Assembly: GCF_037893015.1 (NCBI RefSeq)
Contig: NC_133660.1
Coordinates: 285,049,078 to 285,113,077, forward strand
Length of the DNA: 64,000 bases
From: Macrotis lagotis
Taxonomy: Eukaryota; Chordata; Mammalia; Peramelemorphia; Peramelidae
Reading direction: 5' to 3'
This document shows, one piece after another, positions 1 to 64,000 of the stretch; position 1 is the first letter of the stretch, and every line of letters begins with the position of its first letter. A program made the translations under genes and the position numbers. Below the pieces are notes generated by a model. That model saw only the letters and a list, made by a program, of their open reading frames with translations. It did not search any database and was not told where the DNA came from.

Positions 1-133
1 TGTTCTAGTTTTCCCACATCCCTTCCAGCATTCACCATTTTCCTTTTTTGTCATATTGATCAGTCTGATAGATTGGAAGTGATACTTCAGAGTTGTTTTA
101 ACTTGCATTTCTCTAATCAATAATGATTTAGAA

Positions 134-288
134 GGGGCGGCTAGGTGGCGTAGTGGATAAAGCACTGGCCTTGGAGTCAGGAGTACGCGGGTTCAAATCT
201 GGTCTCAGACACTTAATAATGACCTAGCTGTGTGGCCTTGGGCAAGCCACTTAACCCCATTTGCCTTGCAAAAAAAAACCCCTAAAAA
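134..288 (+). mobile_element. MIR-core tRNA-derived SINE (short class)
   Basis: Begins with the head GGGGCGGCTAGGTGGCG, carries a B-box-like GGTTCAAATC, the core CTAGCTGTGTGGCCTTGGG and an A-rich tail. It is flanked by a target-site duplication AATGATTTAGA (122-132 and 289-299), so it is a complete insertion into the L1. Confidence 0.93.
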
Positions 289-911
289 AATGATTTAGAG
301 CATTTTTTTTCATATGAATATAGATAGCTTTAATTCCTTCATCTGAAAACTACCTGTTCATATGTTTTGGCCATTTGTCAATTGGAGAATGACTGGTATT
401 CTCATGAATTTGACTCAGTGCTCTATATAGTTTAGAAATGAGTCTTTTGTCTGAAACTATAGTTTTTGAGTTTGTCTTGGATGGGGATTCCCAAGTATTT
501 TATGTTCTCTATAGTTACTTTAAATGGAATTTCTCTTTCTATCTCTTGCTGTTGGGATTTCTTGGTAATATATAGAAATGCTGTGATTTATGCGGGTTAA
601 TTTTATATCCTACAAATTTGCTAAAGCTGTTACTTGTTTTGAGTAGTTTTTAAGTTGATTTTCTAGGATTCTTAAATCCTAAATATACCATTGTATATTG
701 TGATAGTTTTCATTTTTTATTACCTATTCTAATTCCTTAATTTTCTGTTTCTTCTTTTAATATTAAAGCTAACATTTCTTATAGATATTGAATATTAGTG
801 ATGATAATGCACATCCTTGTTTTACCCCTGATCTTACTGGGAATGCTTATCCGCATTACATGTAACTCTTGCTGATGGTTTTAGATTGGTACTACATATC
901 GTTTTCTTTTA

Positions 912-1062
912 CTTTTTTTTTTGTTTTTGCAAGGCAATGGGGTTAAGTAACTTGCCCAAGGTCACACAGCTAGTAAGTATCAAATATCTAAAGTTAGATT
1001 GAACTCAGGTTCTCCTGATACCAGGGCCAGTGCTCTATCCACTGCACTATCTAGCTGCCCCC
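912..1062 (-). mobile_element. MIR-core SINE, antisense
   Basis: Reverse orientation copy: poly(T), TTGCAAGGCAATGGGGTTAA core, ending in CTAGCTGCCCC. Confidence 0.9.
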
Positions 1063-1110
1063 TATACTGCTTATCATTTTAAAGAAAACTCTGTTCCTAT
1101 GATTTCTATT

Positions 1111-1268
1111 ATTTTTTTTTTTTTAGGTTTTTGCAAGGCAAATGGTGTTAAGTGGCTTGCCCAAAGCCACACAGCTAGGTAATTTCATCATGTCTGAGGC
1201 CAGATTTGAACTCAGGTACTCCTGACTCCGGGGCCAGTGCTCTATCCACTGTGCCACCTAGCTGCCCC
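1111..1268 (-). mobile_element. MIR-core SINE, antisense
   Basis: Second antisense copy about 50 bp after the previous one; ends GCCACCTAGCTGCCCC. Confidence 0.92.
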
Positions 1269-1639
1269 TCTACTATTATTTTTAATAGGAGTGGATACTG
1301 TCTTTTGTCAAAAGCTTTTACAGCATCTCTTGAAATGATCTGATTTTTTGTTAGTTTTGCTTTTGATATGGCAATGAAGCTGATAGTTTCCCTAATATTG
1401 AATCAACCTAGCAATTCTGGTGTAATTCCTGCCTGATCATGGTGTATTATCCTAGTGATAATTTAATATAATGACTTTCCTTTTTAAATAAAGCAAGAAG
1501 TATGGAATGGTTGTATAGGTCAGCCTCACTGGTTTGGGCTGATGGGATACCCTCCTAGCACTGAAACCAAAGGTCTGTACCTATGTCCATACCAGTGTTG
1601 GGAGAAAGACCACAGCATGCTAGACGATTGACTAGACTA

Positions 1640-2078
1640 TTCTATAGACAGACTATTCTAACAGCCATGACACAAATCATCTCCAAGTAAACCGCCACCT
1701 GGACAATGTCAGGAGCTAGCAAGGGGCCCTTAGAGAGAAAGCTGTGCCGAGTCCTTTGGGAGCTGGAGTCCTTGGGAGCTGAATATTCCGCCCCACTGAC
1801 CAAGGGCACTAGACACAGCTGCGCCTTATCACCTCCTCCCTAATGTACCTCCCTCATCCTGTAATGCAAGATGCTTCATGTACAGCCCACTTGCATCCCC
1901 CCCAATTACCTAATTATTCTTTGTTCTACCCCGAAAGACCTAACAGTATATATGTAATAGCTAAGCAGTAATAAAATTGAGCTGGAGGCATAAGGCAGTA
2001 GTGGCTTGACTCCTTATTCTCAGCTCCCCTCCGGGAGGGAGGTCACTGCTGTGGGCCCCAAGGAAGCAAGCCACAACA
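1640..2078 (+). mobile_element. solo LTR (same family as 38124-38521)
   Basis: An LTR with an AATAAA region near 1970 and a right end ...CCACAACA. It aligns along most of its length with the reverse complement of the LTR at 38124-38521. The left edge is approximate. No internal retroviral region is attached, so it is a fossil solo LTR. It lies where copy Z should carry exon 2. Confidence 0.75.
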
Positions 2079-2179
2079 TAGATCAGTCCTGCTGCTATAA
2101 ATCAAGCCCCCTCCTCCCTGGACCTTTGGGCTGCTTTGCCTGAGGCTGCTTGAGGTCCCCTAAGTCACAGAATTGTTGC

Positions 2180-2418
2180 ATTTATCTGCAAGAAGAGTTT
2201 GGATAAGTTTGTGAATAACAGACTCATATTGGGTCATTGAAACTGTGTCAGTGCCTCCCAATGGATTTGAGTTTGGGGGGCAAGCAGGTGCTCCCACAAT
2301 TTACCCATTTGTGATACTATCAGAAATTTGAGATTGACCCTGAAGATTGTTGGGTCTAAGTCAAGAAAGGTTAAGAAAGAACTCATTGTTAAATATCTTC
2401 TTTTTTTGGGATTAAAAG
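2180..2418 (+). other. relic of a PLAAT intron 2 (copy Z)
   Basis: Weakly similar to the 3' part of intron 2 of copy A (about 15000-15100), for example TTTGTGATACTATCAG against TTTTGTGATACTTTCACAG. It runs directly into the exon 3 relic, which argues for genomic duplication rather than retroposition. Confidence 0.5.
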
Positions 2419-2692
2419 ATCAATATGCTGGTTCTGATGAGTATCTATCAAGATGTCAGCTGTAAAGGACAAAGCTCTGGTGAAGATGAAATTGCTCTCC
2501 ATGGTGATTGGCACAGGCAAGCTACAATCCATTAACAAAAATGAGGACAGATACCAGCTAGTCTCCACATGTAAGACTGTTCAGCAGGTCCTGAAAACTT
2601 TAAAGGAAGTGGTAAATGAAGTTCTGTACAAGCTGATGGAAGATTTCTTTTTGGAAAAAAACCCAAGAAATGGGATCCCTGGTGGAATTCAG
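2419..2692 (+). pseudogene. decayed PLAAT exon 3 (copy Z)
   Basis: The stretch from ATG 2453 translates as MSAVKDKALVKMKLL and later NEVLYKL, matching the exon 3 segment [15 protein letters not shown] ... KEVLYSL of copy A. Splice-site relics stand at both ends: AAAAG before 2419 and CAG|GTGGGT at 2692/2693, where exon 3 of copy A ends. The segment before the ATG is 2 nt out of frame relative to copy A, and the region that should read NCEHFV is replaced and two residues short, so the catalytic Cys is gone. No exon 1, 2 or 4 was found nearby. It is a host-gene relic showing that the PLAAT array extends, or once extended, leftwards. Confidence 0.8.
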
Positions 2693-2704
2693 GTGGGTCA
2701 AGAG

Positions 2705-3030
2705 TAATGGTTGCATGATGAAAGCTACCATCTACATTCAGAGAAAGAACTATGGAATCTGAATGCTGTCCAAAGCAAAATATTTTCACTTTAAAAAATT
2801 TGTTTTATTTTTACCCCCTTTTCTTTTTTCTGTCTCAACATGACTAATGTGGAAATTTGTTTAACAAAGTTGTATGTGTATAACCTATATCAGATTACTT
2901 GCAGTCAAGTGGAGGGGAAAGGGAAGGGATAGAGAAAGGAAAATATGGAATTTAAAATCTTAAAAAATCAATGTTGAAAATTATCTTTACATGTACTTGG
3001 AAAAAATAAAAATAAATAGAAAAAAGTACT
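2705..3030 (+). mobile_element. L1 3' end, sense
   Basis: Typical marsupial L1 3' UTR wording: CTACATTCAGAGAAAGAACT, ACATGACTAATGTGGAAAT, GTATAACCTATATCAGATT, a G-rich stretch near 2915 and an A-rich end near 3030. It abuts the copy Z exon relic. Confidence 0.7.
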
Positions 3031-3039
3031 GGTCACTGC

Positions 3040-4240
3040 AATAGAATAAAGGACTGGATTTTAGCAGGCTTGTGGGGCTGGCATAAAAGTCAAGGATCTT
3101 AATAAGATCTGACCTAGTTTCTCAGTCTGATTCTAGCTCCAGACCTCTTCATTTTAGACTTGATTTTCTCATCTGAGGAAAAGAATGAAACTTGTAAAAC
3201 TCCAAAGAGGTCTCTATATTTAGAAGTAATGCTTAGTGACTCTAAGGCTCCCATCAAAACCTATCAGGGCCAATTCAGGTGTGCCCATGAACAGTGTCTG
3301 ACCTGCCTGCAGTTCAATATTTGAGTTTCACCCTTGTGATAGCTCATTCATAGGGTTGGGTGGCCATATAGGAGTTCCTTAAATGTTAATCCCTAATTTG
3401 TTTATTATCATGTATGGAATGTTGATTGTTTAGACCACTCCCATGTCATAAAGATTTTAAATCTCTGAAACATCATTGCTCTCAATTCACATCCCTTCCC
3501 CAATCTATTAATAGTTCTATGGACCATATAAGTACATTATATAATATATAATATGTAATATATAATAAATATATAATATATATAATTGTGGAATTATAAC
3601 TAGCCTAGAACAGAGTGGACAACTCTGATCTAGATTTTCCTAGCCATGTTTCTTATTGGTTATCAGATTTCCATATGCAATTTGAAAGTCAGTGGGAGAT
3701 GCAAGATTGGAGGTCACAGAGAAATTGGTGTAGGATGCGTAGTTTTGGAATCCATCAGCATAGAGGCAATCATTAAATTCATGGGAGTTGAGGAGAGCAC
3801 CAAGTGAAGTAATATAGAGGAAAAGAAAAGAGAGGCACCACCAACAGTTAGAGAGCATGATCTAGACGGAGCAAAGGAGACTGAGGAGGAGTGGCCGGAG
3901 AGGCATATTGGAAATAACTCAAGACTGGTCACCTGAGAGCCAGCAAAGGTAGATAGAATTGGCTCTGTAACAGCAGATCCCTCTCATTGAGTTCACAGGA
4001 AAAATAGAAGCTGAAGAGGTAGGTGCTCACTCAGGTGTCTGGAACACCAGTAAAAAGGACAGGTTCTATGGGGGATGTAGAAGACATCCTGCCTCCGTCT
4101 GTCCTATTTCATCTGGCTGTGCCTGGGGCCTGCATCTGAGATGGTTCTTCATTCATTCTCCTAAAGGGTCAATGTTACTGACTTAATCCTGCTTCTAAAC
4201 ACCTGTAAGCCAACCTCAGACATTTTCTAGAGTCCATTGG
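3040..4240. other. intergenic sequence, no gene seen
   Basis: Unique-looking sequence with an AT microsatellite at about 3537-3593. The only reading frames are short, without splice signals or family similarity. Confidence 0.5.
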
Positions 4241-5344
4241 TTCCCAGCACCAGGGGTCAAGAACATCTCTAGAAGAGACTTAGGAGATAGTGACTCTCTC
4301 TTCTCTCCAATTGGGCCTATCCTTCAAGCAGCGTACTGAGTAATTAATCTCCGTAATAGGAAGAGTCTATACAATGAACTCTTTGAGTCAAAGATTATAT
4401 CAGTTTGTAAGAAGCAACTGATCATGTGGGACTATTAACTTAGGAAAGATATCAGCCTGAACATACAGAACTTGGAGTCATTTAAATAATTATGATAATA
4501 AAACCTATGGTAGCTGACAAAATCACCAAGTGAGAGAAAGAGTGAAGACAGAAAAGAAGAGGCTGGAGATACAATCTTGGATTATTCCCACAGTTAGGGG
4601 CTTCACTTTGGATAATGGATCAGCAAAAGAGACCAAGAAGGAATGATCAGATAGATAGAAGACCCAAGAAATAAAAGTGTCAGAAAATCCAAGAGAGGAG
4701 TCTGGGAAGACAGCATCAAATATTTAATTGCACAAAACTGTATATATCTGGTTTTACATTGAAAAAACAAAACAAATAAGCATTTGAACTATTTTACTGG
4801 ATCCTCTCTCTGGGATATTGTGATACATCTGCTTCCCTACTCTCTAAGGAAAAAGAAAAAAGAAAAACGAAACCTCTTATAACAAGGATGCATGATAAAG
4901 GAAAAACAGGTTCCTACTCTGACCTTGTCCAATATAGATCCTGTATGTAGGTATGCATATGTAGACACTTAGACATATATGTTTATACATGCATAAAATA
5001 CACAGGACACACATAGACACACACTAACAAACCGAGTGTATCTCTTTTTTGTTAAGTTGATAGAACCTGCTTCTACACTGGTTCTCTGGAATGCTAGTTG
5101 ATCTCTATCAACATGAAATATTAAAGAATAAGAGCAGAGAGGCTTCTGTCATAAAAAGATGAGAACGATAGAATAATAATGTTGCTACTATTGTTGGAGA
5201 AATAATAAAAAAGAAAGTAGATCCAGCAGAATCAGAAAGAAAATAAACTGCTCTCAGCAAACAAAAAATCAGCAGAAATGAAAAACTCTCCTGTCCTGGC
5301 AGTCTAGTGTTTTTTTGGCAGGGCATCCTTAGGACCTGGTTATT

Positions 5345-5575
5345 TTTGCTAACTTGGGAGAATGATTCCTTGAAGAAATACTGGATTTATCTCTTAGACG
5401 TTTTGTCCTTCCTTAAGGATCTGATTTCTCTCTCATCACACTCAATTTGGATCAATGTACAACAGGGAAACAAAGTAAAGACTGACAGATTGCTTTCCGA
5501 GTTGGCGGGGAGTAAGATTGGGGGAAAAATTGTAAAACTCAAATAATATCTTTAATAAAAAAAAGAAAGAATGGA
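5345..5575 (+). mobile_element. L1 3' end, sense
   Basis: Reverse complement of the L1 3' ends at 25871 and 56456 (CTCTCATCACACTCAATTTGG, AAGACTGACAGATTG), finishing in an A-rich tail near 5570. Confidence 0.7.
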
Positions 5576-5649
5576 TTTGTTTTCTCTTGGACTCACACAT
5601 TCACACATATACAAAGAGGTATGATTCAGTCAGGAGCAAGTTTGAATGT

Positions 5650-5810
5650 TTTTTTATTTTTATTTTTTATTTTTGCAAGGCAATGGGGTTAAGTGACTTG
5701 CCCAAGGTCACACAGCTAGGAAATTCTTGCAAGTCTGAGGTTGGATTTGAACTCAGGTCCTCCTGACTCCAAGGCCAAGGCTCTATCTACTGTGCCAGCT
5801 AGCTGCCCCC
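5650..5810 (-). mobile_element. MIR-core SINE, antisense
   Basis: TTGCAAGGCAATGGGGTTAA ... CTAGCTGCCCCC, flanked by similar TTTGAATGTTTTTT / TTGAATTTTTTGAATG sequence, probably the target duplication. Confidence 0.9.
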
Positions 5811-5904
5811 AAACTTGAATTTTTTGAATGTTTTTTAAAGACTCATTTTGAATTTATGTAGTTTGGAGCATGTATAGTACTCTGACATTCAATTATCTGT
5901 TGGT

Positions 5905-6110
5905 AGAAATGGTGGTATCCTTAGAATCAGGAATCAGGAGGATGGGAGATCAAATCCCACCTCAGACACTGACACTAGCTGTGTGACCTTGGGTAAGTCT
6001 CTTAACCCTGCCTGGCATCCAGGGTCATCTCCAGTCATCCTGAGTCATATCTGGCCACTGGACCCAGATGACTCTGGAGGAAAAAGTCAGACTGGTGACT
6101 TAGCACATTT
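5905..6110 (+). mobile_element. long-class SINE with extended 3' domain, diverged
   Basis: The core CTAGCTGTGTGACCTTGGG is followed by the long-class 3' domain (CATCCAGGGTCATCTCCAGTC, GGACCCAGATGACTCTGG). The head is badly eroded. Confidence 0.8.
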
Positions 6111-6570
6111 TTGAGAGAATCTCCAGTTAAGATGGTAGCTGCTGCCCTCAGATTCTGGCTTCATGAAAGAAGGGTACCCTCACCCCCCCATTCCACAAGG
6201 CTATTAATAGGAGCTCATTATAAAACAGGAACTTTTTGTTTGACCTTCAAAGTGATCTAGTACACAAAATGATGGGTATCATTAGGAACTGAGTATGGCG
6301 ATCTATTCTAATGACCTTTTGTCTGTTGGCCTGGGGAGCAGAGAACTTGGATCCAAATAGCTGTCCCAAGGCCAAACATAATCAGTTGATGACCAAGTTT
6401 AGTTAGTTCTTACCAGGGTAGATGGTGATGGCCTAAGAGATGTGAACCCCACCCACCCAAGGTGCCTCAGGCTGAACTGAGAAGAGACCAGGGGATCTTT
6501 TGTCCTCTGTCCAGTCACTTACTGATAGGAATCAAACTGGAAGTGGATCAAATTGACTTGGGTTGTTTTG

Positions 6571-6632
6571 TGTCTGTGTGTGTTTTTTTTTTTTTTTTTG
6601 TGTGTGTGTGTGTGTGTGTGTGTTTGTGTTTA
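6571..6632. repeat. (GT)n / T-rich microsatellite
   Basis: TG repeats split by a long T run. The copy B equivalent near 35025-35050 is T-rich with only short TG runs. Confidence 0.95.
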
Positions 6633-7084
6633 TTTAGAAAAGAAGCTAGTTTCTCTTAGTCTATTGCTCAAACACTGAAAATGTTCCTCTAGGCACCAAA
6701 TTGAAATCATTAACTTTTCAGAATCAGGGCTAAGAGAGATCTTTGACCTGATGTCCTGGCTTGATACCTGGGAGTTGGATCATCTGACCAACTAGCTCTA
6801 AGGGGAGTATGACTTTGACAAAACTTTCCTTTCTTGATCAAGATTATTGTTTTATTGCCAAAGCAAAAATGTGCTTCATCTGATTCCCAAAGAATCCTGG
6901 TTTATGGACTGGTCAGGCCTCTGGTCACCCCTTAGCACCCCGGGGGCTTCTTCCCAGAGCTCTGTAATTTATATTGGGGAGCCTCTCACATGTTCTACAG
7001 GTGCCTGTGGTCAAGTATGGACTCCAACCCAACTGTTTTGGTTTGTTAGCCCAGAAAAGTGCTAACATAGGATGAGTGTGTATG

Positions 7085-7114
7085 TATCCATCCATCCATC
7101 CATCCATTCATCCC
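7085..7114. repeat. (ATCC)n microsatellite
   Basis: About seven CATC/ATCC units. Confidence 0.9.
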
Positions 7115-7508
7115 TGGACTCTTAACAAAATCATGTCTCTGTATCACATGCATGGAGAGTTGTGAGATTATGTAATGGAATAAAGACCTCACCCTATTTT
7201 CATCTGTATTCTGCCTCTTCTTTACTTTAGGAGATTTCTCAAAAGAACTGGACCTTTGAGGGTGGTGCTGGAGCTTAAGGATCAGCATGTCCTGGAGCCT
7301 GGCTGACTCAGGTGAAATAGGCCTCCATTTCTTTCTCTGTAAAATCAAAGGCTTGGAACCTAGGGTTTCTTAGGTCCTTTCTAACTCTTAGGAATCTTGG
7401 AAGACCCACCCTCCTCCTCCCTACCTGGCCTCACCCTCACCTGATACATCATTGAACTAACTTAGAGATGTCATCCAGGCTGTTGAGAGTTTTTTAAAGA
7501 AATAAATG

Positions 7509-7667
7509 GGGGTGGCTAGGTGGCACAGTGAATAGAGCACTGGCCCTGGAGTCAGGAGGACCTGAGTTCAAATATGACCTCAGACACTTAATAATTACCT
7601 AGCTCTGTGGTCTGGGGCAAGCCACTTCACACCATTTGCCCTGCAAAAACCTAAAAAAAAAAAAAAA
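7509..7667 (+). mobile_element. MIR-core SINE
   Basis: GGTGGCTAGGTGGCACAGTG head to a long A tail, with AAATAAATGG-like sequence on both sides. Confidence 0.92.
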
Positions 7668-8207
7668 TAAATAAATGGTTTCCTGAGAAGAGTTAGTTGT
7701 GATGTTCCCTTCAGACCCAGCTGAGGATAGAAGAGCAAAGAACCACACATTGTCTTCTTGGTTGAACTTGTGGACAAGCAGTTGAAGTGGGACAATATAA
7801 GGAGGTTGGGGAAAGCTTTCCAGTTGCTTGACCCAAAAGTCAGAGGACCAAGAACTCACCTCCATTTTTCTATCTGGGGTGTGGGGAGGGTGAACAACGT
7901 CAATGGAAACCATCCCACCCTTCAAAGCTGGGGAGAAGTAAAAAACAGGTTGTGAGTTCCCTAAAAAATTGCATCCTACCTCTCTGACTAGCACTTCAGA
8001 TGCAAACAAACCAAGGAGGATGATGAAGATGCTGGCGAGAGGTCTCCTGTGTGTGTCAGGTGAAAAGGCCCACTTGCTGGATATGCCTTCATCTTTTGTC
8101 CCTAGTTAGCAGAAATCCTGGGGCTGCCTTGTCCTATACTTACCTGTCTGTAGGAAGAGCCCTAGAGAGCTGACAAGCACCTCTGAGGGTTGGTTTATTG
8201 CCCACAG

Positions 8208-8259
8208 ATGCTTTGAAGGCACCTGCTTTAAGAAGACTCAGGACCGGAGGAAGAATAAG
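8208..8259 (+). other. possible non-coding 5' exon (copy A)
   Basis: A 52-nt segment bounded by CCCACAG and AAG|GTGAGG. It has a counterpart with the same borders in copy B at 35831-35892. The two differ by a 10-nt length change that would break any frame, so if it is an exon it is untranslated. It may simply be conserved duplicate sequence. Confidence 0.25.
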
Positions 8260-8884
8260 GTGAGGTGCAGCAGAATCAGCGGCATCTGCTTTGAATTCTT
8301 CTGAGCAAACCCTTTCTCTGGGCCTCAGTTTACTCCTGTGTGAAGTAGCAGAACTAGATGAGCTCCACTGTCACTCTCCTCACTCCTACATATCTGGGTT
8401 TCTTCTAGCTCTGAGGTGTTAGGATTTGTGATAACCCTAAAGAACAGAGGTCATCATTTCTCTGCTGTTCCAGAAGCTTCTATGGCTTTACCATGAAATA
8501 CCAACTCTGGTCCAGCATTTAAGAGCCTTTAGAACTTGATTCTGACCCATCTCAGACATTACATTTGTGCCACACTGGCCTATTGGCTATTCCCAGAGCA
8601 TTACATTTCCTACCCACCCTCAGGTCTTTGTGGAGATTGGGTCGGGCCTCCCTCCAAGCCCACTATTCTATCCATAGGACATCCTAGTTACCTGAGTGAT
8701 GGAGATAGGGCTCATCTTCAGTTTTGAAGATGTGGATGAGAACAGCTCTAGGGAGTGGGGTAAGGGTAGAGGTGAGCACGGGTCCTAGGAGAACCTTTGC
8801 CAAGAGCCAGTCTTGCATGGAAGTGCAAGTGAGAACGGACATTGATAGGGGAGCATAAGGACCTTTACTTTAAAAGGAGAGGCA

Positions 8885-9041
8885 GGGGCAGCTAGGTGGA
8901 ATAGTGGATAGAGCATTCCTAGAGTCAGGAGGACCTGAGTTCAAATCCAACCTAAGACACTTCATAATTACCTAGCTGTGTGGTCTTGGGCAAGTCATTT
9001 AATCACATTGCCTAGCAAGAAACAAACCAACAACAAAAAAG
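8885..9041 (+). mobile_element. MIR-core SINE
   Basis: GGGGCAGCTAGGTGG head, GAGTTCAAATCC B-box-like segment, core CTAGCTGTGTGGTCTTGGG and a CA-rich tail. It lies where duplicated blocks A and B stop aligning. Confidence 0.92.
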
Positions 9042-9059
9042 TGAATATAGTGTTCATCA

Positions 9060-9450
9060 AATTCTGAAGGGTTTTTTGTTTTGTTTTATTTTTCTTCGTC
9101 TGGATGGGGATAGTATTGCCCATAGCTGATCTTATAGGTCATCCTAGCTCTCTGACCTTCTGAGTGTATCCATCAGGGTAGATTAACTCACAATTTTGTT
9201 GTTAATATGTACAATGTTCACTTGGTTCTGCTCCCTTCACTCAGCATCAGTTCCTGTAATTCGTTCCATGCTTCTCTAGAGTCCAACCATTCATGATTTC
9301 TCATAGAACAATAGTATTCCATAAGATTCATATACCATAACTTGTACAACTATTATTCAATTGATGGGCATCCCCTCAATTTCCAATTCTTTGGCACTAG
9401 AAAAAGAGCTGCTATAAATATTTTGGAAAATGTGGAACTTTTCTCAGTTT
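9060..9450 (-). mobile_element. L1 ORF2 3' part, antisense
   Basis: Reverse complement of L1 ORF2 C-terminal region, with the familiar CCATGCTTCTC, AGAACAATAGTATTCCAT and CAATTTCCAATTCTTTG wording seen in other copies here. Confidence 0.65.
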
Positions 9451-9464
9451 TTATGATTTCTTCT

Positions 9465-9780
9465 GTACCTTAAACAAATTGACAGCAATATTGCAGTATG
9501 ATTAGCTGTGAATGACTTACCTTTTCTCAGCAATGCTGTGAGACCCAAGAAAACTCAAGGGTTTATTATAAAGAATGCTATCCTTCTCAAAGACAGATTT
9601 GATGATGTCTGAATACAGATTGAAGCATGTTTTTTTCACTTTATTTTTCTTGAAGTTTCATTTTTTTGTGTGTTTATGTGTGTTATGTTTACTTTTACAA
9701 CATGACTATAGTAGCAAGGTTAAAAATAAATAAATAAATAAACAAATATGTTAACAAACAAACAAACAAATAAATAAAAA
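9465..9780 (+). mobile_element. L1 3' end, sense
   Basis: Sense L1 3' UTR (GCTGTGAATGACTTA, ACAACATGACTATAGTAG) ending in a TAAA/CAAA-rich tail. Confidence 0.6.
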
Positions 9781-10077
9781 AGACATAAAAGAACAGGGGT
9801 TGTGGTTACCCATCAGTTTTCTTGAAAACGATCCAGGGGTCAAAATGGTCTACAAACTCCATATAAGTCCATAGTCAGATAAGATGGGACAGCCAAGGAT
9901 TGAGGAGCTGGCAAAAATAGAACTGTTCTTGTCCCACTGTGTCACCTTTTCTGATCAGGGTCCATCTGGAGTACTGTCTGTCATCTGGAGCACTGTAGAT
10001 TGTCCAGAGGAGGGCACTGAGGATAATGATAGGCATTGGGATCTCCCCTCACGAAGATCAGTTGGGATATATATCAT

Positions 10078-10225
10078 GACCTAGTGACTAGGTGTCTTTA
10101 CTTGAATTCAGGAAGATGTGAGTTCAAATCTTCCCTCCCACACTTACTAATTGTGTGACAATTGGGCAGACTATTGAACCACTCTTGAGTCTTAGTTGCC
10201 CCTTTTAAAGATGGCAATGACAATG
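10078..10225 (+). mobile_element. old MIR-like SINE
   Basis: Contains GAGTTCAAATCTTCCCTCCCACACTTACTAATTGTGTGAC-type MIR wording. A similar sequence stands in copy C (about 47385-47500), so it was present before the duplication. Confidence 0.6.
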
Positions 10226-10230
10226 CCTAT

Positions 10231-10379
10231 CACTCTTTTTTTTGGCGAGGTGGTGGGGTTAAGTGACTTGCCCAAGGTCATACAGTGAGGTAATTATTAA
10301 GTGTCTGAGGTCACATTTGAACTTAGGTCCTCCTGACTCCAGGACCAGTGCTCCATCCATTGTGCCACTTAGCTACCTC
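10231..10379 (-). mobile_element. MIR-core SINE, antisense
   Basis: GTGGGGTTAAGTGACTTGCC ... GTGCCACTTAGCTACC. Absent from the copy C block, so inserted after duplication. Confidence 0.85.
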
Positions 10380-10578
10380 AGCCTATCACTCTTAAATCAC
10401 AAAGTTGTGGTGGTTTGTGAGATCCTAGTCTGTGAATCACATTATTTAACACCAGTCAGGACAAGCCACTTCCCCTCCCTGGGCCTTGGTTTCCTCATCT
10501 GTCAAATGTAGAGGTTGGCAAGTCCCTTTGGGTTCTAGGCTTATAGATGACCATGATCATCCTTCCTTTCCCTTGAAG

Positions 10579-10662
10579 ACCTGGGCATAGCCAGCCTGGA
10601 CAGGAGACAACTCAGGGCCACCGATAAGGACCCTTTCAAGGTCTGAAAGGACCATCATGGAG
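10579..10662 (+). other. candidate alternative start exon (copy A)
   Basis: Bounded by CCCTTGAAG and ATGGAG|GTAGGA. It ends in ATG GAG at 10657-10662, so splicing to exon 2 (phase 0) would give Met-Glu-Pro-Glu-Pro-Lys. The equivalent segment in copy C (47694-47764) has the same ending. Paired conservation is suggestive only. Confidence 0.35.
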
Positions 10663-11391
10663 GTAGGAGTGCCATACTTGCTTGGTTTGTTCCCAAGAGC
10701 AGAATTAGGTATAGTCTGAGGAGCCTGAAATAGACTGGATATCAGGGTGATCCAGGAGATCTGCCCAACAGCTCAAAAGGCTGCTTCAGTAGGTGATGAG
10801 CTCCCCATCCCCCAAGGTCATCAAGTCAAGACCAAATGACCTCTCACCAAAGCTGTTTACAAAGGAGGTTTCACAAGATTCCAAAATAAAGGGGATTAAA
10901 CTCTTGGGGGGGGGGGCGGCGGATCTTAAAGCAGAGCTGAGAGTCACTGAGGAATCCAGGACAGTGTTTAATGCTGAAGAATTTTGGAAGATGATCAGCC
11001 CTGCTAGACTGCTAGGTGTGCAATCTTAGTGATGTCCAGATGTTTTATAGTGAGGAAGCCCAGAGCCAACCCTTCCCAGGGCCTGGGTCCAGAGGAGGGC
11101 AGCCTGTGACTAACTTGGAAGTTTCCAGCCTAGCTTACTCCCCAAGTGAAGAGCCACTTCCTGGCCCCACCAGCACGGGGCCCTCTGAGCTGTCCCTGAG
11201 GTGAGTTTCAATTTAGGATTCTATTCTGTGCTTTTTGGTCGGGGCGGAGTTAGGATGTTCACACCCACAGATGTGTGCTGGGCCCTCCTCTCCTTTCTGG
11301 AAGACTTCCTGCCTAATGGGGTGATTCATGCTATTCCCATATCATCAGTCAGAGCCCAAGAAGCACAGGTGAGAAGACCAATATTGAATGT

Positions 11392-11395
<4 letters not shown>

Positions 11396-11432
<37 letters not shown>
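11396..11432. repeat. (GT)n microsatellite
   Basis: Perfect TG run; the copy C counterpart at 48546-48687 is longer. Confidence 0.95.
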
Positions 11433-11435
<3 letters not shown>

Positions 11436-11925
11436 ATGGGGTTGTGACTTGTGTTTGTGTGGTGTGTTTGTACTCTGGGTACTTAAGAGGACTGCTTTAG
11501 ATGAATGATCTTTGGAATTGGAACAGGTAGAGGAAATGTGCAGGAGATGGCACCTATGTCATCACTCCATACCACTCAATGGTGTCCAGCCCCAACTAAG
11601 GGAGGTGTCCACTTCCCTGCTCCTGCTCACCTGCTGTGGGGAGGAGTCTTATCCAGAGAGTCCTTTCTGGTGGAATGTGTGGACGTCAGCAGGTTTCCTT
11701 GGTGCTGATAGCTGGACCTCTCTTTTCAGTGATCAGTCAAGTCCAATCAAAGATTGAGGATCACTCTGCTTCCTGCCCAATGGGAGTAGGAAGGGGAGGG
11801 ATGAAGAACAGTTGCTCTTAAAAAAGGGTTCGATTCAGAGTCCACTCATCAGCTCCCCTGACCCCATTTGCCACCTGTTATTGCTTCCTATTAAAGACCC
11901 TAGAATTTCTTGCCATTTCTCTTAG

Positions 11926-12000
11926 CAATAACAGCCAAGGAGGTGCCATCTGGTGCCTGAGGTGCCTGAGGATTCTGACTTGCAGAGGGCAGAAATGCAG
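11926..12000 (+). CDS. PLAAT3: PLAAT3-like gene, first coding exon (copy A)
   Basis: Acceptor-like TTTCTCTTAG before 11926 and donor GTAGGTAA at 12001. It ends AGAAATGCAG, which supplies only Met-Gln before the phase-0 junction with exon 2. The ATG (11995) has G at -3. Copy C has the same exon (49124-49189) with the same ATG and donor, which supports this start over the 10657 ATG. Confidence 0.7.
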
Positions 12001-15000
12001 GTAGGTAATTGGTAAATATTTGTAACAACAGGATGGATTTGTGCTTTTAGGTGGGGACTTGAGGGGTGAGTGGCTCAGGGTTTAAGGACAATACTCTCTT
12101 CAGGATTCTCAGGCCCCACTTTGGGAGTGAGTTAGGCAGATATTCAGTGGTGGCTTCCAACAAGATACAGATTCTATCCATTATTCTGAGAAAGTATTGA
12201 GAATTCACTTGTGGGGTGGTTTGGAGGAAAAAAAGAGGAATAAAAACTGCATAAAGCCAGTGCTAGCAGAAAGACAGAGATCCTGGCTTTGTTGTTATTT
12301 TAGTACAGCTTGTCTCTGAGACCGACAAGTGTCATTCCAAATGCCTCAGGATCTATTTTGGACTGTCTTGGTAACTCACTTGGTGATAGAATTTCAGAAC
12401 CTTTCAGGTTTCAATTTTGCTTTTCCTGGGGTATATGTATAAAAAGAGTTTGTAACTTACGTTTGGAAAAAAAGACTTTCTTATTCATAAATACAAGACA
12501 GGACATGAGAGTTGGGGGGGGGGGCAGAGAAAGATCAAGAACCAAAAGGGAGCAGGAAGCCACTGAGCTTAGCCCCTCCCCATTACAGTGACTTGAGATT
12601 TTGCCAGGGTCACACAGCTTAACTTTGTTGAGTCTTTTATCATTTTTCTTTCATGTTTATTTACCGTTTTCATTTCTGTTGAGTCTTCTGTTTGAATCTC
12701 AGATTTTCTATTGAATTCTGGTCTTTTCATCAGGAATACTTTAAAATCCTCTATTTCATTAAATATCCATTCTTTCCCCTGAAGGATTATACTTAGTTTC
12801 ACTGAGGTTATTCTTGGTTCTAATCCTAGTTCCTTTGCCTTCTAGAATGTCATATTCCAAAGTCTCCTCAATATCTGAATTGTTTCTTTCTGGCTACTTG
12901 CAATATTTTCTCCTTGATGTGGGAGCTCTGAAATTTGGCTATAACATCTCTAAGAGTTGTTATATTGGAATTTCTTTAAGGAAATTATTGGTAGATACAT
13001 TCAATTTCTGTTTTATCCTCTGTATCAGAAACATCAAGGCACTTTTCCTTTATAATTTCCTGAAGATGATATCTAGAATCTTTTTTTATAATGGCTTTCA
13101 GATAGTCTAGTAATTCTATTTTTTTTTTTGCTTTTTTGCAGGGAAATGGGGTTAAGTGACTTGGCTAAGGTCACATAGCTAGGTAATTATTAAGTGTATG
13201 AGGTCGGATTTGAACTCAGGTACTCCTGACTCCAGAGCTGGTGCTCTATCCATTATGCCACCTAGCTGCCCCTATTTTTTTTTTTTTTTTGTTAGGTTAG
13301 ACATGAAGTTTTATTCTCTAGGATTTAGCATTATCCTACAGGTAGAGGTCATTCTGGTAATGACCTCCCCAAGTTGAGGAAGATCAGAACATTTATCCAA
13401 TAGTAAGGGAAAGGGAATAGAATAAATGACAAGAGTAGACAAAACCTTAAACTTCCCTGAAAACTTTCTATTATTTGATATCAAAGAGAATCATCTTTCT
13501 ACAATAATTCGATTTTCTGTCACCTGAAGGAGATAACATTTTAAAATGAGTTTAAATACCAGGAAAGCAGGACAAGAACTCTTTTCCAAGCCTAAAGAAG
13601 GACACAATTCTTTCCTGGATTAAAGAGGGCAGGCCCAATCTTCCTTTCAAAGTCTAAAGTAGGGTAGCTGGGTGGTGCAGTGGATAGAGCACTGGCCTTG
13701 GAATCAGGAGTAGAGGAGTTCAAGTTTAACTTCAGACACTTGCCACTCATTAGCTGTGTGACCTTGGGCAAGTCACTTGGGCAAGTGACCTTGACAAGTG
13801 GACCCAGATGGTTTTGGAGGAGACAGTGAGGCTGACCACCTAGTCCCCCTCACTCAGATCTAATTAATGTGTTGTCATGGCATTCCATCCCTGATGTCAT
13901 GGTCTTCTTTGAGAATAAAGGATAAATACCAAAGGAGGGCACATTCTATTCCTCTCAATAGCTAAGAAAATCAACCTTTGACCAGGAATATAGTTGTAAA
14001 ATCTTATAGTAATTATTATTTCATGCTCCTGTTTTCAGAGTTAGTTCCGAGTGGGTCTGCAAGTTTTTGATGTTTCTAAGGTGTGAGAAAGTTGTAGTCA
14101 CTGCTCTTCTGGTCTGCTCTGGTCTTTACTAAGGAAGGACTCCTACCCCCTATGCAGCCCCAAAAGCCTGGTCCTGAAGCTGTGAGCAGGACCTCTGCTC
14201 CCTTGGAATCAATCCCAAGCAGGGTTCTCTGCCTTGGAATTGTAATCCAGAGCTGCCTATTGGCAATAACATTGCCAATCAGAGCCAGCTTCACCCAGTA
14301 TCAGCAATGAATGCCTTAGACTCTCTTTCTGACTAGCTGTCTGACACCCCCCTACCCCCTTCCTGTGTTTGGGCTAGGAGCTCCTAGAACTATTGCTGTT
14401 GTTACAGCTGCTCTTGCTCTTGCCCACTCCACTGTCACAGATCTCCTCTGAAGACCTCTGAAGTTGTCGTAGATTGCAAAAATGGCACTCCCTGATTTTT
14501 CTATAATTTGTTATTCCATAATTTGATTTGAGGCATTATTTTACATTGGTTTGGAAGGCAATGTTGGGAGACTTCAGCTGTATCTTCACCTATACTCCAC
14601 CATCTTGGTTCCTAATATGTCATATCACTTTTAAGTCTTGTCTTGTATAGGTTCAACAGCACTGGTTCCTTTAATGGCCTGTCTCAAACCCCTTAGAACA
14701 TACTTTCTCATCTTTCTCCTAGTCCTAATGCAGCTTCTAACCTGACTTTGGTTTGTGGTTTTATAGCCAGAGCCCAAGCCGGGAGACCTGATTGAGATTT
14801 TCAGACCATTGTACTGTCATTGGGCTGTTTATGTGGGTGATGGTTATGTTGTCCACCTGGCGCCTCCAGGTAAGGAGCACCCTGGCTTTGTGAGGTTCTA
14901 TGTATTGGGGAGGGATCAGCTTCCAGAAGGTTAAATGATGAAGTGATTGTGAAGAAGAGTTTCTATTTACAGATGACAGATTTATATTTGATTAGTGAAG

Positions 15001-18000
15001 CCACTTGGATGGATTTCAAATTTGTTTTTGGGAGACAGTGAGATCATCTCACACCTGGTCCTTTTGTGATACTTTCACAGTCAGGGGATTGGAGGGGATC
15101 CCTGAGTCTACCTCTGGGTGGGATTACTTAAAATGACTTCCTGGGGTAATATGTCTTTTCCTTTTCTCTCCTTCCTTCCTTCCTTCCTTCCTTCCTTCCT
15201 TCCTTCCTTCCTTCCTTCCTTCCTTCCTTCCTTCCTTCCTTCCTTCCTTCCTTCCTTCCTTCCTTCCTCCCTTCCTCCCTTCCCCCCTTCCTCTCTCCCT
15301 CCCTCTCTCCTCCCCCTCCTTTTTTTTTCTTTCATTGCTTCTTTTTTCTTTCTTTCCAAAAGGTGAATATTTTGGGGCTGGTGCCTCCAGCATCATGTCA
15401 GCCCTGACAGATAGAGCCATAGTAAAGAAGGAGCTGCTCTGTAAGGTGGCTGGGAATGACAAGTACCGGGTGAATAACAAACATGATGACAAGTACCCTC
15501 CACTGCCACCCAGCAAGATTGTCCGGAGGGCTTTGGAGGAAGTGGGGAAGGAGGTTCTCTACAGCCTGACCAGTGAGAACTGTGAACACTTTGTGAATGA
15601 ACTGAGATATGGAATCCCTCGAAGTGACCAGGTTTGTCCATCCCACCCCCCACACCCTAGTGAAGGTCTCCAAGCTGGGGGAAGGGGCATGAGCACCGTG
15701 TCTAGGAGGTGAAGGCTTGTCTGCCTCCTCCTGCTCATGGACCTTCTTCCTACAAGGTCTGTTTTCCTATCTGAGGACACCCTCCCTGCTTCCCCCCATA
15801 TGAAAGGCTGATTGTAAAACTGTACATTTCTTTGACCTATGCAAGTGAACGGAAACCACAACTTGCTGAATGCCAGATATTGTGTTAACAGAAAGGCAAA
15901 AAAAAGCTCATATTTTTCACTTTTGATACAAGTAATTTGGTTTTCTACTTTCTTTTTCAATCAAATTAATGAAAGGTTTGTCTATTTTATTGGTTTTTTC
16001 ATAAAACTAACTCTTGTTTCTATTTATTACTTCAATAGTTTTCTTGCTTTCAGTTTTATTAATTTCTCCTTTACATTTTAGAATTTCTAATTTGATATTT
16101 AATTGTAGTTTTTAAATTTATTTTTTCTTTAATGTTTTTAGTTGCATGCTTAATTCATTGATTTCCTTTCTCTATTTTATTCATGTAAGCATTTAGAGGT
16201 ATTATATATCTCCTAATAACTTCTTTGGCTGTATCCCCTAAGTTTCGGTATGTTGTCTTGTTATTGTCATTATCTAGGATGAAATCATTAATCCTGTCCA
16301 TAATTTATTGTTTGATCCAACCATTCTTTTTTTTTTTTAATTTTGTTGGTTAAGGCAATGGGGTTACGGTGACTTGCCCAAGGTCACACACACACAGCTA
16401 GGTAATTGTTAAGTGTCTGAAGCCGGATTTGAACTCAGGTCCTCCTGAATCCAGGGCTGATGCTCTCTCCACTGCATTACCTAGTTGCCCTGATCCACTC
16501 ATTCTTTAAAATGAGGTTATTTGGTTTCCAATTAGTTTTAGGTCTATTTCTCCATGGCCTGTTATTGCAGGTGATTTTTATTGCCTCATGTCTGAAAAGG
16601 AAGTATTTCCTATTTCTGCCTTTCACATTTGATTATGAGGTTTTATGCTCTGGTTTTTGTGTAAGTGCCAAGTATTGTAGAAAAAGGGGTAAATTTCTTT
16701 CTTTCCTCATTCAATTTTCTTCAAAGGTCTATCAAATCTAGGCTTTCTATTTATCTCCTTAACTTCCATCTTATTTATTATATGGTTAGATTTATCTAAT
16801 TCTGAGAGAGGGAAGGTCTCCCACCAGTAGAGTTTTGTTATGTATGTTTTCCTGTAACTCATTCAGTTTTTCCTCTAAAAATTTGGATGCTACACTGCTT
16901 GGTGCATGCATATTTGTATTGAAATTACCTTATTGTCTATGGTACCATTTAGGAGGATATAGTTTCCCTCCTTATCTCTTTTAATTAGATCTATTTCTGC
17001 AGCTGCTTTGTTTGAGATAAGGATTGCTACCCCTGCCTTTTTCACTTCAGCTGAAGCATATTTTGCTCCAACCTTTTACCTTTTCTCTGTATGTATCACT
17101 CTGCTTCAAGTCAGTTTCTTGTAAGCATCATATTGTAGATTCAGGTTTTAATCTACTCTGTTATTTGTTTATGTTTTATGGGGGGAGTTCATCCCATTCA
17201 CATTCAAAGTTATAATTACTAACTTTATTGCCCTCTAAAGTATCTCCCCATCATTTGTATTTTTCCCTTATTTCCCCCTTAGCCCTATTCCCAAGTAGTT
17301 TGCTTTGGAATACCACTTCTTCAGTGTGTTTTCCCCCTTCTATCCAACTCCCTTCCCCTTTCTTTCCCTTTTCCCTTTACCCCTTCTTCCTTTCCTTTCT
17401 TCTGTTAATTCCTCTTTTCCTCCCCCCCTTCCCCTTTCACCTCTTAATACTTGAAAGTTAAAATAAGTTTCTAATCTCCACTGAAACATACTCATATGGA
17501 AATACTTAGCCTACTTCCACATGTATAATTGATATCATCTTAATGCACTTTAGGGTTTGAGTGGTGCATGAATGCACAAGAAAGACTCAGGACTCAAGAT
17601 GCAAAGTTATAAGGGTCATATAAGTTTTATTATGCAATTGCAAGATTATTGCATGCATCCTTATTGCATCCTTAGGGGATAAGCAGCTAGCTGGTAAAAA
17701 GACTGATGCTTATTTAAGAAAACAGGGTATGGTGTGCAGGCTGGGAAAGGGATGGAGAATGGGGCAGGCATGGTTTAAAGGATCATGTCAGAATGCCCAA
17801 GGATAATGAGCTCATTTTTGGGTAACAGTCTGTTATCTTGTTGGTTTCTAGCTTCTACCTCCCAGTCTTTGTAGGCCCCTCTTGGCGGTAGGTCGGGTGT
17901 TTTGTTGAGCTGAAAGACACAGGGTACCCAAGATAGTTATTAGCAACTAAAGGTCTGCTGGAAGGAGAACTGTTCTCAGAGACTGTAGCAAGCTTTTTCC

Positions 18001-18783
18001 CAGGGATGTTGTAATATCATTTTTGTATAATCAACTTTCTCAGGTTACACAAGATCAGTATAGAAAGGCTGAATCTAACCACTTGTTCTCTGCTTAGGAT
18101 TTCCATAGCATCAATATTACTTACTTTCTTGATTGGTGAGGGAGGGAGAAAATTTAAAACTCCCATTTTTTTTTAAAGAATGCTAATAAATAAAGAAAAT
18201 TTTGAATATATTTAAAAATAGCTTTCTATTTTCTATTTTCATGGGATGCCCTGTCTGTGAAGATCATCCTATCTAGATTGTCCCAGGAAACCCCTACTTA
18301 CCTTTGAGAGTCTGGTAGACCCTCATGTTTCACTTGTCCATCATCCCTGCTTCTTGCCTGAAGGGGTTGGTTGAGAAGCCTGGGAGGGGGAGGGGAGGTC
18401 GACAGAAATGGGTGAGTTTTAGCGTCATGGTAGGTAGTTACAAGGTTAAAATGGAAAGATTCCTACATCCCCGCAGTCCCTGTTTTGTTTGGTTTATCCA
18501 TTTACTGACCATCCCCCACTGCCCTCTTTGTATTTGCCTGAAAGGTCCCTGTGTTATGTCCTTGGAAGTACTGATTCTTTACTTTCACCAAGAGCTAAAT
18601 CTAAGTTTGCCAGGGCAAAGCATATGGTTGGAATGGAGGGCATCAGGTTTCTCTAATGACCCCAATGTTCCTCTCTGTTCACAGGTCAGAGATGTCCTTG
18701 TGGGAGCTGGGATAGTTGGTGGTTTGGCTGCTGTGGGTATCATTGGTATGATGCTTTCAAGAAACAGACGGCAAAAGCAATGA
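11995..18783 (+). CDS. PLAAT3: PLAAT3-like phospholipase A/acyltransferase, complete gene (copy A)
   Basis: Join 11995-12000, 14767-14869, 15363-15631 and 18685-18783; 158 residues. The family hydrolyses acyl chains of phospholipids and transfers them (N-acylation of phosphatidylethanolamine); PLAAT3 acts on intracellular membranes through a C-terminal anchor. Seen here: the N-terminal [11 protein letters not shown] motif; catalytic His20 (CHWAVYVG) and His32 (VVHLAPP); VNNKHDDKY; Cys110 in [14 protein letters not shown]; a hydrophobic tail (about residues 131-150) ending SRNRRQKQ. The His-His-Cys spacing of 12 and 78 residues matches His23/His35/Cys113 of human PLAAT3 (162 residues), and the MSALTD and RQKQ wording fits PLAAT3 best. 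All splice sites are GT-AG and no frame is broken. A poly(A) signal follows at 18854. It is the only intact member of the array here. Assignment to PLAAT3 rather than PLAAT2 rests on recognition, not on a tree. Confidence 0.92.
12570..12625. repeat. old MIR-type fragment
   Basis: CCCCTCCCCATTACAG ... GGGTCACACAGCTTA; the same fragment lies in copy C near 51870-51930. Confidence 0.5.
13118..13273 (-). mobile_element. MIR-core SINE, antisense, inside the L1
   Basis: TTTTGCAGGGAAATGGGG ... GCCACCTAGCTGCCCC. Not present in the homologous L1 of copy C. Confidence 0.9.
13661..13935 (+). mobile_element. long-class SINE
   Basis: Head GGGTAGCTGGGTGGTGCAG, core TTAGCTGTGTGACCTTGGG, 3' domain GTGGACCCAGATGG and GATGTCATGGTCTTCTTTG. 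Confidence 0.88.
14767..14869 (+). CDS. PLAAT3: PLAAT3-like exon 2 (copy A)
   Basis: 103 nt, phase 0 in and phase 1 out. Acceptor GTGGTTTTATAG, donor GTAAGG. Encodes [13 protein letters not shown] and both catalytic histidines (codons for HWAVY and VVHLAPP). Reading past the donor stays open for 22 further codons (see findings). Confidence 0.95.
15170..15345. repeat. (TTCC)n polypyrimidine microsatellite
   Basis: About 100 bp of perfect TTCC units decaying into CT-rich sequence, ending just before the exon 3 acceptor. Absent before exons 3a and 3b of copy C. Confidence 0.97.
15363..15631 (+). CDS. PLAAT3: PLAAT3-like exon 3 (copy A)
   Basis: 269 nt; completes the split Gly codon, then 89 codons from EYFGAGASS to RSDQ. 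Contains [14 protein letters not shown] and the nucleophile Cys (TGT at 15581-15583) in [12 protein letters not shown]. Acceptor CCAAAAG, donor CAG|GTTTGT (a weak but standard GT). Confidence 0.95.
15955..17460 (-). mobile_element. L1 ORF2 fragment, antisense, in intron 3
   Basis: Minus-strand similarity to the L1 endonuclease/RT region (for example GATAAGGATTGCTACCCCTG and GCTTCAAGTCAGTTTCTTG), split by a SINE at 16325-16490. It is missing from the corresponding intron of copy C, so it entered copy A later. Confidence 0.65.
16325..16490 (-). mobile_element. MIR-core SINE, antisense
   Basis: AAGGCAATGGGGTTACGGTG ... TTACCTAGTTGCCC, inserted in the L1. Confidence 0.88.
17560..18115 (-). other. 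unassigned interspersed repeat, possibly an LTR fragment
   Basis: About 550 bp absent from the matching intron of copy C, with a reversed AATAAAA near 17630. I could not define TG...CA ends or a target duplication, so the LTR label is only a suggestion. Confidence 0.25.
18685..18783 (+). CDS. PLAAT3: PLAAT3-like terminal coding exon (copy A)
   Basis: Acceptor CTGTTCACAG. Encodes 32 residues beginning VRDVLVGAG, a glycine-rich hydrophobic anchor and the basic end SRNRRQKQ, then TGA. This matches the tail of human PLAAT3 in length and wording. Confidence 0.95.
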   Translation, partial: VRDVLVGAGIVGGLAAVGIIGMMLSRNRRQKQ

Positions 18784-18853
18784 CAGTCATCCAAGTTATG
18801 GTAGCTTAGCTGCAACATGAGTTACATTGTTTGTGCATCACCTTATCACTTTT

Positions 18854-18859
18854 AATAAA
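18854..18859 (+). terminator. poly(A) signal of the PLAAT3-like gene
   Basis: AATAAA 71 nt after the stop codon; overlapping AATAAAATAAAA gives more than one usable signal. Confidence 0.85.
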
Positions 18860-20280
18860 ATAAAATTCTTTTATTACCAAAAAAGATCCACTGGTGAAAA
18901 GCCCAGGATGAGTTTGCTCCAGATTTTTCCTCATGGTTTAGACTAAAATGTGAATTATCTCCCATAAATCTTTCCTGGTACAATGGTGGCCCAATCTCTC
19001 CTTTGTCCTACTTGGAGGAAAAGAAAACCACTCTGCAGTTAGTACGGCATCCTCTCTAATCACAAATGTACTTACCGATCAGTCCTCTAATCCCTGTAGC
19101 CCTCTAGTCATCTGAGAGAGAATGGAATAGAGACCCAACTTGCCCAAGGTCACACAGCATGAAAGGCTCAGAGCTGGTTTCATTCAGGTTTTTAGTAGGA
19201 AATCAAGTACCCTTTTCACAATGCCCAGCTGCTTCTTGGTGTTCTTGGAAACAGAATGAGGACATTGCCTTTTTTGCCTTGAAGACTAGAATGACTTGCT
19301 TTCTACAAAGAAAGACATCAAAATTAAATGCCTATTATACCAGTAAAAATTACAAATAAATAGTATTAAGTCTGACTTTATAGAATTATGGTGTCAGGGA
19401 GGGGCTGAGGGAAAGAAGGGAAACTAAAGTGATCAGTTCTGTTGGAGCTTGAGATACGTCCTTTCTAGGTGATGGGGGTCTGGAATCTATCTATCCATAT
19501 CCACTGGTCATGTCCAGTATAACGGTTATCCCTAGACTTCCTATGGCTAACCATTGAGAATGGAAGGAGTGAAGATGCATCTTGAGGACCCCGTGCGTGT
19601 GGGTGTGTCAATCTCTTTCCACCTGACCAGAGCCCCTTCAACTCTCCCATGGCCTTAGTACCTCAGTGCCGGGTGACTTCATTAGAGCCATTCTCAGTTA
19701 ATCTTAGAAACAGGATGAAGATGGGAAAAAAGTCTTTTGTTCCTCCTATATGATCCAAGGAATGTCAGAGGATTCTTGTATTTCAAAGGACAAATCTGCC
19801 TGAAATTCATCATTAGAGATTGATTGCTCTAAATTAAAACATGTCAAATACAGGAATTCTCCTCTATCCCCCAAATTGTAAAGGTACAGATAATATTTCG
19901 TTTGTATGCTCTTTTCATCTTTGTCTCAGATTCAGAATAGCCAAATACCCAAATGGGGTACAAGAAAGTCTGGGTGGTGGCTACCAAGCAGGTAAGAAGA
20001 GCTGTCAGCAGTATAGGTTGTTGCTAGGAAAAGGTGACTTAGGTTGGAGGGGAGTGGAGGGAGCTGGTAGGGAGATACTGAAGAATGGACCTGGGGGAGG
20101 AAAGAGAGCAAGCGACAAGCCCTTTGATGGTACATGAAGCTAGAATCCATTGGGTTTGGGAGAGTCACCTTTCTCACTGGTGGTCTACAAAGGGTATAGG
20201 AACAATGATGGAACCTAGACTATGAGTTGGAAGTGTCAGTTTGATCACCTACTGTATGACCTTGGGCATGTCATTTGATC
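18860..20280 (+). repeat. 3' flank of copy A, duplicated at the right end of the window
   Basis: 18890-19720 aligns with about 63125-64000, for example GAAAAGCCCAGGATGAGTT here against GAAAGACCCAGGATGAGTT at 63146. An old MIR fragment (CTTGCCCAAGGTCACACAGC, near 19140) is shared. No gene seen. Confidence 0.75.
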
Positions 20281-20291
20281 TTTGAAAAGTA

Positions 20292-21117
20292 CTGTATTTC
20301 CCCATGTATAAGATGCACCTTAACTTTGGGAACCAAAATTTGAAAAAATATATCACATAAAGTTATTGAACTCAAGTTTAGTTCATCATAAAATTCCTAC
20401 AACACCTCATTGCTGTCAAAACTCCTGAGCTTGTTCTCATCTGTATTTGATGATCAATCACTGTCTTAGGAGAGGCTCTGCCTGCTCTCCTACCTGTGCT
20501 CTGGTCTGTGGTTGACCACAAGCACTTCCTGGGCAAGTCTGGTACATAGATGCATGCTTAATCCATTCTGTTCCATGCACCCAAAGCACCCATTGTGTCT
20601 TATTTGGAAATCAATCACTTTTTCATCAGCAATTTTTCTTGCCTCCTACTGAACCATCTTTATGGACACAGGAATTCAAATGGCCTTTTGCTCTTCAATC
20701 TATCTGTTCAAATCCCCCTTGAAATCAGGCCATTCTGTTGCCTTGCTTCTCATGACCTTTTTCTGCTAGGGTGTTTCCAGGAGGGTTTCTTCTTCCAGGA
20801 GCCATTCTTGAATTGGTTTCTTAATGGGAGGAGGACCACACATGTTCAGCAGCACAATTTCTATTCACTTTTGCAAACTGGGTCACTTTGAACTTGAATT
20901 TAGCACTGGAAGAAAATCTTTTCTGAGCCATTTCTGGGCAGAACGTGGCAAATGAAATAATATACTGGTGCCAAATGTGTAACAATGAGCACAAAGAAAA
21001 GTGCAAAAAAGTGGGAAATGCAGGTAAAAAAATCTACAACCACTGTATAAGCTGCTGCCAGTTTTTAGACCCCAAAGTTTTTGAAGAAGGATGCATTTTA
21101 TACATGGGGAAATTCAG
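20292..21117 (-). mobile_element. pogo-type DNA transposon (TcMar-Pogo, Zombi-like)
   Basis: Inverted ends CTGTATTTCCCCATGTATAA (left) and, reversed on the right, CTGAATTTCCCCATGTATAA, each flanked by TA (20290-20291 and 21118-21119) as for Tc1/mariner. On the minus strand near 20840-20960 a degraded piece reads PEMAQKRFSSSAKFKFKV then FAKVNRNCAAEH, like the N-terminal helix-turn-helix of pogo/CENP-B-type transposases. At 826 bp it is an internally deleted copy without an intact transposase. Confidence 0.8.
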
Positions 21118-21199
21118 TATAAATATTTTCTGGAAAAGGGATTTTTGTTTCTTAATAAAACTTTACCTGATTTTCATTTAGGTCAGGATAAGAGAAGTA

Positions 21200-21749
21200 A
21201 TATTTGTGTGTGTATTTAAAAAAGTATTTCCTGCCCGGTCAGTTGGCTTAGGCATTAGGCATCCAAGGCTTTAGCAATGAGAGTAGGTATTCAGGATTTG
21301 AGAAGACTTCAGTCTCAGGTGGTTTGTGAAATAGCACAGGCTTCAGATAAGTCTTTTCAGTTGTCTGAACTATAATTTTCTGAAAGGGATGGGATTATTT
21401 GGGAAGCTGGAAATGGCTGAATTTATGCATACTTAGGTTGTAAGATTGGAAGGAACTGAGGAAGTCAGTGAGAAGGGAGAAGTTCGGATGAGGAGCTTCA
21501 ATGTTTTCTCCAAGCATCTTTTCCCCAAGGAAATGTGGTGAGACCAAATGGAAAGGATTGAGGCACCCCCCCCCCCCGAAAACCACTGGAATGTCCAACT
21601 ATCATGGACTTAGGTCTGCAAAATTTGGGGAGAACTGAGGCCCTGAATACACTTAAGACCATCCTCCTGCTCATGGGAGCATACTTCCCAAAGTTCAGGC
21701 AGGACATCTTCAGCACTTCATCAATGATGCTGACATCATCATCATCATC

Positions 21750-21789
<40 letters not shown>

Positions 21790-22105
21790 TGATAATGTCA
21801 GAAGCAGGACTTCCCAGGCTATTGTGTGAGTCCTATTTGGGGAGGAGACAAGGAAGAAAAAAGACAAAAAGAATGTGACACAAGAGAAAAAAGAGACAAC
21901 TTTCAATGCTGGGAGCCAAACAAAGGAGATGAGGGTTTTCCCACAGAAGAGGAGCTCTTTTTGTTCTACAGTGAGACTCAGGGTAGAAGGGGGTTCTTTC
22001 TGGGTTGGGTCTCCAGGCTTCTCCTAGGAACACCTCCTAAGCCTCTTCAACCTGGATGCCTACAGGTGAAGGCCTGAGGACAGCACTGCTAAGGATAGTG
22101 ATGGT
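21200..22105. other. intergenic sequence, no gene seen
   Basis: Includes an ATA/ATC microsatellite (about 21736-21786). Only short frames without splice context. Confidence 0.5.
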
Positions 22106-22108
22106 TTT

Positions 22109-22261
22109 TTTTTTTTAGTTTTTTGTAAGGCAAAATGAGGTTAAGTGGCTTGCCCAAGGCCACACAGCTAGGTAATTACTAAGTGTCTGAGAGTGGATTT
22201 GAACCCAGGTACTCCTGACTCCAAGGTCGGTGCTTTATCCACTATGCCACCTAGCCGCCCC
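22109..22261 (-). mobile_element. MIR-core SINE, antisense
   Basis: AGGTTAAGTGGCTTGCCC ... GCCACCTAGCCGCCCC. Confidence 0.92.
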
Positions 22262-22384
22262 AGTAATGTTTTCTTAAAAGATTCATCCACAAGCTCTTTG
22301 TCTAGAAGTGGAGATGGGCTTCTCATAGAGTGAGAGCAACTGATGATGGCCTGTGAGCTCTATTACTCTTCATGGAATGTCAAA

Positions 22385-22618
22385 AGTCAGCATTTATTAT
22401 GTACCTACTGTGTTCCATACACTGTATTATGCATTTTGAATTTATCTCATTTGACCCCCTCATCTACCTGGGAAGTAGGTGATTTCTAAACTTCTGCAGC
22501 TGAGGAATCTGAGGTAGACAATACCTCTAGGTCACATAGGTAGTGAGTATCTGAGTTTGGATTTGAATTCAGGTTTTCCTAACTCCAGGTCCAGCACTCT
22601 CTCCACTTTACTTAAAGT
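22385..22618 (-). mobile_element. MIR (old pan-mammalian SINE), antisense
   Basis: TATTATGTACCTACTGTGTTCC ... GAGGAATCTGAGG ... GGTCACATAGGTAGTGAG ... CCAGGTCCAGCACTCT; MIR wording in reverse. Confidence 0.75.
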
Positions 22619-22904
22619 CACAAGACTGGAACTGGTGCTCCAGAACAAAGGTTGCCTTTTAAAATGATGCATAGAGGGGTGCTGCCCTCCAAAACTCTAA
22701 GGTATTTCAGGTTGGAGAGGGAACTACCACTGAAGGCTGTCAGGATGCCTCATTTAGCAAAACAATCTTATTGCAAAAGCAGGATTGGTCCCCTGGAATT
22801 TAAGGTTTTTATTGACATAAACACTTCTTTAACCCTGAGAGGACTTCACCAGAAATTATCCCAAGGATTCTAGTACATGGGGTTGCTGGGGAAAAAGGGT
22901 TCAG

Positions 22905-23225
22905 TCAGTCAATATCTAGAAAGGGGCTCCTCCCTGTCAGGCCCTGTGCTTAATGTTGAGGAGACAAAGAAAGGCAAAAGACCCTTCTCCCAAGGAGCTC
23001 CCAGTCTGATGAGGAAGACATCATGACAATAACTGCAGAAAAACAGGATCTAGACTGGAAACCAGCAACACTGGGAAGGCAGCAGAATGAAGGGGAATCA
23101 GAGGAGGCTTCTTGGAGAAGGTGGGCTTTTAGTTGGGACTTGAAGCCAGGGAAGCAGAAATGAGGAGGGGGAGCACTCCAAGCATAGACAGGGGATGTTG
23201 GAGAAGATGTCAGGAGTAGGGGGGA
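22905..23225. repeat. old interspersed repeat (MIR/L2-derived type)
   Basis: Begins like CAGGCCCTGTGCTTAATG ... AAGGAGCTCCCAGTCTGATG ... GGCTTCTTGGAGAAGGTGGG ... CTTTTAGTTGGGACTTGAAG, a phrase order common in marsupial ancient repeats. Similar elements are at about 58855-59060 and 61265-61460. Confidence 0.55.
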
Positions 23226-23980
23226 TTCAGACATCAAATAGGTGAGCAACAAGGTTCACAGGCAAGGAACATGTGGTCCATGGACAATCTCAGCATCTCC
23301 TTCCTGGGAGTTCTGTGTCTGGTCTTCAGACTGTCCTTCAGGAAGTGTAGCTCAAAGGACTGGTTCTACTGCCCAATCCTCGGAGGACACTTCTCTGGGC
23401 CACAAGGGGCCTCTTCTTTCTATAGCCTTTTGCAAATGCTTCCCCTGCTGATGGCTAGCCCCACTGTGGTGGCCATGACACTGTCTCTGGTCACTTTGGA
23501 TGTTGGGGCAAAGGAGAGTAACTCTGTCCTCCCAAGCTGACAAAATCACCAATACTTGAAGCTCACCTTCATCATCAATCATCAATACTACTCACCAAAA
23601 GGTATATAGAGAAACTGAGGAAGCCTGAAAAGATACGAAATGCAAGACACTTTAAAGTATTTTCTCAAAACAAACAAGTCTTTGAATTATTAAGTGTACA
23701 TATTCCCTTCCCCACACAGCTCAGTCATCTGAGGGGACAGTGACCAGGAGAAAATAAAAAACAATCAGAAAAGGAGAGAGAGGAGAGAAAGAAAGCATGG
23801 TGGGGGAGTGGGGAGGTGAGAGAAGCAGCAAAGAAACTGTTTTTCTTTTAAGCTTCTAAATTTTAAGAATTGAGGATTTTGAAAAATTGAGAAATCGCTC
23901 TACTAGAATCCATGCATGAAACAGAAATCCCAATACTGAAACCAGAGAAAGACAAAACAGGGGAACAAAACAGGAAGCCA
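23226..23980. other. intergenic sequence, no gene seen
   Basis: A GC-richer stretch at about 23240-23540 has overlapping open frames on both strands but no splice signals or recognisable protein. Confidence 0.5.
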
Positions 23981-23984
23981 TTCT

Positions 23985-24390
23985 CCTGAAGGGTTTTAAA
24001 TGAAATTCTATCAAATTACAGCAATTGATACAAGAAATCATTCATCATCATGAGATTTATGTCAGGGATGCAACGTCATAATCATAAAAAAACCTCAAAC
24101 TTCTGAAGCCTGTGATTATTTGGATAGTTCATAAAAAGTCTGACAAAACGCAATACTCTGTAATGATAAAGTAAAGAACAAAAACATCCTCTACAAAAGC
24201 TAGCATAGAGGGACCTTTTCTAATATCATAAAAAGCATCTATCTAAACCAAAAGTAAGTATCATATGCAATGAGGATACTCTAGAACATTTTCCAGCAAA
24301 TATAGAATGGAAGCAAGGAGGCTTACTCTTCTCTCTAATATTTCATATAGTAAGATCATGGGATATAGTAATATCCTAATATCCTATGTA
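23985..24390 (+). mobile_element. L1 ORF2 fragment, sense
   Basis: Degraded L1 RT-region wording (ATTTATGTCAGGGATGC, AACATCCTCTACAAAAGC, GCATATGCAATGAGGATA-like). The right end is cut by the LTR at 24394. Confidence 0.5.
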
Positions 24391-24393
24391 TTA

Positions 24394-24957
24394 TGTGGGA
24401 GAAAGGAGGATCAGTTTGCCCTACTCCCCAAGAAATAATAATCAAACCAAGTATGTGAAGAAGTGTTTATTATAGTTCTTGCAAGTAGTAGATGGGGAAA
24501 CTCTACAGAGTTCTCCATACTTTACAGAAAGAAAAGGGAGTTTATGGTTCAACCCTACTCTTCCCATCAGGGCCAAGACTGGTCCAGGCTTCTCCAGGTT
24601 ATAACTCTCTCTGTCTTCCCCTTACATGTACGCCCTTGATATATAACCCCACCGTGGTCATGCCTTCACATATATAACATGTTATTATAATGAACTTTAA
24701 GCTCCTCCTTGGGTGGAGAAGTCAATATGAAGTTAATAGAACATGCACTTAGGGCACTGTGACTGGAGCATGAACTGGTAGGTTCAAACCAGACAGTGCT
24801 GGTTTGAGTTTTCTGCTTCAAAAACTCTGGTCTCAAATCGTTAAGCTTTCAGAGTTGGACAGGCTTATCAGTTACTTTAACTTTCTTTGACCAACTCCTT
24901 ATTTGGGAGTATCTGTGGAAAAAGAACTTTGTCTGGTAAGGGATCCCTTACCTTACA
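24394..24957 (-). mobile_element. ERV 3' LTR, reverse orientation
   Basis: Begins TGTGGGAG and ends CCTTACA. Just to its right, on the minus strand, is a purine tract AAAAGAAAAGAAGGGAAT abutting the LTR start, as expected of a polypurine tract. This gives the orientation. Old and broken; no second LTR of this family was found. Confidence 0.6.
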
Positions 24958-25857
24958 ATTCCCTTCTTTTCTTTTAATATAGATTCTACTTCCACATCTT
25001 TGACCCATTTTCCCTTGCCTGTTCAGACCTTTCCAACATTAAATCCCTCGTTGTCACTGCTTGGGTCACCCATTTCCTTCAAGACTGTCATCTTACCACC
25101 CTTCCCCCAATTATATGAATTTCCCCCGTATTTTGTATAGTACTTTGTACAATTCACATGATTAACTGTATGAGACAAGGTATGCAAAAGGGAGGGAATT
25201 TAATCCACTTAAAAGGCAAAACCAATTTTCCCAGGAGGTATCAAAAGAACTGACCCATGTCTGGACTGGGACATATCTTCCTAATATTTCCAGTTATATC
25301 CTTTATGACTTGCCCATTGTCATCTATTTTCATACAACATTTGGAGAGGCTGGGTTTCCCCTATATTCCAGTTATACATAAACTTATTTTCTAGTTTCCT
25401 CTCTTCCCTGTTTATCTCTAAGGCACAGACTTCTTTCCTCTGTTTCTCATAACTGATGTAGAAACAAAAACTAATCACCCAGTATTCATTGTTACATCTT
25501 TCTTCAGTTTCTCAAATTTAGTTAACAATTTTTCACTTTCCTTCTCGTGCAATATCTTTTTATTTGCATTGTATTTCAATAAGTAAGTAAAGGTTTTTTC
25601 TTGCTCACACTGTCCTGGTAAGGGCAGGAAACAAACATGAGATCTATCTTGAAGTATGGACAACACATTCACAGAATCAAGGGGAAAGTGGGGCAGTGCC
25701 CTTTGATTAAATAACCCCTTTAAAGAAATGCAAGATATAGATGAACTTGCTAATTTTTCTTTCTTCTGGAGACTTCTGATGTCCTTTTGTATCTTCAGAG
25801 TCTATCCTTCCAAAAGTCCTTTCCAGTTTGGGTGACTTGTAAGAGATCTTTTCTAGT
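24958..25857 (-). mobile_element. interior of the same old ERV, first part
   Basis: Sequence following the polypurine tract. No recognisable retroviral protein. Interrupted by the L1 at 25871; the interior appears to resume at 27152. Confidence 0.4.
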
Positions 25858-25870
25858 AAAAGCATTTTTT

Positions 25871-27138
25871 TTCTATTAAAGATTTTATTTATTTTGAGTT
25901 TTACAATTTTCCCCCCATCTCACTTCTCTTCCCCACCCCCCACAGAAAGTAATCTGTCAGTCTTTACATTGTTTCCATGTTGTACATTGATCCAAATTGA
26001 GTGTGATGAGAGAGAAATCATATCCTTAAGGAAGAAACATCAAGTACAAGAGATAACAAGCTCAGAGAATAAGCTAGCAGTTTTTTCCCTAATTAAAGGT
26101 AATAGTCCTTGAACTTTGATTAAACTCTGTTGTGTCATATGTATTCCAGGCTAAGAGCTATGAAGGGTTAACACAGAAATAGTTATGCGCTTTAACCAGC
26201 AAGATGTACTTCAGAGCTTAGATAAGGGAGTAGCTGCATGTCTGAGCTAACAAGGTGTATTCCCAGGCTCAGATAGATAGCTCATTCTGAGATAATTACC
26301 TTCTGCATTCTGTTTATCAAAACACTGTTTGGTTCACAAAACAATCACCTAAGACATACACAAGGATATGCATGTGAAAAAAATGCTTGCTAAAACGCTT
26401 ATGTAATTGGTTACGTAAATGTAGAGTATAAAAGTATGTATCCTGTGATCAATAAACAAACCAGCTTATGCATCATATTGATGTTGGCCTGAGTTCCCTC
26501 CTCTGGACTCGACAAAACTCCATGGTTCTTTATCTGGATACAGATGGCATTCTCCATTGCAGACAGCCCTAAATTGTCCCTGATTGTTGCACTTATGAAA
26601 TGAGTGAGTCCATCAAGGTTGATCATCACCCCCATGTTGCTGTTAGGATGTACAGTGTTTTTCTGGTTCTGCTCATCTCGTTTAGCATCAGTTCATGCAA
26701 ATCCCTCCAGGCTTCCCTGAGTTCCCATCCCTTGTGGTTTCTAATAGAACAATAGTGTTCTATGACATACATAGACCACAGTTTGCTAAGCCATTCCCCA
26801 ACTGAAGGACATTCAAAGAATTTCCAATTCTTTGCCACCACAAACAGAGTTGCTATGAATTTTTTGTACAAGTAATGTTTTTTACCCTTTTCCATCATCC
26901 CTTCAGGATATAGATGCAGTAGTGGTATTTCTGGATCAAAGGGGATGCACATTTTTGTTGCCCTTTGGGCGTAGCTCCAAATTGCTCTCCAGAAAGGTTG
27001 GATGAGTTCACAGCTCCACTAACAGTGTAATAGTGTCCCAGATTTCCCATAACCCTTCCAACAATGATCATTATCCTTTCTGGTCATATGGGCCAGTCTG
27101 AGAGGTATGAGGTGGTACCTCACAGAAGCTTAAATTTT
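25871..27138 (-). mobile_element. 5'-truncated L1, antisense, with target duplication
   Basis: L1 3' end inserted in reverse, flanked by AAAAGCATTTTTT at 25858-25870 and 27139-27151. Minus-strand translation at 26626-26952 gives [23 protein letters not shown] and [11 protein letters not shown], the C-terminal end of L1 ORF2. It carries a solo LTR at 26128-26514. Confidence 0.88.
26128..26514 (+). mobile_element. solo LTR (387 bp)
   Basis: Starts TGTTGTGTCA and ends CTCGACA; flanked by a perfect 6-bp duplication AAACTC (26122-26127, 26515-26520), with TATAAAAG near 26428 and AATAAA near 26451. The 6-bp duplication and layout fit a class II (ERV2/ERVK-like) LTR. It sits inside an L1 and looks structurally whole as a solo LTR, so it is one of the younger insertions here. 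Confidence 0.9.
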
Positions 27139-27498
27139 AAAAGCATTTTTTAACACAGCATTTTAATCAGATTAAAACTTATTTTCATCATGAAAATAAA
27201 ACTTTAGTTTCTTAGATTTTGAGAATTTATTCTTTGACTTGCCTACTGTTATTTTAATATACACAGAAAATTTAGTTATAAATAAATAGGAATTAACTTG
27301 GTTTTGCTTTTTGACATTATTTTACTTCTATTCTTCCATAAAGGTTCCATTACAAATGTGAATTCACCGAAGATTGCCACATTACCTTGAGCTTGTGACA
27401 TATGCATATTTACAAATGAAATAATTTTAACTTTTTGCTATTATTAAAATAATGACTCAACTTTTTCTCTTCAAAATATTTCTAAATAGACCACAGGC

Positions 27499-27657
27499 AG
27501 GGGTGGCTAGGTGACGCAGTGGATAAAGCATCCACCCTGGAGTCAGGAGTACCTGGGTTCAAATCAGGTCTCAGACACTTAATAATCACCTAGCTGTGTG
27601 GCCTTGGGCAAGTCACTTAAACCCATTTGCCTTGCAAAAAACCCCTCCTAAAAATAT
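27499..27657 (+). mobile_element. MIR-core SINE
   Basis: Complete copy flanked by a perfect 15-bp duplication AAATAGACCACAGGC (27484-27498, 27658-27672). Confidence 0.95.
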
Positions 27658-28565
27658 AAATAGACCACAGGCTATCCTTCTTCTGATCTACTTAGTTGAC
27701 TCATATTGCTTTTGTAAAAGTAGCTCAAGAATTTCTTATTGTTTTACTCGAATGTCCCCTTAGCATTAAAAGGAATTCTGATGGAAGTGAATAGCTGCTA
27801 ATAGATGCCAAGGCTTCACACTAGCCTACCTGGCTATTAGAATTTAGATAACTGTAGGCCAAATGACTTCAAATTTCTATGCCTGATTTTAATATTGCTC
27901 ACCTGACATGATCATAGCAATTTGCCATAAAGATCAGGCACATCACAGGTAAAATCATATTTATTTTATGTCAGTTTCCAGGAGATCACATAGGTGGCCA
28001 AGGTAGACTTGAAATCTGTCAGGTGAGACATTTTCCAAATGTCATGTTTGGGAAACCAAGTCAGAAAGAGTCCATACTCGGAACTTGTTGATAATCATCT
28101 TTCAAATCTTATCCCAATGAGCTTGTCACCTGCAGTGTCCAACCCCCATTACGTTTCTGGCTTCTATCGACTATAATGTCTCCCCCTCCCAGTATGTCCT
28201 TTGCTGATCGTTTGTTGGAGTCAGTCACAGAATACTGTCAATTTAACAGTCCCGTAAGATCTTAGATAGTAAACTTCAAATAATCAGATCTTTAGGTGAG
28301 TTCAGCTTACAAAGATTAAATATCAATTAAAATCTCATATTAGAATCAGTAAGAAGTTAGCTGAGGGGAAAAAAAAATCTCAATTTATCCCTATTGCACA
28401 GGTGTTTTTACTTCAAAGTAAACATCAAAAGATTTGAGTGTATAACTATAACAATCCCAATTTACATCTAGAAAGATTCTGTAAGAACAATTTTCTCTAT
28501 CAATATGTCCAGTTATTCTCCATATTCAAATAGACACAAACAACAAACCATTGCTTTCATAATTC

Positions 28566-28715
28566 TTTTTTTTTTTTTTTTTGCTAGGCAATGGGGTTAA
28601 GTGGCTTGCCCAAGGCCACACAGCTAGGTGATTATTAAGTGTCTGAGACTGGATTTGAACCCAGGTACTCCTGACTCCAGGGCCGGTGCTTTATCCCCCG
28701 TGCCACCTAGCTGTC
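28566..28715 (-). mobile_element. MIR-core SINE, antisense
   Basis: GCTAGGCAATGGGGTTAAG ... GCCACCTAGCTGTC. Confidence 0.92.
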
Positions 28716-30602
28716 TCAACCCCTTATTTTCAATAAGTACAAGGACTGCTAAGAGGCATGCCATGGGGTACATGACTATAGAAATGCACCAGTGGACCTC
28801 TGGTCACCTTGAGGAAACTGGATTGTCTCAACACCATAATTTTTAATTTCACAAATATTTAGTTTATTTGAGAATCTGTCCTCGGTTAATAATTCTAGCT
28901 GTTATATTTACTAATATTTCTTAATATGATATGCATTTTTAATCAAAATTATGCATTTTATAAATTTGACCCTCACATTCTTTTAATACTCTAACATGAG
29001 CTAGACCCTAAAAACTTAAGATCAGATGATAATCTGCAACTAATCATCAATTCCACATTAGTCTCTTAAAAGGCTAAAAGAATAGAAGGAGGATTCACAT
29101 TTTAGACCATTTGTTTTAGTTGGACTGAGACCAGGATAAACTAAAATTGCCCCTGAATTCATAAACAGAGTCTGAGTTTTAACATTCAGAGTTACATTTT
29201 TCTCCCCAAGCATTCACTATTTCTGTGGTTCATTATTTCTCAGACAGTTTCCTGTTGGAGATTTTGCATAGGTAGCAGTCTGCTGTTATGATTTTAATTT
29301 TACATTAATTTTCACAACTTAATTCAATTCAATTCTGGATTCTATAATCCCAGAAAGATCACATAACTTAGTTTTTGATTTACTATTCTTATATGATTTT
29401 TCAAACTTAGCCATAACTTCTTCAAATCCTTCCTACAGTCAAGTCCCTTAAAATCCACTTTACAAATTTCTTCTTTTTATTATTTCTAATGTCCTGCACA
29501 ACCATATTTCAGCCTATTCACTCCACTGAATATTTCTTTTTTCTGAGTTTAGTCCATATTGTTCTTAAGCAGATCCAATGACTTATTTAAAACCTTACTT
29601 TTACAATTATGTGAGCCTTTATTGCCGATCACGATTTTACTCATCACTGTATGATTCCCTCTCTCTTAATTTGTCACAAATGAAATATTCCCTTTATAAA
29701 ATACATTTTTAATCCCTTAAACTATTTACAACCCCACAACAAAACATTTTCAAATTACTTTATCAATTTTTATGGTGAGGTTCAGGCATTAATTTATAGT
29801 AAGAATCCCAGTCTTCACAGTCCACTTTCCCATTTAACAGTATAACATCTTTGAAAAACAGCCATTCAAAAGTGCTGCTCCATACAGTGTCCCCAGCCCA
29901 GAGCAGGTCCAAGCTGACCTTTAGGTATGAAGCCAAGAGGGAGACAGAAGAGGGGGAGGGGGAAACTTCCCTCTGTGCTCAATCCCCTCAATACTCAGTG
30001 CTCTGATGGGTGGAGTCTTTCTCTTCGATCCCCAAACTTGCAGAATTTAAAACTTAAACAAATTTTACCTTGGAGAAAAAAATGAAAAGAAAAGGGGAAT
30101 AGAAGCTAAAATTGACTAGTCAGAATACAGAAATATAACAAAAAGCTGTAAATAGTCAATCAAGACAAAGAGACAGCCAGGTCCAGATGGATTTACGAGT
30201 GAATTCTGTCAAACATTTAAGAAACAATTAATTCCTATTCTACATAAACTATTTAAAAAAATATGAATGAATTCTGCCAAATTCCTTTGATGACACCAAG
30301 GTGGTGTTGATACCTTAACCAGGAAGAACCAAAGCAGATAAAAAAAATTATAGACCAAGCTCCCTAATGAACACTGATGCAAAAAACCTTAAAATTGAAA
30401 TTTTAGCGAAGAGATTACAGCCAGTTATTACTAGGATAATATATCATGATCAGGTAGCATTACCAGGCAGGCAGGGTTGGTTCAATATTAGGAAAATACA
30501 ACATAATTGAATATATCAATAACAAAAGCAACATAAAGCATATCATTATCTCAATAGATGCTGAAAAAGCTTTTGATAAAATACAACTATTAAAAATACT
30601 AG

Positions 30603-30757
30603 AGGGGCCAGCTGGGTGATGCAGTGGATAGAGCACTGTCCCTGGAGTTGGGAGGAATTGAGTTCATATCTGGCCTGACACTTAATAATTATCTAGCTCT
30701 GTGATCTTGGGCAAGTCACTTAGCCCCATTGCCAACTCCCCCCTCCAAAAAATCCAT
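30603..30757 (+). mobile_element. MIR-core SINE
   Basis: GGGGCCAGCTGGGTGATGC head; core CTAGCTCTGTGATCTTGGG. Confidence 0.9.
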
Positions 30758-31193
30758 TAGAGAGTATAGGAATAAATGGATTTTTCCTGAAAATAATAAG
30801 CAGTATCCATTTAAAACTATCAGCAATTATTATGTGTAATGGGGGTGAACTAGGAGCATTTCCATTAAGATCAAGGCTGAAACAAGGATACCCATTATCA
30901 CCATTACTATTCAAAATAATATTAGAAATGTTAGCTTTAAATAATGAGAAGAAAAATGACTGAAGGAGAATTGACAATGAGGAAGCAAAGCTTTCACTCT
31001 TTGCAGATGATGAGATGTTAGACTTAGAGAACCCAAGAGAATCATCTAAAAAAAACTACCTGAAACAATTAACAAATTCAGCAAAGTAGCAGGATATAAA
31101 AGAAACCGACATAAATCAACAGTATTTCTAAATATGAACAACAAAGCCCATGAGCCAGAGATAGAAAGAGAAATTCCATTTAAAGTAACTGCA

Positions 31194-31354
31194 GGGGTGG
31201 CTAGGTGGCACAGTGGATAGAGTACTGACCCTGGAGTCAGGAGTACCTGAATTCAAATCCGGCCTCAGACACATAATAATTACCTAGTTGTGTGTGGCCT
31301 TGGGCAAGCCACTTAACTCCATTGCCTTGCCAAAAAAACCACTTTAAAAAAAAT
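31194..31354 (+). mobile_element. MIR-core SINE
   Basis: Flanked by a perfect 12-bp duplication AAAGTAACTGCA (31182-31193, 31355-31366) in the L1. Confidence 0.95.
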
Positions 31355-31659
31355 AAAGTAACTGCAGACAACATTAAACACTTGGGGATCTACCTTTCAA
31401 GACAAGCTCAAAAGCTGTAAAAATACAATTGCAAAGCACTTTTCACACAAATAAAGTCAGATCTAAACAATTGGAAAAATGTCAATTGCTCATGGTTAGG
31501 TTGAACTAATATAATAAAAATGACAATTCTACCTAAATTAAATTGCTTATTCAGTGCCATACCAATCAAACTACCAAATAATTATTTTGCCTAGCTAGAA
31601 AAAATTAGGAACAAAATTCATCAGGAGCAACAAAAGATCAAGAAGACATAGAGAGACAA

Positions 31660-32160
31660 AGACACACAATTTTAAACAAATGCATAAAAATACATTTCAT
31701 CCATCCATCTTCTGAATTTTTTTTATCCTTAATCCTAGTCCATATGTAATTATCTGTAATTTCCCTCAGAATTCTCATTCCCCATCTCAGGACTTTTCTT
31801 CCGAAGGTCCCGCAGGACTGACCTCACCTGAGATTGTCTTTAGAGTTCTCTGATGCTCCCTCTAACTAAGGACTGGTTTTTCACCCTAAGATGCTAGCTA
31901 GACCTAAGGCAGCAATTAGCCCTGATGTTGACCTACCTCATCCAACATCTTGACTACCAGTTTCACTCTCTTCCTTTCACTATCATTTGCTCACTCTTTT
32001 GGGAAAAACTTTTTGGCTGTCAAGGAGTGGTCAGAGAAGAAAGCAAGGTCTGCTCAGGTAGAGTGGGAATGCTCTTCCCTGAGATTCTCTCTGCAAGACC
32101 TCCTTCCATATAAAATAGAGAATAAGACTAGAGAAAGGAATTAAAGAAGGAAAGATAGGT
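31660..32160. other. unassigned sequence between two L1 fragments
   Basis: Two short overlapping frames at 31925-32144 without recognisable similarity. No feature supported. Confidence 0.4.
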
Positions 32161-32164
32161 AAAG

Positions 32165-32890
32165 AGGAGAAAAATAACTATCCCTGTCTGCTTATTTTAA
32201 GAAGGTTTACTTGTGAAATCTGCAAAATTGACAAAAATACTGAGACAATAACCTCAGTAAAATTCCAGTTTACAAAATCCTCAAAAATGAATAACATTTT
32301 TATATAAGAAAATACAAGATGCAAAAAACAGTAAGGAAAATCCCACTCCAAATTAACTACAAAACGTATAAAATATCTAGGTTCAGTGTACCAAAGCTCA
32401 CAAAAGGTTTGTGTAAATTGAATTACAAAGTGCTCCTTAAAAAAAATTAAACTCCTTAAACAGCAGGAGGGTTGATCAGTGTTCAAGGCTAGGTTGTGCT
32501 AATGTAATAATTATGACAATACTATCAAAATTAATTTACCCTTTCAAAGTTATGCCAAACAAATGACGAGAGGATATTTTACAGATCTCGAAAAAATAAG
32601 AAGAAAATTCATTTGGAAGACAAAAGATCTATAATATCAAGGGAAATGATGAAATGAAATTAGAAGTAAGGGGAAATATCACTTCTGGACCTCAAACTGT
32701 ATTATAAAGAAGCAGTTCTCACAAGCATCTGGTATGGGTTAAAAATAGGATAGACCAAACAAAGTAGATTGAGAAACTGAATTCAGTTACACAATGTTGG
32801 ATAAAAAGAAAGATTCCTGTATTGTGAAAAAATTCCCAGAAAACTGGAGAGCAATCTGGCACAAATTAGGCTTAGATTATTTTCCATACT
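32165..32890 (+). mobile_element. second L1 ORF2 fragment, sense
   Basis: Repeats the ORF2 segment also seen at 31420-31640 (ACAAAGTGC, GTTGTGCTAATGTAATAA) and runs further 3'. It is a separate insertion of the same type, broken. Confidence 0.65.
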
Positions 32891-33395
32891 TTGTGTTCAA
32901 ACCTTTTAGAATTCTAGGAGACCGATACCCAGTGGAAGGCAAATAAAGATAACCTTCCCAGGGCTTTCCTCTCACTCCCTGATTGCCAGGAAACTGAAAC
33001 TTAAGTGCGGGCACCTGATGAGGACAATCATTGCAGGGAAACTTGTTGGTATTTGTTATCGTTGTATAAGTAATTTTTCAATTTAAGATTTTAATATGAT
33101 AACATCTTTTTCAGGGGGATTTTAAGTTTATAAGGTTTTCCAATCTTTTGAGATTTTTCTCATTTGCACTTTGGAATCATGTAATGGATTTGTGAACTAG
33201 AGAACATTTAGAAACATTCAGAAAGTCAGGATTACTTAATTAACTCTTAATATTGAGCTTACTTTTTGATAGTTTCTTCTTGGCTTGACACTTCTACTTC
33301 CCTACTCATTAAGGAAAAAAGGAAAAAAAAGCCTCCCATAGCAAGGATGAACTTTAAAGGTAAAACAAATTCCAACACTATGTCCAAAATCTATC

Positions 33396-33500
33396 ATATA
33401 TATATACATACACACACATGCACACATCATACATACATATATCCATATATATATCTACATACGTACATACATACCACACACATGTATACACATCAACAAA
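33396..33500. repeat. (AT/ACAT)n microsatellite
   Basis: Mixed TATATACATACACACA units. Confidence 0.9.
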
Positions 33501-34023
33501 CATAATTCTTCCCCTCTCTGTCATGAGGTAGGTAGAACATACTTCAGCACTGGAATCAACATGGAATATAAAAGAATAAGAGCAGAGAGGACTTTGTAGA
33601 CTATTTCTATTTGACCCACATGAAAAATGAGAATAGTATTATAATAATAATAATGTTGTTGCTATTGTTGTGGTAATAATAAAAGAGAAAGTAGGTCTGA
33701 CAGAATTAGCAAATAAACTGCTCTCAGTTAACAAAAAACTGGCAGAAATTGAAATCTGCTCCATCCAAGTAGTTTTGTGTTTCATTGGCAGGCCGTGCTT
33801 AGGACTTGGCCATTTGGCAAACTAAGGAGAATGGTCTCCTGAAGAGAGATTGGCATGGTCAAATTTATCTTCTCTTGATCCCACATATTACAAATGTCCA
33901 AAGAGGTGACAATTGAGGCAGGAGAACACTTGGATTTTTGAAATGGTTTTTTAAAGACTCTCTTTGAATTCATGTAATTTGTAGCATATATATATAGTAC
34001 TGTCACATTCCATTATCTGCTGG

Positions 34024-34322
34024 CAGGGCAGCTAGGTAGCACAGTGGATAGAGTACTGGACTTGGAATCAATAGGCTGGGAGTTCAAATCCAGCCTTAGA
34101 CCTTGCCACTTCCTAGCTGTGTGACTTTGGGCAAGTCATTTAACCCTGACTGCCTTGCATCCAGGGCCATCTCCAGTTATGGACCCAGGTGACTCTAGCG
34201 GAGAAAGTGAGGTCAATGACTTAGCACAGCACCCCTGCCCCCCCCCCCCCCACTCAAATACAATTCACCTGCTTGTCATGGCATCACCTCCCTGATGTTG
34301 AAGTCTTCTTTGAAAATGGACA
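34024..34322 (+). mobile_element. long-class SINE
   Basis: GGCAGCTAGGTAGCACAGTG head, core, CATCCAGGGCCATCTCCAGT, GTGACTTAGCACAGC, GATGTTGAAGTCTTCTTTG. This copy shows the long class almost full length. Confidence 0.93.
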
Positions 34323-34324
34323 AT

Positions 34325-34485
34325 GGGGTGGCTAGGTGGCACAATGGAGAGCACCGGCCCTGGAGTCAAGAGTATATGAGTTCAAATCCCGCCTCAGACA
34401 CTTAATAATTACCTAGCTGTGTGGACTTGGGCAAGTCACTTAATCTCATTGCCTTGCAAAAATCTTAAAAAAAAAAGAAAAAGAA
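34325..34485 (+). mobile_element. MIR-core SINE (short class)
   Basis: GGGTGGCTAGGTGGCAC head directly after the long-class SINE; A-rich tail. Confidence 0.92.
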
Positions 34486-35257
34486 AATGAAGGACAAAGC
34501 CTTAATTTGCGGGTAGAAAAATAGTGACTAGGTTTAGCCAAACAAGAGCAAAAAGGCTTGGTTCTTGAGGGAATCTCCAGGTCAGAGGGTGGCTGCTGTC
34601 CTCAGATCCTGGCTTCGCAAAGGAGGAGTCCCCACTCCTGCTCCCTCACATTCCCACAAGGTCATTCAAAGAAGTTCATTATGAAATAAGAGCTCTTGGT
34701 TGACCTTCAAAGCAATCTAGTAAATAAGATGATGGGGGCCAGGAGTTGGGTGAGTTACTACAGTTACCTCTTACCTGTAGGCCTGTGGGAACAGAGAACT
34801 TGGATCTGAATAGCTGTCCAAGGGCCAAATATAATCATTTGGTGACTAGGATTAGTTTGTTTCTACTTGGGTGGATGATGATGGCCCAAAATATGTGGAC
34901 CCCCACCCATCCTAGGTGCCATGGACTGAACTGAGAGGAGGTCATGGTGCCTTTTGTCTTGTGTCCAGTCACTGATTGACAGGAATAGAACTGGGAAGTT
35001 GGTCAAATCAACTTGGGTTGCTATTTGTTTTTTTTTGTGTGTGTTTTTTTATTTCATTTAGAAAAGAAGCTAGATCCTCTTAGTCCAATTGCTTAAACAC
35101 TGAAACTATTCCTCTAGGCCCCAAATCGAAATCATGAAATTTTCAGAATTGGGCAAGCAGAGGACTGGAACTTGATGTCCTGGCTTGGCAAGTGGCCCCT
35201 GGGACCTGGGCTTGCTGGTTAAGTACCTCTGAGGATAGCAAGACTTTAACAAAACTT

Positions 35258-35409
35258 GTTTTTTAAGGTTTTTGCAAGGCAAATGGGGTTAAGTGGCTTG
35301 CCCAAGGCCACACAGCTAGGTAATTATTAAATGTCTGAGACCGGATTTGAACCCAGGTACTCCTGACTCCAGGGCTGGTGCTTTATCCACTACGCCACTT
35401 AGCCGCCCC
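35258..35409 (-). mobile_element. MIR-core SINE, antisense
   Basis: TTTGCAAGGCAAATGGGG ... GCCACTTAGCCGCCCC; absent at the copy A equivalent. Confidence 0.92.
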
Positions 35410-35830
35410 TCAAAACTTTCTTTCTTGACCAAGATTACTGTTTTATTGCCAAAGCAAAGAATGTGCTTCATCTAATTCCCAAAGATTCCTGGTTTAGAGA
35501 CTGGGCAGGTCACTGGTCATCTACCCATCCACACTCAGGGCCTCTGACCAGAGCTTTGTTCTTTGTATTGGGGAGTTGTCCCACAAGTTGTCTTTGGTCT
35601 AGCCTGGACTCCCATCTATCCGTTTTTCTGAGACACACAAACTAAGGAAGATGACGAAGATGCTGGCGAGATGTCTCCAGAGTGTCTGACGACAAGGGCC
35701 AAATTCTGGCCTTCATCTCTTCTCCCTGGCTAGCAGAAATCCTGGGGCTGCCTTGTCCTATACTTACCTGCCTGTAGGGAGAGCCCTAGAGCTGACAAGC
35801 ACTCCCAAGGGTTGGTTTGCCCACCTACAG

Positions 35831-35892
35831 ATGCTTTTGGTTCCTTTGAAGGCACCTACTCTAGGAAGACTCAGGACAGGAGGAGGAATAAG
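35831..35892 (+). other. possible non-coding 5' exon (copy B)
   Basis: Counterpart of 8208-8259: acceptor CCACCTACAG, donor AAG|GTGAGG, 62 nt. Confidence 0.2.
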
Positions 35893-38016
35893 GTGAGGTG
35901 CAGCAGAATCAGGGTCATCTGCTTTGAATTTCTCTGAGCAAACCCCTTTCTCTGGGCCTCAGTTTCCTCCCGGGTGAAACAGCAGGACTAGATGAGCTCC
36001 ACTCTTCTCACTCCTACATTTCTGGGCTGCTTCCAGCTCTGAGGTGTTAGGATTTGTGATATCCCTAAAGAACAGAGGTCATCATTTCTCTGCTGCTTCA
36101 GAAGCTTCTATGGCTCTCTGTCACTTCCACCATAAAATAGGAAGTTGGTCTTGCATTTAAGAACCTTTAGTACTTGATTCTGATTCCTGTCAGACTTAAC
36201 ATTTGTGCCACACTGGCCTATTGACTATTCCCGGAACATGACATTTCCTACTCACACTCAGGCCTTTGTGGAGACTGGGTTGGGCCTCCCTCCAAGCCCA
36301 GTGTTCTATCCATGGGACATCCTAGCTACCTGAGTGATGGGTTTTGGACACAGAACCGACCTTTAGTGTCAAGGGATAGTTGTGGAATTTGTCGTGAATG
36401 AGAGCAGCTCTAGGGAGGAGGGCAAGGATAGAGGCTGGCATAGTGCCCAGGACCGCTCTTGCCTAGAGCTTGCCTTGCAAGGAGAGGAGGATGGAAATTA
36501 GTGGGGGGAGCATGAAGACCTCTACTTTAAAAGAAGAGGAGGCCCACACAGAAGGGGAAGAGGCTGCCCATTTGGTAGACTTCAGAGAATGCTAATTTTA
36601 TTGATATGGTTCCTATAAGACCCCTAATTTCTCTACCACTTTGTACATGGTCTTGGAGTGATCCTTTGCTTGGAAAATTGACCTGATGCTGACCTAAGTG
36701 CAACAAGTGCCTGGGGTAGATGGGTTGGTCTTTGGGAGACAGTATTCCAAGCCAGTCCAATTTTCTGGCAACAACACAACCTCAGAGACTCTAGTGTCCT
36801 CTCCACACTTGGAGGAAGCAGTGGTGGTGGGGCAAGCAGGTTCATGGCCTAGATGAGGAATCAATTCCAGAGTTGCAGAGTATGTCCCTGAACATCGATC
36901 CAAGTCCATCTACCACCCACATCTGCTCAGATACTGAGGGGTTTCCATCACTGCTTAAGGCATCTCATCCCTCTTTGGGGGGAATTCAAATTGCCAGCAA
37001 GTTTTTTTCTGAGTCATCCTTGCTCTGTCTTCTGCTGCCAGAATGAAGCATGTCTATCTGAGGGATCTCCATCTTAGTCTTTTTCTCCCAGCTCCTGATC
37101 CCAGACATATTCCTTTGACTTAAGATTGTGCTGTCCTGATAAGGTAATTCCTAGGAAAGGGATGTGAATTGAAGCCACCATTAGTTATTACCCTTTACTA
37201 GGAATTAGCTGAATTAGTTTATCTTCCTGTTGTAGATTAATTTATATCTTCCACGAGTTATAGATGGTATCATGTTTTTTCACTGAGTAAAGTAGAGAAA
37301 GATGCCAGTTGAAGGTCTGAGTCATTTTCTATTTTGTAGGGATTGGGCAAGCACTGCGTCGGGTCTCAAAAAAGAATGTAGGTCAAAGGGGGAACCTTGA
37401 CTCCTACCTAGTTTTGCTTGTTAGTGACTGGTTCTGAACTTAAGTTTCCTTCTCCATGGTCACCACTGAGGACCTTTGTAGGCTTATGCTTGCATTTCTA
37501 GGAGAGTAGGGGGGAAAAATGATACCCAGGACCCTCTCTGTTTGAATCAGAGACAGAAGGAGAAGAGAGGCATATTGAGGATAACACGACTTTGGCCTTT
37601 GCCTGCCTACTTTGGTACTGACGAGGTTCAGGAGTGTTTCCACAGTGTTCAGATTCAGACCGGCTCTGAATCTGAGGGCATTTATTTTTCTTTTAGGGTT
37701 CATGCTCCCAGCAGATTCCATTCCCTAGGGGAGGCAGGCTGCTGAACTGAATGAAACTAGAGGCTTATATTGGACAAGAAATACTGACAAACTCTGAGGA
37801 CCTGGGTCAAGCCAAAATCAAATGATCATGGAGGCAAAATGGAGTTGCATATGCAATTACCCATAATACACACAGGAAAGACCACTATGGGGTTATTAAT
37901 GTATGATAATGATATTATGAAAGTTTGACTTAGTGTGCAGGTGTCACTAGACAAAGTTCCTTTTATGATTTATGGTCCAGTATTCTGTTGGTGTTGCTTT
38001 CTTATTTTTTTAAGGT

Positions 38017-38534
38017 TTTTTGCAAGGCAGTGGGGGTTAAGTGATTATTAAGTGTCTGAGGCTAGATTTGAACTCAGGTCCTCCTGACTCTAGGGCCAGT
38101 GCTCTATCCACTGTGCCACCTAGTGTTATGGCTTGCTTCACCTTGGGGCCCTATCAGCGATGACCTCCCTTGTGGAGGGGAGCTGAGAATAAGGAGTCAA
38201 GCCACACTGCCTTATGCCTCCAGCTCAAATTTATTACTGCTTAGCTTCTACATATACACTGTTAGGTCTTCCAGGGTAGAACAAAGAAAATGAGGGAATG
38301 GGGACGCAAGCAGGTCTATGTGCAGTACTTGCGTTACAGGATAAGGGGGTATGTTGGGGGGGGGGAGGTGGTAAAACACAGCTGTGTCCTGTGCCCTTGG
38401 GCTGTGGGGCAGAAAGACCAGCTCCCAAGGACTCCGGCACACCTTATCTCTCAGGGTGGCATTGCCAGCTCTTGAGATTGCGTTCAGGTGGCGGGCCGTT
38501 AGAATAGCCTGTGTTCCTACAACCTAGCTGCCCC
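38017..38534 (-). mobile_element. MIR-core SINE, antisense, split by an LTR
   Basis: Flanked by TGTTGCTTTCTTATT (38002-38016, 38535-38549). Its head CCACCTAG|CTGCCCC is interrupted by the LTR at 38124-38521, so the SINE is the older insertion. Confidence 0.93.
38124..38521 (-). mobile_element. solo LTR (398 bp), reverse orientation
   Basis: Starts TGTTATGGCT and ends GTTCCTACA, flanked by a perfect 6-bp duplication ACCTAG (38118-38123, 38522-38527). Reversed AATAAA near 38230. Same family as 1640-2078. A structurally whole solo LTR, class II-like by duplication length; younger than the SINE it splits. Confidence 0.92.
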
Positions 38535-38621
38535 TGTTGCTTTCTTATTGACTGGCTTCTGTGATATGTCTTAATAGGATGATGTAACCAAGTGTGCTTA
38601 GGTCAAGGTATACTTTGATAT

Positions 38622-38765
38622 TCTTTTTTTTTGTAAGGCAATGGGATTAAGTGACTTTCCCAAGGTCAAACAGCTAGGAATTATTAAGTGCCTGAGGCTG
38701 GATTTGAACTTAGGTCCTCCTGACTCCAAGGCCAATGCTCTATCCACTGCACTACCTAGCTGCCA
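38622..38765 (-). mobile_element. MIR-core SINE, antisense
   Basis: TTTTGTAAGGCAATGGGATT ... CACTACCTAGCTGCC; flanked by TACTTTGATATTCT-like sequence on both sides. Confidence 0.92.
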
Positions 38766-39719
38766 TGTACTTTGATATTCTAGTGGGGCTCTAGAAGGAA
38801 GTTAGGACACTGGAACTGGGTTATTGGGTAGGATTTCATTGTTCTTCCCTCAAAGAAGTGGGACCCAAATTTATTTGGGAGAAAAGATGAAATACATGGT
38901 TCTTGTAGCTGTTTCAGGCTGACAAGAGTTGAAAGATGTCCTGCTTCAGGGGAGGGAAATGATTTAATTAGAATAAGTTTGGGCACATGCCCTGATTTAA
39001 GTATGGGAGGTGCCAGATGACAGAGGTCCTGGTGTTCAGCTCCAAGGGAGTTGCCTAGAGCAGGGAGGGCCTGGCACCTGACCACCACTCTATCAGCTTT
39101 ACTGTCTCCAAACAGGTTGATTTAATGTTGTTGGAGCTAGTGCCTGAAAATAATGCTGGTGGATGTGAGCTCTCATTCTGTAAAGGACCCTTTGAACTTG
39201 TAAAGGTCTTTGATTTTCATCAAACCTTCAATCTATATTTTCCATTATGGCATTTAAAAAAATAACTGCAGAATACTAAAGTATAATTTTTAAACTTTAA
39301 TTTTCTTGTATCTTCTGCCCCCTGAAAACATGGCTAATGTGTAAATGTTTTGCCCAATTTCACGTGTAGAACTGATTCTTTTTAAGGAGTTTCTTTGTCA
39401 GTGAATTTTTATTCCTTTAAAAAAAGAAACCAAGATCTCAACAAACTTTACTAAATCTCTTTTCACAATTGTCTTATGTCACTCTCATTTTCCCCTTCAG
39501 GTTTTTCCCTATGACTAATCTCTTTTTTTCAAACTCTTACAAAAATTCTTGCTGGCATTGGGTCAAATTGACAGTTTTCTTTGAGGCTTTGCTTTTAAGT
39601 GTTTTTCATTATTGTCTTTTAAGTTTATGTCTTGGGCTCCTTGGCACCTAGTACCTTTTCATGAGCAAATTCTTTGCTGTTGTTTTGTTATTTTTTCAGC
39701 CTATTTCTTGACTTTGGAC

Positions 39720-40280
39720 ATTTTGTTAAAGTTGGGCTCTGCTCTCCTAAGGAGTGGAGGGCCATTTATACCAAGCTTTAGGTTTTTTTTTTTCATGCTG
39801 TTGTTTTCAGTATGGGGGGAAGGAATCTGCAAGTTTTTGGTGTTTCCAAGTTATTGTGATTCTGAGAGAAGTATAGTCACTGCCCTCTTGGTCTTTTCTG
39901 AAAGACCTATGCCCTCATGCAGAGACAAGTACTAGTACTCCTCTTGGCCCTGGAATTGTGACCAGGACCTCTGTTCCTTTGGGATAAATCACATATTCTC
40001 TTCTCTGACTTAGTTTTGCAACCCAGAATTACCTATACCAGATATCTAAGATATCAGGGCAAAATTCTTTTATAATTTCCTGAAATATGATGTTTAGGCT
40101 TTTTTTTTTTAAAAACAAATCATTGATTTTAAGTAGTCCAGTAATTATTAAATTAGCTTTTCTCAATCTATTTTCCAGGTTAATTGTTGTTTTAATGAGG
40201 TATTTCATTTTTCTTTTATCTTTCATTCTTTTGACTTTTTGGTTGTTGTTATTTATTTATTTATTTTTTGCAAGGCAATA
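39720..40280 (-). mobile_element. L1 5' UTR and ORF1 pieces, antisense (copy B)
   Basis: 39830-40030 matches the L1 5' UTR of copies A (14060-14260) and C (56100-56440). 40060-40250 matches ORF1 (AATTTCCTGAAATATGATG, TCTATTTTCCAGGTTAATTG). The two pieces are in the opposite order to an intact antisense L1, so a rearrangement or two insertions are involved. Confidence 0.5.
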
Positions 40281-40404
40281 GGGTTAAGTGACTTGCCCAA
40301 TGTCACACAGCTAGGCAATTCTTAAATGTCTGAGGTCACATTTGAACTCAGGTCCTCCTGACTCCAGGGCCAAGGCTCTGTCCACTGTGCCACCTAGGTG
40401 CCCC
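40252..40404 (-). mobile_element. MIR-core SINE, antisense
   Basis: TTTTTGCAAGGCAATAGGG ... GCCACCTAGGTGCCCC. First of four SINEs in 840 bp. Confidence 0.92.
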
Positions 40405-40434
40405 CATTGTTTTGACTTTTTAAAATTTTATCTA

Positions 40435-40588
40435 GGGGTGGCTAGGTGGCGCAGTGGATAAAGCACCAGCCCTGGAGTCAGGAGTACCTGGGTTCAAATC
40501 CGGTCTCAGACACTTAATAATTACCTAGCTGTGTGGCCTTGGGCAAGCCACTTAACCCCATTTGCCTTGCAAACAAAAAAACCCTAAA
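40435..40588 (+). mobile_element. MIR-core SINE
   Basis: GGGGTGGCTAGGTGGCGCAG ... GCCTTGCAAACAAAAAAACC; near consensus, so probably young. Confidence 0.94.
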
Positions 40589-40661
40589 ATTTTATCTACA
40601 TGCCTGCATGCACATGTCCAATTATAATTTTAAAGACTTTTTAATCTTTTGTTCAGTATCC

Positions 40662-40662
<1 letters not shown>

Positions 40663-40692
<30 letters not shown>

Positions 40693-40836
40693 AGTTTTTG
40701 CAAGGCAATGGAATTAAGTGGCTTGCCCAAGGCCGTACGGCTAGGAAAATTATTAAGTGTCTGAGCTCGGATTTGAACCCAGGTCCTCCTGACTCCAAGG
40801 CCGGTGCTTTATCTACTGCACCATCTAGCCGCCCCA
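40663..40836 (-). mobile_element. MIR-core SINE, antisense
   Basis: Long poly(T) then TTTTTGCAAGGCAATGG ... CATCTAGCCGCCCC. Confidence 0.93.
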
Positions 40837-40927
40837 AATATCCTACTTTTTAAGATGTTTTTCATGTTTTGTTTTGTTTTATTTTCTTTTCCCCTGGTTT
40901 CTTGCAAAAATAAGTTTTAACATTCAT

Positions 40928-41087
40928 TTTTTTTTTTTTTTTTTTAGGTTTTGCGAGGCAAATGGGGTTAAGTGGCTTGCCCGAGGCCACACAGGTAGGT
41001 AATTATTAAGTGTCTGAGACCGGATTTGAACCCAAGTACTCCTGACTCCAGGGCTGGTGCTTTATCCACTGCGCCACCTAGCCACCC
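40928..41087 (-). mobile_element. MIR-core SINE, antisense
   Basis: Poly(T), TTTTGCGAGGCAAATGGGG ... GCCACCTAGCCACCC; AACATTCATTTTT on both sides is the target duplication. Confidence 0.95.
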
Positions 41088-41239
41088 AACATTCATTTTT
41101 AAAACTTTGAGTTCTGAATTCTCTCAATTCTTCCTATCCCATTTTCCCCGTTGAGAAAGCAAGTTATTTGATAGATGTTGAAATTGTGCAGTCACGTACA
41201 ACATTACACAGTAGTCATGCTATGAAAGTAAACAAAGTA

Positions 41240-43420
41240 AACATCCTTGTTTTACTCCATTGAGGACCAGGAAAGTATCGTCTACTATCTAGAACCTGGA
41301 CAAACATATCATTGTGAAATTGATGAACTTCGGCAGGCCTCAAAATTTTGACATAATTTGTCACACATCCTTACAACTGATGGTATCAAAGGCCTCAGCT
41401 ATTATTTTTTCTGGCATTTTCCCCTGGTATTCTTAGGTAGCAAACCTCCTATGGACTGTTTCTTGACCCTTTTTGAAGTCAGACTGACTCTCAGGTAGGT
41501 GGCCTTCTTCCAGGGGAAGGATCAGATTATTAAGGAGGGATTCTTGCAAGAATCTTACCAGCATTAAGAGAAAAGCACTCCTTCCATTGTCACAGGATGA
41601 TCTAATCCCTTTATCTTTATTGAGATGGTCAATGGAGGCATCCTTGAATTCCTGGAGGATAATCCATTTATGCCATATTGGTTGGAAAATTTCAGTCAGT
41701 TTTCATATGAGCAATGGAGCCCCCCTCCCCCCTGCTCGTAAATCTCAGCTGCAATAGAATCATCACCAGCTGCTTTGTCACATAAAGTTATTCAAAACCG
41801 CTTCTTTGACCTAGGTGAGCAAATACAGTGCTGTACATCAAATCTCTGAAAGCTGCCCATTCCTTTTCTACTCCGCTGTTGCCAGCTGTGTGTTGGTTCA
41901 ACTTTCTCTCCACATTAGCAACAAACTGTTCCTGCTCAAAGAAGTACTCTAACCTTTTGGCATTAATTCTTCTGGTAGACATTTTTCCTTGGGGCCATGG
42001 ATATGAATGTGAATAATCAGCCAGAAGAGGATGATTCTATGATCAGTCCAGCACTCTGCACAACACATTGCCTTCATCACTCTCATATCCTGGCTATGTC
42101 TTTTCCCTAAAATCACATTTTTTTATTACATGCCAATGGTTGCTGCAAGGATGCATCCAGGAAGTTTTATTGCCTTTAGGTAAACTAAAGACAGCATTTG
42201 TGATGAGGTCATGAGATACATAATTCTTCAGTTGTAGGTGATCATTGCTGTTGCTGTTTCACTTCATTCCTCCCAAGGACTCCTTACCTTGTCTGGTAAT
42301 TTGAGCCTACTCTAGCATTAAAGTCACTAAGAAATATAAGCTTGTCCTCTGTTGATACACTGATGGTAAAGTTTACATAAAATTGTTTTTTGACTTCATT
42401 AGGTTTCTTCATGGCGGGAGCATAGGTACTAATGATGTTTGCTTGGTGTTTTTCTTCAAGTGGCAATCTCATTGTCATGAGCTTGTCAGCTACTCCTTTT
42501 GTTGGCATTCAACCTTGTTGACTAGATGAGATCTGATTGCAAAACCTATCCCAGCTTCACAGTGATCCCCTTCACTATGGACACTCCAGAAAAATGTGTA
42601 TGTAGCCCTGACTTCACTAAACTGGCCTTCATTTGCTAGTCTTGCTTCTCTTAGGGCTACTATTGGATATAATACCTGCTGAATTCTCTTGCAACAAGAA
42701 CTGTTCATCTTTCAGGTCTATTGGATCTTGGGTTGTGGGCATATACCATGTACTGATGGTGTGGGGACTCTTCTTTGAAGAAATTTTTGTACATTTTTTG
42801 GTCAGACCATAGAGTAGAACCCTGCCTGCTGTGCTAATCAGGCCAGGGTTGGGTAAGCAGACAACTTTTAGGGCACATTTTCTAACCCCTTCCTCACACC
42901 AGGAGGTGAGCAGTTTTGTCCTCAAAAGGCTACTCTTTCACTTAGGGGGCTGAGCTTTCAGTGAGCAAATGACTCTCTGGCCTGTATGCTATATGCTGCC
43001 TATATGCAGTATTTTGACAACAGCTCCCATAGTACCTGCTGCTTTATCATTTGCCTGTTGCCTCAGGACTTTGAGATAAGCTTGATCTAGTGGCCTGGAT
43101 GATGCCTTTTGTTTTGTGCATAAATTGGATTTAAGTGAGGCAGAGTTGTATGAAACTGTTGGTCTCATTCTCTCTTCCAAAGCCATCACAGTCCAGTGGC
43201 AAGACAGAGTCAAGACAACTAGATTCAATGGACGACCTTGGCATCTTTGATGTCTCAGCAAGCTCAAAGCCCTCCACAGCAATGGATTCAGCTGCCTGCA
43301 TGGCTGTTGCAACAAATTGTTCTCATCTTCCCATTCCACCAGGGGGAGTTTTTTACATGCTTGGAATAGACACTGATGGCCTTGAAACCCCTTGGTTACC
43401 CTCAACCTGGTTTAGCCTAT
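41240..43420 (-). mobile_element. non-LTR retrotransposon (LINE, not L1), broken
   Basis: On the minus strand, in order: EARLANEGQFSEV, EAGIGFAIRSHLVNK, DKLMTMRLPLEEK, IISTYAPAMKKPNEVK, LIFLSDFNARVGS (endonuclease motifs), then near 41710-41780 a reverse-transcriptase entry segment reading like DKAAGDDSIAAEIYE. Only fragments stay open; frames are broken many times. The wording is that of RTE/L2-like LINEs common across animals; I could not settle the clade. Confidence 0.75.
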
Positions 43421-43429
43421 TGACTAAAA

Positions 43430-43980
43430 GAGTTTACCTACAGTTTCTTGGAGCCACAGGTGAGAATTAGGTGACTTAGGTGGATATCAGAGGTGGAAAT
43501 GAGCCCTGCAAAAGCAGCCCTTACACCAAAGGTACTACTCTTGCCCCACTATGTAGGTGAGAGAGGCCTGCCTCATATTCTGGGTACTAGTTTATTTGAC
43601 TTTTACCCTGTTTTGTATGACTTGGGAAGCTGAGTAATTACAAAGATAGGGATATCTTCAACAGATATGTGGAAATTCATAGGAAGGGTAGATTGAGATT
43701 GAAGAAAATAAGTTCAGTCTTGGCCATTCTGATTTGGGGTGCCCATGGTCTATCCTGCAGTTTTGAGGAAGCAGAATCAGGATAACAATTTATGCAATAG
43801 TGATAATACTATAAAAACAGACTGCTCTGAAAGCTGTGAGCATTATGAGACTGTTCTTGACTTCAGAGGACTAGGCATGAAACATGCCCTCCCCTATAAA
43901 GACCTTTAGGGTACAGAAGGAAATATGCACTATATATGGTATATGTGAGATTATTTATCTTTGTACATTACTCTATCTAT
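43430..43980. other. intergenic sequence, no gene seen
   Basis: No recognisable repeat or frame. Confidence 0.4.
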
Positions 43981-43987
43981 CCATATC

Positions 43988-43990
<3 letters not shown>

Positions 43991-44030
<40 letters not shown>
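43991..44030. repeat. (TC)n microsatellite
   Basis: About 20 perfect CT units. Confidence 0.97.
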
Positions 44031-44038
<8 letters not shown>

Positions 44039-44142
44039 GCCTTTGAGGGAATTTGTTTTGCTTGACTATTCATATTTGTTATAAATATTTTTTCTTTTCA
44101 TTTCATGAGGTGGAGGGTAGGAAGGAGAGAAAATAGATTGCT

Positions 44143-44298
44143 GTTGATTTTTTTAGGGTTTTACAAGGCAATGGGGTTAAGTGGCTTGGCCAAGGCCACA
44201 CAGCTAGGTCATTATGAAGTGTCTGAGGCCAGGTTTGAACTCAGGTACTCCTGACTCCAGGGCTGGTGCTCTATTCACTGCGTCACCTCGCCACCTCT
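44143..44298 (-). mobile_element. MIR-core SINE, antisense
   Basis: TTTACAAGGCAATGGGGTTA ... GTCACCTCGCCACC. Confidence 0.9.
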
Positions 44299-44539
44299 GT
44301 GCTGATTTTTTTTTTCAATAGAGAGGTCAAGGTATCTTATAGAAGAAAAATGTTCCGTGTACTTCTGGTTATAATCACTGATCTGTTGTTTCACTTTCTT
44401 ACAAGAGACACTGACACAATGAAAGCATTCTATAAATATTTGTAGTGTAAAAAGAAAACACATCAAGAAAAGTATAATAAAAGCTCTCTCTAATGTAATG
44501 TGGCTCTGGAGGCGTAGCTTGCAAGGAAGGTGAGAAAAG

Positions 44540-44778
44540 AAATCTGGATGGTACAGTGAATGGAGCACTGAGCCTTAAGTCAGGGATAGCTGAGATCAAA
44601 TCTGACCTCAGACACTTACTAGCGGTATGAACTTGACCAAGTTGCCTTGCATCCAGAACCATCTTGAGTAGTCCTGATTCATATTAGCACAGCCCCCTCA
44701 CTCACATCCAATTCCCCTGCATGTTATGTCATCACTCCCCTGATGTCATGGTCTTCTTCGAGAACAAAGGACAAACAT
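44540..44778 (+). mobile_element. long-class SINE, diverged
   Basis: GATGGTACAGTGAATGGAG ... CATCCAGAACCATC ... GATGTCATGGTCTTCTTCG. Confidence 0.85.
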
Positions 44779-44984
44779 CTTCATCAATTTCCTTTGATTC
44801 TGGCCAGGATGGGGAGTAGGAAGGGGAGGACAGAAGCCCAAGCACTCTACTCTCCTGAGAGAGTTGGGGCACTGCCCCCTTAACTATGGTAAGTCTCTTG
44901 ACCATTTTTGGAGAATGAGGACTCCCAAGCTCGGTATCCAAGGCTTGACTCCCTTCCTACCAAATACTAGTTTCACAATGATGA

Positions 44985-45165
44985 TGAAGGCAAATCTAGC
45001 CTCAGATACTTGGCTGTTTGACCTTGGACAAGTCATTTACCCCTGACTGCCTCGCATCCAGGGCTGTCTCCAGTCATCCTGATTCATATCTGGACACTGG
45101 ACCCACATGGCTTTGGAGGAGAACGTGAGGCTGGTATTCAAGAACAGGGACAAACAACAAGTTCC
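44985..45165 (+). mobile_element. long-class SINE fragment
   Basis: Core and 3' domain only: CATCCAGGGCTGTCTCCAGTC, GGACCCACATGGCTTTGG. Confidence 0.8.
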
Positions 45166-45546
45166 ACAATGAACTTACATTGTAAAGCAACCCATTTATC
45201 GAAGTCAATAGCAAAACAGAATCAGAGAAACAGATTGGAGGATAATATCTACAGACGATGCAGCTTAATGGAGTTCTCCCATTGGGAGTGAGGTAGCTCC
45301 GCTCAACCAGATATCCCCCAAGGGAAAATTTCCCTGAAGTCTCTAGTATTACATGCTGAGAATGAGGATGCTAAAAGATACCAACTCCTCTCAGATTTGC
45401 TTCTTCCCAGTCTTTCTTCCCTTTAAGCAATCTGAAAGGAGATTGGTATTGAGCAATTTTTCTCCCATATTGGAAGCCAGAAGAGTCCAGGATCTCCTCC
45501 CTCTCTTTTCTCTCTTCCATTCAGTTTGCCCTTCAAGAAGCATTCT

Positions 45547-45603
45547 AGGGGCGGCTAGGTGGCCCTGGAGTCAGGAGTACCTGAGTTCAAATCCGGCCTC
45601 AGA
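45547..45603 (+). mobile_element. 57-bp SINE head without core or tail
   Basis: GGGGCGGCTAGGTGG joined directly to CCTGGAGTCAGGAGTACC and GTTCAAATCC, stopping at CTCAGA. A 6-bp repeat CATTCT flanks it (45541-45546, 45604-45609), and the copy A site lacks it. Confidence 0.85.
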
Positions 45604-46197
45604 CATTCTGAGGAATCAGTCTCCATAATAGGGAGAGAGTCCCTACAATTGATCCTTCAAGTCCAAAGTTATAGCACTTTGCAATTGATCATGTGGGACC
45701 ATTAGCATAGGAAAAATATCAGACCCAGAGACAGAGAAACTAGAGTCATTGAAATACTTAGGATAATTATTAAACCCATAGCAGCTGATGAAGTTACCAC
45801 GGGAGAGAAAAAGTGAAGAGAGAAGAGAGGAGGCCCAAGACAGAGATCACGATTAGAGGAGTCAATATGGATGATGAATCAGCAAAAGCAATTGAGAAGG
45901 GATGATCAGATAGGCAGAAGACCCAGAAGAAATTAATGTCCCAAATCCCATAGAGAAGTCTGAGAAGACAATATCAAATGCTTAATTGAACAAAACTGTA
46001 TATATCTTGTTTGTATATAGTTCATTGGGGGGAAAAGCCTCAAATAAGCATTTGAACTACCTTCCTGGCTACTTTCTTTCCTCTGGGATTTTGTGACACA
46101 TTTACTTCCCTACCTATTAAGGAAAAAGAAAATCAAAGCCCCTTGCAACAGGGATGTACTATAAAGGAGCATTGATCCTCTGGAATCACTGTAAACA

Positions 46198-46230
46198 TGA
46201 AATATAAAAATAAAATAAAAAATAATATAA

Positions 46231-46261
<31 letters not shown>

Positions 46262-46315
46262 AAGAAATAAAAAGAAAAAAGAAATAAAGAAATAAAAAAA
46301 TAAAAGAATAAGAGT
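46198..46315. repeat. (TAAA)n microsatellite
   Basis: AATAAATAAATAAA units with GAAA interruptions. Confidence 0.95.
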
Positions 46316-46374
46316 GGAGAGGGATTTGTCTCTGAATTATTTCCTTTTGAAGTACATTAAAAAAGATGAGAATG

Positions 46375-46532
46375 GGGCGGCTAGGTGGTGCAGTGGATAT
46401 GGCACCAGCCCTGGAGTCAGGAGTACCTGCATTCAAATTTGACCTCAGACACTTAATAATTACCTAGCTGTGTGGCCTTGGGCAAGTCACTTAGCCCCAT
46501 TGCCTTGCAAAAACCTAAAAAAAAAAGAAAAA
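46375..46532 (+). mobile_element. MIR-core SINE
   Basis: GGGGCGGCTAGGTGGTGCAG head to A-rich tail; AAAAAAGATGAG(A/G)AT-like duplication on both sides. Confidence 0.93.
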
Positions 46533-46564
46533 AAAGATGAGGATAATATAAAGTTGTTACTATT

Positions 46565-47095
46565 ACTACTACTGTTAGATCACAATTCCAGGGCTACAGA
46601 GGACATCCTGGAGCATCGAGCCCAGCCCACCTGCCACCTCTGCTCAAAGACTTGCATTGAAGGGATCTGTTCAAATTGTTGGCAAGATTTCCCAGAACCC
46701 CGACAGCCTTCCGCTGTCAGAAAGAAGCATACTTGAAGACATCAATCTGAGGTGTCTGCTCTTCCCACCCCCACCTTCTTTTCTCCAGGTTCCTGATCCC
46801 TAGATTCTCATTTGTAGAAATAGAGACTTGGGCTGCAGCTTTGTGGTCACCAAGTCCTACCCTTTTATTTAAAAAGTTAGGAAACTAAGGACTAGGGAAG
46901 GTGTGACATTCAAGATCATATAGGTAACAAGCAGATGAGGCAGAATTTACACTGACCTTAATTCTAAGTCCAGAATTTTCATTCTGAAAAGATGCCACAA
47001 GACCAGAAAACTGGTTCAAATCTTGTTAGATGAGATTGATTAGGGGTAAATGTAACATTTTCCCCTTGGGATTAAAAAAATCATCTTCCCAAGTA
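46565..47095 (+). repeat. copy C block matching copy B, plus MIR-type fragment
   Basis: 46565-46800 aligns with copy B 36850-37110. 46805-46990 looks like an old MIR-type fragment (AAACTAAGGACTAGGGAAGG, ATCATATAGGTAACAAGC). Confidence 0.6.
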
Positions 47096-47693
47096 CAAGA
47101 AGAGGCAATTGTGATTAGCCATTAGTTTTCTTGAAAGATATCCAAGGGTCATAGTGGATTATAGATTCCATATGATTCCATAAGATAGGGCGGACAAGGA
47201 TATTCAGGTAGTGTTGGGTTGCTTTAAGTGAGACTTAGTCTGGGAGCTGGGAAACAGAGTGTGGTTCATGTCTCACTGGGTCACCTGTTCTGAGCTGCAG
47301 ATTATCCAGAGGAGGGCACTGAGGATGATGATGATAGGCATTGGGACCTCCCCACAAAGATTAGTTAAGATATACACAGAATGACCTAAAGGCTAGATGT
47401 CTATACTTGTGAATTCTTTCTAATTCTGTGACCTTGGGCAGGCTATTTAACCACTCTGAACCTCAGTTTACCTAAACTATAAAATTGCAGTGACAAGGCT
47501 TTTTTTTCTTAATTCACAAAGTTGTGGTGACTTAATGAAATCCCATCTGTCAATCACATTATTTAATATCAGTCAGAACAAGTCACTTCTGCCTGGGCCT
47601 TGGTTTCCTCATCTGTAAATATGGAGGTTGGCAGGTCCCTTTGAGTTCTAGGTCTTTGTAGGATTCCATGATCATCTTTCCTTTCCCTTGCAG

Positions 47694-47764
47694 GACCTGA
47701 GCACAGCCAACCTGGAAAGGAGACAGCTCAACCCTTTCAAGACCTGAAAGGGCTTATCATGGAG
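47694..47764 (+). other. candidate alternative start exon (copy C)
   Basis: Bounded by CCCTTGCAG and ATGGAG|GTGAGG, a better pair of splice sites than in copy A (10579-10662). The ATG at 47759 would give Met-Glu before exon 2. Confidence 0.35.
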
Positions 47765-48318
47765 GTGAGGGTGTCAGACTGGCTTGATTTGTCTCCAGAG
47801 GCAGAATTAGGAACAATTTAGGGTGCCTGGGGAAGGCTGGATATTGGGGTGAGGGGAAAGACTTCCTCTCCAGGAAAGTTGCCCCGCAAAAGAAAGGGCT
47901 GCCTCAGGAGGGGATGAGCTCCCCATCCCAGAGTTCTTTAAGCCAAGATCAGATGATCACTTGTTAGAGCTGTTATGCAAGAGAATTCAGAAGGTTGGAG
48001 ATAAGGGAATTGGGGTCAGGATGAAGAATGTTGGGGCAGAATTCTGAGAGTCCCCGAGGTATCCAGGGCAATCTTTACTGCAGAAAAACTTTGCAAGATG
48101 GATCATCCCTTTAGATGAGACAAGTCAGTAGTGTTGTCCAGACATCATGCGACTGTGGGAACCCAGAGCCAAGCATGCCCAAAGCTGGGACTCCAGAGGA
48201 TGGCAGCCTCAGCCCCAGGGCTAACTGGGAAGCTTCCCAGCTAACTCCCTAAGTGAGAGAGCCTTTCCTGGGCCAGAGGTGGGGTCCCCCTGACCCCCAG
48301 CTCTTCCTTCTCCCCCAG

Positions 48319-48358
48319 GACCCTGGAGCTTACCTGCACTCCACCAGCTGTCAGTGAG
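48319..48358 (+). other. possible small non-coding 5' exon (copy C)
   Basis: Strong acceptor TTCTCCCCCAG and donor GTGAGTTT. Copy A keeps the donor (at 11201) but a length change removes the acceptor. Confidence 0.25.
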
Positions 48359-48545
48359 GTGAGTTTCCTTTTAGTTCCTCAGCTTTGCTCTTTGGTATGG
48401 GTGGAGTCAGAGTGATCACAGCTGTGGGCTGGGGCCTCCTCCCCCCTAGAGGATTTCCTGCCTGCTAGGGTTATTCTAGCTAGTTCCAGATCATTAGTTG
48501 GGGCTGAGGAAGCACAGGTGAGAAGATGAGAATAGGGTGTACTGT

Positions 48546-48548
48546 GAT

Positions 48549-48582
<34 letters not shown>

Positions 48583-48644
48583 CTGTGGTGTGTACGTGTG
48601 TGTGATTGTGCATCTGTATGTGTGATGTGTGTGTGATGTCTGTG

Positions 48645-48687
<43 letters not shown>
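48546..48687. repeat. (GT)n microsatellite
   Basis: Two TG arrays separated by irregular GT-rich sequence. Confidence 0.97.
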
Positions 48688-48688
<1 letters not shown>

Positions 48689-49123
48689 GTCCCTGGTTAC
48701 TTCAGGAGATGGTTATGGGAGAGGGCACCTAGGGCTTCTCTCTGTCCCACCCAATGGTGTCCAACTCTCTCCCCCCTTATGTCCAATCCTAGCCTGGGAA
48801 CCAACCTTGTCAAGGCTTTCCAGAGAATAGAATGGGGATGTCAGCAGGTTCCTTTTGGGCCAGGCAGCTACCTGCCATCCAAGCTCCTCTCTTTTCAGGG
48901 CTTCATCCAGGTTCAATCAAGGATTAAGGATCACTCTGCCTCCTGCCAATTGGGACCAGGAAAGAGAAAGAAGAAGAGGGAGCCTTGAGGCTCTCCAGTA
49001 GAGAGCAGCAGAGTCCAGCTGTCAGCTCCCCTATCCTCAGTGGCTGCACAGTGCCCATTTACCACCACTGCTTCCTGTTCTTAGTTCCTACCAAACTAGA
49101 ATTTCTGGTCATTTCTGTCTTAG

Positions 49124-49189
49124 GAAGAATTGCCAAGGCAGTGCCATCTAGACCCTGAGGATTCTGACCTGCAGAGGGCAGAGATGCAA
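49124..49189 (+). CDS. PLAAT copy C, first coding exon
   Basis: Acceptor TTTCTGTCTTAG, donor GTAGGT at 49190. Ends GAGATGCAA, giving Met-Gln as in copy A. It is the only start exon found upstream of the two exon 2/3 pairs. Confidence 0.6.
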
Positions 49190-52100
49190 GTAGGTACTTT
49201 TAAGATATTTGTAAAGAAAGTACAGTAAGGATTTGTGCTTAGCAGTTTTAGATTGGGGACTTGAGGGGAGAGGGGCTCAGGGTTTGAGGACAAGACTCTC
49301 TCCAGGGTCCTCTGGCCCCGTTTGGGAGTGAGACTTCAGCAGACACTCACAGGTGGCTTCCCGACAAGACAAAGAATTGGCCCATTATTCAGAAGAAGTA
49401 TCAGGAATTCATTTGTGGGGTGATTTGGATGACAATGAGGGTTTAGAAACTGGCTAAAAGCAGTGTTAGCAGAGAGATAGAACTTTCCTTTCAGAAGAAC
49501 ATAGAATAGGTGTTCAGCTTCCTGAGATTTCTGGGATTCAGAGCACAACTGATTAGAGAGACAGAGGAACCTCAGAACAAATGTCCCAGATACTATTTTG
49601 AAACTCAACCAGAAGTCCAGATCCTTTCAGGTTTCAGTTTTGCTTTTCCTGAGGACTAAAAGAGAGTTTGTAACTTAAACATAGAAAAAAACTTTCATTT
49701 TAGGGAATACAAGACAGGATATGAGAATTGGCAGATGTGGTTGAAACTTCAAACAGTGCTAGAATTAGGGGTGTCTTAGAGCATGGGATGTCTGAGCTGG
49801 GGTTTCTTGGAGTATGGGATATCATAGATGGAGGGGATCTTAGTCCAGGAGACTGTCAGAATTGTGGCTTCTTGGAGTAAAAGGAATCAGAGGTGGTGGG
49901 TCTTGGAGCACAGGAGGTCAGAGGAGGAGGGCATCTTACCGAATTTCTATTAAGGCCATTGGTCTTTGCTGCTGTAAAGAAGGAAGGGAGGGACACATAG
50001 ATGGATGGAAAGATGGAAGGAAGGAGGAAGAGAGGAAGAGAGATGTGTTTTCGCATCTCTTTTTCCAATTCTTCTGATTTGTGAAGGCACGATCCTACAG
50101 AGCTCTCAAGAGTATGACAGAAAAGATACTAGATCCAGTCATTGAGGAGTTGCAAAATGGTCAGTTCCTTCAGAGGCAAAATGTAGGACAGTGATGACTG
50201 GGGCTGGGGAGCATTCTGCAAGAGTCTTCTGCAGTTAAGTTTTCTCTGCAGCCAGAGAAGGGGAGTGGCTGGGGTGCTGCAGAGGACCTCATCAAAAAAG
50301 TGGAGTGGACTTGACTCCCTGCCTAAAGATTTCAGGATACATCATCCTGTCTTTTGACTTAAGATTGTTTGCCCCTGATAAGGAAATTTGTGGGAAGGGA
50401 TGAAAATTTTGGCTACTGTTAGTTATAATATCTCACTAAGAATTAGTCTCTTTCTGTTGTAGGTTAGTTTATATCCTATATGAGTTATTGATAGTCGAGG
50501 ACAGGCTTTTGGATTGAGGGAGGCAAAGAAAGATGTCAGTTGAGGGCTTGAGTCATTTTCTGCTTGTCAGGGATTGGACAAGCACTTCATCAGGTCTCAA
50601 AATAGAGTGGAAGGTTAAAGACAAACCTCGTCTCCTCTTCCAAGTTTTGCTTGATAGTGCAGGTCCTAACCTGAAGTTTCTTACTCCATGCTCATTGTTG
50701 AGGGCCTTGCAGGCCTGTGCTTGCATTACCAGGGCAGTAGGGGAAAAGTGATACCCCAGATATCTCTAGAGACAAAATAGGGAAGGAGGAGGACAGCACA
50801 AAAGCCAGGCATAATGAGGGAAACATTGTTCCTGCCTCTGTCTCCCTGCTTTAGTATGGATGAGGTTCTGTAGCATTTCATGGTGCCATCTCTAAAGAAT
50901 TCAGGTTCAGATTGTATGCAAATCAAACAAGAGGCATTTGATTTTCTTTTGTGGATCATGCTCCCAGCAGATTCTGCTCCCTAGGGGAGGCAGGATATTG
51001 AATTGGATGAAACTAGGGGCTTAAATCAGGCAAAAGGTGCTGACAAACTCTGAGGACCTCGTCCTAGCCAAGTTCACCCAGTCACAGAGGCAAAGTGGAA
51101 CTGTGCATGCGGCTACCCATAATGCACACAAAAAAGACCAACAAGAGGGGTATGAATGAATGATAATAATATTTTAATTCCCTTGACTTTATCATAAGTT
51201 CACCCAAAGGACAACAAGGTAGTGTGTAGGCGCCACCTAGACAAAGTCCTTTTTCTGAGTTATGGGCCAGCATCCTGCTCCATAGCCTCTTGGTGCTGCT
51301 TTTTTGGTGATTGGCTTCTAGATTAGTCTAAAGAGGATGGTGTGGCCAGGTGGTGTGCTTAGATCATGGTGTGCTCTGCTCTTCTGGTGAGAACCTGTAA
51401 GAAAGTTAGGATATTGGGGCTGGCGCATCAGCTAAGTTTCCAGCATTTCCCCCTTAAAGACCTGGGATCCAAATTTGTTTGGGAGAAAGGATGAAGGCTT
51501 GGCTTCTGTAGCAGTTTCAGGCTGAGGGGGGCATAGAAATGTCCCTGCCTCAATGGGTCCCTCCTTTGGGAGGGAGGTGATTTGAATTGAGCCAAGTTGG
51601 ACACATGCCCTGATAGAAGAATGGGAAATTCCTTTTGTTCAGTTTTGTACCTTTAGAAGGACAATGATATGCCCCTGGAATAGGGAGAGGACAAAGAAGA
51701 ATATGGAAGAATATTGAAGAAATGCTGGGTAAATGAAGATACTGAAGAAATGGGGATGCTCAGGCAGGAGAAAACACTTAAGGGGCCAGGATGCCACTAT
51801 CTTCAGGTCATTACACAGCTGCCCCACAAGAAAGATCAAGAGCTAGAAAGGACCTCAAAGCTGTTGAGCTCAGTCCCTCCCCATTACAGACAGGCTAACC
51901 TCAAATTTTGCCAGAATCACACAGCTAGGAAAAAACAGACAAGATTGCAAATTGGCCAAATTGTCATGGCTGGATCCCCAAGACCTTGACTTTCAGTCAA
52001 CCTTCCCACATCCCCCTTAATATGTAAATTCTTTTATAAAATTTTTAATAGTTTCACCCCTCTTCAGCCCTCCATTTTGCTGTGGTTCAGGGAATTGAAT

Positions 52101-54622
52101 TCAGGGTCACACAAAGGTAGGAAGCAGTTGAGACAGAATTTGAATCCAGATCTACTAGTTTCAAAGTCTAGCCATTTTTCCATTTACCCATGGTAGCCTT
52201 CAAAATATTTAAAGACTGCTATTTTATGTCTCCTCCTCCTTTTCTTCTTCTCTGTATTTTAACTGCAACACCTGTCAGATGGTGAGAACCCTGTTCTATC
52301 TTAAATGCCTTTGACCAATACTTTTGAAATGTATTGAATAGAATTCATTTAAAGTTGTTTCTTCTGTAGTTTTCATTGTATAAATTTTTATCCTGCTTCC
52401 CAATTCCCTCTAAACTTTCCTATTTTCATTTTAATTTTAAAAATCTTTATTATTGGGGGCAGCTAGGTAGTGCAGTAGATAGATCATGGTTCCTGGAATC
52501 AGGAGGAGATGAGTTCAAATCCAGTCCCAGACACTTGATACTTACTAGCTGTATGACCTCGGGAAAGTCACTTAAGCCTATTGCCTCATTTATTTTAAAC
52601 ATTAATTTCTTTTTAAATGATAGGTTTCAGGTCCTCTTCTTCCCATTGCTCCCCTAGGCAAAAATAATGCTATCAATTATACACGTGAGGGCAACTAGGT
52701 AGCACAGTGGATAGAGCACAGCCCTGGAGTCGGTAGGACCTGAGTTCAAATCCAGCCCAGACACTTAATAATTACCTACAATATGACCTTGGGCAAGTCA
52801 CTTAACCCCATTGCCTTGAAAAACAAAAATAATTACACATGTGAAGTTATACAAAATATGTCCATATCAACCATATTGCAAAAAAGTAAAAAAATAAAGG
52901 GAAAAAATTATACTTTGATTTGCACTCAGAATTCATCAATCCTCTCTGTGGAGATGGACAGCACTTTTTCATCAAGAGTTGTTTGGAATTGTCTTGATCA
53001 ATCTATTGATCAAAGTAACTAAGTCATTTGATCATCATTACAACATTGCTGTTACTAACACAATGATTTCCTTGTTCTTCTCACTTCATCTTGTTCAGAG
53101 TTCTTGCCAATTTCTTTTCTGAAACAACCTGCCTCATCATTTCTTCTGTCACAATACTCCATAACAATTGTATACCACAACTTGTTCAGTTATTCCTCAA
53201 TTGTAGAGCATCCCCTCAATTTCCAATTCTTTGCTATCACGAAAAGAGCTGTTATATTTTTGTACTTGTGGGTCTTTTTCCTTGTTCTTTGATTTCTTTG
53301 AGGTAGGGATCTAGGGGTGAAAATGTATCAAAGAGTATGCACAATTTTATAGCCTTTGGGCATAGTTACAGATTGTTTTTCAGAATGGTTGGGTCATTTC
53401 CCTACTCTTCCAACAGAACCTATTTGTATACAAATACCTATTTCCCTCCTCCAACATTTGTCATTTCTGATAAGTGTGAGGTGGTACCTCAGAGTTTAAT
53501 ATGCATTTTTAGGTTTTTTCAAGGCAAATGGGGTTAAGTGGCTTGCCCAAGGCCACACAGCTAGGTAATTATCAAGTGTCTGAGACCGGATTTGAACCCA
53601 GGTACTCCTGACTCCAGGGCTGGTGCTTTATCCACTATGTCACCTAGCAGCCCCAATATGCATTTATTGAATCAATTGTAATTTAGAACAGTTTTTCATA
53701 TGAGTATAGATAGCTTTGATTCTTCTTAAAAATGCCTATACATATCTATTAATCATTTATCAGTTGGGGAATGACTTTTTTTAAACAACTTTGACTCAGT
53801 CCCCCATATGTTTAGGAAATGAGACTTTCATCAGAGAAACTGGCTGTGAAAATTTTTGATATTACTTCATTATCTACACAATCTTTTATCAAAACATAGT
53901 TTCTCTGATTACTTCTTTTAATTAGATCTGGTTTTGCTTTTGCTCCCTTATGAGGTCATGATTTCTACTTCTGCCTTTTTTACTTTAGTTGAAGCATAAT
54001 AAAATCTGCTCCAGCCCTTCATTTTAACTCTGTATGTGTCTTCTGGTTCCATTTTATGGGTTAGTTCATTTCATTCATAATCACAACTGTTTTCATCAAT
54101 TTTATTTTCTTGTTTATCCTCTCTCTCTCTCTCTCTCTCTTTTATCCAGCTCTCAAAAATCTGTTAAGTTTCTAACCACTGCCTCTCTTAATCTACCCTT
54201 CCTTTGATCATGTCTTCCCTTACCCCCATTTATTCTACTCTCTCTCTCTCTCTCTCTCTCTTGTTCCTCCTCAAAAGTGTTGTGCATCTGACTAGCCCCT
54301 CTCAAAATATTCCCTCCTTTCTATCACCTTCCCCTCCTTTCTTCCATCCCTTTACTTCCTACTTTCCTCAAGGATAATATAGAGTTCTATTCCCATTCTA
54401 CACCAAATATGTTATTCCCTCTCTCAACCAGTTCCAATGAAGATTACGCTTATTCCCACCCCCATCCCCGTACCACTGCAAAAGTTTTTTCTTGTCCTTT
54501 TAATATGAAATAACTTAGCCCATTCTACTTTCCCCTTTTCTTTTCTCAGTTCATTCCTCTCTTACCAATTAATTCCATATTTTAAAATATATTATCCCTT
54601 CAATTCCAATCCCCCCGTGCCT

Positions 54623-54686
<64 letters not shown>

Positions 54687-54731
54687 AGGATATATATATG
54701 TATATATACACATATATATATATATAGACAA

Positions 54732-54781
<50 letters not shown>

Positions 54782-57700
54782 TCCTTCTAACTGCCCTAAT
54801 AAATGAGAGTTATCTGTATCATCTTCCCATGCAGGAATATAAGAAATTCAACATCATATGTTCCTTATGGTTTGCCTTTCTTGTTTACCTTTTTATGTTT
54901 CACTTGAGTCTTGAAATCTTTGAAGCTCAAATTTTCTATTCAACTCTGGTCAGTTTGAGAACTTAAAAACTCCATATTTCATTGAATGTTTATCTTGTCC
55001 CCTGAAAGAGTATGTTCAGTTTTGCTGGGTAGTTGATTCTTGGTTGTAATACAAACTCTTTTGCCTTCTGGAATATCACATTCCAAACTCTGTGATATCT
55101 TAATGTAGAAGCTGCTAAATCTTGTGTTATTCTGACTGTGGTTCCACAGTAATTGAATTGTTTCCTTCTGGCTGTTTGCAATATTTTCTCCTTGACCTAG
55201 TAGCTCTGAAAATTGGCTATAATATTCCTGGAAGTTTTCATTTTGGGATTTCTTTCAGGAAGGGATCAGTGGATTCTTTCGATTTCTATTTTATCCTCTG
55301 CTTATTCTCTAGCAGGGCAGTTTTCCTTGATAATTTCCAGAAAAATAATGTCTAGGTTCCTTTTTAAGTCCTGGCTTTCAGGTACTCCAATAATTTTTAA
55401 ATTATGTCTCCTGAATCTGTTTTCCAGGTTTGTTGTTTTTCACTGAGATATTTCACATTTTCTTCTAGTTTTTCATTCTTTTTATTTTATTTTTTTTGCT
55501 TGTTTCTTGATTTCTCACAGTCATTAGCTTCCCATTGCTGCTTTTTATATTTTAAGGAATTATTTTCTTCAGTAACTTTTAAAATTTCCTCTTCCATTTG
55601 ACCAATTCTGCTTTTTAAGGCATTCTTCTACTCATTGGCTTTTCAGATTTTGTTTTTCCATTTGGCCCAGTCTTCTTTTTTAAGATGTTATTTTCTTTAA
55701 TATATTTTGGTGATCCCTTCACCAAGCTGCTGACTCAGTTTTCATAATTTTCCCACATCACTCTCATTTCTCTTTACAATTTTTTCTCTACCTCCCATAC
55801 TTGACTTTCAAAAATTCTTTTTGAGCTCTTCCATGACCTGAGACCAATTTATATTTTTCTTGGCAGCTTTGGATGTAGGAGCTTTGATTTTATTATTGTC
55901 TTCTAAGTATGTGTTTTGATCTTCCTTATGACCATAAAAACTTTCCATAGTCATCCTTTTTTTCCTTCTTTTGTTTCCTCACTTCTCAGGCTATAGCATG
56001 ATTTTAACTCTTTCCTGCTTTGAGAGTGGAGAGCATACTGTCCCAAGATTTTGGGGTTTTTGCAGCTGTTTTCAGAGCTCATTCTGGGGGTGGGGGTCTT
56101 CAAGGCTTTGGTGCTTCCAAGTGGTGTGATTCTTTTAGTTTTTTTTTTTTTGCTTTTTTTGCAAGGCAATGGGGTTAAGTGGCTTGCCCAAGGCCACACA
56201 GCTAAGTAATTATTAAGTGTCCGAGGCTGGATTTGAACTCAGGTATTCCTGACTCCAGGGCCAGTGCTCTATCCACTGCGTCACCTAGCCACCCCTCAAG
56301 GTGGTGTGATTCTGAGAGAGTTACAGTCACTGCCCTCCTGGTTTGCTTTGGTCTTTATTCAGGAAGGACCCCTGGTCCTTATGTGGCTCGAATTACCAGT
56401 GCTACTCTTGTCCCTGGACTCAGGACCAGTACCTCTGCTCCCTTGCATCCAATTTCTTTCTTTTTTTTTTAAAGAAAGATTTTATTTATTTTGAGTTTTA
56501 CAATTTTTCTCCTATTCTTGTTCCCCCCCCCCAGCCCCCACAGATGGCAGTCTGTTAGTCTTTACATTGTTTCCATGGTATACATTGATCTAAGTTGAAT
56601 GTGATGAGAGAGAAACCATATCCTTAAGGAAGAAAACAAAGTATAAGAAAGGAAGAAAAATAAAGCAAAATTACATAATAAGATAACAGGTTTTTTTTTT
56701 CCCTAAATTGCAGGTAATAGTCTTTGGTGTTTGTTCAAAATGCACCGTTCTTTCTCTGGATATAGATGGTATTTTCCATTGCAGACAGCCCCAAATTTGT
56801 CCCTGATTGTTGCACTGATGGAATGAGCGAGTCCATTAAGGTTGATCATCACCCCCATGTTGTTGTTAGGGTGTACAGTGTTTTTCTGGTTCTGCTCATC
56901 AGTTCATGCAAGTCCTTTCAGGCTTTCCTGTATTCCCATCCCTCCTGGTTTCTAATAGAACAATAGTGTTCCATGACATACCTATACCACAGTTTTCTAA
57001 GCCATTCCCCAACTGAAGGATATTTACTTAATTTCCAATTCTTTGCCACCACAAACAGGGCTGCTATGAATATTTTTGTACAAGGGATGTTTTTACCCAA
57101 TTTTTCATCATCTCTTCAGGGTATAGACCCAGGAATGGTATTGTTGGATCAAAGAGTATGCACATTTTTGTTGCCCTTTGGGCGTAATTCCAAATTTCTC
57201 TCCAGAAATGTTGAATCCTTGCATCCAATTTGAAGTCCTCTTCTCTGTCTTGACATTGCATCCCAGAACTGCTATGAGCAACAGAGTTACAAGTTAGATT
57301 TGGTTTCACCCAGTGCCAGGAAAGGTTCCTCCAAAATCTCTTTCTGAACAATTGTCTGATTCCCTCATACTGTCTCTTCCTGAGAACTCCTAAAAGCTGC
57401 TGCAACCTCTAAGACCTACTGCTGTGCACCTGTCCACCCCACTGTCACAGGCCTCCCCTTCAGACCTCTGATATCGTAGGCTAGGAAAATGGCATCACTA
57501 ATCCTTTGTTGACTCTATTACTACAAAACTTGATTTGAGGCATTATTTTAAAGTTGTTTGGTGGAGAATATCGGGAGAGCTCAGCTGTATCCTGGCCTAT
57601 ACTCAGGCAACTAGGCTGCTAATAAATTATATCCCTTTTAAGTCTTCTCTATGGGGTCATCATCCCTAGTTTCTTCAGAGTATTCTTTTACAGCCTGTTT

Positions 57701-60700
57701 CAAACTTCTTGGAATATGCTCTGTCATCTTTCTCCATTTCCAAATACAGCTTCTAACCTTGGTTTTGTGGTTTTATAGCCAGATCCCAAGCCCGGAGACC
57801 TCATTGAGATTTTCAGAACATGTGACCATCACTGGGCTATTTATGTGGGTGAAGGTTATGTCGTCCATCTGATACCTCCAAGTAAGGAGCACCCCAGTTT
57901 TGTGAGGTTGTATATGTTGCACAAGGACCAGACCCCAGAAGTTAGCTGATTTGATGACTTTTAAGGAGAATCTCTGTTCACAGATGCCAGATTCATGAAT
58001 GGTTGATGAAGCTGCTTGGGTGGATCTCAAATCTGATTTTAGGGGATAGCTAGATCATCCCAAACTGGCCCCTTTAAGACACCATAAGAGCCATGGGACT
58101 GGAGGGGACCACTGGGTCTAACTTTCCACTGCTTAAAAATGACCTCCTTGGGGGTTTCTTTGTTCTTTCTGTTCAAAAGGTGAATATGCTGGGGCTGTTA
58201 CCTCCAATATCAGGGCCATAGTGAAGAAGGAACTGCTTCATGAAGTGGTCAGGAGTGACAAGTATTGGGTGAATAACAAACATGATGACAAGTACAAGGT
58301 GCTGCCACCCAGCGAGATTGTTGAGCGAGCTTTGGAGAAGGAGGGGAAGGCAGTCCTCTATGAAGTGACCAGCAAGGGCTCTGAGTACTTTGTGAATGAT
58401 CTGAGATATGGAATCATTCGCAGTGAACAGGTACGTCCAACCCACCTTCCCTCCATAACTGTATGCAGGCCATGGCTATGGGGGCATGGGGGCATGGGAA
58501 AGGTCCCATGGGGCCCATGTGGTTTTGATGGGGAGAATGGTGCCCAGGAACAATGATTTGTCTGCCTCTCCCTCCCCATGGACCTACTTGCTTCAAGCTC
58601 AGTTTTCCTTCTCCTTGTTGAACACCTCCATAATGGAAAGGCTGACTATAAAGCTCTGGACAAGGAGCAGCTAGGTGGCGCAGTGGATAAGCAACCCTGG
58701 AGTCAGGAGTACCTGGGTTCAAATCTGGTCTCAGACACTTAATAATTATCTAGCTGTGTGGCCTTGGGCAAGCCATTTAACCCCATTTGCCTTGCAAAAA
58801 CCTAAAAAACAAAAAAGAAAAAAGAAAGCTCTGGACATTTCTTTGACTGACACAAGTGAAATCAGTCACCAAACAGTTATTAAGCTCTTGCTGTATCTCA
58901 GCCATTGAGTTAAAGAAAGCTAAAAAAAAGCTCACATCTTAATGGAGGAGACATGTAAATAAATGGAATGGACAAGATATGTTCACAATGGATGAATGGT
59001 CCTTTGAATGGGGAAAGCACCAGTAGCTGGAGCTGGGAAAGGATTCTGGTAGAAGGTGGGGTGCCAACAGTTCCTGGGGTCAAGTTCCTTCCATTTCTTT
59101 AGGAGAGATGGTTCTAGTCTTTATGGGAGCATGTTTCCAATGTCTGTTCTGGCTTCTGTCTAGTCTGAGACTCTTCACCCATCATGACTTGTGAAACATT
59201 GTGAATCATGGTGGCAATTAACAATTTCCCTAATGGTATTTGTTGAAGATATTACCATGAATAGAATACTGTAGGATGAGAACTTCTGTGTGTTTCTCCT
59301 TTTGCAGTATAGGCTCTGCAAAGGCCATTGATTTTCATCAGACCTATTATACTATTCATCACGACACTTTAAAGAATAGCTGCAGAAAACTAAACTAAAA
59401 TTGTTTACTTCATTTTTCTTGTTTCTTTCCCCCCAAACAATGTCAATATGGAAATCCTTTGACTAATTTCACATATAGAACTGATATCTTTTTAAAGGAG
59501 TTCTTTTCTTCAGTTAGTTTTGGTGCCCTTTTTTAAAAATCAAAACAAACTCTCAGCAAACATGACAAATTCTCTTTTCACAATTGTCTTACATCACTTA
59601 TTTTTCCCCCAACTTTTCTTTCTGCCTCATCTTTTTTTTTCCAAACCCTTCCCAGAATTCTTACTGGTCTTAGGTCCAATTAGTAGTCCTCTTTGAGGCT
59701 TTGCTTGTATCTGTTTTCATATTAAGTTCCTGTCTTGATTTTCCCTGCTATCATAGAAGCTTTTCATGATCAAGTTTTTTTTTTTTATTTGCTCATGTTT
59801 CCAGCCTATTTCTTGACTTAGAACTTTCTGTTAAAGTTTGGCCCTGTGACCAATCACAAGCACTCTTCTTTGCCTTGGAATTGTAGCACAGAACTGCTTG
59901 TGGGCAACAGAGCTGCCAATCAGAATGAGTTTTAGCCAGTGCCAACAATGAGTCCCCTATATTCTTTTTCTCATCATTTGTCTGACACCCCCTTGCCCCC
60001 TTGCTGTCTCTTCCTGAGAGCTCTTGAAGCTGCTGTTGCTGCTGCTGTCATAGATGCCTCCAAGGACCTCCCAAGTTGTCTTAGGCTGGAAAAATGGCAC
60101 CCTCAGACCTTTGGTTGACTCTGCTACTCCAAAATTTGATTTGAGATATTTAAAAAAATTGGTTTGGAGGGGAATGTTCAGAGAGTTCAGCTGCAAATTC
60201 CTGGCCTCTATTCTGTCGTCTTTGGTCTCAATATGCCCTATTCATTTTCTGTATTCTCCATAGGTTTAACATCACCATTTCCTTGTGCCCCTTGGCACAT
60301 TCTCTCTCTCATCTTTCTCCATTTGCAAATACAGCTTCTAACCTGTCCTTGGTTTGTGGTTTTACAGTCAGACCCCAAGCCTGGAGACCTGATTGAGATT
60401 TTCAGAACACCCGACCATCACTGGGCCATTTATGTGGGTGAAGGTTATGTTGTCTACCTGTCATCTCCAAGTAAGGAGCACCCTGATATTGTGAGGTTGT
60501 ATATCTTGGACAAGGGTCAGACCCTAGAAGTTAGCTGATTGGAAGATTGTTAAAGAGAGTCTGTTTACAGATACCAGATTCATGTAGGATTGATGAAGAC
60601 ACTTGGGTGGATCTCATGTCTGATTTTGGGGGTGAACTAGATCATCCCTCAACTGACCCCTTTAAGACACTATCAGAGTCATGGATCTGGAGGGGTCCTC

Positions 60701-62826
60701 TGGGTCTAACTTGGAACTGCTTTAAAATAATATCTTTGGGGGTTTGTCTTTTTTCTTCTTTCTTACCAAAAGGTAAATATGATGAGACTGATGTCTCAAC
60801 CCCAACTGTTCCAGTCCTAGTGAAGAAGGAATTACTCCGGGTGGTGGTCGGGATTGACAAGTACCAGGTGAATAACAAACTGGACAACAAATACAAGGTC
60901 CTGCCCGCCAGGGAGATTGTTGAACGTTCTTTGGAGAAGGTGGGGAAGGATGTCCTGTATGAAGGGATAGGAGACAGCTCTGAGCACTTTGTGAATGATC
61001 TGAGATATGGAATCTTTCGCAGTGAACAGGGTCCTCCAACACCTATATCTCTATAAATGTCTGTAGCCTTGGGAGGGCTCAGGGAAGGTCCCATGAGACC
61101 TCCATGGGTTACAATGGGGAGCAGGGTACCCAGGGTTGAAGGCTTGTCTGCCTCCCTCTGCTCGTGGGTCTTGTGGCTTTAAGATCAGTATTCCAACAGA
61201 AAACCCCTCCCTCCTCATTCTAATGGAAAGGCTAACTGGAAAGCTCTGGGCATTTCTTTGACTCTTCCAAGTGAACAAACATTTATTAATCTCTTACTGG
61301 ATGGTAGATATTGTGTTAAAAGAAAGGCAAGAAGTTCATGTTTTGATGGGAGGGGACAATTTGTAAATAAATGATAAGGAGAAGACATGTTCACAGTGGA
61401 TGGATGTCCCTTTGAGTGAAGGCATGAAAAGGCAGAAGGAAGGGCAGCAGCAGCAGTCCCTAGGGTCAAGTTCCCCCTCCCCCCATTTCTTTAGCAGAAA
61501 GAGTTCCAGTCTATGTGAGCATATTTCTTTTTTTTTTATCCATGTGCACATATATAGATTTTCGTTACAAAATTTCCTTTCCCCCTCCCTTCCCACCCCC
61601 TCCCCTCAGTCAAGTTAGCATTGAACATACATATTTTGATAAACAAGTTTATAGATTAGTTATTTTCAGTCTGAGAAATTAGGATTAAGGTGTGAGCATG
61701 TTTCCAATATCTACTCTGGCTTCCATCTAGTCTGTGATTCTTTACCTACCAGAACTGACCTGTGAATCATGGCCAAAGGGTAGAAATTACTGCTTGACCT
61801 AATGTAATTTGTTGGCCCTGGATATAATGTTGGGGGGAGGGGGGAGCTCTCATGTGTGTCCTCTGTGTTGTACAGACCCTGTGAGCCTTCAAGGTCCACT
61901 GATTTCATCAAGCCTAGTACTTATACTATTCATCATGTCAGTTCAAACAAAAAACAGCTCCACAAAATGGAAATAAAAATTTATTATACATGTCTTCTTC
62001 TTTTTTCTTTTTTTGATTTTTGCAAGGTAATGGGGTTAAGTGACTTGTCCAAGATCACACAGCTAAGTAAGTATTAGGTGTCTGAGACTGGATTTGAACT
62101 CAGGTCCTCCTGGTTCGAAGATCAGTGCTTTATCTACTACACCAGCTAGCTCCCCCACATTATTTTTCTTGTGCTTTTCCCCCATGAAACATGGCTGTTA
62201 TGGAAATGTTGTGTTTAATTCCACATGTATAACATGGGGAGAGATGGGAAGGGAGAAAATTAAAAACTCTGAATTTAAAAAAAAAGATGTCAATAAAAAG
62301 TGAAAATTCAGAAAATATTAAAAAAAAATTCCTAGATCTTGGTGGATTGCCCACTGGTTCTCAAGATCATCTTATCCAGATCTCCCTAGGAAGCCCCTTC
62401 TCGCACTTGTGAATACAGCCTCCCCTCAATTTCACATGCCCATCACCCCTGCTCCTTGCCTTTAGGGGTTGGTTGAGAAGTTTGGGAGGGGAAGGAAGGT
62501 CATAAGAAATGGGTGAAAACTGATAAGGATTTCTATGCTGTCACAGCCACTGTTCTGTTTGGTTTATCTCCAAGCAGATGTTTTGCTCTTCCCTCTCTTC
62601 ATCATGTCCTGGAATTGATTCTTTACTCTCACCAAGAATTAAATCCATATGTGCCAGAGACAGTCATCTAGCTGGAGTGAAAGAGAGGAGTGGGCTGCAC
62701 TATTGATCACAGCCTTCCTCTCAGTTCTCAGGTCACAGATGTCTTCACGACAGTCACAAACTGTTTGGGATAAGTGACATTTTGGCTGCTGCCAGCTTTG
62801 TTGGCAGAATGTTTTCAAGAAACTGA
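49184..62826 (+). CDS. PLAAT copy C: predicted two-domain PLAAT-like pseudoenzyme
   Basis: Join 49184-49189, 57779-57881, 58180-58430, 60368-60470, 60773-61030 and 62732-62826; 271 residues if all are used. Domain 1 (residues 1-120) has [11 protein letters not shown], His20 (HHWAIYVG), His32 (VVHLIPP) and VNNKHDDKY, but Ser104 where the catalytic Cys should be (KGSEYFV). Domain 2 (121-240) has [11 protein letters not shown] and HHWAIYVG, but Tyr for the second His (VVYLSSP) and Ser for Cys (DSSEHFV). The tail (241-271) ends [16 protein letters not shown]. Exons 2 and 3 join in phase 0, so the second pair follows the first without a frame change. Exon 3b uses a GT one base later than its paralogues; this puts exon 4 in the frame of the conserved tail. 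Cys-to-Ser at this site is known to inactivate PLAAT3, so phospholipase activity is unlikely. Alternatives: two neighbouring broken genes, or a pseudogene. The exon family is certain; the single transcript is inferred. Confidence 0.55.
52457..52596 (+). mobile_element. SINE, diverged MIR-core type
   Basis: GGGGCAGCTAGGTAGTGCAG ... CTAGCTGTATGACCTCGGG; tail eroded. Confidence 0.85.
52687..52830 (+). mobile_element. MIR-core SINE
   Basis: GGGCAACTAGGTAGCACAGTG ... ATTGCCTTGAAAAAC; TACACATGTGA / TACACGTGAGG-like flanks. Confidence 0.88.
52850..53500 (-). mobile_element. L1 ORF2 3' part, antisense
   Basis: Reverse complement of the ORF2 C-terminal region (TCCATAACAATTGTATACC, CAATTTCCAATTCTTTGC). 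Confidence 0.6.
53505..53655 (-). mobile_element. MIR-core SINE, antisense
   Basis: TTTTCAAGGCAAATGGGG ... GTCACCTAGCAGCCCC, with AATATGCATTT on both sides as target duplication. Confidence 0.94.
54118..54260. repeat. two (TC)n microsatellites
   Basis: CT runs at 54118-54140 and 54238-54260. Confidence 0.9.
54624..54779. repeat. (TA)n microsatellite
   Basis: Long TA array broken by two AGACAAGGATA units. Palindromic and probably unstable. Confidence 0.97.
56136..56297 (-). mobile_element. MIR-core SINE, antisense
   Basis: TTTGCAAGGCAATGGGGTTA ... GTCACCTAGCCACCCC; (A)AGTGGTGTGATTCT / AAGGTGGTGTGATTCTG repeats at both ends. Confidence 0.94.
56456..57216 (-). mobile_element. 5'-truncated L1, antisense, nested
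   Basis: Flanked by a perfect 15-bp duplication CCTTGCATCCAATTT (56441-56455, 57217-57231). Same 3' region as 25871-27138; minus-strand peptide [16 protein letters not shown]. The homologous site in copy A (near 14205) is empty. Confidence 0.93.
57232..57615 (-). mobile_element. L1 5' UTR end, antisense, before exon 2a
   Basis: Continuation of the long L1. Aligns with 14230-14615 of copy A and 59880-60215 before exon 2b. Confidence 0.75.
57779..57881 (+). CDS. PLAAT copy C exon 2a
   Basis: 103 nt; acceptor GGTTTTATAG, donor GTAAGG. Encodes [27 protein letters not shown] and LIPP; both catalytic histidines present. Confidence 0.9.
58180..58430 (+). CDS. PLAAT copy C exon 3a
   Basis: 251 nt, from [11 protein letters not shown] to IIRSEQ; acceptor TTCAAAAG, donor GTACGT. 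Against copy A it has an 18-nt in-frame deletion removing MSALTD, and Ser (TCT, 58380-58382) at the nucleophile position. The frame is fully open and both splice sites are good. Confidence 0.9.
58432..59850. other. intron between exons 3a and 2b, no exon 4
   Basis: Holds a SINE, an old repeat at about 58855-59060 and L1-3'-like sequence at about 59330-59490. I looked for a terminal exon resembling VRDVLVGAG or SRNRRQKQ and found none on the + strand. Confidence 0.6.
58666..58822 (+). mobile_element. MIR-core SINE
   Basis: GGAGCAGCTAGGTGGCGCAG ... TTTGCCTTGCAAAAACC; AAGCTCTGGACA on both sides is the target duplication. Absent from unit 2 (about 61240). Confidence 0.94.
59850..60215 (-). mobile_element. 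L1 5' UTR end, antisense, before exon 2b
   Basis: Third copy of the shared L1 edge (TGTCTGACACCCCC, AATTTGATTTGAGATATT). Confidence 0.7.
60368..60470 (+). CDS. PLAAT copy C exon 2b
   Basis: 103 nt, phase 0 at its start; acceptor GTGGTTTTACAG, donor GTAAGG. Encodes [13 protein letters not shown] and [14 protein letters not shown]; the second catalytic His is Tyr. Confidence 0.88.
60773..61030 (+). CDS. PLAAT copy C exon 3b
   Basis: From [10 protein letters not shown] to IFRSEQ. Acceptor CCAAAAG. Its start is rewritten and four residues shorter than copy A. Ser (TCT, 60979-60981) replaces Cys. The exon end reads CAGG|GTCCTC instead of CAG|GT, so the nearest donor is one base later and weak. 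Without splicing it runs on to GPPTPISL and a stop at about 61054. Confidence 0.8.
62003..62155 (-). mobile_element. MIR-core SINE, antisense
   Basis: TTTTTGCAAGGTAATGGGG ... CACCAGCTAGCTCCCC; splits the L1-like sequence of unit 2. Confidence 0.9.
62165..62330 (+). mobile_element. L1 3' end, sense
   Basis: ACATGGCTGTTATGGAAATG, CCACATGTATAACATGGGG, A-rich end; paralogous pieces near 39330 and 59440. Confidence 0.5.
62732..62826 (+). CDS. PLAAT copy C terminal exon, altered
   Basis: Acceptor CAGTTCTCAG. Entered in the usual phase 0 (as from exon 3a) it stops after 13 codons at 62771. Entered one base later (as from the slipped donor of exon 3b) it reads on to [16 protein letters not shown] and TGA at 62824, keeping the hydrophobic tail but losing the final RRQKQ. 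Confidence 0.65.
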
Positions 62827-62835
62827 TAGCAATGT

Positions 62836-63040
62836 TTTTTCAGTGAGGGGTTGTGGGACAGGTAGAAGGGAAGGAATCTGGATATCAAAGTTTAAAAAAA
62901 TGAGTGTTAAAATTGTTTTTCCATGTTGACTGGGGAAAAATAAGATACTAAATCAAAGAAAATTTTTATCAAAAAAGTAAAAAATCTTTCTTTACAAAGA
63001 AAAAAAATAAATAAAACTGATAACAAAATTAATAAAGCAG
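62836..63040 (+). mobile_element. L1 3' end inserted between stop codon and poly(A) signal
   Basis: AGTGAGGGGTTGTGGGACAG ... TTGACTGGGGAAAAATAAGA and an A-rich tail. Copy A has no such insert at the equivalent point (18783), so the copy C 3' UTR is about 200 bp longer. Confidence 0.7.
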
Positions 63041-63105
63041 CCATCCAAGTCATGGTAGCTTGGCTGCACCATAAGGCTCATGCACAATGTGTCCTCACTG
63101 CTTGT

Positions 63106-63111
63106 AATAAA
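63106..63111 (+). terminator. poly(A) signal of copy C
   Basis: AATAAA in the sequence equivalent to 18854-18859 of copy A. Confidence 0.7.
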
Positions 63112-64000
63112 GATGGTTCTATTATCAAAAGAAGATCCACTGGGGAAAGACCCAGGATGAGTTATTCCATGTTCTTCCTCATAGTTTAGTCTGAAAACTG
63201 AATTATTTTCCATAAATCTTTCCTGGTTCTATGGTGACCCAGTCTCTCCTTAACTATACTTAGAGGAAAAGAAAACCAGTACCCAGATCATCCCTCATAC
63301 TCTTTAATGAAAAGGACCCTCAGTGATTCTATCCTCTAGTCCCAATGCCTCATCTGAGAAAAGAGGGGACAGAGAGGGAGTAACTTCCAAAGTAACAAAA
63401 TAGGAAAGGCTCAGAACTGGTTTCATTTGGCATCCTCTTGTAGTAAATCCAGGACCCTTTTCACACAATGGCTGGATGCTTCTTGGTGTGTTAGGAGATT
63501 GGTGTGTGATGGAATTACTACATTTCTTCCCCTGAAGACTAGAATTCCCTGCTTCCCACAGAAATTTCTAAAATATTCCAACCCCCACAAACAAAGTCAC
63601 TATATCCAAATGCTCATTTTAGGAAATAATCTGTGAATATACAAATAACTAATAAGTCTGACTTGATAGAATTATGGTGACAGGGTGGGATGGGGGAAAA
63701 GGAAGGAAGATAATGTCAACTGTTCTGTTTTTCAGTTTCATAAATGGGAGCTTGAGACAAGACCCTTTTAGGTGGTGGGGGTCTGGCATTTCTCTATCTA
63801 CATTCATTGGCCATGGCCAGGGTAACATCTATCCATAGACTTCCTATGGCTAGCCACTGCAAATGGATGGAGTGAAGATGCATCCTGAGCACTGCTGTGG
63901 GTGGTGTGTTAATCTCGCTACACCTGACCAGAACTCCTTCAACTCTCCTGTGGTTTTAGGACTTTAGGTGCAGAGTGACTTCAGTACAGCCTCACTTAAC
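63112..64000 (+). repeat. 3' flank of copy C, matches copy A 3' flank
   Basis: Aligns with 18890-19720. The duplicated block therefore includes the whole gene and at least 850 bp beyond it, and continues past the window. Confidence 0.75.

Follow-up and report, generated by a model that had tools for sequence, protein, structure and literature searches.

A tandem PLAAT3-type gene of the bilby with serine at the nucleophile position of both predicted domains

Can a single gene of the greater bilby, Macrotis lagotis, encode two PLAAT domains in one protein, and would that protein still be an enzyme? The question arises in a window of 64,000 nucleotides (contig NC_133660.1, positions 285,049,078 to 285,113,077 of the forward strand). 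A PLAAT-type gene occupies 49184-61056 of its plus strand, with the exon order 1-2a-3a-2b-3b; its exons, the tandem units, the terminal-exon relic and the signal at 63106 all lie on this strand.

Exon order and the deposited model

The internal exons are 2a (57779..57881, 103 nt), 3a (58180..58430, 251 nt), 2b (60368..60470, 103 nt) and 3b, which up to its usual boundary covers 60773-61029 (257 nt). AG acceptors precede all four, and GT donors follow exons 1, 2a, 3a (a strong site, CAG/gtacgt) and 2b; of the eight splice sites flanking the internal exons, seven are intact. Joining these exons confirmed that they are open in a single frame, with 3a ending and 2b starting in phase 0, as the first-pass annotation had stated. 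Both pairs (103 + 251 and 103 + 257 nt) show the PLAAT pattern of phase 0 at the start of exon 2 and at the end of exon 3, and the exons at 14767-15631 of an intact PLAAT3-like gene in the window have the same layout. That gene, P0068 (11926-18780, also given as 14767-18780), is single-domain, retains the His-His-Cys triad and has the same kind of start and terminal exon.

Exon 1 (49124..49189, donor gtaggt) encodes MQ (ATG CAA, 49184-49189). It had been proposed as the start exon, and its ATG at 49184 does lie in an open frame. The frame is, however, open upstream to an AG at 49122-49123. Because this AG directly precedes 49124, and because the bilby paralogue P0006 has residues ahead of the matching peptide, the exon is probably internal and not the first of the gene. 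A search of the window for an upstream exon resembling the P0006 N-terminus gave no match with fewer than 7 mismatches in 13, and Rfam gave nothing at gathering score within the window.

A protein search with the 271-residue translation of the first-pass annotation returned P0001, a 248-residue NCBI entry from Macrotis lagotis ('phospholipase A and acyltransferase 1-like'), at 100% identity over 89% of the query. P0001 corresponds to this gene, being identical in residues from MQPDPKPG through the end of domain B. Its chain takes in 2a, 3a, 2b and 3b, the last of them read through to a stop at 61056. Being derived from the genome of the same species, the model gives no independent proof that the gene is expressed and could be purely a prediction. 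The earlier proposal of one protein with two domains in series thus keeps its core, an open 2a-3a-2b-3b chain that NCBI also draws; the ending proposed with it is unlikely.

The LRAT domain (PF04970) matches the joined protein in two stretches (E = 1.2e-52), a PLAAT3 profile detects both domains and PLAAT3 chains in the PDB match at E about 1e-44. Trees place domains A and B both among marsupial PLAAT3-type sequences. Together with the exon phases, these matches argue for membership of the PLAAT (HRASLS) family by descent. Secondary Pfam matches (Calici_PP_N, NLPC_P60, SH3_CYT4) were set aside, since no stretch passes alone; we take them as parts of the same fold. AlphaFold predicts two separate folded domains (mean pLDDT 84.8, residues 243-248 below 50), whose mutual placement is unsure because pTM is 0.60. 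The best PDB matches are crystal structures of PLAAT3 and PLAAT2, with TM scores of 0.91-0.93 by target length.

Tandem duplication and loss of the 3′ end

The two exon pairs stem from a unit of about 2.6 kb (roughly 57225-59850), repeated head to tail, which runs from the last part of intron 1 through exons 2 and 3, with intron 2 between them, into the first part of intron 3. Copy 1 lies at 57225..59420 and copy 2 at 59850..62000, both with approximate outer edges. Intron 2 is 82-83% identical between the copies and about 70% identical to that of the intact PLAAT3-like gene; at its 296 three-way sites, 59 single out the intact gene, 24 copy A and 23 copy B. Identity between A and B is 86% in exon 2, 79% in exon 3, 71% in the intron 1 flank and 56% in the intron 3 flank. 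That no start or terminal exon separates the pairs follows from the position of the break points, which fall in introns 1 and 3. The first-pass annotation had reported none there, and our searches agree: exon-4-like matches (E < 0.19, 56000-64000) occur only at 62743-62823, and the exon-1 peptide of P0006 matches (E <= 1e-3) only at 11935 and 49124. One AATAAA/ATTAAA signal lies between the pairs, at 58958 (after 3a).

Several further elements were noted around the units. The stretch 56800-57216, 86% identical to 26577-27003, is repeat-like, presumably L1, and ends about ten bases before copy 1. The element at 58662-58827, about 160 bases long and matched 31 more times in the window, resembles a SINE. 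Within intron 3 of each copy, 59059-59178 and 61692-61769 resemble the C-terminal end of bilby P0062, each with an in-frame stop, and probably represent an alternative last exon.

The 3′ end of the gene has changed. The normal donor of exon 3b at 61030 is gone, its usual position reading GG and not GT. A GT one base beyond the boundary scores −1.3 bits, against 10.1 bits for the 3a donor, and 58% of GT sites in the window score equal or higher (by an approximate matrix). The terminal exon survives as a relic (62732..62826) homologous to about 18685-18780 of the intact gene. Two pieces align, 62604-62743 with 18556-18696 and 62766-62832 with 18708-18774; because they are separated by 22 nt here and by 11 nt in the intact exon, the 11 extra nucleotides put the two halves in different frames. 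The shifted donor and the frameshift compensate one another only in the second half of the exon. The proposed 271-residue product is therefore unlikely, given the lost 3b donor, its poor replacement and the frame-shifted terminal exon.

Read-through of 3b (60773..61056, TAA at 61054-61056), as in the NCBI model, requires neither the shifted donor nor the damaged exon, and it gives P0001 the C-terminus GPPTPISL in place of residues from the proposed terminal exon. AATAAA/ATTAAA signals downstream of 3b include 61366 and 61972; a further AATAAA at 63106..63111 falls within 63038-63991, a segment sharing 69% identity with the sequence that flanks the intact PLAAT3-like gene on its 3′ side. With the 3b donor lost, the protein most likely terminates eight residues past domain B, and would thus be without the C-terminal hydrophobic anchor. 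This anchor is missing from the 248-residue model, and the relic exon is frame-shifted.

Catalytic residues and constraint

The triad reads His, His, Ser in domain A and His, Tyr, Ser in domain B. The first His (HWAIYVG) is present in both. The second (VVHL) is retained in A, so that exon 2a carries both catalytic His positions, and is replaced by Tyr in exon 2b. The nucleophile Cys (NCEHFV) is Ser in exons 3a and 3b, with the codon TCT both times; A and B likewise differ in the preceding residue, which is Asn in P0007. By comparison, 100 of the 102 listed homologues with a single domain match are His-His-Cys; one has only the Cys aligned and one is His-Asn-Cys. Ser also occupies this position in domain 1 of the two-domain bilby protein P0006. 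As the three Ser domains form one clade (support 99/98), a single loss of Cys before the duplication is the simplest history. Within protein trees, domain B pairs with P0006 domain 1 and not with A (93; 88/62); grouping A with B is not rejected (p-AU 0.32). The loss of Cys in both domains had been overlooked in the first-pass annotation, and it changes the meaning of the locus, which at best encodes an inactive PLAAT relative in tandem form and otherwise is a gene being lost.

A human PLAAT3 in which Ser replaces Cys113 has been described as lipase-dead, and PLAAT4 with a truncated transmembrane segment as no longer deforming organelles though the enzyme is still active (PMC9338259). Mouse PLAAT3(C113S) is described as an inactive probe that accumulates on ruptured mitochondria (PMC12017856). 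An inactive PLAAT can therefore still find a target. That probe is presumably full length, whereas the bilby protein is probably without the tail.

Selection was assessed with a codon model whose branches were A, B and, as the third, the intact PLAAT3-like gene. It gave omega values of 0.41, 0.47 and 0.68, respectively, and a single omega of 0.54 for all branches fits nearly equally (lnL −962.329 vs −962.004). Fixing A and B both at omega 1, as against one shared value, costs 3.37 log units (2 × (965.384 − 962.017) = 6.7). Fixing B alone costs 2.05 (2 × delta lnL 4.1) and A alone 0.54 (1.1); tested singly, the copies depart from omega 1 only weakly. Under neutral simulation the chance that neither copy acquires a stop is 0.114 at 0.10 substitutions per site per branch and 0.168 at 0.08. 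Indels between A and B number one in 354 aligned exon sites (6 bases, none frame-breaking), three in 296 sites of intron 2 (all frame-breaking) and nine in 499 of the intron 1 flank. The intron 2 rate predicts 3.6 exon indels and, by simple arithmetic, a probability of about 0.03 that none breaks the frame.

Divergence between the copies is nevertheless higher in exon 3 (21%) than in intron 2 (17%). Private changes in B amount to 29 of 244 sites in exon 3 and 23 of 296 in intron 2; the corresponding counts in A are 13 and 24. Exon 3b (60773-61029) has thus evolved faster than its own intron 2, and exon 3a slower than its own. Conversion from another paralogue or relaxed constraint may account for this difference. 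The combined signal points to weak constraint, perhaps ended recently.

Readings of the locus and its relatives

We favour, at close to even confidence, a catalytically dead tandem paralogue of the PLAAT3 family, without the membrane tail, which is under weak constraint while its 3′ end erodes. On the simplest reading an ancestor would have swapped the nucleophile Cys for Ser (TCT) once, and the block of about 2.6 kb with exons 2 and 3 would then have been duplicated in tandem. The DNA itself shows the repeated unit and both Ser codons; we infer the order of events. Given phase 0 at the start of exon 2 and at the end of exon 3, splicing in exon order would yield one protein with two LRAT domains, in agreement with the deposited model. 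Lacking Cys, it would be expected neither to cleave nor to transfer acyl groups, and any role would be through binding, the protein being a soluble pair of inactive PLAAT domains. The frame would have been kept open by weak constraint, with erosion now under way at the 3′ end. Against this reading, plain decay would also account for the loss of the 3b donor, the frameshift in the terminal exon and the His-to-Tyr change of B, and the possible poly(A) signal at 58958 would permit an end after 3a. Nearly as likely, and a serious contender at about one chance in three, is a gene in decay: the paralogue would have lost its nucleophile before the tandem copy arose, and the open exons would be left over from earlier coding use, the 3′ end being broken and no functional protein made today. 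Such decay would explain the missing Cys of both domains and the missing second His of B, the destroyed donor and shifted terminal exon, and an exon 3 that is no slower than intron 2 (in B, faster). It sits less well with four exons free of stops and frame-breaking indels since the duplication, with a joint omega of A and B below 1 and with splice sites intact at seven of eight positions.

Single-domain products, made either from alternative exon pairs (1-2a-3a-4 or 1-2b-3b) or from transcripts that stop after 3a, we regard as quite unlikely. The phases permit them, 1-2a-3a-4 giving a single-domain protein of 133 residues, and the AATAAA/ATTAAA signal at 58958 could serve the shorter transcript; the sequence, however, gives no sign of mutually exclusive pairs, the sites of 2a, 3a and 2b are intact and the deposited model joins both pairs. 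That Ser is a working nucleophile in an active serine-type PLAAT seems very improbable: domain A keeps both His and three related domains share the Ser, yet the same change is described as making PLAAT3 lipase-dead (PMC9338259), the residue before Ser is changed in A and B, and B has no second His. Returning to the inactive tandem paralogue, we mention as a rather doubtful extension that the Cys-to-Ser domains, doubled in a soluble protein, may act as a non-enzymatic partner or brake of the neighbouring active PLAAT3, for instance by engaging the membrane or the proteins that PLAAT3 would otherwise bind. If expressed, the protein would be a natural, doubled counterpart of the laboratory C113S lipase-dead mutant, and would illustrate a route to multi-domain PLAATs through duplication of exons 2 and 3. 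It may matter more that, in many predicted multi-domain PLAATs, Cys is retained in only part of the domains, a pattern suggesting that inactive copies have repeatedly been put to use or repeatedly lost.

The arrangement had been thought unknown in the family, a novelty that was overstated, as two domains are already known from predicted proteins. Our census of 186 homologues combined the best 120 of 966 and the best 120 of 668 matches; 84 of the 186 have two or more matches to the PLAAT3 profile, a count favoured by the fact that both queries were themselves two-domain. Predicted two- or three-domain PLAAT/LRAT proteins are listed in marsupials, bats, shrews, squamates, birds, fish and skates, and some could be gene-prediction fusions. 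Two of the 84 have Cys replaced in both of their domains, by Ser in P0060 and by Tyr in P0139; in koala P0026 none of the domains aligns a Cys. No further marsupial Ser form was recognised by name and identity among the best 120 of 1166 matches of a further search, which scored just the candidates with most words in common and also missed P0006, presumably for its length; this absence is weak. More than 30 plaat3 duplicates are reported in Sorex araneus by a preprint that describes the history of mammalian duplicates as unexplored (PMC10760033). Judged by titles and abstract openings, we found no publication on this bilby gene or on two-domain PLAATs; the phrase 'two LRAT domains', where it appears there, refers to two protomers of one dimer.

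A close relative in architecture is P0006 (NCBI LOC141518862 isoform X2, Macrotis lagotis, 313 aa), which shares with this gene two PLAAT domains, Ser in domain 1 and a similar exon-1 peptide. It differs in that its domain 2 keeps His-His-Cys and a C-terminal tail, and joining its two domains in a tree is rejected (p-AU 0.0155, with long branches). The marsupial LOC100013657 / LOC122731702 family (opossum, monito del monte, Antechinus, koala; bilby P0041) is similarly multi-domain, with two or three PLAAT-type domains per predicted protein; three-domain models exist in opossum, monito del monte, Antechinus and koala. Unlike the bilby gene, this family forms a separate tree branch and its last domain is His-His-Cys, P0004, P0019, P0023, P0037 and P0041 keeping Cys only there. 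An open exon at 2441-2692 of the window is 75-78% identical to domain 1 of the three-domain P0004/P0037, and no other exon closely matching that gene was seen in the window. Squamate models P0011, P0014, P0020, P0024 and P0047 also carry two domains in series, but nine of their ten domains are His-His-Cys, and P0011 and P0014, the two of the five included in the tree, form their own branch. PLAAT3 (human 7zom and 4dot; bilby P0068) has the same exon 2/3 phases, fold and H-box as the bilby two-domain gene, from which it differs in its single domain, its retained Cys and its hydrophobic C-terminal tail.
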